NCBI GenBank assembly: GCA_012517155.1
Contig: JAAYVN010000033.1
Location: 1 to 42,887, forward strand
Origin: Ignavibacteriales bacterium
GTDB taxonomy: Bacteria; Bacteroidota; Ignavibacteria; Ignavibacteriales; Ignavibacteriaceae
Direction of reading: 5' to 3'
Length of the DNA: 42,887 bases
Position numbers and translations under genes: made by a program. The notes beneath the pieces were generated by a model. The model ran no database searches. It saw only the letters and a program-made list of their open reading frames with translations, and was not told the DNA's origin. Shown here in pieces: positions 1 to 42,887 of this stretch (positions within the stretch are counted from its first letter, which is position 1; each line of letters opens with the position of its first letter).

Positions 1-2247
1 ATTCAGTTCCCACCATGCCATATTACCTACCTTCATGGGAAGTTCAAGTCGCTTTGAATATCTGATAATTTTATCTTGTGCTTTCTTCTTCTCCGTTATG
101 TCATCGAATATTACACAGAATCTTTCCGTTGTATTCCACGGTCGGTATGCATTCACGTTTAGATACTTATTCATTCCGCTATGATACATCTCAAATTCCT
201 TGGTCACCCCTTGCATTGCAACTTCTCCGAAATTCTTGCACCAGACATTATCTACTTCTGGAAATAGCTCTTTGTTTGTCTTTCCTTGAATATCACCAAA
301 TGAAAAACCTGCCATTCTCTCAAACGCATCATTCACATATTCAAAACTAAATGTCCCAAAATCCCCGGTCTCATCATACACCGTCTTGAATACTGCAAAA
401 GCACTCGACATGCTCTTGAAAAGCCACCTGAGTTCAGATTCATTTTGCTTCAATTGATGAGTACGTTGCTCTATTATCCTTTCAAGATCTACATTTCGCC
501 GGTTTATAAATAGTACTAAAAATACTAAAATTGCAGTTATACTCATCCCTGCAATAATAGTGAACAAGTATGCATTATTCTGATAATAATCTGTAAATAC
601 ATTGCTTGCTCTTGCAACCATCATATATGTGTTACCAAAAACAAATAAAGGATAACTGAACGAAAGTTCACCAAGCGATACTAAGCTGAATTTTTCAATT
701 TTTTTATGAATCAGAATGTTGCTCGTTTCATCCGTAGATAAAATATACCTTTCTGGAGAGTTAGGATAAGTCTGGAAAAAATCTATCTCTGAAAAAGCAT
801 TCCCCTCATTTACCGAATATAAATCCCCTCTTAAAAACTTTTCTGTATGCAATATTCCTACCGCAAAACCAAGTAATTCATTCTCTCTCGATGTTTGAGA
901 ATAGACCGGCTTAACCGCTATTATCAATTGTAAATTTTTACTGCTTACATATTTGACTGAAGGATCAACCTCATTTGTTTGCTTGGTTTCAATTCCCTTT
1001 TTAATCGCACGCATAAAATATGGATCAGAGTTAAGGTCCGTCCCTAGTAAAGCCTGCATCTCCCCCACCGGCTCCAGAAACATCAAAGGAAATTTTATCT
1101 TCTCAAGTGGTAAATTTGGATCACACTTGAAAGCTTCTTTGTCCCAGACTTTCTCTTTGCTGAAACCTGCCTTTTGATCTGCTTGCCTGGTTCCTTCCGG
1201 TATTTCGTTCGATACTGCCGGAGCCCATCCCATCATGACCTTTGACGCATTTGCTCCGGCTACTGAACTTATCATTGACTTGAATTCTTTTTCCGATATA
1301 TTATCGGAAGAAGCAAAATAGCTTACTAACATCTTGAAACCGTAATCTCTTATCCCCCTGAAATCATTGCTGATGTTCATTATTTCCTTGCCGGAAACTG
1401 TCGCAAACACCTTATCCCTGTCAATATTTTCTTTCTGATAAAGAATAAGTGCGGTGATCAGTGTAATTAATATGCCGATTATTGCAACTGTCAATGCTTC
1501 TGTGTACTTAGCCCATCTGTATTTCAATAAAAGATTTCGCTGGTATGCATCCAGCAGTAGGTTAATTGCTAGTAGTATAATTGTCAAAAGCAAAACAATA
1601 ATTGCTGCTGTGCTTTTCTGATAATGAATCTTTGCCCGCCATTCATCCGCATCTATATCCACACCTAGCATTATCAGCACTTCATCTGTTGCAGGATCAA
1701 AAACCGGTGATATTGCGGAGACGAATTCACCATACTCATCCGTTGTTGGACCCTCTGTAAATGGTTTCCCTGATACAAAACTCTCGTATAATTCTTTTGA
1801 GGGTGTTTCATATGTCGTCCCCGGGGGCGTTGAGTAAGGATCATCTGAAGGAATGCTCTCGGGTCCGAATAATACTGAACCATCCGAAAAGAGTTTCATT
1901 GTATATATATTTTCCAACCCCAAGGCTTTGGAATACGTCACCAGTTGATCCCGCATTCTGATATATGCCGGCTTCTTTAAATCATTTTCGGAAAATGAAA
2001 GTTGCATCACATGCGATGGATTTATTGACTGGGCTAGGGCATTAGTCTGCCTTTGTAAATTAAACCTCATCTTTCCGTCTATCAGATCAGCCTGCCAGTC
2101 AATAATATACAGTCCTCCGGTGAACAGTACTAAGATTATTGTCCATGACGCAATTCTGAATGCTGGTGAATTCTTTGCAGTCTTTAAAAAGTTTATAACT
2201 GCAATTACTACAAATACCGCTATATATGAATAATCAATATAATCCAT
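1..2247 (-). CDS. Membrane sensor protein with CHASE and PAS domains (3' end cut by window edge)
   Basis: An open frame of 749 codons runs from ATG at 2247 off the left edge, so the C-terminal output domain is missing. An in-frame TAA lies four codons upstream, which fixes the start region; I see no strong Shine-Dalgarno. Two hydrophobic segments (about residues 5-20 and 33-50) are followed by a probable extracytoplasmic domain (51-205), two more membrane segments (about 213-233 and 252-270), a second sensory domain (about 285-540) that resembles CHASE (FASSDNISEKEF near 311-322, GWAP near 340-343), another membrane segment near 565-585 and a PAS domain (about 605-725) ending in a DITEKKKA-type PAC motif. 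A second PAS seems to begin at the edge. It is a signal-transduction receptor, probably a histidine kinase or cyclic-di-GMP enzyme; which one cannot be told from this window. The tandem extracytoplasmic module plus CHASE arrangement is unusual. Confidence 0.8.
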   Translation of the reverse strand, partial: MDYIDYSYIAVFVVIAVINFLKTAKNSPAFRIASWTIILVLFTGGLYIIDWQADLIDGKMRFNLQRQTNALAQSINPSHVMQLSFSENDLKKPAYIRMRDQLVTYSKALGLENIYTMKLFSDGSVLFGPESIPSDDPYSTPPGTTYETPSKELYESFVSGKPFTEGPTTDEYGEFVSAISPVFDPATDEVLIMLGVDIDADEWRAKIHYQKSTAAIIVLLLTIILLAINLLLDAYQRNLLLKYRWAKYTEALTVAIIGILITLITALILYQKENIDRDKVFATVSGKEIMNISNDFRGIRDYGFKMLVSYFASSDNISEKEFKSMISSVAGANASKVMMGWAPAVSNEIPEGTRQADQKAGFSKEKVWDKEAFKCDPNLPLEKIKFPLMFLEPVGEMQALLGTDLNSDPYFMRAIKKGIETKQTNEVDPSVKYVSSKNLQLIIAVKPVYSQTSRENELLGFAVGILHTEKFLRGDLYSVNEGNAFSEIDFFQTYPNSPERYILSTDETSNILIHKKIEKFSLVSLGELSFSYPLFVFGNTYMMVARASNVFTDYYQNNAYLFTIIAGMSITAILVFLVLFINRRNVDLERIIEQRTHQLKQNESELRWLFKSMSSAFAVFKTVYDETGDFGTFSFEYVNDAFERMAGFSFGDIQGKTNKELFPEVDNVWCKNFGEVAMQGVTKEFEMYHSGMNKYLNVNAYRPWNTTERFCVIFDDITEKKKAQDKIIRYSKRLELPMKVGNMAWWELN

Positions 2248-2436
2248 GTTTATAATTTACAAAAAGATTTCCAAAAATAGAACAGTGGGCAATAATCTTT
2301 TTTAATTCACAAATTGTATGAAAAATTGAAAAAATAACCTCTCGGATTCTCCTCCTTCTGATTTCTGGTTGTAATTCATCAAAATTTCCCTTACTCGTCC
2401 CTAAATCCTCCCCCTCCAACCCCTCTCCCTTCGATA

Positions 2437-2491
2437 TGAATACGTAGTGAATACGTAGTGAATACGTACTGAATACGTACTGAATACGTAC
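2437..2491. repeat. Five perfect-length tandem 11-bp repeats, TGAATACGTAG/C
   Basis: Units begin at 2437, 2448, 2459, 2470 and 2481. The first two end in G and the last three in C; otherwise all five are identical. Each contains the palindrome TACGTA. The 11-bp period is close to one helical turn, so all palindromes would face one side of the DNA. The array lies 190 bp upstream of the sensor gene start and 170 bp upstream of the methyltransferase start. It may be an operator array or just a minisatellite. Confidence 0.9.
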
Positions 2492-2624
2492 TTAACTCGA
2501 TTAAACTCCCATTTTACTCCCCTGTTCTTGCTCCACTTATGCATTGCCCCTCTTTCCCCCGGAAATGTGCATAACCGTGCAAAAACTTAAGTTATTTTTT
2601 TTCACTATTTATTTAAGGATTAGG

Positions 2625-2632
2625 TATATTTG
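2625..2632 (+). promoter_or_regulatory. Promoter -7 element for the methyltransferase-uvrB operon
   Basis: TATATTTG matches the Bacteroidota -7 consensus TAnnTTTG exactly and lies 29 bp before the methyltransferase ATG. The -33 position (about 2601-2604, TTCA) matches poorly. The expected transcript start is near 2639. Confidence 0.5.
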
Positions 2633-2661
2633 TAATCCAAAAAAAAAATAACGGAATTTTA

Positions 2662-3219
2662 ATGAAAAAATTAAATCTTGGTTGCGGAAATGACATCAGG
2701 GAAGGATATACCAATCTTGACATAGTTGATTACGGCGGAAATTTGATACATGATATTACCTCTTTCCCCTACCCCTTTGAAGATAATACCTTCGACGAGA
2801 TTTTTTGCTCCCATATACTCGAGCATCTTAACGATTTTCATAAAACAGTATCCGAACTCTACCGGATTAGCAAACCAAACGCAACTATCATTGTTTATGC
2901 CCCATTCTTTCTCAATACCAAGTACTTTGGCGAACCCGACCATAAAATTCCCTTCTCAATTCGCACATTCGATAACTATGAGTATATCGGAAATCGCAAA
3001 CTCAAATTCTATGAAAAATGGAAACTCAATCATAGGACAAACTACCGCGGTAAAGCTCAGTTCGAAATATTGGAGAAAAAATTTATCACCTCCCATTTTG
3101 CCCTCCTGAAATGGATGGACCATCTCTTGAATATTGAACCTGTTATGTATGAACGTTTTCTGGCCGGAATCTTCTCACCCGAAGAAGTTTTCTTCAGACT
3201 AAGGGTCGTTAAAGAATAG
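2662..3219 (+). CDS. Class I SAM-dependent methyltransferase, Methyltransf_11-like
   Basis: This 185-residue protein starts [16 protein letters not shown]: the LNLGCGND stretch (residues 4-11) is the glycine-rich SAM-binding motif I, and NLDI (18-21) gives the acidic residue that usually contacts the SAM ribose. [12 protein letters not shown] (about 45-56) is the motif IV/post-motif region typical of methyltransferases of the Methyltransf_11/23 type. Family members of this short form often act on sugars, lipids or quinones; the substrate cannot be read here. The gene ends 11 bp before uvrB, so the two probably share a transcript from the -7 element near 2625, but no functional link to excision repair is evident. 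Membrane segments are absent, so it should be cytoplasmic. Confidence 0.85.
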
Positions 3220-3230
3220 GTGCTTCCATT

Positions 3231-5252
3231 ATGAAAAAGTTTCAACTGGTCTCCAATTATAAACCCTCAGGGGATCAACCCAACGCAATCAGACAGCTTA
3301 TCCAAGGCATCGAATCCGGTGATAAGTTCCAAACCTTGCTGGGTGTTACTGGCAGCGGAAAAACCTTCACAATCTCAAACGTTATAGCACAGACCAACCG
3401 CCCCACTTTAATAATTTCTCATAATAAAACTTTGGCCGCTCAGCTCTATTCTGAATTCAAATCTTTTTTTCCTGAAAATTCGGTTGAATTTTTTATTAGC
3501 TACTACGACTACTATCAGCCCGAAGCTTACGTTGTCTCAAGTGATTTATATATAGAAAAGGATTTTTCCGTCAATGAGGAAATTGACCGCCTCCGCCTAA
3601 AAGCCACCACCTCCCTCATCGAAGGTCGGCGGGATGTTATTATTGTCGCTAGCGTTAGCTGTATCTACGGTATCGGCGCACCTCAGCAGTTTGCAGATCA
3701 AATAATATTTATTAACAAGAACGACTCCCTCCCCAAAAAAAAATTGATGCGCAATCTTTCTGACATTTTCTATAACAGAAATGATGCCGATTTCAAAAGA
3801 GGCACCTTCCGCTCCAGAGGCGATGTCCTCGAAATAATCCCCGCCTTTCAGTACGAAGAAGCTATTCGCCTTGAATACTGGGGTGACGAAATTGAAAAAA
3901 TCTCCCTGATCGACTCGGTTACCGGTGACCTTATTCGTGAACTCGACTCCACCGCTATCTACCCTGCTAAGTACTATGTCTCCGATCCGCTTAGCATAAA
4001 CAAAGCTATTCTTCGGATCGAAGCCGAACTGGACCAAAGATTAAAAGAACTTAGAAATAACGAAAAGTTCCTCGAAGCACAGAGACTTGAACAACGTACC
4101 AGATTTGATATCGAAATGATGAAAGAGATCGGTTATTGCTCCGGAATAGAAAATTACTCCCGTCATATCGACAACCGCGAACCAGGCAGCAGACCCTACT
4201 GCTTGTTCGATTACTTCCCAGACGACTTGCTGGTTATCATCGACGAATCTCACGTCACAATTCCCCAAATCCGCGGAATGTATAACGGCGACCGCGCTAG
4301 AAAATCTGTCCTCGTTGAATATGGCTTCCGTCTCCCGTCAGCTCTCGATAACCGCCCTATGAAATATGAAGAGTTTTACAATATGCTCAATCAGGTGATT
4401 TTCGTTAGTGCAACTCCGGGTGATTATGAACTCGAAAAATCTGAAGGCGTTATTGTCGAACAAATTATTCGCCCCACCGGACTGGTGGACCCCGAAGTCT
4501 CCGTACGTCCAATTAAAGGCCAGATTGATGACCTTATCGGCGAGATTCGAACCCGTGCGGTTCGTGGTGGGAGAGTCCTTGTTACTACCCTCACAAAAAA
4601 AATGGCGGAGGATTTGTCCGACTACCTCGATAAGATAAAAATACGTGTGCGATATATCCATAGCGATATTGACGCACTCGAAAGAGTTGAAATCCTTAGA
4701 GACCTTAGATTAGGTGACTTTGATGTCCTGGTTGGTGTTAACCTGCTTCGAGAAGGATTGGACCTCCCGGAAGTCTCCCTCGTCGCGATTATAGATGCTG
4801 ATAAAGAAGGCTTCCTCCGTAGCGAAAGATCTCTTATGCAAACTGCAGGACGAACTGCCCGAAACGTCAATGGCATGGTTATCATGTACGCGGATAAAAT
4901 GACCGATTCAATGAAAAAAATGATTTCCGAAACAAACCGCAGACGAAAACTCCAGATCGAATACAACCGCGTAAACAATATTACCCCGCAAACAATCTAT
5001 AAAAGCTATGAGGAAATCCTCCTCTCTACCTCAATTGCAGATGTCCGCAAGAAAGATGACGAAAAACCGGATTATGGATTGCTTAAAGTTGCCGAACCGG
5101 TTATGAAATATATGTCCGACGATGAGAAAAAAGACCTTGTCAGCCAGATGACTGAGGAAATGTACAAAGCTGCAAAAGACATGGAATTTGAAAAGGCCGC
5201 CTCCCTTCGTGACGAAATCGAAAAATTAAAGAAACATCTTAAAATAAAGTAA
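3231..5252 (+). CDS. uvrB: UvrABC excinuclease subunit B
   Basis: UvrB is the damage-verifying ATPase of nucleotide excision repair: it is loaded by UvrA and recruits UvrC for incision. The 673-residue length is typical. Visible signatures are Walker A GVTGSGKT (residues 38-45), the damage-probing beta-hairpin [11 protein letters not shown] (91-101), the Walker B-type IIDESH (about 336-341), helicase motifs in the second RecA-like domain ([15 protein letters not shown], and QTAGRTARN around 540), and a C-terminal UVR motif (about 635-668) that binds UvrC and UvrA. The start is ATG 3231, 11 bp after the methyltransferase stop. A conserved and intact gene; no oddity seen. Confidence 0.98.
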
Positions 5253-5449
5253 CCTCTGGCCCCATCCTCTTAAACCACCTAAATTCTCCTCTTTTCCTGT
5301 TTTTTTTCCTTTTCCTCGAAAATTCGCCTTAAATTATGTGAAATAAATAAAATTAGTGATTTTCAGCACTATTTTTTTACCATTTATCCATTTTTTCTTG
5401 ATTTTTATTCAAGTTTAATTATTTTAGCAAGTAAGGAAAGGAGAAATTT

Positions 5450-5479
5450 GTGAACTTTTTTTCCCCATTTCCCGTCTAA
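5450..5479 (+). CDS. Possible nine-residue leader peptide (GTG start)
   Basis: GTG at 5450 opens a frame MNFFSPFPV followed by TAA. It sits six bases after a purine run containing AAGGAG (about 5437-5442), a better ribosome-binding site than many annotated genes here have. The hairpin at 5491-5509 follows 12 bases after the stop. The peptide is rich in Phe and Pro, so a translation-dependent leader is possible. Chance is a real alternative at this length. Confidence 0.25.
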   Translation: MNFFSPFPV

Positions 5480-5506
5480 TTATAAAATTTAAAAGGATCG
5501 TCTCCT

Positions 5507-5538
5507 TTTGAACAGTTTGTCTAAAGGAATTATTTTAA
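5507..5538 (+). promoter_or_regulatory. Candidate promoter of the small gene at 5638
   Basis: TTTG (5507-5510), exactly 20 bp, then TATTTTAA (5531-5538) resembles the Bacteroidota TTTG-N19/21-TAnnTTTG promoter, missing the final TG. The transcript would start near 5545 and leave a leader of about 93 bases. The -33 element overlaps the 3' arm of the hairpin at 5491-5509. Confidence 0.4.
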
Positions 5539-5637
5539 TCACTTTTTTGTTAACAATATAAAGGAAACCGCGTATAGCATAACTGATACTGATTTAACCA
5601 ACAGTGATCACTAGCAACAAACGAAAGGATGTGTACT

Positions 5638-5886
5638 ATGAAACAAGTAGTAGCAAAAATCAACAACCCTCTGTCTGATTTAATCAGTGATGAAGTTTAT
5701 GAAATTTTATTCACTCACGGTTTGATTGACGAAAAATCCGTAAGAGATTATCAGATTAGAAAAAAGTTCAAACAACTTAGATCAAACAAAATTAGTGCGG
5801 GTGATGCAATTGACAGTATCCGTGAAGAGTATCCTTATCTCCAGTTCGACACGATACGCAAAATTGTTTATCAGATACATAAATAA
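5638..5886 (+). CDS. Small hypothetical protein, about 82 residues
   Basis: I do not recognise a family. An in-frame ATG at 5629 sits almost on the Shine-Dalgarno, whereas ATG 5638 lies eight bases after AAAGGA, so I prefer 5638. The product has no signal peptide or membrane segment. It looks like a compact helical protein: a region with DLISDEVYEIL, then a GLIDEKSVRDYQIRKKF helix rich in basic residues (about 34-50), and a C-terminal IRKIVYQIHK. The spaced helices and positive charge would suit a nucleic-acid-binding or adaptor protein, but this is inference. It is followed by the two-hairpin element at 5953-6023 and is preceded by an unusually long control region, suggesting it is well expressed or regulated. 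Confidence 0.7.
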   Translation: MKQVVAKINNPLSDLISDEVYEILFTHGLIDEKSVRDYQIRKKFKQLRSNKISAGDAIDSIREEYPYLQFDTIRKIVYQIHK

Positions 5887-5911
5887 AATTTAATTTTTTT
5901 TTGATAAACAC

Positions 5912-5942
5912 TTGCCTGATAAAAAAAAATGTTTTATATTTG
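5912..5942 (+). promoter_or_regulatory. Strong Bacteroidota-type promoter before two hairpins
   Basis: TTG (5912-5914), 20 bp, TATATTTG (5935-5942) is a full match to the -33/-7 consensus. The expected transcript start is near 5949, just before the first hairpin and inside no gene. This means the hairpin pair is the very start of a transcript, not only the tail of the upstream gene. Confidence 0.65.
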
Positions 5943-5948
5943 GAATGT

Positions 5949-6023
5949 CTTTCTCACAGGTTTCTCCCCTGGCCTGTGAGTTGAATAAGACGGCCCAGTG
6001 CTCCCCCAGCACTGGGTTTTTTT
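5949..6023 (+). ncRNA. Candidate small RNA or attenuator leader: two hairpins with C-rich loops
   Basis: From the predicted start at about 5949 the transcript would fold into hairpin 1, CTCACAGG/CCTGTGAG (5953-5960 with 5973-5980, 8 bp, 12-base loop containing CTCCCC), and hairpin 2, a 9-bp stem with loop CCCCC followed by seven T. Both loops carry CUCC, complementary to GGAG of Shine-Dalgarno sequences. Length would be about 75 bases. Either it is a small RNA ending at the terminator, or it is an attenuator leader of the DUF3098-EutN-dprA operon that starts 22 bases later. An alternative pairing of 5969-5974 with 5992-5998 (six pairs, one bulge) would break both hairpins, as an antiterminator would. 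No known RNA family recognised. Confidence 0.45.
5994..6023 (+). terminator. Intrinsic terminator
   Basis: CCCAGTGCT (5994-6002), loop CCCCC (6003-6007), AGCACTGGG (6008-6016), then seven T (6017-6023): a perfect 9-bp stem with a U tract. It can end transcripts of the gene at 5638 and the short transcript starting near 5949. Confidence 0.92.
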
Positions 6024-6044
6024 ATATTTAACGGAGCTTAATAA

Positions 6045-6317
6045 ATGGCAAAAATAGAAAAGAAAAAAACAACCAAGTCATTAAAAAAATCCTTAGTCTC
6101 CCCTTTTAACATTTACTGGGATTCCAGAAATTATATCCTTCTGATTGCCGGCGTGGTTATTGGCGCAATTGGATTTGTTTTTATGACTGTTAATCCTTGG
6201 GATAGCACTGAATCTCTTTTTATCTCCCCCATTCTGTTGTTTGTAGCTTATTTCCTTATCTTCCCTCTCTCTATTCTCTTAAAGAAAAAAGAAGAAAATA
6301 ACAACAAGGAATCCTGA
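6045..6317 (+). CDS. DUF3098-like small membrane protein
   Basis: This 90-residue protein has a lysine-rich N-terminus (residues 3-17) and two hydrophobic helices (about 29-48 and 61-80), ending in a charged KKKEENNNKE tail. The size, the two-helix plan and the sequence around NYILLIAGVVIGAIGFVFM match the DUF3098 family of Bacteroidota, often found next to cell-division genes; its biochemical role is unknown. The start ATG 6045 follows CGGAG by eight bases. It is the first gene of a run with the EutN-like gene (1-bp gap) and dprA. The topology suggests both termini in the cytoplasm. Confidence 0.7.
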   Translation: MAKIEKKKTTKSLKKSLVSPFNIYWDSRNYILLIAGVVIGAIGFVFMTVNPWDSTESLFISPILLFVAYFLIFPLSILLKKKEENNNKES

Positions 6318-6318
6318 A

Positions 6319-6597
6319 GTGCTCCTCGCTAAAGTGAGGGGAAACATCGTTTCCACACAGAAAAACAAGGAACTCATTGGTCATAAATTGATGGTTGTCC
6401 GTCAGATTGACCTCGACGGAAAATTTATGAACAATACTGACATTGTGGCACTTGACCTCATAGACTCAGGTCAGGGAGATACAGTACTGATTGTCCAGGA
6501 AGGGGATGCTGTTCAGCAGATACTCGGTCATAAACGGGCTCCCGTTCATACCATAATTGTTGCCAACGTAGATAAAATTGACTCTCCACTAAAGTGA
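6319..6597 (+). CDS. EutN/CcmL-family microcompartment vertex protein (orphan)
   Basis: The 92-residue product has the typical length and features of EutN/CcmL/CsoS4 pentamer proteins: it opens with LLAKVRGNIVSTQKN, continues with LIGHKLMVVRQI and contains the VALDLIDSGQGDTVLIVQEGDAV stretch (near residues 43-65), ending in the strand APVHTIIVANVDKID. These proteins cap the vertices of bacterial microcompartment shells. The start is GTG 6319, eight bases after AAGGA within the previous gene. No hexameric BMC shell gene or encapsulated enzyme is present in the window, so its role here is uncertain: it may serve a shell encoded elsewhere or have a separate function. It shares an operon with DUF3098-like and dprA genes. 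Confidence 0.88.
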   Translation: MLLAKVRGNIVSTQKNKELIGHKLMVVRQIDLDGKFMNNTDIVALDLIDSGQGDTVLIVQEGDAVQQILGHKRAPVHTIIVANVDKIDSPLK

Positions 6598-6604
6598 TTT
6601 AACC

Positions 6605-7729
6605 TTGCATTCCTTATCTGTTCCTGATATCGCCGTTCTGAAATTACTCCTCTCGGTAGAAGGCATTGGTCCGGCAAGGGTCAGACTACTGAAAAACGGC
6701 CTCTCTTCTTTTCAGAATATATTAAACGCTGATAAAATCGCCCTCGTTTCCATTAATGGAATTAATGAGTCGGTAGCCGAAGCAGTTATCGCGGCTAAAA
6801 AAGATTTTCCGGAATATGAGGACAAAGTCAACCAGGAACTCCTTCGTCTTAGCAATCTTGGAGGAGAGATAATCAGCTTGTGGGATGACAAATATCCCGA
6901 CCTTCTTAAAAAAATCTATGACCCCCCAATACTTCTTTATGTGCTTGGTGAAATGACCGAACAGGATTACTATAGCCTCGCGGTTGTCGGAACAAGAATC
7001 CCCACTAACTACGGCAAGATTATGACTGAGAAACTTGTCACCGGAATCTGTGAAAAAGGAATGACGGTTGTTAGCGGTCTGGCACGCGGTATTGATACTG
7101 TCGCCCATTCCACCACGCTTAAATTCGGAGGAAGAACAATCGCCGTGCTTGGATGCGGAGTTGATGTTCACTATCCCCCCGAGAACCGGAAGTTTTATGA
7201 AGAAATCCCCCGCGTTGGTGCGGTCGTCTCGGAATATGAACTGGGTACTTCTCCGGATGCGGTTAATTTTCCAAGAAGAAATCGGATAATCTCGGGACTC
7301 TCCCTGGGCACTCTGGTTATCGAAACCCGGGAAAATGGCGGAGCTATGCAAACTGCCCATTTTGCTCTTGAACAAAACCGGGAAATATTTGCTCTCCCGG
7401 GAAATGTCAATATCCATCAGTCCGAGGGGACCAACAGGTTGATTAAAGAGAGTAAGGCAAAGCTGGTACAGGACGTAAACGATATTTATGAAGAACTCGC
7501 ATACAAAATTCAACCCCTCCTCAATAAAGAAAACCGTGTTAAACCCAAAGTAGATTTGAATATGTTCCAGGAAAAGATTCTCGAAGCTCTTGGAAATGAA
7601 CAGGTGCATATTGATATCATAGCAAAAAAAACCGGTTTCTCAACCGCCGATTGTCTTTTTCACCTCCTGACTCTTGAGATGGAAGGTCTGGTTAAACAAC
7701 TCCCCGGCACTCACTTTATTGCCTACTGA
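6605..7729 (+). CDS. dprA: DNA processing protein DprA (Smf)
   Basis: DprA binds incoming single-stranded DNA and loads RecA during natural transformation. Over about 374 residues I see an N-terminal helix-hairpin-helix-like stretch (VEGIGPARVRLLKNG, near 18-32), the Rossmann-like core with VVGTRIPTNYG (about 127-137), SGLARGIDTVAH (about 157-168), GCGVDVHYPPENR (about 183-195), RNRIISGLS and ALPGNVN motifs, and a C-terminal winged-helix DML1-like domain (about 312-374). The only in-frame start near the previous stop is TTG 6605, seven bases after the EutN stop; ATG or GTG alternatives are absent upstream, and the homologous region begins right after it. It ends 16 bp from the convergent rarA. 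No com genes are visible, so competence is an inference. Confidence 0.95.
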   Translation: MHSLSVPDIAVLKLLLSVEGIGPARVRLLKNGLSSFQNILNADKIALVSINGINESVAEAVIAAKKDFPEYEDKVNQELLRLSNLGGEIISLWDDKYPDLLKKIYDPPILLYVLGEMTEQDYYSLAVVGTRIPTNYGKIMTEKLVTGICEKGMTVVSGLARGIDTVAHSTTLKFGGRTIAVLGCGVDVHYPPENRKFYEEIPRVGAVVSEYELGTSPDAVNFPRRNRIISGLSLGTLVIETRENGGAMQTAHFALEQNREIFALPGNVNIHQSEGTNRLIKESKAKLVQDVNDIYEELAYKIQPLLNKENRVKPKVDLNMFQEKILEALGNEQVHIDIIAKKTGFSTADCLFHLLTLEMEGLVKQLPGTHFIAY

Positions 7730-7745
7730 TTTTATCTCATTAAAC

Positions 7746-9032
7746 TCAGTACTTCTTCTTTTTCCACAACGCCTTTAACCGCTCTTTAAGATTTTTCTCC
7801 TGTCCTAGCTCTGTCGGTTTATAATACTGAGTTCCTTCAAGTTCCTTGGGAAAGTAGTTTTCTTCTACAAAATGCCCGTCGAAATTATGCGCATACTTAT
7901 AATCCTTTCCATAACCAAACGCCTTCATTAACCCTGTCGGCGCATTGCGTAAATGTAACGGAACTGGATAAAGCGGTTTATTGCGCACATCGGAAAAAGC
8001 CCCCTCCATTGCGGCATAGGATGCATTGCTTTTTGGTGAGGACGCCAGATATGTTACACACTGAGCAAGTATAATCCGCGCTTCGGGCATTCCAATCTGG
8101 TGGATTGCTGAGAAAGCCGCCTCCGCAAGTACAAGCCCGTTCGGTGATGCATTACCAATATCCTCGGAAGCAAGTATTATCAGTCTCCTCGCTATGAACA
8201 GCGGATCTTCTCCCCCGTCCAGCATTCTTGCCATCCAGTATAATGCGGCATCCGGATCACTCCCGCGCACGCTCTTGATAAATGCCGATATTATGTTGTA
8301 ATGCTCTTCCCCCGCTTTGTCATAAATTAAATTCTTTGCCTGTATTACGTTCTCGATTATCTCTTTCGAAATAATGATCTGCTCTTTATCCTGCTCCTGG
8401 ATTACGCATGCCTCCAGTGTGTTAAGCAGAATTCTTGCGTCTCCCCCCGACACATAATAAAGAAATTCCTTGTCGGCGATTTCAATCTCCAGCTTTTTCA
8501 GCTCCTCATCCCTCGAAAGCGCATCGTGAAGAATTTTCTCCAGACAGTTGACGTCCAGTTCGTTTAACTTATAAGTACGCATTCTGGATCTTAGTGCCGG
8601 GATGATCTCGAAGGATGGATTTTCAGTGGTTGCCCCTATCAAAGTAAGTATGCCTGACTCAACAGAATTAAGCAGTGCGTCCTGCTGAGATTTATTGAAC
8701 CTGTGTATCTCATCAATAAATAAAATCGTCCGTTTGTTGTATGCACGGTTCTCTTTGGCTATGGCGATTATTTCCCGTATTTCCTTAACCCCGGAAGAGA
8801 CTGCATTGATCTGGAAAAATTCTGAACGCGTCTTCTCTGCAATAAGTCTGGCAATTGTTGTCTTCCCGGTCCCGGGAGGTCCCCAAAGTGAGAAAGAAGT
8901 TACCGCATCCTTCTCGATCATGAGTCTTATCGGTTTCCCTGTTCCCAGCAGATGTTCCTGTCCGTGAAAATCTTCAAGCTCTTTTGGACGCACTCTTTCT
9001 GCCAGCGGAATAAGGTTTGAATAAACTCCCAT
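7746..9032 (-). CDS. rarA: Replication-associated recombination protein A (RarA/MgsA AAA+ ATPase)
   Basis: RarA is an AAA+ clamp-loader-like ATPase that acts at stalled forks and maintains genome stability. The 428-residue protein carries Walker [10 protein letters not shown] (51-59), Walker [19 protein letters not shown] (about 103-120), sensor 1 [12 protein letters not shown] and sensor 2/arginine-finger region PALRSRMR, then the tetramerising C-terminal MgsA domain with [15 protein letters not shown] and [14 protein letters not shown]. The length is normal. It is the last gene of the minus run starting at metF, four bases after the DivIC-like gene, and is convergent with dprA. Confidence 0.97.
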
Positions 9033-9036
9033 CGCT

Positions 9037-9348
9037 CTACTTCTTTTCCACTCTGATTATTCTTTCGTTCGGCCGGCTCATGTTGAACTTCTCTCGTGCT
9101 AGTTTCTCAATTTTGGCAGGCTCTTTCCTCTGCAGCGAATCAATCTCGTTCTCAAGTCTTTTATTCATTTCCCCTATCTCCAGGGTGTCCTTCTCGAGTT
9201 GTTCCTTTTCCCCCTTTACCTTCAGGTATTTGATGTACCCGGACTGATTAAAAACAATAAAGAAAACCGCTATCGCCACGGCAATTATGAAAATTATCAG
9301 AAACCAGGGTTTTCCTTTTTTATCTGTTTTACTTCTTACCGTTGCCAT
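9037..9348 (-). CDS. Septum formation initiator family protein (FtsB/DivIC-like)
   Basis: The 103-residue protein has a short basic N-terminus, one membrane helix (about 17-35) and an extracytoplasmic coiled coil (about 42-78, rich in E, K and L heptads), followed by a conserved-looking EKLAREKFNMSRPNERIIRVE end that matches the DivIC/FtsB signature (AREKFgM-P-E-i). Such proteins bind FtsL and FtsQ and activate septal peptidoglycan synthesis. The start codon overlaps the 3' end of ddl by 20 bp, suggesting translational coupling; pairing with ddl fits a role in wall synthesis and division. Confidence 0.85.
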   Translation of the reverse strand: MATVRSKTDKKGKPWFLIIFIIAVAIAVFFIVFNQSGYIKYLKVKGEKEQLEKDTLEIGEMNKRLENEIDSLQRKEPAKIEKLAREKFNMSRPNERIIRVEKK

Positions 9349-10342
9349 TTAACGAATTTAAAATAATTCTTTCTATTAACTCCGTGAATGATATTCCCGC
9401 AACTTTAGCCATCTTGGGAAGCAGACTGGTTGAGGTCATTCCGGGAAGTGTGTTTACTTCAAAACAGACATAACTCCCATCTGGTCTGAGCTTGAAATCA
9501 ACCCGGCCATAATTCTTGCATCCCAGCGAATTGTAAGCAAGGAGGGCCTGATCCCTGAGTTGATTTGCGGTTTCCCTGGGAATTTCCGCAGGAACAATGT
9601 ACTCGCTCATACCGTGTGTATATTTGCACTCATAATCGTAAAGTTCGTGCTTGGGCTTTATTTCTAGCACCGGAAGCGGTGTTCCGTCCAGTATCCCGAC
9701 TGTAAGTTCCCTGCCGGGTACGAATGTCTCAATAATCGTGGTATCAGAAAAAGAGAAGGAAAAATCCAGAGCTTTTTTAATCTCTTCCGCACGCTTGCAG
9801 ATTGTCAGTCCGAATGTACTCCCCTGATCATTTGGTTTTACAACCGCCGGGTATCCTATCTCTTCTTCAATTCTACTCATAACCTGCTGAAGATCATACT
9901 TCCCCGAAACTATTGTAAATCCATTGTGTACATGAATTCCGTTCTGACGGAAAATAGTTTTGGACATCCCCTTGTCCATTGCCAAAGCACTTGCAAGCAC
10001 TCCCGATCCGGTATATCGGATATCCTGAATTTCCAGCAGTGACTGCAAAGTCCCGTCCTCTCCCCACTTCCCGTGCAACCCGATAAAAGCAAGATCAACA
10101 TCCTTCAGAAAATCCAGTCCCATTGCCGCTGTGTAGTTTTTGTGGGATATTTCTTCCCCCTTGTCCTCTCCAAAATAATCCCCAACGTCAGCGTGCTGCT
10201 TCAATCCGAGCGCAGGATCCACCGGCATTACTTCATGCCCTGATTCATTAAGGGTTTGGTAAATGGATTTCGAAGACAGCTTTGATACCGGTCTTTCCGG
10301 CGAGGCGCCTCCGGTAAACAGCGCTATTTTTAATTTATTCAT
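9329..10342 (-). CDS. ddl: D-alanine--D-alanine ligase
   Basis: Ddl joins two D-alanines with ATP to make the dipeptide end of the peptidoglycan stem. This 337-residue ATP-grasp enzyme shows LFTGGASPERPVS near the N-terminus, GLHGKWGEDGTLQ (about 88-100), YTGSGVLASALAMDKGMSK (about 109-127), KPNDQGSTFGLT (about 169-180), and the C-terminal RVDFKLRPDGS and EVNTLPGMTSTSLLP magnesium/ATP-binding motifs. The usual HGxxGEDG is HGKWGEDG here, as in the family. It lies nine bases after the class II aldolase gene and overlaps the DivIC-like gene by 20 bp. Intact. Confidence 0.97.
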   Translation of the reverse strand: MNKLKIALFTGGASPERPVSKLSSKSIYQTLNESGHEVMPVDPALGLKQHADVGDYFGEDKGEEISHKNYTAAMGLDFLKDVDLAFIGLHGKWGEDGTLQSLLEIQDIRYTGSGVLASALAMDKGMSKTIFRQNGIHVHNGFTIVSGKYDLQQVMSRIEEEIGYPAVVKPNDQGSTFGLTICKRAEEIKKALDFSFSFSDTTIIETFVPGRELTVGILDGTPLPVLEIKPKHELYDYECKYTHGMSEYIVPAEIPRETANQLRDQALLAYNSLGCKNYGRVDFKLRPDGSYVCFEVNTLPGMTSTSLLPKMAKVAGISFTELIERIILNSLNGNGKK

Positions 10343-10351
10343 TTCCGCTCT

Positions 10352-11008
10352 CTAAAATTTATTCTTCTCGTGAAGTTTAATTCCGTAAACTTTTTCCGCT
10401 GCTGAGTATAATTTATTAAGATCTTCTCTGCTCAGCTGCCTTACAGTCCCCAAAGTGCGTGCTATGGTCAGGCTCTGCGCATAGTGTTCAAGTTTTTCCA
10501 TTCTGTAAAATGCCTCTTTCAGGTTTTTGCCCACCGTAACGGCACCGTGATTTTCGAGCAGAAAAACATTTGCAAACTCGATATATTGGGAGAGGCTTTC
10601 TGCCAGTTCATCCGTTGAAGGGGTGGCATAGCGGCATAGCGGTATCCTTCCTATTGTCAGAACCACCTCAGGAAATACCGGGATATCCAGTGTGTTTCCC
10701 GTTGTTGCGAATGCAGTAGCGTGCAGAGGATGGCAATGGATTACTGCGTTAACATCCTTCCGCATTTTATAAATATACCTGTGCATCCTGAACTCGGTCG
10801 ATGCTTTCCCCTGTCCCATTACCAGATTCCCGTCAGGATCGCAGGCTATTATATCCTTTTCCTCGACTTCCCCTTTTGATATTCCGGAACGCGTTATCAG
10901 CAGTACATTCTCTGAAAAACGAACAGATAAATTCCCGTCAGTAGCAGCTGTGAATCCATGCTCATAGACTTTGCGGGAATATTTTTTTAAGTCCGTCTTA
11001 AGCGACAT
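10352..11008 (-). CDS. Class II aldolase/adducin family protein, fuculose-phosphate-aldolase-like
   Basis: This 218-residue protein fits the zinc-dependent class II aldolase family (FucA, AraD, MtnB). The probable zinc ligands are H91 and H93 in IHCHPLHATA and H154 in LENHGAV; E72 in STEFRMHRYIY matches the catalytic glutamate position. GNLSVR (25-30) and ITRSGISKG (38-46) form the phosphate-binding region. Family members split or epimerise sugar phosphates, but the substrate cannot be set by eye; fuculose-1-phosphate is the best guess. Its start overlaps the end of the Gfo/Idh oxidoreductase gene by 22 bp, so the two are probably translated together and may act on the same sugar-derived compound. 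Confidence 0.88.
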   Translation of the reverse strand: MSLKTDLKKYSRKVYEHGFTAATDGNLSVRFSENVLLITRSGISKGEVEEKDIIACDPDGNLVMGQGKASTEFRMHRYIYKMRKDVNAVIHCHPLHATAFATTGNTLDIPVFPEVVLTIGRIPLCRYATPSTDELAESLSQYIEFANVFLLENHGAVTVGKNLKEAFYRMEKLEHYAQSLTIARTLGTVRQLSREDLNKLYSAAEKVYGIKLHEKNKF

Positions 11009-11994
11009 TTGGTTTCCAGCTCCTCCATGAGTTTCATAACCGCCAGTCCGTCTTCTCCCGTAACGGTGGCATCCTGATTTCTCATGAATGAATGATTTAC
11101 ACTTCTCAAAAGTTTATTCTGTTTGTTCCCTCTTTTGCGGAATGCTTTTCTTGCCTCGCCTTCCAGCAGTAATGTCATTTTTGCGGAGTAGGGAAACTTC
11201 CCCGCTATCAGATTATCTATGCTTATCGAGCCTTTGGTACCGGTAAGTTCCAGCCGGTTAAAAGCCCGTGGAGTACAAAACGCAACATTGAAATACCCGT
11301 AATGCCCCTTCTCAAATTTTACTATTCCCGCAGCAAAGTCATCCACCTCGGTTTTATAAATAAGATTCTCATTGCAGCCGTGTATTTCTTTTATCTCTCC
11401 CCCCAGATATCTGAACAGATCAAGCACATGCGGGGCAAGATCCAGCATAGCTCCCCCCCCATATTCTTTTTTATACCTGAAATTATCTCCCGGCAGGAAA
11501 TTAGTTGCAAACTGTCCCTGTATATTCACGAGTGTCCCGATCATTCCCCCCTCTATAATTTCCTTCAACTTCATGGTCAAAGGATGGAACCGGTACACAA
11601 GGTTAACTGCCAGATGCACATTGTGTTCGCGGCATACCCTGACCATCTCCTCGGCTTCCGCAGCGGTCACACTCAGCGGCTTGTCGCACAAAATATGCTT
11701 CCCTGCTTTAGCCGCAAGAATAACCTGCCTGTAATGGTCGGAATTCTTACTGCCTATATACACAGCATCAATTCCTGAACCAAGAAATTCCCGAAAATCC
11801 GAATAATGGTTTGGAATGAAGTATTTCCCCGCAACCGATTTTGCCCTTTGCGGATTACTGCTGTATAACGATTCAACCTTAATCCGTCTTATCAGCAGCA
11901 TATTGGGAATAATAGACTGTTCCGAAAATGATCCAAGCCCCACCACACCCCACTTTAATCGTTTGTTCGTTTTTTTCTTTCGGATTTTTAACAT
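10987..11994 (-). CDS. Gfo/Idh/MocA family NAD(P)-dependent oxidoreductase
   Basis: The 335-residue protein begins with a very basic tail (residues 2-12), then the Rossmann motif WGVVGLGSFSE (about 15-25), a GSKNSDHYRQVILAAKAGKHILCDKPL segment spanning the usual E/D-K-P motif (DKP here), LAVNLVYRFHP and GGGAMLDLAPHVLDLFRYLGG, the conserved GG-x3-D-x3-H pattern holding the catalytic histidine. Such enzymes oxidise or reduce sugars, inositols and related alcohols. It sits eight bases after metF and overlaps the aldolase gene; a two-step sugar pathway with that aldolase is plausible. The exact substrate is unknown. Confidence 0.92.
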   Translation of the reverse strand: MLKIRKKKTNKRLKWGVVGLGSFSEQSIIPNMLLIRRIKVESLYSSNPQRAKSVAGKYFIPNHYSDFREFLGSGIDAVYIGSKNSDHYRQVILAAKAGKHILCDKPLSVTAAEAEEMVRVCREHNVHLAVNLVYRFHPLTMKLKEIIEGGMIGTLVNIQGQFATNFLPGDNFRYKKEYGGGAMLDLAPHVLDLFRYLGGEIKEIHGCNENLIYKTEVDDFAAGIVKFEKGHYGYFNVAFCTPRAFNRLELTGTKGSISIDNLIAGKFPYSAKMTLLLEGEARKAFRKRGNKQNKLLRSVNHSFMRNQDATVTGEDGLAVMKLMEELETKCRLRRT

Positions 11995-12002
11995 GATATT
12001 AT

Positions 12003-12980
12003 TTATTTAGTAACAAAAAAATTGTTCTTGTCTAACTTTAATTTCGCCATGAGTCTTTTTATCGGTGCCGTGTTCTGCATTACGTAAAAATGAATGCTTG
12101 GGGCTCCTTTTTCAAGCAATTCTGTTACCTGTTTTGCTGCCCAGTTAACGCCGATTTCCATAGTGTGTTCCGGACGTGCTTCCATCACCTCGTCAACTAG
12201 TTCATCCGGAATATTGATAAAGAAATTGCGGGGTATATTTGTCAGGTGCGGCTTGATAGTAATTATTTTAAGCCCGGGTATTACCGGCGCCCCGATCCCC
12301 TCAGCTCTGCACATCTCCAGATAGTTGAAATAATGTTTGTTGTCGTAAAACATCTGCGTAACAATATAGTCCGCCCCGGCTTCTATTTTCATCTTTGTGT
12401 ATTTAACGTCGGTCTTTAGGCTTGGAGCTTCAAAGTGCTTTTCCGGATAACCCGAAACCCCGATGCAGAAATTCGTCGGGAAAGCATCCAGCAGATTTTC
12501 CTCTAGATAGTGCCCATTGTTCATTGCCTTGACCTGTTTCACCAGGTCGAGCGCATAGTAATTAGCACTTCTTCCCGCCGGCACCGGTTTAGTAAATCCG
12601 CTGTCGTCTCCTCTTATCGCAAGAATATTCTCTATCCCCAGATAGTTTAATTCAATAAGAAAATCTTCCGTCTCCTCACGGGTGAAATTCTTGCAGAGCA
12701 AATGCGGCACAGCGTCAATATTGTACTTGTTCTGAATTAGCGCGCAGATACCCAGCGTTCCCGGACGCTTTCTTATTACTTTTTTCTTTATTCCGGAACT
12801 TGTTTCCTCATAAATCACTTCCGCCGCATGACTGGTGATGTCGATAAAAGGGGGATTGTACTTCGACAAATCGTCTATTACCTGTAAAATGGATTTCATA
12901 TCCCCCCCTCTTTTCGGAGGGATAATTTCAAAACTGATAAAAGGTTCTTTCGCCTTCTCTAAATGTTCAATAACTTTCAT
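12003..12980 (-). CDS. metF: 5,10-methylenetetrahydrofolate reductase
   Basis: MetF reduces 5,10-methylene-THF to 5-methyl-THF with FAD, feeding methionine synthesis. The 325-residue TIM-barrel protein has the catalytic glutamate motif SFEIIPPKRGG (about 16-26), DITSHAA (about 47-53), NILAIRGDDS (about 117-126), CIGVSGYPEKH (about 172-182), KIEAGADYIVTQMFYDN (about 193-209) and PVIPGLKII (about 232-240). It is slightly longer than the E. coli enzyme through C-terminal additions. First gene of the minus run down to rarA; a -7 element TAAATTTG lies 31 bp upstream. Confidence 0.95.
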   Translation of the reverse strand: MKVIEHLEKAKEPFISFEIIPPKRGGDMKSILQVIDDLSKYNPPFIDITSHAAEVIYEETSSGIKKKVIRKRPGTLGICALIQNKYNIDAVPHLLCKNFTREETEDFLIELNYLGIENILAIRGDDSGFTKPVPAGRSANYYALDLVKQVKAMNNGHYLEENLLDAFPTNFCIGVSGYPEKHFEAPSLKTDVKYTKMKIEAGADYIVTQMFYDNKHYFNYLEMCRAEGIGAPVIPGLKIITIKPHLTNIPRNFFINIPDELVDEVMEARPEHTMEIGVNWAAKQVTELLEKGAPSIHFYVMQNTAPIKRLMAKLKLDKNNFFVTK

Positions 12981-13010
12981 TGGTCTTCATATATTTCTAT
13001 AACGTGATCT

Positions 13011-13018
13011 CAAATTTA
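13011..13018 (-). promoter_or_regulatory. Promoter -7 element for the metF-rarA operon
   Basis: On the minus strand TAAATTTG fits TAnnTTTG exactly, 31 bp before the metF start. I find no TTTG at the right distance upstream, so only the -7 half is supported. Confidence 0.4.
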
Positions 13019-13080
13019 ACAAAATAATAACAAATATCCCTCTTATCCGTTTCCTTGCCGTCAAGCTAAACTCGCTTGTA

Positions 13081-13110
13081 TTGAGAACTCCCCTCAATTT
13101 ATTATATTGG
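13081..13110 (+). promoter_or_regulatory. Promoter of the TPR gene
   Basis: TTG (13081-13083), 19 bp, TATATTGG (13103-13110) is close to TTG-N19/20-TAnnTTTG and ends 26 bp before the ATG. A small inverted repeat TTGAG-N7-CTCAA (13081-13097) overlaps the -33 side and could bind a regulator. Confidence 0.5.
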
Positions 13111-13136
13111 TTTTATAATTTAACCCTTCATGCAAT

Positions 13137-13700
13137 ATGAAAAAAGATGTGCAAAAAGCCGGGCGCTGTTTCGAAGAAGCTGAAAGACTCCTCATGGAAG
13201 GAGTGTACCTTAAAGCCATCAGGCAGTTTACCAAAGCAATATCAATCAATCCCCGCTTCGCCGAAGCACTCTATAACCGTGCACTGGCATACTATTTTTT
13301 GAAAGATTTTAAAAGTGCAATTCCCGACCTCACCGCGGCAATAGAGAGCAATCACTTGTACAAGGATGCATATATGCAAAGAGGCATCTGCTATTTTTCC
13401 CTTTCCGGGTATTCGGATGCCCTCGCTGATTTCAACAAGGCAATAGAACTCGATCCTGCTTCGCTTACCTTATTTGAATTAAGGGGAGTGGTAAAATTTC
13501 ATCTTCGTGATTATGCCGGTGCTGTTTCGGACTATGACGTCGCCCTTTCCAAACCGGGTTATTCAACAGACCTTTATTACTTTCGCGGGAATGCAAATTA
13601 TGAACTTGGCAGACTTGATGAAGCCAGAGCTGATTATCTTCGCGGAATTGAGGTTGGCAGCCGTCTCGCACAACAGGCTTTTGAAGATTTGTTCACATAA
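13137..13700 (+). CDS. Tetratricopeptide repeat protein
   Basis: The 187-residue protein is built almost entirely of 34-residue TPR units: ISINPRFAEALYNRALAYYF, KDFKSAIPDLTAAIESN, DAYMQRGICYFSLSGYSDALADFNKAIELDP, and later FELRGVVKFHLRDYAGAVSDYDVAL and FRGNANYELGRLDEARADYLRGIE. About five repeats are visible. TPR arrays bind partner proteins. There is no signal peptide or membrane segment, so it should be cytoplasmic. It is a single gene with its own promoter, divergent from metF and convergent with the histidine kinase at 13831; a partner cannot be named. Confidence 0.9.
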   Translation: MKKDVQKAGRCFEEAERLLMEGVYLKAIRQFTKAISINPRFAEALYNRALAYYFLKDFKSAIPDLTAAIESNHLYKDAYMQRGICYFSLSGYSDALADFNKAIELDPASLTLFELRGVVKFHLRDYAGAVSDYDVALSKPGYSTDLYYFRGNANYELGRLDEARADYLRGIEVGSRLAQQAFEDLFT

Positions 13701-13830
13701 AACTATTCGCCAAGCACTAATTCTCCCAGCTAACCACTCTGTTATCTTCCTTGTGGCGGATATTTTCACCGTATCGTCCGCTTTCGCAGGCATGTCCATA
13801 TTCTCACCCCACCGCAGGAATTAATTCATT

Positions 13831-16074
13831 TTATGCCATCGGCAATTCAAGTGTAAAGGTTGTCCCTTCCCCTACGTGACTTGTGAAATCAAGTTTCCCT
13901 CTAATCATTTCGGTACATTTCTTAGAGATCGCTAATCCAAGTCCGCACCCCTCAAATCCCCTTCCAATTCCTTCGCTAACCTGGCGGAAAGGTTCCCATA
14001 TAATTTCCTGCTTTTCTTCAGGAATTCCGACACCGGTATCTTTAACGCTAATTATTCCCTTCCCGTTTTCCTTTTGTACGCTTACTTCAATACTTCCGCT
14101 TCTGGTAAACTTCACCGCATTTTTTAACAGATTATTCAACACTTCCTTTACATGCTTCAGGTCTGTTAAACAGAAAAGATTATCATGCCCGTCATTATAA
14201 ATCAGTTCAATCCCCTTTGTCCGGGCTTGTGATGTAAACTCTTTAATCGACTCAACTACTACTGGAATAATATCACTGCTTTCCAACTTGGCGCTTTTCT
14301 CCTCAGCCTCAATTTTAGAGAACACCAGAATGTTATTCAGTGTCTCAAGAAGCCTTAACCCGCTTTCATTAATTGTTGTCGCCATTCCGTACAACTCAGA
14401 ACCAGTCCGGAGATAGTCCTGAAGTATCTCCGAGTAGCCCAATATCCCTATTAATGGTGTCCGGAGTTCGTGACTCATATTCGCAAAGAAGTACGACTTC
14501 ACCCTGTTCATCTCTTCAGCTTTGACTTTTGCAGCAAGCAGCTCATCCAGCATAGCCTTCTTTTCACTTATATCTTCCTTAATCGCTATAAAATTAACTA
14601 TCTCCCCTTTTTCATTCTTGACCGGTGTGATAATCGCATTTTCCAAATATAGCTCACCGTTCTTTTTCTTGTTCCGGAATTCCCCTTGCCACACTTTCCC
14701 CGAAAGAATAGTATTCCAAAGCTCCTTATAAAACTTCTCATCCTGATGCCCTGATTGAAGAAACTTCGGATTTTTCCCTCTGACTTCTTCAAATGAGTAT
14801 CCCGTGATCTTTGTAAAAAATGGATTTACATACTCAATGTTTCCTTCCGGATCGGTTATGATCATGCATACTGAACTTTGATCTACGGCTTGACTTAGTT
14901 TGAAAATCTCCGCTTCGGTTTTTTTCCTTTCGGTTATATCCTCATTTGTTACGATAATCCCTATGATCTCATTTCTTGAGTTTATTACAGGTAAGGCAGA
15001 GTTCAGAATTATTTTTTTGCTTCCGTCAAAACATTCGATTGCTATCTCTTCTCTTAAGGAGATTTCCCTTTTTGTAACCGCTCTTGCTGCTCCCCATTCT
15101 TCCGCTTCAATCCTTTTTCCCGAATCCAGCCACCAACCCTTATACTCATTGTAATCGTCTATCCCTACGTGTTTTATACCTCCCCATATTTTCTGCCCTT
15201 CGGGATTAGCATGTTGTATATTCCCTTCTTTATCCAGTATCCACAAACCTACCGGTATTATATTCAGAATATGTGATAATAGCTTTGTTTGATCATGAAG
15301 CTGCTTTTCATAGTTTTTTCTCTCGGTGATGTCGAACATATAACCGGTGATTTGCTGCAGATTTCCCTTCTCATCAAAAATCCCAACCACATTCTCCACA
15401 ACCGTAACAGGCGCTCCGTCTTTTGCTTTGAGCAGAGTCTCTCTGTTTGCTAATTTATTTTTGTCTTTAAGTTCCTCCAGAAATGAGGTCCTGTCCACTT
15501 CTTCAAAATAAAATATTCGCGCATTAAGTCCCTTAAGTTCTTCAACAGTGTTATAACGCAACATTTGAGCAAAGGCATTATTACAATAAATAATCTCCCC
15601 GTCCGGTGTCGTTATATAATCTCCTGTCAGATCTTCGTCAAGAAAACTTCGTGATCTTATCTCAGTTTCAGCCAGTAATCTTTTCCTTCTTCTTCTTTCC
15701 ATTGCATAGTTGATTGCTCTTGATAGTGTGAATTTATCAAGGTGCGATTTGGGAATTATATCAATTCCCTCTTTCAGCAGTTCCTCATTCTCTTCTTCCG
15801 ATCCGCATTTATCGCAAAGTATAATGACTTCACACTTTTCCGACATACTCTTTATTTTCCTGGCTTCCTCAACTAATCCTCCCTCTTGCCATTTCAATCC
15901 GGCTATCAACACATCCGGAATATAGTTTGCCAGATGCACGAAGGCTTCATCCGGCCTTTCCACGTGAAAATAGTGAGCATTCTTGTATTTCGATATTTCT
16001 AATAATCCCTTTAATACTTCCGCATCTTTCTTTTTCTCTTCTATATATAAAATTGTGTTTACTTCTTTATTCAT
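13831..16074 (-). CDS. Soluble histidine kinase with degenerate receiver and three PAS domains
   Basis: The 747-residue protein has no membrane segment. Residues 1-130 have a receiver-like fold (ILYIEEKKKDAEVL, then DVLIAGLKWQEGG, and IIPKSHLD), but the phospho-acceptor aspartate position reads Gly (IAGL), so it cannot be phosphorylated in the normal way. PAS/PAC units follow at about 145-255, 268-390 and 393-515, each ending in a DITERK/DISEKK motif. The kinase core has FFANMSHELRTPL with the phosphorylated H535, N box LLKNAVKFT, G1 DTGVGIP and G2 GCGLGLAI. The lone receiver at 16143 lies upstream by 68 bp and is its likely partner. Confidence 0.93.
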   Translation of the reverse strand: MNKEVNTILYIEEKKKDAEVLKGLLEISKYKNAHYFHVERPDEAFVHLANYIPDVLIAGLKWQEGGLVEEARKIKSMSEKCEVIILCDKCGSEEENEELLKEGIDIIPKSHLDKFTLSRAINYAMERRRRKRLLAETEIRSRSFLDEDLTGDYITTPDGEIIYCNNAFAQMLRYNTVEELKGLNARIFYFEEVDRTSFLEELKDKNKLANRETLLKAKDGAPVTVVENVVGIFDEKGNLQQITGYMFDITERKNYEKQLHDQTKLLSHILNIIPVGLWILDKEGNIQHANPEGQKIWGGIKHVGIDDYNEYKGWWLDSGKRIEAEEWGAARAVTKREISLREEIAIECFDGSKKIILNSALPVINSRNEIIGIIVTNEDITERKKTEAEIFKLSQAVDQSSVCMIITDPEGNIEYVNPFFTKITGYSFEEVRGKNPKFLQSGHQDEKFYKELWNTILSGKVWQGEFRNKKKNGELYLENAIITPVKNEKGEIVNFIAIKEDISEKKAMLDELLAAKVKAEEMNRVKSYFFANMSHELRTPLIGILGYSEILQDYLRTGSELYGMATTINESGLRLLETLNNILVFSKIEAEEKSAKLESSDIIPVVVESIKEFTSQARTKGIELIYNDGHDNLFCLTDLKHVKEVLNNLLKNAVKFTRSGSIEVSVQKENGKGIISVKDTGVGIPEEKQEIIWEPFRQVSEGIGRGFEGCGLGLAISKKCTEMIRGKLDFTSHVGEGTTFTLELPMA

Positions 16075-16142
16075 TATAATACTGCGTGCTTTCCATCGGA
16101 ATCCTCATTTTGTCTTTCTTTCCTTGTTTAATGATCCATTTG

Positions 16143-16520
16143 TTAATTGTCTGAATTTAGAAATGAATGAATTTTTGACGGGAGACTATTGTACATTTCT
16201 TTTTTGTTTACAAATGCATCAGCTCCGGAAGAAAAAGACTCGATTTTGTAATCAGCCCCATCAAGAATAGTGAGTACAATAATTTTTATGTCGGGATTAT
16301 TTTTTTTAAGTATCCGGGTAAGTTCAAAACCATTTATACCGGGCAGCCCGACATCAACGATTGCAATCGTGGGATTTATTTTTGGTACTTGTCCTATTGC
16401 ATCTTCTCCGCTCGCGGCAAGGAATATTTCAAAATCCGGCAGCAATGCACTTAGCCACTCGGCCAGGGACATTCTCAGGTTATGATGGTCTTCAACTATT
16501 AGTAGGGTTTTATTCGTCAT
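16143..16520 (-). CDS. Single-domain response regulator (receiver only)
   Basis: The 125-residue protein is one CheY-like receiver domain: acidic pair E10/D11 in LIVEDHH, phospho-acceptor D56 in AIVDVGLPG, the conserved Thr in IIVLTIL and Lys in FVNKKEM. No output domain follows. It may pass phosphate between the kinases here or act by protein contact. It is followed by the pseudo-receiver histidine kinase (68-bp gap) and preceded by a 154-bp gap with an 18-bp inverted repeat. Confidence 0.92.
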   Translation of the reverse strand: MTNKTLLIVEDHHNLRMSLAEWLSALLPDFEIFLAASGEDAIGQVPKINPTIAIVDVGLPGINGFELTRILKKNNPDIKIIVLTILDGADYKIESFSSGADAFVNKKEMYNSLPSKIHSFLNSDN

Positions 16521-16570
16521 AAATTTTTCAAATTGTTAATGTAAAAATAGTTTTGTGAAAAAAGGAAGTT

Positions 16571-16588
16571 TGTAAGGTAATCCTTACA
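16571..16588. promoter_or_regulatory. Inverted repeat TGTAAGG-TAAT-CCTTACA, candidate operator
   Basis: Perfect 7-bp arms with a 4-bp spacer, 51-68 bp upstream of the lone receiver gene's start (minus strand). The size and spacing suit a dimeric helix-turn-helix regulator; the NarL-type regulator encoded next door (16675-17325) is an obvious candidate. A second small palindrome TTACGTAA lies at 16647-16654. Confidence 0.45.
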
Positions 16589-16674
16589 TCTTTTGTAGGG
16601 GAAGTTTGACTATTTTTGGAAAGATTCCGTCTTTTGGAAGGTTGTTTTACGTAATATTATTGGGTGTGGTTTGT

Positions 16675-17325
16675 TTAATTACCTGCCAAGCCCTGTTCGA
16701 TCGCAAATTTTATTAATGCAGAACTATCTTTAAGCCCTAATTTCTGCATTAGTCTGCTTCGGTATGTCTCCACCGTTTTTACGGAAAGGTAGAGCATCGA
16801 AGCGATTTCATTACTTGTTTTTCCTTCAGCAACCAGTTGAAGTATCTCCCTCTCCCGCGAACTTAAAGACTCTAGTGGGCTGCGTGAAGTTAAATTTTTT
16901 CTCTCGAAAATATAACTGTCTATCAGAATATCATCCACCTTGCGGGACAGATACCTGCGGTTGTTCACTGCCGCATGCACGGCATCAGCAATCTCACTCC
17001 CTGCAGATTCCTTTAAAAGATATCCGGTTGCTCCCGCATGCAGTGCCCGGTAAATATCTTCGCTGGATGCTTTCATCGAAAGAATAACGATCTTTACTTT
17101 TTTATTCTCCTCTAATATTCTCCCCGTTGCCTCAATTCCGTTCATATTTGGCATGGACACATCCATAACGATTACGTCAGCGTTGAACTCCTTGGCTTTC
17201 TTCACTGCATCCAGACCGTCCGTTGCTTCTGCAACAACCTTGATATCCCCCCTGGATTCAAGTATCAACTTTAATCCCTCTCTCAGAATTGTATGATCGT
17301 CTGCTATCAATACTCTTATGGACAT
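16675..17325 (-). CDS. NarL/FixJ-family response regulator
   Basis: Starting at ATG 17325 (216 residues) it has an N-terminal receiver (acidic D9/D10 in LIADDHT, phospho-acceptor D55 in IVMDVSMPN, conserved Ser in ILSMKAS, Lys in YLLKESAG) and a C-terminal LuxR-type helix-turn-helix (about 150-212: SSREREILQLVAEGKTSNEIA, LYLSVKTVETYRSRLMQKLG). A TTG 21 bases upstream is also in frame, but ATG 17325 sits eight bases after GGGAG, so I choose it. It lies four bases after the stop of the PAS kinase at 17330; the pair forms a classic NarX/NarL-type or DegS/DegU-type system. Confidence 0.96.
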   Translation of the reverse strand: MSIRVLIADDHTILREGLKLILESRGDIKVVAEATDGLDAVKKAKEFNADVIVMDVSMPNMNGIEATGRILEENKKVKIVILSMKASSEDIYRALHAGATGYLLKESAGSEIADAVHAAVNNRRYLSRKVDDILIDSYIFERKNLTSRSPLESLSSREREILQLVAEGKTSNEIASMLYLSVKTVETYRSRLMQKLGLKDSSALIKFAIEQGLAGN

Positions 17326-17329
17326 TTTA

Positions 17330-19186
17330 TCATCTCCCGACTTCAATTTTTATTGTTGTTCCCTTGCCAGGCGTCGAGGTAATCTCAAGATTCCCTCCGA
17401 TAAGCTTTATTCTCTCTGCCATAGTTAGAATCCCGAAATGGATTAATTCCCCCGCCCTCTTTTCATTTGTGTCAAAGCCCCTGCCGTCATCACTAATTAA
17501 AAGTACTGTTTTTTTATTCTCCTCAGTCAGGACAACTTTAACATTCTTTGCATCTGCATGCTTGGTTATGTTATGAAGTGCCTCCTGTGCAACTCTGAAA
17601 ACGGAGTACTCAACATTCACAGGCAGTCTGTAATCAAGCTCCTTCCCTTCAAATATAATGTTTATCCCTGTCCTTTCCTTAAACAAATTCAGATTCCATT
17701 TTAATGCGGCGCATAATCCGTAATCATCAAGTATTGAGGGGCGCAGTTCAACCATTATACTTCTTATCTGATCCATGGTATCATTTAGTATGGAAATCGA
17801 GTCGCTCAACCTGTCGCTAAGCTTCTTTGTATCTCCGGCAGCTATCTGGGAAAGAAGATAATTCAGATTGATGGAAAGAGCGGTAAGATTCTGACCCACC
17901 TCATCGTGCAACTGATGTGACGCAACTTTTCTCATCTGTTCTTCCGATTCAATTAAGCGAGTCATTAAAGTTCTTAATTGCTGTTCCGCTTCCTTGCTTT
18001 CAGTAATATCCTTTACAATGCCTGCCATCTTTTTCACCGTACCATCAATGTTTACCTGATGCCCCCCGGCTGCCCAGATCCATCTTATCATACCGTCAGT
18101 TCTTCTTATCCTACACTCTAATCTGAATTCGGTTTTTGTTTCAATCGCATTCAGGAAAATATTTTTTGCATATTCTCTCTCTTCGGGGATCACATGTCCA
18201 ATAAATTTATCAAAAGACCATTCCGAATTGAGATCATCATATCCAAAAATTTTAGCATGTTCAGGTGTCCTGAAAGCTTTCCTATCCGCCAGGTCAATTT
18301 CCCAACCCCCCGTGTAGCTTTGTTTTAGGGCAAACTTCAGCCTCTCTTCACTCATTCTCAGTTCTGTCTCAACTGTTTTTCTTTCTGTTATATCCGAGAT
18401 AATTCCGTTAAGTGCAGTCACCTTGCCATGCTCATCACGTTCCCACTGAAATCTGTCAATAATCCACCTTAATGAACCGTCCTTCTTGATTATTCTGTAC
18501 TCAATTAAAGAATTGTTCAGAGATTCCCTTGCTTGCATGATTTTCGCTATCACATCATTCTTGTCTTCGGAATAGATAGTTTGTTCCCACAATCCGGGAT
18601 TTGCAAGCCACTCTTCTGCTGTATATCCAAAAATATCGAATACCGCTTTATTAATATATGTCGCTTCAAGCGATTGAGGATCCACGCTGTAAACAACCTG
18701 ATTCAGATTCTCTGTTAAATTCCTGTACTTGCTTTCACTCTCTCTGAGCGCTTGTAGTGCCTTGAATTGCTCTGTTATATCAATAGCCATTACAATGCGC
18801 AATTCTCTTCTTTCAGTTGTTAATCCTATCGAGGTGATTTCAACATTTATGATACTTCCGTCTTTTTTCTTGTGTCTGAATGTTCTGTCCAGTTGAGAGA
18901 TTTCCGAATGGACTTTGATATTTTCTATCAGTCGGGGGATTTCTTCTGCAGGACGTATATCCTCCAATGTCATGTATAGGAATTCTTCCCTTGAATAACC
19001 ATAGTTCTTTATTGCGGAAAGGTTTACGTCCACAAAGCGAAGAGTCTCCAAATCATAAACCCACATCGGATGAGGATTTAACCTGAATAGCAAAATCCCC
19101 ATTTCTTCCCTATCAGCCTTACTCAGATAATCGGCAATTCCTTCAACACTATCTGTGCCTGCCGGATTATTTTTCTCCTCTTCCAT
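17330..19186 (-). CDS. PAS-domain histidine kinase of the HisKA_3 (NarX/DegS) type
   Basis: The 618-residue protein lacks membrane segments. Three PAS/PAC units are visible (about 28-145, 150-275 and 282-402), each closing with DITEQ, DITERK or DITESK motifs. The dimerisation domain has ASHQLHDEVGQNLTALS with the phosphorylated H427, the HisKA_3 signature in which His is followed by Asp-Glu. The HATPase has an FRVAQEALHNITKHA N box and SDDGRGFD and GILTMAERI G boxes. The cytoplasmic location suggests it senses an internal signal such as redox state or a ligand; no heme or flavin motif can be assigned by eye. It is translated just before the NarL-type regulator. Confidence 0.95.
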   Translation of the reverse strand: MEEEKNNPAGTDSVEGIADYLSKADREEMGILLFRLNPHPMWVYDLETLRFVDVNLSAIKNYGYSREEFLYMTLEDIRPAEEIPRLIENIKVHSEISQLDRTFRHKKKDGSIINVEITSIGLTTERRELRIVMAIDITEQFKALQALRESESKYRNLTENLNQVVYSVDPQSLEATYINKAVFDIFGYTAEEWLANPGLWEQTIYSEDKNDVIAKIMQARESLNNSLIEYRIIKKDGSLRWIIDRFQWERDEHGKVTALNGIISDITERKTVETELRMSEERLKFALKQSYTGGWEIDLADRKAFRTPEHAKIFGYDDLNSEWSFDKFIGHVIPEEREYAKNIFLNAIETKTEFRLECRIRRTDGMIRWIWAAGGHQVNIDGTVKKMAGIVKDITESKEAEQQLRTLMTRLIESEEQMRKVASHQLHDEVGQNLTALSINLNYLLSQIAAGDTKKLSDRLSDSISILNDTMDQIRSIMVELRPSILDDYGLCAALKWNLNLFKERTGINIIFEGKELDYRLPVNVEYSVFRVAQEALHNITKHADAKNVKVVLTEENKKTVLLISDDGRGFDTNEKRAGELIHFGILTMAERIKLIGGNLEITSTPGKGTTIKIEVGR

Positions 19187-19271
19187 GAATGTTACCTGTT
19201 TTGTTATTTCTTCACTATTTTAAATATTTACCTCAAAAGCCCGCTATCAGCTTTAAATACGATTGCTTGAT

Positions 19272-20375
19272 TTATTTCCCTATTCCTGAATACTCCACCG
19301 AACAGTTTCTTCCGGTATAAAACAGTCTGTTTTTTTTACTGTTGTAAATAATCTCCAGATATCCCTCATCCGGCATCCATTTATCGTCATAAAGAGAACT
19401 GAACTCCGTTTTAATCACATTCCAGTTTGAATCGTACGCAAATTCAGTCCTGCAAAGCGGCACCCATTTTTCCTTCTCCCACACTTCCCCGGCTATTCCC
19501 GTCAGATTGAAAAGTGTATCATAAAAGTACGAATACTTTTCCCCGTTGTGCCATTCACCACTAGCCCCCCACTCGAATGTCTCAGTCAGCAGATTCCCCT
19601 TCCCATCATAAGTGCTCAGTATCCTGTCCGTTCCGCTCCACTCCCCGAACTCCCATTTTTCCCACCAAATCTCCGAGACCAAATTCCCCGCAGTGTCGTA
19701 ATCAAAAAAATAGCGCCCCAGCTGCATCCACTTCTCCCCTTCCCAAATATCCGCATTAATTTCGGACAGCTTTCCCGCTGAACCATACCGGTACTCTGCA
19801 TGCATATCATTGACCCAAGTCCCCTCCTGCCATTTTTCCCTTAACCAGGTCTGCCGAAGCCCCGTTTCTTTAAAACTATAAGAAATTCTCATAAAGTTCC
19901 GCCACCCCTCGTAGCTCATCTCCTCAATGATATAAGAATTTATCCGCCCCGGCTTATCATAAAAGAACTTTATTCGCTCATGATTTTCCCCCTCCCCCTC
20001 ATCCCTGAATTGTTCCCCGTGCAGTAATCCGGCTGAATCGAATACCCAGCTCCTTTCACTCTGACACCCCGTATCGTTATCATTCCGGGATTCGAATTCC
20101 GAAATCATATTCCCCCGCAAATCGTAAGTATAAGTCCATTTCTTCTGTCCGTCGTTTATAAGCACCTTTACAGGGGCAAAAAGAGCTGCCGGTTTGGGTA
20201 TCGGTTCATTATTGTGAAAGAAAGGGAGTCTGTATGCAAGGGATTTTTCCGGAAGGAATTTCAGATTCAAGCCCGTCTTTAGGGGTTGGGGAAGTTTTTT
20301 CCCCCACGACGTCTGTCCAGAAGTAAGGGACGTGCAGAAAATCAGTATCAGGATTATGGATTTTGTTATTTTCAT
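19272..20375 (-). CDS. Secreted protein with degenerate YD-like repeats, function unknown
   Basis: The 367-residue protein has a signal peptide (MKITKSIILILIFCTSLTSG, cleavage after about residue 20). From about residue 75 it has repeats of roughly 40 residues, each with a YD-x2-GN turn: YTYDLRGNMISE, FFYDKPGRINS, YRYGSAGKLSE, FFDYDTAGNLVSE, STYDGKGNLLTE and FAYDSNWNVIKTE, separated by WEKW/GEW segments rich in Trp. It resembles the YD/RHS repeat fold but lacks the DPxGR core, so it is not a true RHS protein. I see no C-terminal sorting signal. It probably lies in the periplasm or on the outer surface. Confidence 0.75.
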   Translation of the reverse strand: MKITKSIILILIFCTSLTSGQTSWGKKLPQPLKTGLNLKFLPEKSLAYRLPFFHNNEPIPKPAALFAPVKVLINDGQKKWTYTYDLRGNMISEFESRNDNDTGCQSERSWVFDSAGLLHGEQFRDEGEGENHERIKFFYDKPGRINSYIIEEMSYEGWRNFMRISYSFKETGLRQTWLREKWQEGTWVNDMHAEYRYGSAGKLSEINADIWEGEKWMQLGRYFFDYDTAGNLVSEIWWEKWEFGEWSGTDRILSTYDGKGNLLTETFEWGASGEWHNGEKYSYFYDTLFNLTGIAGEVWEKEKWVPLCRTEFAYDSNWNVIKTEFSSLYDDKWMPDEGYLEIIYNSKKNRLFYTGRNCSVEYSGIGK

Positions 20376-20471
20376 ATTCCGGTCGGTATTTGTATTTTAA
20401 AAATAGTAATTTCTTCCATATTTTCAAATCTTAAAAGCACTTTCGTAACTCTGGCGGTATGGTCTATTCCC

Positions 20472-20501
20472 TTGCCTATTTCCACTTTCTTTTCTAATTT
20501 G
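20472..20501 (+). promoter_or_regulatory. Candidate promoter of mnmA
   Basis: TTG (20472-20474), 20 bp, TAATTTG (20495-20501) is one base short of the TAnnTTTG element but has the right spacing. It ends 41 bp before the chosen mnmA start. Confidence 0.35.
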
Positions 20502-20542
20502 CAGATTATTTTATAACAATTTAGGTGAATTTCCCCCAAATA

Positions 20543-21595
20543 ATGAATGTCGCAGTTCTTCTCTCCGGCGGTGTTGACAGTTCCGTGGCTCTCCGACTCC
20601 TTAAGGATCAGGGGCACAAGGTAACTGCTTTTTATCTTAAAATCTGGCTGCAGGATGAATTCTCATTCCTCGGCAACTGCCCCTGGGAGGAGGATCTGAA
20701 ATTCGCTCGCGAGGTCTGCCGGCAGGCAGATGTTCCGCTTGAAACTGTGAATATGCAGGATGAGTACTGGGATAAAATCGTCTCCTACACAATCCGGGAA
20801 ATCAAAAACGGCAGAACTCCTAATCCCGATATGTTCTGCAACCGGATAATTAAATTCGGACAGTTCCTGGATAAAATTGACTCCGCTTTCGAGAAAGTGG
20901 CTTCCGGGCACTATGCGAATATTGAAGAAAACAACGGCATCTTCCGGCTTAAAAGATCCCCCGATCCCGTAAAGGACCAGACTTACTTCCTCGCTTATAT
21001 GACCCAAAGCCAGCTCGCCCGCGCAATGTTCCCAATCGGTTTACACAACAAAAGTGAGATTAGGGAAATCGCCGAAAAGTATAACCTCATCAATAAAAAC
21101 CGTAAGGACAGCCAGGGAATATGCTTCCTCGGAAGGATTAAATTCAGCGACTTCCTGAAACAGCATCTGGGCGAACTCCCCGGCGATATTATCGAACTCG
21201 AGACGGGTAAACGCCTCGGCAGACACAAGGGCTACTACTTCTATACTATCGGGCAGCGTTCCGGACTGGGCTTGCACGGCGGACCCTGGTACGTGGTTAA
21301 TAAGGATGTCCCGGCTAATATCGTCTATATCTCGCGCAATGAGGAAATAATCAACAGGGAGAAAGAAACTTTTACGGTGGCAGATTTTAACTGGATAGAA
21401 AACACTCCCCCCGATAAAAAACAACTCGGCGTCAAGATCCGGCATGGTGCAAATTTCTATCACTCCACGCTTGAATTGAACCCGGACGGCACCGGAAAGG
21501 TTGTGATTGAAAAACCTGATAAAGGAATTGCTCCCGGACAGTTTGCGGTTTTTTATGACGGCGACTACTGCCTCGGCGCCGGGGTTATTTGCTGA
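20543..21595 (+). CDS. mnmA: tRNA-specific 2-thiouridylase MnmA
   Basis: MnmA adds sulfur to U34 of tRNA-Lys, -Glu and -Gln using ATP and a relay persulfide. From ATG 20543 the protein has 350 residues: the PP-loop SGGVDSS (8-14), the catalytic cysteine in PNPDMFCN (about 98-105), KVASGHYANI, DQTYFLAYM and the second cysteine in SQGICFLG (about 192-199). KGYYFYTIGQRSGLGL and a C-terminal beta barrel follow. An in-frame GTG at 20525 would add six residues, but the family starts right at VAVLLSGG, so I prefer the ATG. The MauE-thioredoxin gene follows after 17 bases. Confidence 0.96.
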   Translation: MNVAVLLSGGVDSSVALRLLKDQGHKVTAFYLKIWLQDEFSFLGNCPWEEDLKFAREVCRQADVPLETVNMQDEYWDKIVSYTIREIKNGRTPNPDMFCNRIIKFGQFLDKIDSAFEKVASGHYANIEENNGIFRLKRSPDPVKDQTYFLAYMTQSQLARAMFPIGLHNKSEIREIAEKYNLINKNRKDSQGICFLGRIKFSDFLKQHLGELPGDIIELETGKRLGRHKGYYFYTIGQRSGLGLHGGPWYVVNKDVPANIVYISRNEEIINREKETFTVADFNWIENTPPDKKQLGVKIRHGANFYHSTLELNPDGTGKVVIEKPDKGIAPGQFAVFYDGDYCLGAGVIC

Positions 21596-21612
21596 TAATC
21601 AACTGATTTGAT

Positions 21613-22644
21613 ATGAAAGAAAAAACAGTTTTAGTACTTAAATACCTTACCGGCTTCATGTTTCTCCTCTCCGGTTTCTCCAAACTCTTCCCCATAGAAC
21701 CGTTTGAACTGATAATTGTTAATCAGAAAATAATCGGCTGGGAGCTTGTCCCCTATCTCAGCAGACTGATAATCGGCTTTGAGATATTCCTCGGTTTCGC
21801 CCTGCTCCAGAGGGCTTATATTAAAAAGGTCTTTCTCCCCGCTGCGTTTTTACTGCTTGTAATATTTGACCTCCAGCTAATATACTCGATGATCTTCCAT
21901 ACCGCGGGGGATAACTGCGGCTGCTTCGGCGAGGTGATAAGCATGACCCCCACAGAGGCACTGATTAAAAACATAGCAGTCATGCTGGTTATTTTGTGGG
22001 TGTATAAGAATTATAAATCGGAAACTTATAAACTCCCCGTGATTGCAGGTTATCTGGTTTTCAGTTTTGCGGTGGTTCTATATATTTCCCCCATAACCGC
22101 CTACGTTCTTCCGGATAACCCGGTTGTTGTGGCGGAAAAAGATTCCCTTGCTGTGGTAGCTGACTCGATGGAAATAATTCCGGATGCCGTAAAAGATTCC
22201 GCCCTCTCCAAACCACTCATAGTAAAAAAGGAAACTCCTCCGGCAAAGGACAGTGTGGTTACCCGCTCAGTGTTTTACAAATATACTCAGTTCAGCGACG
22301 GAGTAAGGGTTAATCTCGACTCGGGAATTAAAATTGTAGTTCTTTTCAGTCTTGACTGCGAACATTGCCTGGAGACCGCCACAAAACTGAACCGGCTGCG
22401 TTCCGCCTCAAAACTTCCCCCTGTGTATGTCCTCTTCTTTGGCGAGGAGGAAATGATTCCTGGATTCTTTAATGCGGCGGGGGGTGCTTTCCCGTATAAA
22501 ATCATTCCCCCGCAGGAGTTCTTTCCCCTTATAACCGCGGCTCCTCCACGACTGGTGTATTTACAGAACGGGAAAATTACCGGCGACTTTACTTCTTCAA
22601 TGGATATAATCGGAGAGTTGCAGAAACTGCTTTCAAGGGATTGA
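21613..22644 (+). CDS. MauE/DoxX-like membrane protein fused to a thioredoxin-like domain
   Basis: The 343-residue protein has an N-terminal membrane part of about four to five helices (residues 8-25, 48-66, 73-92, 114-132, 140-160) like DoxX/MauE, including the paired cysteines of the CGCFG motif (C102 and C104), then a Ser/Val/Pro-rich linker (about 165-215) and a C-terminal thioredoxin-like domain with CEHC (C249 and C252). MauE-type proteins help with disulfide chemistry in exported proteins; the fused CxxC domain suggests electron transfer from the membrane part to the thioredoxin fold, as in VKOR-thioredoxin fusions. Downstream of mnmA by 17 bp. Substrate unknown. Confidence 0.8.
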   Translation: MKEKTVLVLKYLTGFMFLLSGFSKLFPIEPFELIIVNQKIIGWELVPYLSRLIIGFEIFLGFALLQRAYIKKVFLPAAFLLLVIFDLQLIYSMIFHTAGDNCGCFGEVISMTPTEALIKNIAVMLVILWVYKNYKSETYKLPVIAGYLVFSFAVVLYISPITAYVLPDNPVVVAEKDSLAVVADSMEIIPDAVKDSALSKPLIVKKETPPAKDSVVTRSVFYKYTQFSDGVRVNLDSGIKIVVLFSLDCEHCLETATKLNRLRSASKLPPVYVLFFGEEEMIPGFFNAAGGAFPYKIIPPQEFFPLITAAPPRLVYLQNGKITGDFTSSMDIIGELQKLLSRD

Positions 22645-22666
22645 TAATTCCTCTGTTTCCTGAATG

Positions 22667-22741
22667 TCGGGGCGGGGAGATTTGAACTCCCGACCTCTTG
22701 GTCCCGAACCAAGCGCGCTAACCGGGCTGCGCTACGCCCCG
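22667..22741 (-). tRNA. tRNA-Pro(CGG)
   Basis: Read on the minus strand, the 75-base sequence folds to a full cloverleaf: acceptor CGGGGCG/CGCCCCG, D-arm GCGC/GCGC, anticodon stem CTTGG/CCAAG with loop TTCGGGA (anticodon CGG, reading CCG), T-arm GGGAG/CTCCC with TTCAAAT loop, discriminator A. C1-G72 is typical of bacterial tRNA-Pro. The CCA end is not encoded. A -7-like TATATTAG lies upstream at 22770-22763. Confidence 0.95.
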
Positions 22742-22915
22742 AAATATTCAAAATTTGAGTCACTAATATACTCTTTATTCCTTTTTTTTCATAAATTTTT
22801 TTACATTTACTTTCGTCCGCTCATCATTTTCAATTTTCCTTTTATAACTTTTTTTTCCCAACTTCCCCCTCCCGGTTTTATCTTGGCACCATAAATAAAA
22901 ATTTTTGGAAAGTTA

Positions 22916-25096
22916 ATGATCCTTTTGTTTGTCTTTATACTCATTGCCCTCACCCCCGTCCATGCTCAGCCGGATGAGGGGAAACGGATTGAACTCCGCA
23001 AATTCGACGGCAGAATATTGATAGATGGATTAATTGATGACCACTGGGCTTTGGCTGACTCGGCGGACGATTTTATCCAGTACTCCCCCTTTAATAATAA
23101 ACCTCCAAGCCAGCGGACGGTTATGAGATTCCTGGCAAACGAAACTTCCCTCTTTGCTCTGGTCATTGCCTACTCCCCTAAGGAGAGGATAACCGCCTAT
23201 CCCGGAAAATTCGATGACTCCAACGGGGACGGACTTTCCCTGATGTTTGATACTTTTAACGATAAAAAAACCGCTTATAAATTCGTGGTCAGCTCATCCG
23301 GCGCACGCATGGATGCCCGTCTGCTTGATGACGCCAGAAACCGGGACTACTCCTGGGATGGCATCTGGTTCGCTGAGTCGCGCCTTTTTGACTGGGGTTA
23401 CGTGGTTGAGTACGAAATTCCCTTCAAATCGCTCCAGTTCGATGAAAACGCCACTTACTGGGGACTTGATGTTGACCGCTGGCTACTTAATCCCGTGGTC
23501 GAGGATATTTACTGGAATTCCTACTCCGAAGGAGAGGGTCAAAGAATCTCCCGCTTCGGGAAACTGGTCTTCTCCGGTTTTAACCCGAAACATACCGGGC
23601 TTAGTCTTGAACTTTATCCCGTTGGTCTTTCCAAAGCCACTTATCTGCACAACGGTAAATATAAATTTGAAGTGACCGGCGGATTCGACCTCTTCTACAA
23701 CCCATCCCCTAAACTTACCATCATGCAGACTGTCTATCCCGACTATGCCCAGATCGAGGCAGACCCTTATGATTTCAACATCTCTCGCTACGAAAGTTAT
23801 TTCTCCGAACGCCGCCCCTTCTTCTCCGAGGGAAATGAAATTTTCAGACCTTCGGGGAAGGAGCATAACTCCGGCTTCTATTCCCCTATGGAACTTCTCT
23901 ATACCCGACGCATCGGCAGAAAACTTCCGGACGGCTCCGAAGTCCCCCTGATTGCCGGCTCTAAAGTGTTCGGCAGACTCAATTCATTCGAGTACGGCGC
24001 CTTCTTCGCTCTTACGGACACAAAGGAATATTATGAGGACGATGAACTTAAAAAAGAAGAGATGGGTTACTTTTCCTCTTTCCGGCTGAAGAAAAATATC
24101 TTCGATAATTCCACCATCGGACTCCTTTATGCGGGGAAAATAACCAAAGACAATTTTCAGGGGGTCGTGGATATTGACGGTGCCTTCCGGCAGGAGAACT
24201 GGCAGTTTGCTTACCAGCTTGCCCGTTCATTCGATGGCGATCAGGGGGATTTTGCATCTTCTTTTGGCTTGCGTCACCGCGCTTCTGAATGGGGCACGCT
24301 CGTGCGGGGCAGATATATTGGCGAGAAATTCGATATCTCGCAGGTCGGATATGTCCCCTGGAAAGGAAATACGGATCTGGTTGTTCTCTCGGGTCCCAAT
24401 CCCTACTACAAAACCGGTGCGCTTCAAAACCTCTTTTTCTTTCCCGGCTTTGGCGTGAATTACAACGTTGAGGATGCTTACCTCGATTATTTTATTATTC
24501 TCGGATTGAATATGAGCTTCCGCAGCAGCTGGGGCTATGAACTTACTTTCGTTGGCGGTAAGTCAAAGGACCAGAATGTAAAATATACTTCCTTCGAGGT
24601 GAGCTTTAGTTCCTGGTTCTTTACCTCCCCGAATTATCATGCCAACATCTGGGGGGGCTATTCAAAGACTTATAACTTCTCCCGCGATTATTTGTCATTC
24701 TATACCTATGGCGGATTCGCTTTTGATTATAACCTGTTCAAGGTTTTCTTCGTCGGAACAACCTTCGATACCTACATCGAGGGGGATCCTGATTATAAAG
24801 TGGAGGATGTCGTCCTTAACGCCCGCCCCTATGTCTCTTTTACCCCGGTAAATCATCTGAATTTCAGACTCTACGTGGATAACCTCTACGTCCGCTCCTC
24901 CGATAAACTCGAAAGTATGATAGTCGGATTTCTTTTTTCCTATAACTTCTCCCCTAAAAGCTGGATCTACTTCGCACTTAACGAGATACATAACCGGCAG
25001 GATGAGACTGATCCGTTCGGGAAGTTTGTGCAGCGGAAATTCATGCTGGATGAACGGGTCATGGTCTTTAAAATAAAATATCTTTACTACCTTTAA
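22916..25096 (+). CDS. CBM9-like/DUF5916 outer-membrane protein
   Basis: The 726-residue protein has a signal peptide (ends at about residue 17, VHAQ), an N-terminal domain like carbohydrate-binding family 9 (KFDGRILIDGLIDDHWALAD near 28-47, then MRFLANETSLFALVIAY), and the marker YFSERRPFFSEGNEIF (about 293-308) of DUF5916. The rest consists of alternating aromatic strands, as in an outer-membrane beta barrel, and ends in YLYYL. Homologues in Bacteroidota are thought to be surface proteins linked to polymer or hydroxamate processing, but function is not settled. There is no SusC/SusD partner nearby. TATCTTGG at 22879 is a possible -7 element. It is flanked by two tRNA genes. Confidence 0.85.
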   Translation: MILLFVFILIALTPVHAQPDEGKRIELRKFDGRILIDGLIDDHWALADSADDFIQYSPFNNKPPSQRTVMRFLANETSLFALVIAYSPKERITAYPGKFDDSNGDGLSLMFDTFNDKKTAYKFVVSSSGARMDARLLDDARNRDYSWDGIWFAESRLFDWGYVVEYEIPFKSLQFDENATYWGLDVDRWLLNPVVEDIYWNSYSEGEGQRISRFGKLVFSGFNPKHTGLSLELYPVGLSKATYLHNGKYKFEVTGGFDLFYNPSPKLTIMQTVYPDYAQIEADPYDFNISRYESYFSERRPFFSEGNEIFRPSGKEHNSGFYSPMELLYTRRIGRKLPDGSEVPLIAGSKVFGRLNSFEYGAFFALTDTKEYYEDDELKKEEMGYFSSFRLKKNIFDNSTIGLLYAGKITKDNFQGVVDIDGAFRQENWQFAYQLARSFDGDQGDFASSFGLRHRASEWGTLVRGRYIGEKFDISQVGYVPWKGNTDLVVLSGPNPYYKTGALQNLFFFPGFGVNYNVEDAYLDYFIILGLNMSFRSSWGYELTFVGGKSKDQNVKYTSFEVSFSSWFFTSPNYHANIWGGYSKTYNFSRDYLSFYTYGGFAFDYNLFKVFFVGTTFDTYIEGDPDYKVEDVVLNARPYVSFTPVNHLNFRLYVDNLYVRSSDKLESMIVGFLFSYNFSPKSWIYFALNEIHNRQDETDPFGKFVQRKFMLDERVMVFKIKYLYYL

Positions 25097-25104
25097 AATG
25101 AAAA

Positions 25105-25128
25105 ACGCAGTCAAAGACTGCGTTTTTT
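25105..25128. terminator. Intrinsic terminator, usable in both directions
   Basis: ACGCAGTC (25105-25112), loop AAA, GACTGCGT (25116-25123), with a run of T after it and a run of A before it. It ends the CBM9-like gene on the plus strand and, through the A run, the tRNA-Ala transcript on the minus strand. Confidence 0.9.
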
Positions 25129-25129
25129 G

Positions 25130-25202
<73 letters not shown>

Positions 25203-25241
25203 AATTCAAACAATATTTAAAACTTTGCGTTACGCCGTTTA

Positions 25242-25258
25242 TCCCGACTTTGTCGGGA
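25242..25258. repeat. Perfect short hairpin TCCCGAC-TTT-GTCGGGA
   Basis: Seven-base perfect arms with a TTT loop, between the tRNA-Ala and its promoter, so it would lie in the tRNA precursor leader. It lacks a T tract in either direction, so it is not a normal terminator. It may be a processing hairpin or a copy of a short dispersed palindrome. Confidence 0.5.
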
Positions 25259-25304
25259 CGGTTAAGACTTCTTTCCGTTAACTAACAATTATTAAACCGT
25301 AATC

Positions 25305-25336
25305 CAAATATACTTAATTCCCCCCTAAAATTCAAA
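25305..25336 (-). promoter_or_regulatory. Promoter of the tRNA-Ala transcript
   Basis: On the minus strand TTTG (25336-25333), exactly 20 bp, TATATTTG (25312-25305): a perfect match to the Bacteroidota TTTG-N20-TAnnTTTG promoter. The -33 element lies inside the last codons of proS, so proS transcription would pass through it. The start would be near 25298, about 95 bases before the tRNA. Confidence 0.7.
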
Positions 25337-27010
25337 ATTCACACACTCCTTCACCACCTCCTCCAGAGGAATATCCCTCCTCTCCTGAGTGGCTCTGATC
25401 TTAAACTCCACCTGTCCGGTCTTAAGTTTCTTCTCCCCGATAATCACCTGCACAGGCATACCCAGAAGATCCGCATCATTGAACTTCACCCCTGCGGAAA
25501 CCTCACTCCTGTCGTCGAACAGCACCTCCACCCCGGCTTTCCTCAGCTCCTCATAAATCCCGTTAGCAGTTCCGGAAATAAGCTCGCTCTTCATATTAAG
25601 CGCAAGCAGATGCACCTTGTAAGGCGCAAGTTTTGTACTCCAGACAATTCCCTTTTCATCATTATGCTGTTCAATATAGCATGCAATCACCCGTTCAACC
25701 CCTATACCGTAGCTCCCCATAATAATCGGGTGCTCTTCCCCCTTCTCATCCTGGAACAACGCCCCCATCGCCTCGGAGTATTTTGTCCCCAGCTTGAAAA
25801 TATGCCCCAACTCAATAGCCGTGAACACCTCCAGCGGCTTGCCGCACCTCGGACACTCCTCTCCGCTCTGTACCGTGCGCAAATCAAAAAACTCCGCCCC
25901 TGTAACATCCCTCATGAAATCAATTCCGCCGATGTGATAATCATTCTTATTCGCGCCGCTGAACATATTGTTCAAATCCTTAAGCCGCAGATCGGCAATA
26001 ATCCTCCCCTCAAAACCCACCGGACCAATAGAGCCGGCATCTGCCCCCGTAATCGCCTTCAGCTCGTCCGGATGTGCAGGTCTTACACCCCCAAGCACCT
26101 TCTCCAGCTTCGTCTCATTAACCTCGTCATTCCCCGCCATAAGCACCAGCACCGGCAGACCGTCGGCAATATAAACCCTGCTCTTTGCACACTTAGTCTC
26201 ATCAATCTGAAGGAACGCGCAAAGCTCGTCAATCGATTTCACATCCGGAGTGGATATCTCATAAACCTCTTTCGACTCCCCCTCCCTCTGCAGCGGTTGC
26301 ACCTTTGATTTCGCCACCTCAACGTTTGCCGCATATCCGCAAGCTTCACAATAGGCAACCGTATCCTCCCCTGCGTCCGACTTCACCATGAACTCCTCCG
26401 AACCGCTCCCTCCCATTGCACCGCTCGATGCACCAACTATAAAATACTTCAGTCCGCACCGGTCGAAAATCTTCCTGTATGCCCCGTCGTGCAGGTCGTA
26501 CGACTTGTTGAGATTCTCTTTACTCGAGTCAAACGAATAAGCATCCTTCATCAGGAACTGCCTCCCTCTTATGACTCCGCTTCTGGGACGCGCTTCGTTC
26601 CTGAATTTAGTCTGTATCTGATACCAGATCTGCGGCAGCTCCTTGTAGGAAGTTACCACCCTGCGCGCATGGAAAGTCATAATCTCCTCATGAGTGGGCG
26701 CCAGTACGTAATCCCGGTTCTTCACTTGAAAAAGTATATCCCCGAAAGCCTCAACCCTTCCCGTCTCTTCCCATATTTCCCTTGGATTAAGCGCCGGAAG
26801 ATGAAACTCCTGCCCGCCGATAGCATCCATCTCCTCCCGGATTATATCGCTCACCTTCCTGACCACCTTGTAGCCCAGAGGAAGAAATGAATAAATCCCC
26901 GCCCCGATCGGACGGACTAACCCTGCTCTGAGCATCAGTATATGGCTCGGAGTTATGGCGTCGTTTGGTACTTCTTTAAGTGTCGGTATAAAAGCTTTCG
27001 TGAATTTCAT
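25325..27010 (-). CDS. proS: Prolyl-tRNA synthetase
   Basis: ProRS charges tRNA-Pro. From ATG 27010 the protein has 561 residues, the bacterial long form: class II motif 1 region (LPLGYKVVRKVSDIIREEMD), motif 2 RNEARPRSGVIRGRQFLMKDA (about 136-156), the inserted editing domain that clears mis-acylated Ala-tRNA-Pro (about 225-380, KAITGADAGSIGPVGF), motif 3 GSYGIGVERVIACYIEQ (about 420-440), and the C-terminal anticodon-binding domain (VLFDDRSEVSAGVKFNDADLLG). An upstream TTG at 27061 is in frame, but the family starts at MKFTKAFIPTLKE. The tRNA-Pro gene lies in the same region, 2.6 kb away. Confidence 0.97.
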   Translation of the reverse strand: MKFTKAFIPTLKEVPNDAITPSHILMLRAGLVRPIGAGIYSFLPLGYKVVRKVSDIIREEMDAIGGQEFHLPALNPREIWEETGRVEAFGDILFQVKNRDYVLAPTHEEIMTFHARRVVTSYKELPQIWYQIQTKFRNEARPRSGVIRGRQFLMKDAYSFDSSKENLNKSYDLHDGAYRKIFDRCGLKYFIVGASSGAMGGSGSEEFMVKSDAGEDTVAYCEACGYAANVEVAKSKVQPLQREGESKEVYEISTPDVKSIDELCAFLQIDETKCAKSRVYIADGLPVLVLMAGNDEVNETKLEKVLGGVRPAHPDELKAITGADAGSIGPVGFEGRIIADLRLKDLNNMFSGANKNDYHIGGIDFMRDVTGAEFFDLRTVQSGEECPRCGKPLEVFTAIELGHIFKLGTKYSEAMGALFQDEKGEEHPIIMGSYGIGVERVIACYIEQHNDEKGIVWSTKLAPYKVHLLALNMKSELISGTANGIYEELRKAGVEVLFDDRSEVSAGVKFNDADLLGMPVQVIIGEKKLKTGQVEFKIRATQERRDIPLEEVVKECVNFEF

Positions 27011-27064
27011 ATTATCTTTATTGTTAAAAAATCGATCTGTAAAAATACGGAAAATTTCCAAACC

Positions 27065-28879
27065 CTATAGCTTGAAAATCACCACCACTCCGTCCATATT
27101 CGAAACCGCAAAAGTATCCCCGTTCACTTTCCTCACCGAATTAACCCTCGAGGTTCCTAGATAAAGGAGCGGTTTTGCATTCCCCGCCGCATCAATCATA
27201 TAAACAAAACCGTTTTTTGTGCTGAACAGAATATTCCCGCCGGTTTCCAGCGGCTCGCTCGGCATGGTGTCCAGCCCGAATTTCAGATCGTACGTCTTCC
27301 CCTTCTTCCCGTCCGTACTGACCACATGGAACTTGTCCGAAACACTCTTCACTAGCAGATTCTTCCTGTCGGAAGTTATGCCGATGGACTCCCACGCATT
27401 ATAATCATTCTTCCTCCACACCGTCTTTCCGAGCAGTAAATCCACCGCCGAAACAAACTTATCCGGAGTAGCCACGTAAACATTCTTCCCGTCGGTTACC
27501 GGGTGACAAGCCGCGGGGGAGTAGTAAAAATTCTTATTCTCCGTCCATCTCCAGTTCAGCAGCCCCGATTTAGCATCCACGCAGTAGAGATAATTATCCC
27601 AGCTTCCGTAAATAATCCTGCCGTCAGTATAAACCGGTTTTGTTTCAATCATCATTCCGGCATCACTGTTCGTCCAGACGGGATTCATCGAATAAAGTTC
27701 ATAACTGTAAAGCTTTCCGGCGGAAGTCCCCGCAATCACCGCAAAACTCTTCTCCTTGCCGAATTCAAACGGCGTGGTTATAAGCTGTGAAGTAATTGGT
27801 TCGCCAAGCCCCAGCACCTGTGCCACCTTCCCGTCGTCCCCTCTCAATGTAAACAAATCCCCCTCCAGCGTACCAACGCACACCAGTCCCCCCGCCGCAA
27901 CAGGTGAACTGACAATCATGTTATGCGTATTATATCTCCATCTCTCCTCCCCCGCCGCATTCCATGAATAGACCATACCGCTGTATGTAGCCCCGTAAAC
28001 AGATTCATTAGCCGTATGAAGCGAGGCGGAAATGGTAGTCCTGAAATCATACTTCGTCAGAATGGTAACCCCGTAATTTATAAACTGGAGCGAATCAATC
28101 TCCGGAACATTCAATATTTTGTTCTTTGGAATAACCCCCCATGCCTTTTGGAGTCCGGTATTATTCACCTCATGAAGATAAATGGAATCATTTTTCGTAT
28201 CAACCAGCGTGTATCCCCACGACTTCCCCTTGGCAGTTAAAGTTGCCCTGCTCATTGCACCGGGGAATCCGTTAAAATCATAAAGCTTGTTTCCGTGACC
28301 GTGTCCTACGAACACCACCTTGACGTTTTTCTTCCTGAGAATATTTGTAACCTTAAACCAGTTATCAGTCTCCCGGTCCAGCTGGTGATGGATATAAAAA
28401 TAAATTTCCTTCTCCTGCGGGATTGAATTAATAGTAGAATCCAGCCACACCAGATCCTCCGCCGACACATGTCCCCCGCCCCCTCTCCAGAGAACGCCGC
28501 TGTTTACGCCAACGAACGCAACACCGTTACTCTCGAAAAAGAAACGCTCCCCGCCGAAAACCTGCCGGAACTTCAATCCTCCCGACTCACTCCACTTCGT
28601 ATCATGATTACCGGGGATTACGTAATAAGGGACCTTTATTCCCTTCAGGATTTGGTAAGCCTCTTCCAGCTCCTTATCGCGTCCTTTTTCCGCCACATCG
28701 CCGGAAACGATTACGAATTCTATCTCCTTATTATTATTCACGTCATTAACGCAGGCAATCAAATCCTCGCTTGCCTTAGGGGAGCCGATATGCGTATCCG
28801 TAAACCAGGCGTATTTAAAAGACTGGGGATAAATCAAACTGCAAAACAGCAGAGTCAAAAGAACAAATTTAATTTTCAT
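27065..28879 (-). CDS. Secreted metallophosphoesterase with PQQ-type beta-propeller
   Basis: From ATG 28879 (604 residues) there is a signal peptide (about 1-19, ending YPQS), then a calcineurin-like phosphoesterase: FTDTHIG (about 24-30), VIVSGDV, PGNHDTKW and GHGHGNKL, supplying the metal-binding Asp, Asn and His residues. After about residue 260 come repeated strands of PQQ/YncE-like blades (GTLEGDLFTLRGDDGK, GTSAGKLYSY, GSWDNYLYCVDAKSGL, ATPDKFVSAVDLLLGKTVW). An in-frame ATG at 29002 exists but the signal peptide starts at 28879, preceded by GAGAG. The propeller may bind a partner or substrate. Likely periplasmic; the phosphodiester or phosphomonoester target is unknown. Confidence 0.88.
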   Translation of the reverse strand: MKIKFVLLTLLFCSLIYPQSFKYAWFTDTHIGSPKASEDLIACVNDVNNNKEIEFVIVSGDVAEKGRDKELEEAYQILKGIKVPYYVIPGNHDTKWSESGGLKFRQVFGGERFFFESNGVAFVGVNSGVLWRGGGGHVSAEDLVWLDSTINSIPQEKEIYFYIHHQLDRETDNWFKVTNILRKKNVKVVFVGHGHGNKLYDFNGFPGAMSRATLTAKGKSWGYTLVDTKNDSIYLHEVNNTGLQKAWGVIPKNKILNVPEIDSLQFINYGVTILTKYDFRTTISASLHTANESVYGATYSGMVYSWNAAGEERWRYNTHNMIVSSPVAAGGLVCVGTLEGDLFTLRGDDGKVAQVLGLGEPITSQLITTPFEFGKEKSFAVIAGTSAGKLYSYELYSMNPVWTNSDAGMMIETKPVYTDGRIIYGSWDNYLYCVDAKSGLLNWRWTENKNFYYSPAACHPVTDGKNVYVATPDKFVSAVDLLLGKTVWRKNDYNAWESIGITSDRKNLLVKSVSDKFHVVSTDGKKGKTYDLKFGLDTMPSEPLETGGNILFSTKNGFVYMIDAAGNAKPLLYLGTSRVNSVRKVNGDTFAVSNMDGVVVIFKL

Positions 28880-28923
28880 ACATCTCTCTGAATTTAGAAT
28901 AAAAGCATCATTAATCTTAACTA

Positions 28924-28955
28924 CAAATTTACCGAAAAAAGGTGGAAAAGAGAAA
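28924..28955 (-). promoter_or_regulatory. Promoter of the metallophosphoesterase gene
   Basis: Minus strand TAAATTTG (28931-28924) is an exact TAnnTTTG, and TTTC (28955-28952) at 20 bp is one base off TTTG. The start would be near 28917, 38 bases before the ATG. Confidence 0.5.
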
Positions 28956-29104
28956 AAGGTTAAGAGATTCCCGCTTGCGGGAACAAAAATCCCCTTCATC
29001 AACTAATCAACACATCAATCCTTTTCCCCCCTTCTTTTTCTTGCTATTCCCCTTTTCTTTCCCTAACTTTCATATGTAAATTTTTTGGTTTATTTGTTTA
29101 GCCT

Positions 29105-29192
29105 GAGATGAAGGATACGTCTGACATCAAGGGATGGAAAATGTTGCCCCTGTGCTAATCTCCCCCTTCGTCTCTCACTTTTATCTATGGAG
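29105..29192 (+). promoter_or_regulatory. Candidate structured leader of the TM1266-TonB-EamA operon
   Basis: GAGATGAAGG (29105-29114) can pair with CCTTCGTCTC (29165-29174): ten base pairs, one of them G-U, closing a 50-base region that can form a further stem (for example 29130-29133 with 29148-29151). The unpaired CTCC at 29160-29163 is complementary to the ribosome-binding GGAG at 29189-29192, so the fold could switch access to the start at 29198. A possible -7 element TAAATTTT lies at 29077-29084. It does not match the TPP riboswitch or another class I can recall. Low confidence without folding and comparative data. Confidence 0.35.
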
Positions 29193-29197
29193 CATTT

Positions 29198-29455
29198 ATG
29201 GAATCTAAATTTCATACCTTAACTATATCTGTTTACGAGCGTAACCTCGTCTTCCGTGAGGTGGGTAATATCCTTAATCACTACGCCCGCTTTATTCAGC
29301 TTCGCACCGGTTACCCCGTACCCGGCACTGACTTCGCTGTCATTTTCCTTATTGTGCTGATGACTAACGACGAACTCGGCGCCCTTAGCGGTAAACTCGG
29401 TCAGATTAAAAATGTTAAGGTTAACACAACCACTCTTAAAATTAAAGGATCCTGA
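29198..29455 (+). CDS. TM1266-family small regulator (ACT-like, 'iron-only hydrogenase system regulator')
   Basis: The 85-residue protein matches the TM1266 family closely: an opening FHTLTISVYERN strand, the QLRTGYPV motif (about 34-41), then AVIFLIV, TNDELGALSGKLGQIKNVKV (about 56-75) and a short end. The solved member is an ACT/NikR-C-like fold often next to [FeFe]-hydrogenase maturation genes; its ligand is unknown. It has no DNA-binding domain, so it would act by protein contact or as a metal or ligand sensor. ATG 29198 has GGAG (29189-29192) five bases upstream. It lies two bases before the TonB receptor gene, and no hydrogenase gene is visible here. Confidence 0.88.
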   Translation: MESKFHTLTISVYERNLVFREVGNILNHYARFIQLRTGYPVPGTDFAVIFLIVLMTNDELGALSGKLGQIKNVKVNTTTLKIKGS

Positions 29456-29457
29456 TT

Positions 29458-31758
29458 ATGAAAACGCTTGTTGCTGCCTTTGCCGCACTTTTATTTTTTT
29501 CGGGCTTCTCCTATGCCCAGTACGGAAAGCTCTCCGGAATTGTTGCCGATAAGTCTTCCGGTGAACCACTCGCTAATGTGAATATTCTTATTCCCGAAGT
29601 CGGAATTTTCGGTACTTCTAATTCTGCCGGGGAGTTCACTCTTCCCAAAGTCCCCTTCGGTGTGCATACCGTCACTTTTTCCCACGTCGGCTTCCTTTCG
29701 GAAAAGGTCCCCGTCTCTCTGAATTCGACGCACTCTGTCCTCCCTTCTGTTGCGCTCACCCCTACATCGGTTGCTATCGGTGAAATAACCGTCTCGAGCA
29801 CTATGTATAAAAAGGTCATCCGCGACGTTTCCCTCCCCGTTGAGGTGGTTACTCAGGAGAATATTCTTAAACAAACCGGCACTTCTGTGTCCGATTTTAT
29901 TTCCGCAGAGTCCGGACTGGCTTCGGTTAAGGACGGCATCTGGGCTACGGATATCAGCATCCGCGGGCTTAGCAGGCAGAATGTGGTTACGCTGATTGAC
30001 GGCAGCCGCATTGAGACTGCCTCAAGTCTTGCCGCAGGGCTTTCGCTTATTGACCTTAACGATATTGATAAAATTGAGATTATTAAAGGTGGCGTATCTT
30101 CCATTTACGGCACCGGCGCTACCGGCGGTGTGGTTAGTATCTCCACCAGACCGGTGGTTTATTCCGATAAAATTTCTTTTACGGGAAGTCTTACGTCAGG
30201 ATATAATACGGTTAATAAAGGCTCTTTCGGGAATCTCTCTCTTAGCCTTTCCGGCTCAAGCTGGTTCTCCCGCTTTTCCGGTTCCATGCGCTATGCCCAA
30301 AATACTAATACCCCCGCCGGCTTCCTCCCTAATTCGCAATTCAAAGATAATAATATCTCCACTCTGATTGGATTCAGACCGGTGATTGACCATGAACTGA
30401 AATTCCGGTACCAGAAATTCTCCGGCTCCGATATCGGTCTCCCCGGTGGGAAGACTTTCCCCAATACCGCCCTGGCTAAGTACACCGACATCTCCCGCGA
30501 GCTTTTCAGCGGCGAGTACGCTGTATCTAATCTCTCCGGCTCGCTTAATCAGACTTCGGTAAAATACTTCGTACAGAAAATTGTCAGGAATGTGGAACTG
30601 CGCCCAAACGCAACTACCACCTCTACCCCATCCGCTGAGCATTTTACGGTCGGCGGAACCCTCCAGTCTAACTGGAGTCTTTCTTCTTTCAATCATTTAA
30701 TTGCCGGGGCGGATGTATGGCAGCGGACTTACTCCGGCACGCGCGAAACGAAAATGGTTACCGGCACTTCCATACGCATCACCGGCGACCTCCCCGTTCC
30801 CCATTCTTCCTACCAAAGCGCCGGCTTCTTTGCTCAGGATGAACATAAATTCCTTGATAACCGGCTTAGTCTTTCCCTTGGCGGCAGGATTGACCGAATC
30901 TTCGTTAAGAACGATGCAGCTAATAATCCCGCTTATATAATCAATAACGGGAACCCGGTTCCGAATCCTCCCGTTAATCCGATGTCTTCTTTTCCTGCCG
31001 GGGAGTCGGATGAGGTTTCCTGGAGCACTAATCTTTCCTTATTGTATAATATTTCCGCCGAAAGCGACGTCACCCTTAATTTTGCCCGCTCCTTCCGCGC
31101 CCCTGTGCTCGAGGAGAGGTTCCAGTATATTAATCTCGGCGGGGATATTTTTCTCGGCAATCCCGACCTTGAATCTGAAAAGGGTTATTTCTTCGATCTC
31201 GGCTACCGCCTCTGGAATCAGAAGATCTCCCTCCGCACTAACCTCTTCCTGAATTTGTTTAACGATCTGGTGGTGGATGCCCCGGTGGTAGTGGATAGTC
31301 TTTACCGCAAGACAAATATCGGCGAAGCGCGTATGTACGGCTTTGATATCCAGGCGGAATATAACTTTTATAACGATATAGTATTTTATACCACCGCTTC
31401 CTATGTGCGGGGTGAGGATATTTCCGCTTCTTCCGATCTCCCCCTTGTTCCCCCGCTTAACGGAAGGGTTGGCATCCGGTATAAACACCTCTCCTTTGGT
31501 TACGTAGATGTTGCGGCGCATTTGTTCTCTCGCCAAAATAAGATTGCCAAAGGGGAACGCGAAACTCCCGGTTACGCCACGCTTAATTTCTATCTCAGCA
31601 GCGTTCCTGTCTATCTTTACTATATGAATCTGAGATTCTTTGCCGGCATTGAAAATATTCTCGACAAGGAGTACAGAAATCATTTGTCAACCAACCGGGG
31701 CACCGTTTTGGTTGAACCGGGAAGAAATTTATTTTTCAAAATTAATCTGACTTTCTGA
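29458..31758 (+). CDS. TonB-dependent receptor with carboxypeptidase-regulatory-like N-domain
   Basis: The 766-residue outer-membrane receptor starts with a signal peptide (about 1-20), then a CarboxypepD_reg-like domain (SGIVADKSSGEPLANVNILI, about 26-45, through about residue 105), the plug domain (SLPVEVVTQENILKQTG, then IRGLSRQNVVTLIDGSRIE and IEIIKGGVSSIYGTGATGGVVSI, about 125-230), and a beta barrel to the C-terminus, with FARSFRAPVLEERF, a TonB-receptor motif, and a terminal LFFKINLTF. It imports a compound over the outer membrane with TonB energy. The substrate cannot be told; the TM1266-type gene before it (2-bp gap) and an EamA transporter after it (5-bp gap) suggest a regulated uptake route. 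Confidence 0.95.
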   Translation: MKTLVAAFAALLFFSGFSYAQYGKLSGIVADKSSGEPLANVNILIPEVGIFGTSNSAGEFTLPKVPFGVHTVTFSHVGFLSEKVPVSLNSTHSVLPSVALTPTSVAIGEITVSSTMYKKVIRDVSLPVEVVTQENILKQTGTSVSDFISAESGLASVKDGIWATDISIRGLSRQNVVTLIDGSRIETASSLAAGLSLIDLNDIDKIEIIKGGVSSIYGTGATGGVVSISTRPVVYSDKISFTGSLTSGYNTVNKGSFGNLSLSLSGSSWFSRFSGSMRYAQNTNTPAGFLPNSQFKDNNISTLIGFRPVIDHELKFRYQKFSGSDIGLPGGKTFPNTALAKYTDISRELFSGEYAVSNLSGSLNQTSVKYFVQKIVRNVELRPNATTTSTPSAEHFTVGGTLQSNWSLSSFNHLIAGADVWQRTYSGTRETKMVTGTSIRITGDLPVPHSSYQSAGFFAQDEHKFLDNRLSLSLGGRIDRIFVKNDAANNPAYIINNGNPVPNPPVNPMSSFPAGESDEVSWSTNLSLLYNISAESDVTLNFARSFRAPVLEERFQYINLGGDIFLGNPDLESEKGYFFDLGYRLWNQKISLRTNLFLNLFNDLVVDAPVVVDSLYRKTNIGEARMYGFDIQAEYNFYNDIVFYTTASYVRGEDISASSDLPLVPPLNGRVGIRYKHLSFGYVDVAAHLFSRQNKIAKGERETPGYATLNFYLSSVPVYLYYMNLRFFAGIENILDKEYRNHLSTNRGTVLVEPGRNLFFKINLTF

Positions 31759-31763
31759 TTTTT

Positions 31764-32639
31764 ATGGACTGGTTTACGCTCGCTCTGATTTCCGCGGTTC
31801 TTTCGGCAGCCGCTTCAATACTGGAGAAGAAGTCCCTGTTTACTTACGATGCGCTGGAGTTCTCTTTTATTCTCAGCGCATTTAATCTCCTCTTCTCTCT
31901 CCCCTTTTTCTTTTACGTGGACTACTCCGCCCTGACCACTTCAGCTCTGCTGGTGCTCTTTGTTAAGTCGGTTATGGGCGTCCTTGCTTTCTGGTGCGTT
32001 ATGCTTGCACTGAAAAATCTGGAGATCAGCGGCGCGCTCCCGCTTATGGTCCTTACTCCGGGGTTGGTTGCTATCCTCGCTTTTCTTTTCCTGGGGGAAT
32101 CCCTCTCCCCTCTCGAAATTGCCGGTATGTTCCTGCTACTTAGCGGTACCTACATTCTCGAAATGAAAGTGGAGGAATCCATTCTTCATCCCTTCAGGGT
32201 TTTTATGAATTCTAAAAGCCACCACTATATTCTCTTTGCCCTCCTCCTGTTTACTGCTACTTCCCTTCTGGATAAGGCGCTTTTAAGCCGCTTTAAAATG
32301 ACCCCCTATTCTTTCATGGCGTTTCAGCAGCTATTCTTTGTACTGATTTTTATTGCAATTTTTCTTTTTAAAAACCGATCCCTCAGGATAAACCCTTCCC
32401 TCTTTTCCGTTAACTGGTACATTCTTGCCCTGATAGGCATTTTTACCATCGGCTACCGCTACACGCAGATTGAATCGGTTAAGATTGCCCCCGTGGCGCT
32501 TGTCCTCTCGGTAAAAAGGATTTCTGTCTTTATCGCCGCAATTGGCGGAGGCAGAATTTTCCGTGAACAGAGCCTCCTTAAAAAGGCGATTGCTACTATC
32601 ATTCTTATCGCCGGAGCAGTTTTAATCCTCGATGAGTAG
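31764..32639 (+). CDS. EamA/DMT-superfamily transporter
   Basis: The 291-residue protein has ten predicted membrane helices in two EamA halves: the first half runs through LISAVLSAAASILEKKSL and LMVLTPGLVAILAFLFLGE to LLLSGTYILEM (about 7-130), the second from HHYILFALLLFTATSLLDKALL through PVALVLSVKRISVFIAAIGGG to a terminal TIILIAGAVLIL (about 153-290). GE-S-L and GGG-I-F-R-E-Q motifs near the end of each half are typical. DMT carriers export or import amino acids, nucleotide sugars or vitamins. Following the TonB receptor by five bases, it would be the inner-membrane step for the same compound. Confidence 0.9.
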   Translation: MDWFTLALISAVLSAAASILEKKSLFTYDALEFSFILSAFNLLFSLPFFFYVDYSALTTSALLVLFVKSVMGVLAFWCVMLALKNLEISGALPLMVLTPGLVAILAFLFLGESLSPLEIAGMFLLLSGTYILEMKVEESILHPFRVFMNSKSHHYILFALLLFTATSLLDKALLSRFKMTPYSFMAFQQLFFVLIFIAIFLFKNRSLRINPSLFSVNWYILALIGIFTIGYRYTQIESVKIAPVALVLSVKRISVFIAAIGGGRIFREQSLLKKAIATIILIAGAVLILDE

Positions 32640-32717
32640 GGCTATTTTTCTCTTTTGTATGAATTGTAAATCTTATATTTTAAAAGTTAGTATTTATTTT
32701 ATTTGGATGAGGTAACC

Positions 32718-33587
32718 ATGTTGTTTTTGATCTCTCTTATCGCAGCTGCGCTTGCATTGATTATTTTTGTCAGTTATAAAAAGCGTGGCAGGGTTGTTGA
32801 AGCTCCCTTCGCTTTGATTGGCTTTGTTGTAACCGCCCTGATTGCTGTTATGCAGTGCTTTACGGTTATTCCCGCTGGACACGTCGGGGTTGTTGACTTC
32901 CTTGGTACCGTAAGTGAAAACACTCTTAAATCCGGAGTGAATTTCGTTAATCCTATGGCAAATGTTATCAAGTTCAGTATCAAAACCCAGGAGATTAAGG
33001 AAAGTATGAACGTCCCTTCGAAAGAGGGGCTCTCCGTCCAGCTCGAAATAAGTCTCTTGTTCCATCTTAATCCCGAAAATGCTTTTGATATCTACCGCAG
33101 CGTCGGGGAAAATTACGCCGAAATTATTCTTGCCCCGCAGTTCCGCTCTGTTGTACGCGGAGTTACTGCCCGCTATGAGGCTAAAGCCCTCTATACTTCC
33201 GAACGGGAAACGCTTGCCAAACAAATTGAGGATGAGCTTTCCAGACTTGTCGCTAAACGGGGCATCACCCTTGAATCCGCCCCCCTTCGCCAGATTATTC
33301 TCCCTACCGGTCTGACAACCGCCATCGAGGAGAAGCTTAAAGCTGAACAGGAAAGCCAGCGCATGCAGTTCGTCCTCCTTAAGGAACAGCAGGAAGCCGA
33401 CAGGAAAAGAATTGAGGCTAAAGGTGTTGCCGATTTTCAGGATATCGTCTCCAAAGGCATTAGCGAACAGCTCCTTAAATGGAAGGGCATTGAGGCTACC
33501 GAGAAGCTCGCAGGCTCCCCGAATTCAAAGATTGTTGTCATCGGATCAGGTAAGGACGGTCTCCCCCTGATCCTCGGTGGCAACTAA
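32718..33587 (+). CDS. SPFH/prohibitin-family membrane protein
   Basis: From ATG 32718 (preceded by GAGG at five bases; an in-frame TTG at 32703 is less likely) the protein has 289 residues. It has two N-terminal membrane helices (about 1-18 and 34-52), then the SPFH domain (FTVIPAGHVGVVDFLGTVSE... KSGVNFVNP, about 53-225) and a helical tail rich in Lys, Glu and Gln (LKAEQESQRMQF, LLKEQQEADRKRIEAKG). It matches the prohibitin/HflK-HflC type, which forms large rings that scaffold proteases or membrane microdomains. No HflK/C partner or FtsH is next to it. Possible -7 element TATATTTT at 32674-32681. Confidence 0.9.
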   Translation: MLFLISLIAAALALIIFVSYKKRGRVVEAPFALIGFVVTALIAVMQCFTVIPAGHVGVVDFLGTVSENTLKSGVNFVNPMANVIKFSIKTQEIKESMNVPSKEGLSVQLEISLLFHLNPENAFDIYRSVGENYAEIILAPQFRSVVRGVTARYEAKALYTSERETLAKQIEDELSRLVAKRGITLESAPLRQIILPTGLTTAIEEKLKAEQESQRMQFVLLKEQQEADRKRIEAKGVADFQDIVSKGISEQLLKWKGIEATEKLAGSPNSKIVVIGSGKDGLPLILGGN

Positions 33588-33608
33588 CGCCCGGATTCCT
33601 TCAGTATC

Positions 33609-33638
33609 AAGCCCGCTTTATTGCGGGCTTTTTTTTTT
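33609..33638 (+). terminator. Intrinsic terminator after the prohibitin gene
   Basis: AAGCCCGC (33609-33616), loop TTTATT, GCGGGCTT (33623-33630), then a T run to about 33638. It separates the SPFH gene from the ADP-ribosylglycohydrolase gene. Confidence 0.95.
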
Positions 33639-33682
33639 ATCTTTTTCTGCTTATTTTAAGTTACTTTAATAAGGAGTTTTTT

Positions 33683-34450
33683 ATGCTTGGCGCTGTTATC
33701 GGAGATATTGTCGGTTCCCGTTTTGAGTTTGCAAATCATCGTAGCAAGGAGTTTGAACTCCTCCATCCCTCCTGCTTTGTTACGGATGATTCTATCCTTA
33801 CTTTTGCTACTTATGACGCTATCGCAAACGACCTCCTCTTCTCCGAAGTTTATAAAAAATGGACGCGGCTTTATCCCGATAAAGGCTACGGCGGCAATTT
33901 CCGGTTCTGGGCTTTCTCGGATAATATGAAACCTTATAACTCCTACGGCAACGGTAGCGCAATGAGGGTTAGCCCCTGTGGATGGGCTTCGGACGACCTT
34001 CCCACCGTCCTCTCCCTTGCGGAAAAATCCGCCGCCGCCACACATAACCACCCCGAGGGGATTAAAGGTGCTCTCGCAACTGCGCATGCTGTTTTCCTTG
34101 CCCGAATGAAACACTCCAAACAAGATATTAAAAAGAATATCGAACTAACCTATAACTACTCACTCGACTTTGATTTTGACGAGCTTGTGCGCAACTACCG
34201 CTTCGATGTCTCCTGCCAGGGAACTGTCCCTCAGGCGCTCTTTACTTTCCTTATTTCCGATTCCTTCGAGGATTCCCTCCGCAATGCTGTTTGCATAGGC
34301 GGGGACAGCGATACCCTGGCTGCTGTTAACGGCGCGGTCGCAGAGGCTTTCTACGGCATTCCCCGCGATATTCAAAATAAAGCACTTGTTTTCCTCGACT
34401 CAACGCTTCTTGCTCTCCTCTCGCAGTTTCAAAAGCAGTATATCCGCTGA
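33683..34450 (+). CDS. ADP-ribosylglycohydrolase family protein
   Basis: The 255-residue, all-helical protein has the key DraG/ARH motifs: GAVIGDIVGSRFE (3-15), FVTDDSILTFA (about 32-42, the metal-binding T-D-D-S), SYGNGSAMRVSPCG (about 87-100), HNHPEGIKGALATAHAVF and CIGGDSDTLAAVNGAVAEAFYG (about 203-224). These residues bind two magnesium ions and split ADP-ribose bonds to proteins, nucleic acids or small molecules. The substrate is unknown; no ADP-ribosyltransferase is nearby. It is preceded by the terminator at 33609-33638 and starts at ATG 33683 with AAGGAG seven bases upstream. Confidence 0.93.
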   Translation: MLGAVIGDIVGSRFEFANHRSKEFELLHPSCFVTDDSILTFATYDAIANDLLFSEVYKKWTRLYPDKGYGGNFRFWAFSDNMKPYNSYGNGSAMRVSPCGWASDDLPTVLSLAEKSAAATHNHPEGIKGALATAHAVFLARMKHSKQDIKKNIELTYNYSLDFDFDELVRNYRFDVSCQGTVPQALFTFLISDSFEDSLRNAVCIGGDSDTLAAVNGAVAEAFYGIPRDIQNKALVFLDSTLLALLSQFQKQYIR

Positions 34451-34466
34451 GCCGTTTCCTTTTATC

Positions 34467-34497
34467 TTGTCAGTTTTTTCCGCTTGCTTTATATTTG
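34467..34497 (+). promoter_or_regulatory. Promoter of efp
   Basis: TTG (34467-34469), 20 bp, TATATTTG (34490-34497): a perfect -33/-7 match. The expected start is near 34504, about 31 bases before the efp ATG. Confidence 0.65.
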
Positions 34498-34534
34498 TTC
34501 TTAATTTTTTTATATTTTTTAAGGATTTATGTAT

Positions 34535-35095
34535 ATGGCTACTACAGCAGATTTCAGACCCGGTATGGTTATTCGATGGAATAACGAACTTTTCACTCTC
34601 GTTGAATTTCAGCACGTTAACCCCGGAAATTGGCGCGCCTTTGTTAGAGCTAAGTTGAAAAACCTTAAAACCGGAAGAGTTCTCGAAAACCGATTCCGAG
34701 CCGGTGAGTCTATTGACTCCGTTCGCGTTGAACGCAAAACTTTTCAGTACCTCTACCGCGAAGGGGCTGACTTTGTTTTGATGGATAACGAGACTTACGA
34801 GCAGATTAACGTCGCCCCCGAAATTATCGGCGAGGGGGAAAAATATCTCAAGGAGAATGTTAATATCGACCTCCTCTTCGACGACACCAGGATTATCGCG
34901 GTTGAAATCCCTATCTTCGTTATCCTTCAGATAACCGACACCGAACCCGGCATGAAAGGCGATACCGTCTCCAACGTTCTTAAACCCGCGACTACTGAAA
35001 CCGGCGCGGTTGTAATGGTCCCCCTCTTCGTTGAATCGGGCACGATGATAAAAATTGATACTAGAACCGGCGATTATGTCGAACGGGTAAAATAA
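34535..35095 (+). CDS. efp: Elongation factor P
   Basis: EF-P rescues ribosomes stalled at proline runs. From ATG 34535, nine bases after AAGGA, the protein has 186 residues (an ATG at 34529 would add two). The three-domain plan is complete: TTADFRPGMVIRW, NPGNWRAFVRAKLKNLKTG (about 29-47), the middle OB domain and the C-terminal VVMVPLFVESGTMIKIDTRTGDY. The loop tip that enters the ribosome is residue 32 and reads Asn, where E. coli has the lysylated Lys and Pseudomonas an Arg. It is followed by an Trp and Arg. That rules out the known modifications at this site; no EpmA, EpmB or EarP is encoded nearby. Confidence 0.97.
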   Translation: MATTADFRPGMVIRWNNELFTLVEFQHVNPGNWRAFVRAKLKNLKTGRVLENRFRAGESIDSVRVERKTFQYLYREGADFVLMDNETYEQINVAPEIIGEGEKYLKENVNIDLLFDDTRIIAVEIPIFVILQITDTEPGMKGDTVSNVLKPATTETGAVVMVPLFVESGTMIKIDTRTGDYVERVK

Positions 35096-35112
35096 TTTAA
35101 AGGAGTGATTCT

Positions 35113-35652
35113 GTGAACAGTAAAAAACTTTCTATCGGCGATTTAGCCCCCCCTTTTGAACTTAAAGGGATTGACAGCAAGCTTTATAACCTTTCCTCTT
35201 TTATGCACTCTGAATTGCTCCTTGTGATTTTTAGCTGTAATCACTGCCCCTACGTCCAGGCTTACGAAAAAAGAATTATTGACCTTCAGAACGACTTCCG
35301 GGACAAGCTGGCGGTTGTAGCAATTAATTCGAACGATGCTTCCCGGTATCCCGAGGACTCGTTCGATGAAATGGTTAAACGCGCCGCACTCGTTGGATTC
35401 AATTTCCCGTACCTCTACGATGAAACTCAGCAAACCGCTACTGCTTACGGCGCTTCGCATACTCCCGAACTTTTCCTTTTCGATATGGCGCGCAAACTTG
35501 TTTATACCGGGAAAATAGATGATAACTGGCAGGAACCTTCGAAGGTTTCTTCCACTTACCTTAGAAATGCTGTTGCTGAATTGCTTGCGGGAAATCCGGT
35601 TTCCGTCCCGGAAACTTACGCCATCGGATGTACTATTAAGTGGAAATACTAA
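35113..35652 (+). CDS. Thioredoxin-like/redoxin-family protein
   Basis: The 179-residue protein begins at GTG 35113, seven bases after AAAGGAG. It has the AhpC/TSA-redoxin form: SIGDLAPPFELKGIDSK, then the active site FSCNHCPYVQ (C42 and C45, CxxC), VVAINSND, FNFPYLYDETQQTATAYGASHTPELFLFD with the cis-Pro in HTPELF, and KIDDNW. There is no signal peptide, so it should work in the cytoplasm as a thiol-disulfide oxidoreductase or peroxidase-like enzyme. A further Cys near the C-terminus (AIGC) is typical. Seventeen bases after efp, probably the same transcript. Confidence 0.9.
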   Translation: MNSKKLSIGDLAPPFELKGIDSKLYNLSSFMHSELLLVIFSCNHCPYVQAYEKRIIDLQNDFRDKLAVVAINSNDASRYPEDSFDEMVKRAALVGFNFPYLYDETQQTATAYGASHTPELFLFDMARKLVYTGKIDDNWQEPSKVSSTYLRNAVAELLAGNPVSVPETYAIGCTIKWKY

Positions 35653-35655
35653 TCC

Positions 35656-36300
35656 CTAATACATTGAACCGATATTAAGCGTTACGTAAAATCCCCCCAG
35701 GTTTTTAAGGTAGCTCCCTTCAAGCCCCTCTACCCCCTCGTTGAAAAATCTTATTACATAGTACCTTATGTTAATTCCGAGCAGCCTGCTCTGATCCAGT
35801 CCGAAGTTTGCTCCTACCCCCACATAAGCGCCTGCGGTGAAATGCCCCTCCCCCCGCTTGAATGAGGTGAAAAACTCATCCTCGTACGGAGTGGTCACTA
35901 CCATGCTCGGTCCCGCACCAAAGTTTATGTAGGGGCGCAGATTGTCCCCTATCTCTTTCCTGAATAGCCGGTATTGCAATCCGAAGTTCAGCGGCATAAT
36001 GAAAATCCTGTTCTTCTTTCCCCTTACGTAGGTGTTCCCCCAATAGTCTATATACTCGAACTCTCTCTCATCCTTCGCCTCGGAAATGGAGAAATCGGTG
36101 AAGAACGTAAGGTCCGAACCTATATCCTTCCGGTAAAATCCGCCGAAGCCGAATCCCCCCTCGCCAAACATTATATCCACTCCCCACGCATGCGGCGGAA
36201 AATCTATCGATTCTTTCTCCGGTGCCAGTTCTCCTATCCCCTGCAACCTGACTTCACTTATCAGTAGCAGACAAAAAAGTATATAGATGTATTTTTTCAT
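35656..36300 (-). CDS. Small outer-membrane beta-barrel protein
   Basis: The 214-residue protein has a signal peptide (about 1-19, ending EVRLQG) followed by alternating amphipathic strands with aromatic ends: WGVDIMFGEGGFGFGGFYRK, SDLTFFTDFSIS, IFIMPLNFGLQYRLF, PYINFGAGPSMVV and AGAYVGVGANFGL, ending in GGFYVTLNIGSMY. This is the OMP_b-brl type of eight or so strands, with unknown function in Bacteroidota. It converges with the redoxin gene (3 bp between stops) and is divergent from the AddB-like gene. Confidence 0.85.
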   Translation of the reverse strand: MKKYIYILFCLLLISEVRLQGIGELAPEKESIDFPPHAWGVDIMFGEGGFGFGGFYRKDIGSDLTFFTDFSISEAKDEREFEYIDYWGNTYVRGKKNRIFIMPLNFGLQYRLFRKEIGDNLRPYINFGAGPSMVVTTPYEDEFFTSFKRGEGHFTAGAYVGVGANFGLDQSRLLGINIRYYVIRFFNEGVEGLEGSYLKNLGGFYVTLNIGSMY

Positions 36301-36303
36301 AAT

Positions 36304-36334
36304 TTTGATAATTGATTTTCTAAAGATAGTTTAT
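36304..36334 (+). promoter_or_regulatory. Candidate promoter of the AddB-like gene
   Basis: TTTG (36304-36307), 19 bp, TAGTTTAT (36327-36334) fits the -33 spacing with a partial -7 match. A second possibility is TATATTGA at 36412-36419, 26 bases before the chosen ATG. Confidence 0.3.
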
Positions 36335-36445
36335 TCGGTAAAAATCGGAAAGTCAAAATTCACTCCCGCCGCTTGCCTCAGAATCTCCTTTTATCTTCCC
36401 TCCCCGCTTGTTATATTGACTTCGCTAATTATTTTTTTTAACGGA

Positions 36446-39400
36446 ATGCTTCTTTCAAAATCATATACCGGATCCCTCGATATTGATTCGCTAATTGACG
36501 GCATGGTGGCAAAGGGGGACTCCTCCGGCTTCCTGCTTATTGTGCCGACAAATAGAAAGGTACGCTCGCTTACAAAGGAATTTATTGCAAAATCTCCCGG
36601 ACAGGGGGTATCTTCCCTTAATATCGCCACCCTCACAACTCTCTCCCGCAAACTCCTTGTCCACTCCGGTATTCCCTTTTCCATTCCCGGGGAAGCGGCT
36701 GTCTCGGTCCTCATTCAGCAGGTCTTCCATGAACTCGCTAAATCCGATGCCCCAGCTCCTTTATCCTATTTCAGGAATTTTACCGGAAAAATTCCCAATG
36801 GCTATCTCGACAGGATCCGCTCCGCTATTTCCGAATATAAGCGCCATGGGGTTTCCCCCCGGAATCTTCTTGATGAGTTCACCGACAAAAACAGCGCCGA
36901 AGCACGTAAAACAGCCGACATTGCTCTGGTGTATGACCTCCTTAACTCTAAATTCGAACAGCTTAAGATCAAGGATATCGGAGATATTTATTCGGAACTC
37001 CTTTCTCTCCCCGCTGCCGGACTTCATTCCCTTTTCCGTGCTATTTATCCATCTGTTAATTATGTTGTCATTCGCGGATTTACGGAACTTTCTCTTTCGG
37101 AAATTTCCCTCATTGATTCCATCGCCTCTGTTCATCAGCTCCGGCTGATTCTCGAGCTGGACGACAATCTCTATAATCCGAATTACTTCGAAACCCCTGC
37201 TATCCCCCTTGTCCACTTCGAACAGCGGGGCTATAAGAAAATTACCGCAACTGACCCGGATGAAAATAATTTCAAATCCCTTCTCTCCAGACATTTGTTC
37301 GACCGCAACCTCCTCGCTCCCCTCCCGGATAAATCCGATGCGCTTGCTCTGATCCGAGCTAAATCTCCCGGAGATGAAATAACCCTGATTACCAAGGAGA
37401 TTAAACGGCTTATCACACTTGAAAATGTTCCCCCCCATTCCATCGCTCTGGTCTTTCACACAATCCCTGACTATTCACCAATCGTAAGGGACAAATTCTC
37501 CGCTATGGGCATCCCGTTTAATCTTACTGACCGCTATTATCTCCATACTTTTGCGCCGGTTGTTTCTGTATTCAACCACCTTGAACTTCTTAACAACGAT
37601 TTTTATTATCACTACCTCTACCGCGTTATAAACAGTAATTTCAAGGCTTTTCCTGCTTCCTCGCTGAATGACTTCAAGTCGGTCGCCTCGGAATTGAATG
37701 TGGTTTCGGGTTACAATAAGTGGTTGGGTGCAATTAACAGCAAAATAGAATTGCTTAAGGCGGATGATCCTGAAGCCGATCTTTCCGTCTATGAATCTGT
37801 CCTGTCCGATATCGGCAAATTGCAGCAGCTCCTTTCTCCTTTCAGAAAACCCCTTACTCTCCGCCGCTTTCTGGATGAGATTGAAAATCTGATCGGAAAA
37901 ATGGATCTCCCTTATAAAATACTCTCCGGTGATGACGGTACCGCCGAACTGAATCTTAAATCCCTTTCCACTTTTATGGATGTAGTTACGGAACTTACTG
38001 AACTGCTTGGTCTGGAATATGGTTTCGAAAAAAAATTCCCCCTCTCCTTCTTCCTCGAAAATCTTTATACCGCCGTCTCTGCCGCCCGCTTTAATATTAC
38101 GGAACGCTCCAACTCCGGTGTGCAGGTAACTTCTTTTAACGAGATACGCGGTCTCTCTTTTGACTATCTCTTTGTAGCAGGTCTGTACGACGGCAATATC
38201 CCCACGCGTCATACGCCGGATATCTTCCTCTCCTCTAAATATGCGAAGAATGAGAAGCGCCATAACTCAGAGGAACGCTATCTTTTCTACCGGGTGATTT
38301 CTTCTTTCAATAAAAAACTTTTTCTCTCCTATCCCCTTAACGACAATAAGAAGGAGTTCGTCCCCTCCGTTTTCCTGAAAGAACTTCAGAATATCTTCCG
38401 GATTAAAGAACTTGACTATCAGACTCTCGACAGCTTTATCTTTTCCGGCGGCGAACTGAAAGCACGCCTCGGTTCGGATACCTCCTTCCGCAGTTCCCTC
38501 TCTTCCGAAGCCCGGGAGGATCTTGAGAATATTATCCGCCTCGATTCGGACCGCATGATTGGCTCCTCCGCTGACTATCCCGCATATTTCGGTCTGCTCG
38601 GAAATTCAAATTCGGAACTGATTACCAACACCCTTGCAGGTTTTAAAACCCGCAGCTACTCGATTTCCCAGCTCGAAACTTATGCAAAATGCCCCTTCAA
38701 ATTCTTTATTGAACGGGTCCTCTCTCTCAAAACTGTTGAGGAACCAACCGAGGAAATTGAGAGCATGGCAATCGGCACACTCCTCCATAAGATCGTTGAT
38801 CTCTTCTATAAAGAGTTGAAAAAAAGGAAAATTGACCTCCGGGATTGTACCGACGATGTTTTCGGAATGGCAACCGGTCTGATTTTCCAAATTGCAGAGG
38901 ATGAGATCCACCTCCTTAAACTCGATCCCGATATTAACTTTTTTGAACTTGAGAAAATTATCGGCATCGAGGGGAACAGGGAAAACTCGATTCTTTATGA
39001 CTTCCTCCTCTATGAACGCAATCCTGATAACTCTGCCGACTTTGATCCCGCCTATTTCGAGGTCTCCTTCGGAAAGTTCCGGCATGGCAATGATAACCAG
39101 ATTAAACCGTTTGACCTTAAGATTGATAATATCAGCATCCGCGGAAAGATTGACCGCATTGATATTCACCGGAATGAGAATCTCTTCAGAGTGATTGATT
39201 ATAAACTTTCCAAAAACTCTCCCCCCGTAAAGGAGATTATCGAAGGCATTTCCCTGCAGCTCCCCCTCTATCTTTATGCTGCCGAAGAGATGCTTAAAAA
39301 CGAGTTCCCGAAGCACAATTTCCAGCCGGGCATCGCCGGTCTCTACTCTTTCAATCGCTCTGCTTTTGGATTCCGCGGTCTTCTACCTGCCCGGTCTAAC

Positions 39401-39625
39401 CTTGCAAAAATGATTATTGAAAATAAGGAGAGTCTGATTTCTGATAACCGCAAGTTCATTTCGGACTGCCTCGGCTTCATCCGCAATTATGTTACCCTGA
39501 TTACTGCCGGCAGGTTTAATGTTTCCCAACTCCCCAACCGCGAAGATCTCGTCTGCAAATTCTGCGACTTCTCGAAAATCTGCAGGAAGATTGACTCCCT
39601 CAAAACCCCCGAATCTGACTCCTGA
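36446..39625 (+). CDS. PD-(D/E)XK nuclease-helicase of the AddB/RexB type
   Basis: AddB-like proteins form the second subunit of RecBCD-type end-processing complexes. The frame opens at 36287, but the first ~53 codons overlap the control region and look non-coding, so I choose ATG 36446 (about 1059 residues); the start is uncertain and lacks a clear ribosome-binding site. The N-terminal half has a degenerate helicase-like fold (LLIVPTNRKVRSLTKEF, LFVAGLYDGNIP). The C-terminal nuclease has IGTLLHKIVDLFY, IRGKIDRIDIHR and VIDYKLSK, plus iron-sulfur cysteines C749 (YAKCPFKFF) and C1037, C1040, C1046 (CKFCDFSKIC), the AddB iron staple. The AddA partner is not in this window. Confidence 0.88.
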   Translation: MLLSKSYTGSLDIDSLIDGMVAKGDSSGFLLIVPTNRKVRSLTKEFIAKSPGQGVSSLNIATLTTLSRKLLVHSGIPFSIPGEAAVSVLIQQVFHELAKSDAPAPLSYFRNFTGKIPNGYLDRIRSAISEYKRHGVSPRNLLDEFTDKNSAEARKTADIALVYDLLNSKFEQLKIKDIGDIYSELLSLPAAGLHSLFRAIYPSVNYVVIRGFTELSLSEISLIDSIASVHQLRLILELDDNLYNPNYFETPAIPLVHFEQRGYKKITATDPDENNFKSLLSRHLFDRNLLAPLPDKSDALALIRAKSPGDEITLITKEIKRLITLENVPPHSIALVFHTIPDYSPIVRDKFSAMGIPFNLTDRYYLHTFAPVVSVFNHLELLNNDFYYHYLYRVINSNFKAFPASSLNDFKSVASELNVVSGYNKWLGAINSKIELLKADDPEADLSVYESVLSDIGKLQQLLSPFRKPLTLRRFLDEIENLIGKMDLPYKILSGDDGTAELNLKSLSTFMDVVTELTELLGLEYGFEKKFPLSFFLENLYTAVSAARFNITERSNSGVQVTSFNEIRGLSFDYLFVAGLYDGNIPTRHTPDIFLSSKYAKNEKRHNSEERYLFYRVISSFNKKLFLSYPLNDNKKEFVPSVFLKELQNIFRIKELDYQTLDSFIFSGGELKARLGSDTSFRSSLSSEAREDLENIIRLDSDRMIGSSADYPAYFGLLGNSNSELITNTLAGFKTRSYSISQLETYAKCPFKFFIERVLSLKTVEEPTEEIESMAIGTLLHKIVDLFYKELKKRKIDLRDCTDDVFGMATGLIFQIAEDEIHLLKLDPDINFFELEKIIGIEGNRENSILYDFLLYERNPDNSADFDPAYFEVSFGKFRHGNDNQIKPFDLKIDNISIRGKIDRIDIHRNENLFRVIDYKLSKNSPPVKEIIEGISLQLPLYLYAAEEMLKNEFPKHNFQPGIAGLYSFNRSAFGFRGLLPARSNLAKMIIENKESLISDNRKFISDCLGFIRNYVTLITAGRFNVSQLPNREDLVCKFCDFSKICRKIDSLKTPESDS

Positions 39626-39658
39626 AAGCCTGTTTCCTGATTTCCCCCCCTCTAATCC

Positions 39659-39690
39659 TTTGTTTACCTCTCCTTATCTGATTATATTTA
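39659..39690 (+). promoter_or_regulatory. Promoter of gpmI
   Basis: TTTG (39659-39662), 20 bp, TATATTTA (39683-39690): only the last base differs from the TTTG-N20-TAnnTTTG consensus. The start would lie near 39697, about 24 bases before the ATG. Confidence 0.6.
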
Positions 39691-39720
39691 AATTCATTTT
39701 TAATAAATTTTAGAAAGTTG

Positions 39721-41346
39721 ATGAATTTAACAAAATTAAATAATTTTAACGGTAGAAAAGGTCCCCTCCTCCTTATTATTATGGACGGAGTGGGCATCGG
39801 TAAGGAATATGACGGGAATGCGGTTTTTAAGGCACATACTCCCGTGCTGGATAAACTCTTTGCTTCGGAACTCTATACCCAACTCAAGGCACACGGACCT
39901 GCGGTTGGCTTGCCTTCTGAGGATGATATGGGCAACAGCGAGGTGGGTCATAATGCCATTGGCGCAGGAAGAAAATTCGACCAGGGGGCTAAGCTCGTGA
40001 ATAACTCAATCCGCTCGGGCGCTATTTTTGATTCGGAGATCTGGAATAAGATTATCTCCCGCAATCTGAATGGCGGAACTGTCCATTTTATGGGCTTGCT
40101 GTCCGATGGTAATGTTCATTCTCATATTGACCAGCTTATCTCTTTGATTACTAAATGCGCTGAGCAGGGAATTAAAAAAGTCCGCCTCCACGCATTGCTC
40201 GATGGCAGGGACGTCCCCGGCAGAAGCGGATTGCTTTATATTGAGAAAATGGAAAAGCTCTTCGCGGATCTGAACACAAAATATTCGTGCGACTTTTCCT
40301 TCGGCTCCGGCGGTGGTCGTATGAAGGTTACTATGGACCGCTATAATGCCGACTGGTCAATCGTACAACGCGGGTGGGATGCACACGTGCGCGGTATAGG
40401 AAGACCGTTTATCTCTGCAGCTGATGCCGTGCAAACGTTCTACAACGAGGATCCGGAAATTATTGACCAGTACCTCGACCCCTTCGTTATTGTCGATAAT
40501 AATAATCAGCCGCTTGGCAAAATCCTCGATGGCGATTCCGTGATTATGTTTAATTTCCGCGGCGATCGCGCAATAGAGATCTCCCGCGCTTTCGGGGAAA
40601 AGGATTTCTCCGAGTTCGACCGCGTGGTCATCCCCGATGTCCTTTATGCCGGTATGATGGAGTATGACGGCGATCTTCATATCCCTAATAATTACCTCGT
40701 CTCTCCTCCTGCTATTGAAAGAACGATGAGCGAATACCTTTGCAATGAAAAAGTCCCCAGCTTCGCAATTTCTGAAACTCAGAAATACGGTCACGTTACT
40801 TATTTCTGGAATGGAAACCGCTCTGGTTACCTCAACAGGGATCTCGAAACTTATGTCGAAATTCCTTCAGATAAAATCGTTTTCGATAAAGCACCCAAAA
40901 TGAAAGCCCTCGAAATTACGGAGGAAACCATCCGCCTGCTTCAATCCGGTAAGTTCCGGTTCGGTCGCGTCAACTTCGCAAATGGCGATATGGTCGGACA
41001 TACAGGCACTTTCGAAGCTGCTGTGACTGCGGTGGAAACTGTGGATACCTGCGTTGGGAAACTCCTCAGCGAAGTGGAAAAACTTGAGGGTATTGCTATC
41101 GTGACGGCAGACCACGGTAATGCGGATGAAATGTTCACGGTTAAAAATGGCGTAAAATCTGTGAAAACTGCACATACGCTTAATCCTGTTCCGTTTGTGA
41201 TTTGTGACTTCGGCTATAAGGGCGAGTACAATATGACGCATATCCCTGATGCCGGACTGACTAATATCGCTGCAACTGTCCTGAATCTGCTCGGCTATGA
41301 GAAAGTGGCGGATTACGACGATTCGCTAATAAGTTTCGTAAAATAA
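39721..41346 (+). CDS. gpmI: 2,3-bisphosphoglycerate-independent phosphoglycerate mutase
   Basis: GpmI interconverts 3- and 2-phosphoglycerate with two metal ions and a phosphoserine intermediate. From ATG 39721 the 541-residue protein shows LLLIIMDGVGIG (metal-binding Asp), MGNSEVGHNAIGAGR with the catalytic serine, HFMGLLSDGNVHSH, HALLDGRDVPGRSG, FNFRGDRAIEISRAF, and the second metal site IVTADHGNADEM with TAHTLNPVPFV. The length is slightly above the E. coli enzyme. An in-frame TTG three bases upstream is less likely. A hairpin after the stop (41353-41372) may end the transcript. Confidence 0.97.
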   Translation: MNLTKLNNFNGRKGPLLLIIMDGVGIGKEYDGNAVFKAHTPVLDKLFASELYTQLKAHGPAVGLPSEDDMGNSEVGHNAIGAGRKFDQGAKLVNNSIRSGAIFDSEIWNKIISRNLNGGTVHFMGLLSDGNVHSHIDQLISLITKCAEQGIKKVRLHALLDGRDVPGRSGLLYIEKMEKLFADLNTKYSCDFSFGSGGGRMKVTMDRYNADWSIVQRGWDAHVRGIGRPFISAADAVQTFYNEDPEIIDQYLDPFVIVDNNNQPLGKILDGDSVIMFNFRGDRAIEISRAFGEKDFSEFDRVVIPDVLYAGMMEYDGDLHIPNNYLVSPPAIERTMSEYLCNEKVPSFAISETQKYGHVTYFWNGNRSGYLNRDLETYVEIPSDKIVFDKAPKMKALEITEETIRLLQSGKFRFGRVNFANGDMVGHTGTFEAAVTAVETVDTCVGKLLSEVEKLEGIAIVTADHGNADEMFTVKNGVKSVKTAHTLNPVPFVICDFGYKGEYNMTHIPDAGLTNIAATVLNLLGYEKVADYDDSLISFVK

Positions 41347-41352
41347 TTAACC

Positions 41353-41376
41353 GGGGGACTCTCCCGTCCCCCCTTT
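41353..41376 (+). terminator. Possible weak terminator after gpmI
   Basis: GGGGGAC (41353-41359), loop TCTCCC, GTCCCCC (41366-41372), then CTTT. The stem is strong but the T run is only three bases, so termination efficiency is doubtful. The CcsA-like gene begins 22 bases later. Confidence 0.4.
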
Positions 41377-41397
41377 GATAATCTAATATATAAGAAT

Positions 41398-42222
41398 ATG
41401 AGCGCAACAATTCATTTTTTTAATTTCATGCTCCCCATACTTTATGCGGGAACTTTTGGAATTTATCTCTATGACTTTGTGAAAAGTAACCGACGCCTCG
41501 CCAATGCAAAACGCTTGATTATTTTTCTTACTCTCATGTTCCACTTGCTTTATCTTATTATTCGGACTTTCGCCTTTAATCATCCCCCGATAACTAATGT
41601 CTTTGAGATTTTTACCGTCCTGGCTTTTAGCATCGGCTTTTCGTACTTCGTGCTGGAACTTGCTACCGACATAAGGGGAACTGGTCCCTTTATTATTATC
41701 ATTGCGTTCGTATTCCAGCTTGTTTCAACTTTGTTTATCAAGGATCTTGTCGAGGTCCAGGAAATCCTCCGAAGCAATCTTCTTGGTGTCCATGTCCTCA
41801 GTGCTCTCTGCGGGTATGCCGGTATTACTATTTCGGCTGTCTATGGCTTTCTTTACCTCTCTCTATACAAGGAGATTAAAGAGAATAAATACGGTTTGAT
41901 TTTTCAGCGACTCCCGAATCTCGAGATTCTCGAAAAGCTCAGCTTCTACTCTGCGGTTATTGGATTTACAGGTCTGACAATCGCAATCATTATCGGGCTT
42001 ATCTGGCTTCCGTCAGCTTTCCCCGACTTCTCCTACTACGATCCCAAACTGATTTCTACTGCCATAGTCTGGTTGTTGTATGGCGTGGGCATTGTCCTTA
42101 AATTGCATGGACAGTGGAGCGGACGTAAAGTCCTCTCCCTCTCGGTTATCGGATTTATTCTCGCGATGATCTCTGTGATCGCAATTAATTTTATTGCGCG
42201 GTCTTTCCACGCTTTCAGTTAA
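41398..42222 (+). CDS. CcsA/HemX-like cytochrome c assembly-family membrane protein
   Basis: The 274-residue protein has about eight membrane helices. Its pattern follows the CcsA/HemX family: ...NVFEIFTVLAFSIGFSYF, GVHVLSALCGYAGITISAVYGFLYL, LPNLEILEKLSFYSAVIGFTGLT and WLLYGVGIVLKLHGQWSGRKV. Histidines in GVHVLS and LKLHGQW occupy heme-ligand positions. The tryptophan-rich WWD motif that CcsA uses to present heme is absent: the corresponding stretch reads FPDFSYYDPK. This suggests a HemX-type role in heme homeostasis rather than cytochrome c ligation. No hemA follows; the next gene is on the other strand. No other cytochrome c biogenesis genes are seen. Confidence 0.75.
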   Translation: MSATIHFFNFMLPILYAGTFGIYLYDFVKSNRRLANAKRLIIFLTLMFHLLYLIIRTFAFNHPPITNVFEIFTVLAFSIGFSYFVLELATDIRGTGPFIIIIAFVFQLVSTLFIKDLVEVQEILRSNLLGVHVLSALCGYAGITISAVYGFLYLSLYKEIKENKYGLIFQRLPNLEILEKLSFYSAVIGFTGLTIAIIIGLIWLPSAFPDFSYYDPKLISTAIVWLLYGVGIVLKLHGQWSGRKVLSLSVIGFILAMISVIAINFIARSFHAFS

Positions 42223-42225
42223 TCG

Positions 42226-42887
42226 CTACTCCCAGATCTTTACTTCAAATCTTCCTTCCGAAGTGACCACTCCTCTGGTCATGCTCATTGTATTGTAATG
42301 AATGTAATAATTCCCGTCCCTGTCTATTGAGATAAGCCCCCCGTCATTCTTGCTCAGCTTGTCGTTGAACGTCCCCACGACTGCCTCCTTCAGACTGTAT
42401 CCCTTGTACTCCATCAGCGCGTGTACATTGTAGGCGATAAGATTTTTTATGAACTTCTCCCCCCATCCGGTGCACGAGATTGCCACGGTTTTGTTATTCG
42501 CATAGTTCCCCGCTCCGATTATCGGACTGTCCCCAACCCTCCCGCTCTTCTTCATCATCATTCCCCCGGTGGAAGTTCCCGCAGCCAGATTCCCAAACAG
42601 GTCTAATGCCACGGCCCCTACCGTCCCCTTCTTTCCTTCTTCAATTTCTTTCATCCGTTTTTTATAATTTTTCTTCATCTCGGGGGTTATGAAGTAATCG
42701 CTCTCCACCATCTCCAGCCCCGTCTCTTTTGCAAATTTTTCCGCTCCGTCGGAAACCAGCAGCACATGCTTGCTTTTTTCCATCACGTTCCTCGCTAGGG
42801 TTATCGGGTTCTTTACTCTCTTCACATTTCCCACTGCCCCGCATGACAAATCACTCCCCGACATTATCGAGGCATCCAGCTCTGCAA
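42226..42887 (-). CDS. Isoaspartyl peptidase/L-asparaginase, Ntn-hydrolase (5' end cut by window edge)
   Basis: The frame stays open to the right edge (the codons before the ATG at 42864 read AELDASI, which also matches the family), so the true start lies outside. About 220 residues are visible. The family marks are LDASIMSGSDLSCGAVG, LARNVMEKSKHVLLV, the autocleavage site KKGTVGAVALD with the nucleophilic Thr (codon 42622-42624), TSTGGMMMKKSGRVGDSPIIGAGNYAN and CTGWGEKFI. The protein splits at that Thr into two chains and removes isoaspartyl residues or hydrolyses asparagine. It lies four bases from the convergent CcsA-like gene. Confidence 0.93.
   Translation of the reverse strand, partial: AELDASIMSGSDLSCGAVGNVKRVKNPITLARNVMEKSKHVLLVSDGAEKFAKETGLEMVESDYFITPEMKKNYKKRMKEIEEGKKGTVGAVALDLFGNLAAGTSTGGMMMKKSGRVGDSPIIGAGNYANNKTVAISCTGWGEKFIKNLIAYNVHALMEYKGYSLKEAVVGTFNDKLSKNDGGLISIDRDGNYYIHYNTMSMTRGVVTSEGRFEVKIWE

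Follow-up and report, generated by a model that had tools for sequence, protein, structure and literature searches.

The window, i.e. the whole analysed stretch of 42,887 nucleotides from an Ignavibacteriales bacterium, carries at 5947–6023 of the forward strand a small RNA of about 77 nt (ends predicted), which belongs with near certainty to a real RNA family with a conserved structure. The locus is probably a small RNA (sRNA) gene of the class Ignavibacteria that acts in trans and whose leaky terminator lets its promoter also feed the DUF3098-like gene behind it. In the proposed mechanism, transcription would begin at the first bases of an outer helix, P1, and usually end at a terminator hairpin, P3, giving an RNA of about 77 nt. 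This RNA would expose two C-rich loops, UUCUCCCCUG and CCCCC, of which the conserved one would base-pair, independently of Hfq, with G-rich sites of a restricted set of mRNAs. At the commonest genomic site, the leaky terminator would allow the same promoter to supply the DUF3098-like mRNA.

In this part of the window, a gene for a conserved 81-aa protein (5641–5886) is followed by the promoter (5912–5942), the RNA, the DUF3098-like gene (6045–6317), the gene of an EutN/CcmL-type microcompartment vertex protein (6319–6597), and dprA, all on the forward strand, with rarA on the other strand. No ORF of at least 60 aa lies between 5887 and 6044. The promoter TTGCCT-N17-TATATT(TG), in the form TTGCCT-N17-TATATTTG, has TTGCCT at 5912–5917 and TATATT at 5935–5940 and reaches 9 of 12 matches—the full promoter directly before the RNA that the original prediction had placed here. 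From the position of the −10 box, transcription should begin near 5946–5948, the first bases of P1, and not near 5949 as first proposed. The DUF3098-like gene encodes a small protein that scores 16.5 bits against a Pfam cut-off of 25; its relatives were recognised with an HMM built for this purpose from the relatives themselves, and a GGAG (6033–6036) stands ahead of its start codon. The 81-aa protein reaches no Pfam or NCBIfam cut-off and thus has no assigned family. It shows 62–88% identity to the window's protein in relatives of families f1–f3, in most of which it lies directly 5′ of the RNA (for example, L003–L011, L013–L015, L102, and L129), and such strong conservation of a small protein suggests an important function.

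The RNA features three helices. P1 pairs 5947–5951 with 5987–5991 and encloses the hairpin P2 (5953–5980; pairs 5953–5961/5972–5980), which carries the loop UUCUCCCCUG at 5962–5971. The terminator hairpin P3 (5992–6018; pairs 5993–6001/6009–6017) follows with the loop CCCCC at 6003–6007 and a U tract of seven T (6017–6023), the first two bases of which are also able to pair. Two hairpins, the second a terminator, with no coding in between had been anticipated, and both are found as described; P1 was absent from that description and is added here. The loops of both hairpins had been said to expose CUCC, which holds for loop 1, whereas in loop 2 the C and U are paired and only CCCCC is left unpaired. 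The 79-nt stretch 5946–6024 folds with −36.1 kcal/mol (z −6.4), and none of 200 shuffled sequences is equally stable.

Blastn finds matches with E <1e-4 in 13 relatives at 72–83% identity, and the same anatomy is present at their loci; most of the approximately 150 places matched by blastn are at chance level and were left out. The alignment and covariance model built from these 13 relatives and the window sequence itself comprise 24 rows, including three extra copies with blastn E values of their own of 2.7e-4 to 0.0074. The model matches the window at G000:C97:5945-6019 with 83.5 bits. Across the 24 copies, the three helices are paired in 95.1% of the cells, and 14 of 23 pairs feature two-sided changes. 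A larger, non-redundant set of 71 copies, aligned on sequence only, features two-sided changes in all 23 pairs, which marks a genuine RNA family. In this set, 92.9% of the cells are paired compared with 74.5% in shuffles and at most 45.8% in slid versions, and covariation scores 0.607, compared with 0.256 and at most 0.138, respectively—the structure being drawn from the same sequences, it is favoured over the slid versions, above all on cells paired.

The helices differ in strength. P3 is paired in 98.3% and P2 in 94.2% of the cells of the 71 copies, each with two-sided changes in nine of nine pairs. P1 is the weakest helix with 80.8% of cells paired; it covaries, with two-sided changes in five of five pairs. 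Among the 24 copies, it is imperfect in that two pairs are broken in 6 and one pair in 10, and RNAalifold predicts P2 and P3 from these copies and P1 not. The stems vary and loop 1 is kept: TTCTCCCCTG occurs in 92 of 114 unique copies, namely in 71 of the 86 that precede a DUF3098-like gene and in 21 of the 28 found elsewhere. The shorter CTCCCC is present in the P2 region of 79 of the 86 and of 25 of the 28.

Two groups of diverged copies were observed in addition. In six f2 loci (L099–L104), loop 1, that of P2, is lost; their P3 loop is C-rich, with UCUCCCCCC in four of them, and five retain the promoter. Given this loss and the retained C-rich P3 loop, the functional bases may have shifted to the terminator hairpin. 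The extra copies L168–L171 (four in G003) and L184 (one in G021) retain CTCCCCTG as part of loop 1, and GCC-bearing letters replace the C-rich terminator loop.

The promoter is conserved in position as well. Among copies upstream of DUF3098, TTGACA-N16/18-TATATT ends 4–5 nt 5′ of the RNA in 77 of 85, and the mean promoter match is 11.3 of 12 compared with 8.1 for shuffled letters. Promoter-like sites are weaker at the 28 free-standing copies (mean 9.7 of 12 compared with 8.2 for shuffled letters; 17 of 28 at 3–5 nt), so that some of them may be silent. These observations bear on the plainest reading of the locus: an ordinary terminator of the upstream gene next to an incidental promoter-like sequence. 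P3 with its U tract is indeed the top-scoring of 25 terminator-like sites in positions 1–20000 of the window. However, P1 and P2 covary, the loop is conserved, the promoter is held at a fixed distance, and the RNA occurs behind differing upstream genes and in isolation. Covariation and promoter spacing rule out a mere terminator, and this reading as a whole is highly improbable.

The distribution of the RNA follows the class, a group of environmental bacteria over much of which it is retained. At E ≤0.1, the threshold applied to the family and class samples, 73 of the 80 family genomes, including 48 of the 49 of good quality, match the covariance model from 24 copies. A single match is found in 35 of the 73 genomes, the window's own genome having a single copy, and more than one in 38, up to a maximum of eight; six of these 38 count as multi-copy only through a second match with E >0.01. 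In the class sample, 86 of 294 genomes match at E ≤0.1, and matches with E <1e-6 come from the families f1, f3, f5, f7, f14, f19, and f31. In the phylum sample, 40 of 395 genomes match at E ≤0.01, four of them outside the class with E values of 0.002 to 0.007, which is about the chance expectation. A pattern scan of a named genome collection yielded 60 stretches, 41 with an Ignavibacter- name in the title, 14 with Bacteroidetes, and one each with Bacteroidota, Bacteroidia, Chlorobiaceae, Chlorobi, and plain bacterium; as judged by the class search, the 19 stretches without an Ignavibacter- title probably belong to Ignavibacteria, too. Plasmid and phage records gave no match to the RNA.

Across the RNA of the window, no Rfam 15 family attains its gathering score, and on 20 member loci the Rfam matches are rRNA and tRNA only, away from the RNA. 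The RNA was not recognised in the literature among the matches listed, a coverage that excludes subscription journals and preprints. As far as Rfam 15 and these literature matches go, the family is new; the kind of RNA is already known.

The genomic settings of the RNA were compared in 114 unique copies, derived from 161 model matches in the examined loci; three weak antisense matches (L071, L072, and L157) were left out before counting. Of these copies, 86 precede a same-strand DUF3098-like ORF, two of them as upstream members of a tandem array. For the remaining 84, the distance to the next in-frame start codon, counted from 15 nt downstream onwards, ranges from 15 to 87 nt with a median of 27 nt and is no more than 60 nt in 82. 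The other 28 copies lie between other genes without DUF3098. The copies without DUF3098 were partly chosen by hand from match lists (7 regions and 20), and the ratio of 84 to 28 is therefore no census.

The DUF3098-like gene is the constant neighbour of the RNA. In most f1–f3 loci, the gene of the 81-aa protein precedes the two and EutN and/or dprA follow them, and the EutN gene between the DUF3098-like gene and dprA is present in many relatives and undetected in others. In other families, an ABC-ATPase gene, which we take to be of the LolD type, lies upstream in four of the six loci listed, and tRNAs lie downstream in four of seven scanned loci. EutN and dprA, included in the DUF3098-EutN-dprA unit initially proposed as the regulated operon, are outside the class-wide link.

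The short gap leaves no room for another promoter between RNA and gene. DUF3098 would, therefore, have to be transcribed through the terminator, either from the promoter of the RNA or from further upstream. The T tracts agree with this: the longest T run after P3 averages 5.4 before DUF3098 and 6.4 elsewhere (p 2e-4, kinship ignored), as expected if read-through is needed there, and the T count in the nine bases after P3 differs little (7.55 compared with 7.64; p 0.04). Such an arrangement also suits a leader that acts in cis only, i.e. an attenuator setting DUF3098 expression, in which a signal, a protein, or an RNA melts P3 and the short RNA is a by-product. The position immediately 5′ of a DUF3098-like gene in 84 of 114 copies, across several families with otherwise differing neighbours, is in line with this reading, as are the missing space for a further promoter and the shorter T runs. 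In addition, a GGAG occurs within 45 nt 3′ of the RNA in 39 of the 86 copies before DUF3098, so that pairing in cis with the ribosome site of DUF3098 in a read-through mRNA is possible.

Two findings weigh against a leader confined to cis. The 28 copies without DUF3098 keep CTCCCC in 25 cases; 26 of them have a downstream ORF of at least 80 aa in view, which is on the same strand in 15 (within 60 nt in one) and faces the copy from the opposite strand in 11. The single antiterminator pairing examined is poorly conserved. This pairing (5969–5974 with 5992–5998), originally proposed as mutually exclusive, is paired in 75.7% of the cells; two of its six pairs are broken in 16 and 15 of the 24 copies, although only 2 of 500 shuffles equal it in cells paired and covariation score, an outcome due to one pair with two compensated sequences. 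Of the attenuator first suggested, the class-wide position before a DUF3098-like gene stands and the switch by this pairing is doubtful, and we consider it unlikely that the RNA is a cis-acting leader only.

The alternative offered alongside it, a trans-acting RNA of about 75 nt, is strengthened by the class-wide covariation, the promoter at fixed distance, and the free-standing copies. Conservation of the loop in copies with no gene behind them points to a function in trans, and an independent sRNA with action in trans is the likely identity of this RNA. The free-standing copies suggest regulation of other genes. Tandem arrays occur in G036 (three copies, next to DUF3098), G032 (three), and G007 (two). 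The tandem copies in G007 and G032 (L033, L035, and L147) precede the same gene of a 594-aa protein, presumably a GTP-type PEP carboxykinase.

Pairing of the loops with GGAG ribosome-binding sites in general, as first envisaged, is not borne out by target prediction. In a duplex-energy sample of 400 kb of G007 plus the window (266 ORFs), loop 1 is predicted to pair no better with start regions than with control regions, the near-minus-far difference being −0.008 kcal/mol and 31 of 60 scrambles reaching a value as low; the control, the 16S anti-Shine-Dalgarno word, gives −0.36 in the same ORFs. In the G007 sample, AGGA precedes 42 and GGAG 26 of 176 genes, compared with 10 and 8 at control positions. 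On this sample, a general anti-Shine-Dalgarno role is rejected: these motifs stand before a minority of genes, and loop 1 does not favour start regions. The own genome shows no enrichment of the perfect complement AGGGGAGAA (65 sites compared with 71 for the reversed word), and 3 of 30 inspected sites among the 65 have an ORF of at least 60 aa starting just behind. The pattern CAGGGGAGAAN{3,14}ATG occurs 42 times in 31 genomes (three sites twice) compared with 13 for the reversed pattern, which is a poor control for this excess because it also reverses the ATG. The excess of CAGGGGAGAA before ATG stems mainly from G002, G007, G009, and G040; the own genome has none, compared with two for the reversed pattern. 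Most of the 30 places inspected among the 42 are not gene starts, the ORF length at five (L250, L252, L255, L264, and L265) would be compatible with a ribosome site, and no common gene was recognised among the 30 by eye.

The absent start-site preference is also in keeping with a protein-binding decoy, in which the C-rich loops titrate an RNA-binding protein such as an RRM protein, much as GGA-loop RNAs titrate CsrA. The short conserved loop on variable stems, the several copies in many genomes—up to eight—and two RRM matches in the own genome would suit such a role. However, 35 of the 73 family genomes have just one copy, which offers no more than two loops that differ from each other, and the loop has no known protein binder; a decoy is quite improbable. 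For the preferred reading, an RNA pairing in trans with a limited mRNA set, independence of Hfq is suggested by 0 of 41 genomes exceeding the Pfam cut-off for Hfq in a search that, as a control, detected it in 5 of 14 known genomes. One weaker match, with internal stops, was found in G041.

Among described RNAs, the closest arrangement is that of UpsM of Rhodobacter sphaeroides, an sRNA of Rhodobacteraceae whose terminator lies within the dcw cluster's leader (PMC5089854). Both feature an intrinsic terminator in the 5′ leader of a conserved gene without a separate start site for that gene, are restricted to one taxon, and are thought to act in trans. In that account, UpsM is 206 nt long and its cleavage depends on Hfq, whereas the Ignavibacteria RNA has about 77 nt and Hfq was not found in the 41 genomes; set against UpsM as described there, free-standing and tandem copies are a feature of the Ignavibacteria RNA. 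Leader-derived sRNAs are marked by a terminator shortly before a gene with no room for a promoter, and the median gap here is 27 nt. Leader-derived RNAs with independent roles are described in E. coli as well (PMC7815308).

The closest anatomy is that of ar14/NfeR1 of alphaproteobacteria (RF02344), an Hfq-independent RNA whose C-rich loops are identical and whose stems vary (PMC10746234, PMC3927594). Both RNAs consist of hairpins in which the stems are variable and a C-rich loop is strongly conserved. In these descriptions, ar14/NfeR1 has the loop CCUCCUCCC, 123 nt, and three hairpins, compared with UUCUCCCCUG and CCCCC in the Ignavibacteria RNA, which, as a further contrast, shows no start-site preference in 266 ORFs. 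Membership in RF02344 was rejected at 23.8 bits against a gathering score of 58.8 and with CCUCCUCCC absent from the loops. The best Rfam match is anti-hemB, Burkholderia RNA 7 (RF02837), likewise short with a C/U-rich hairpin and a terminator hairpin; membership was rejected at 26.3 bits against 49.5 and with the model's middle hairpin not formed. RsaE/RoxS of Firmicutes and LhrC also carry a C-rich unpaired motif, LhrC in several copies, and are absent among the Rfam matches of the window.

Most knowledge of regulatory RNAs comes from Proteobacteria and Firmicutes. More tentatively, and with confidence somewhat short of even, we suggest a class-wide Hfq-independent trans RNA that was born as the leaky leader of one membrane-protein gene and of which copies were repeatedly seeded and tandem-amplified; its C-rich loop would be no Shine-Dalgarno mimic, and it would possibly be the first regulatory RNA family of Ignavibacteria. 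The RNA is a leader replicated by nature, occurring both in cis and as free copies; with its strongly conserved loop and its presence in 48 of the 49 good-quality genomes of the family, it is also a handle on post-transcriptional regulation in such bacteria.
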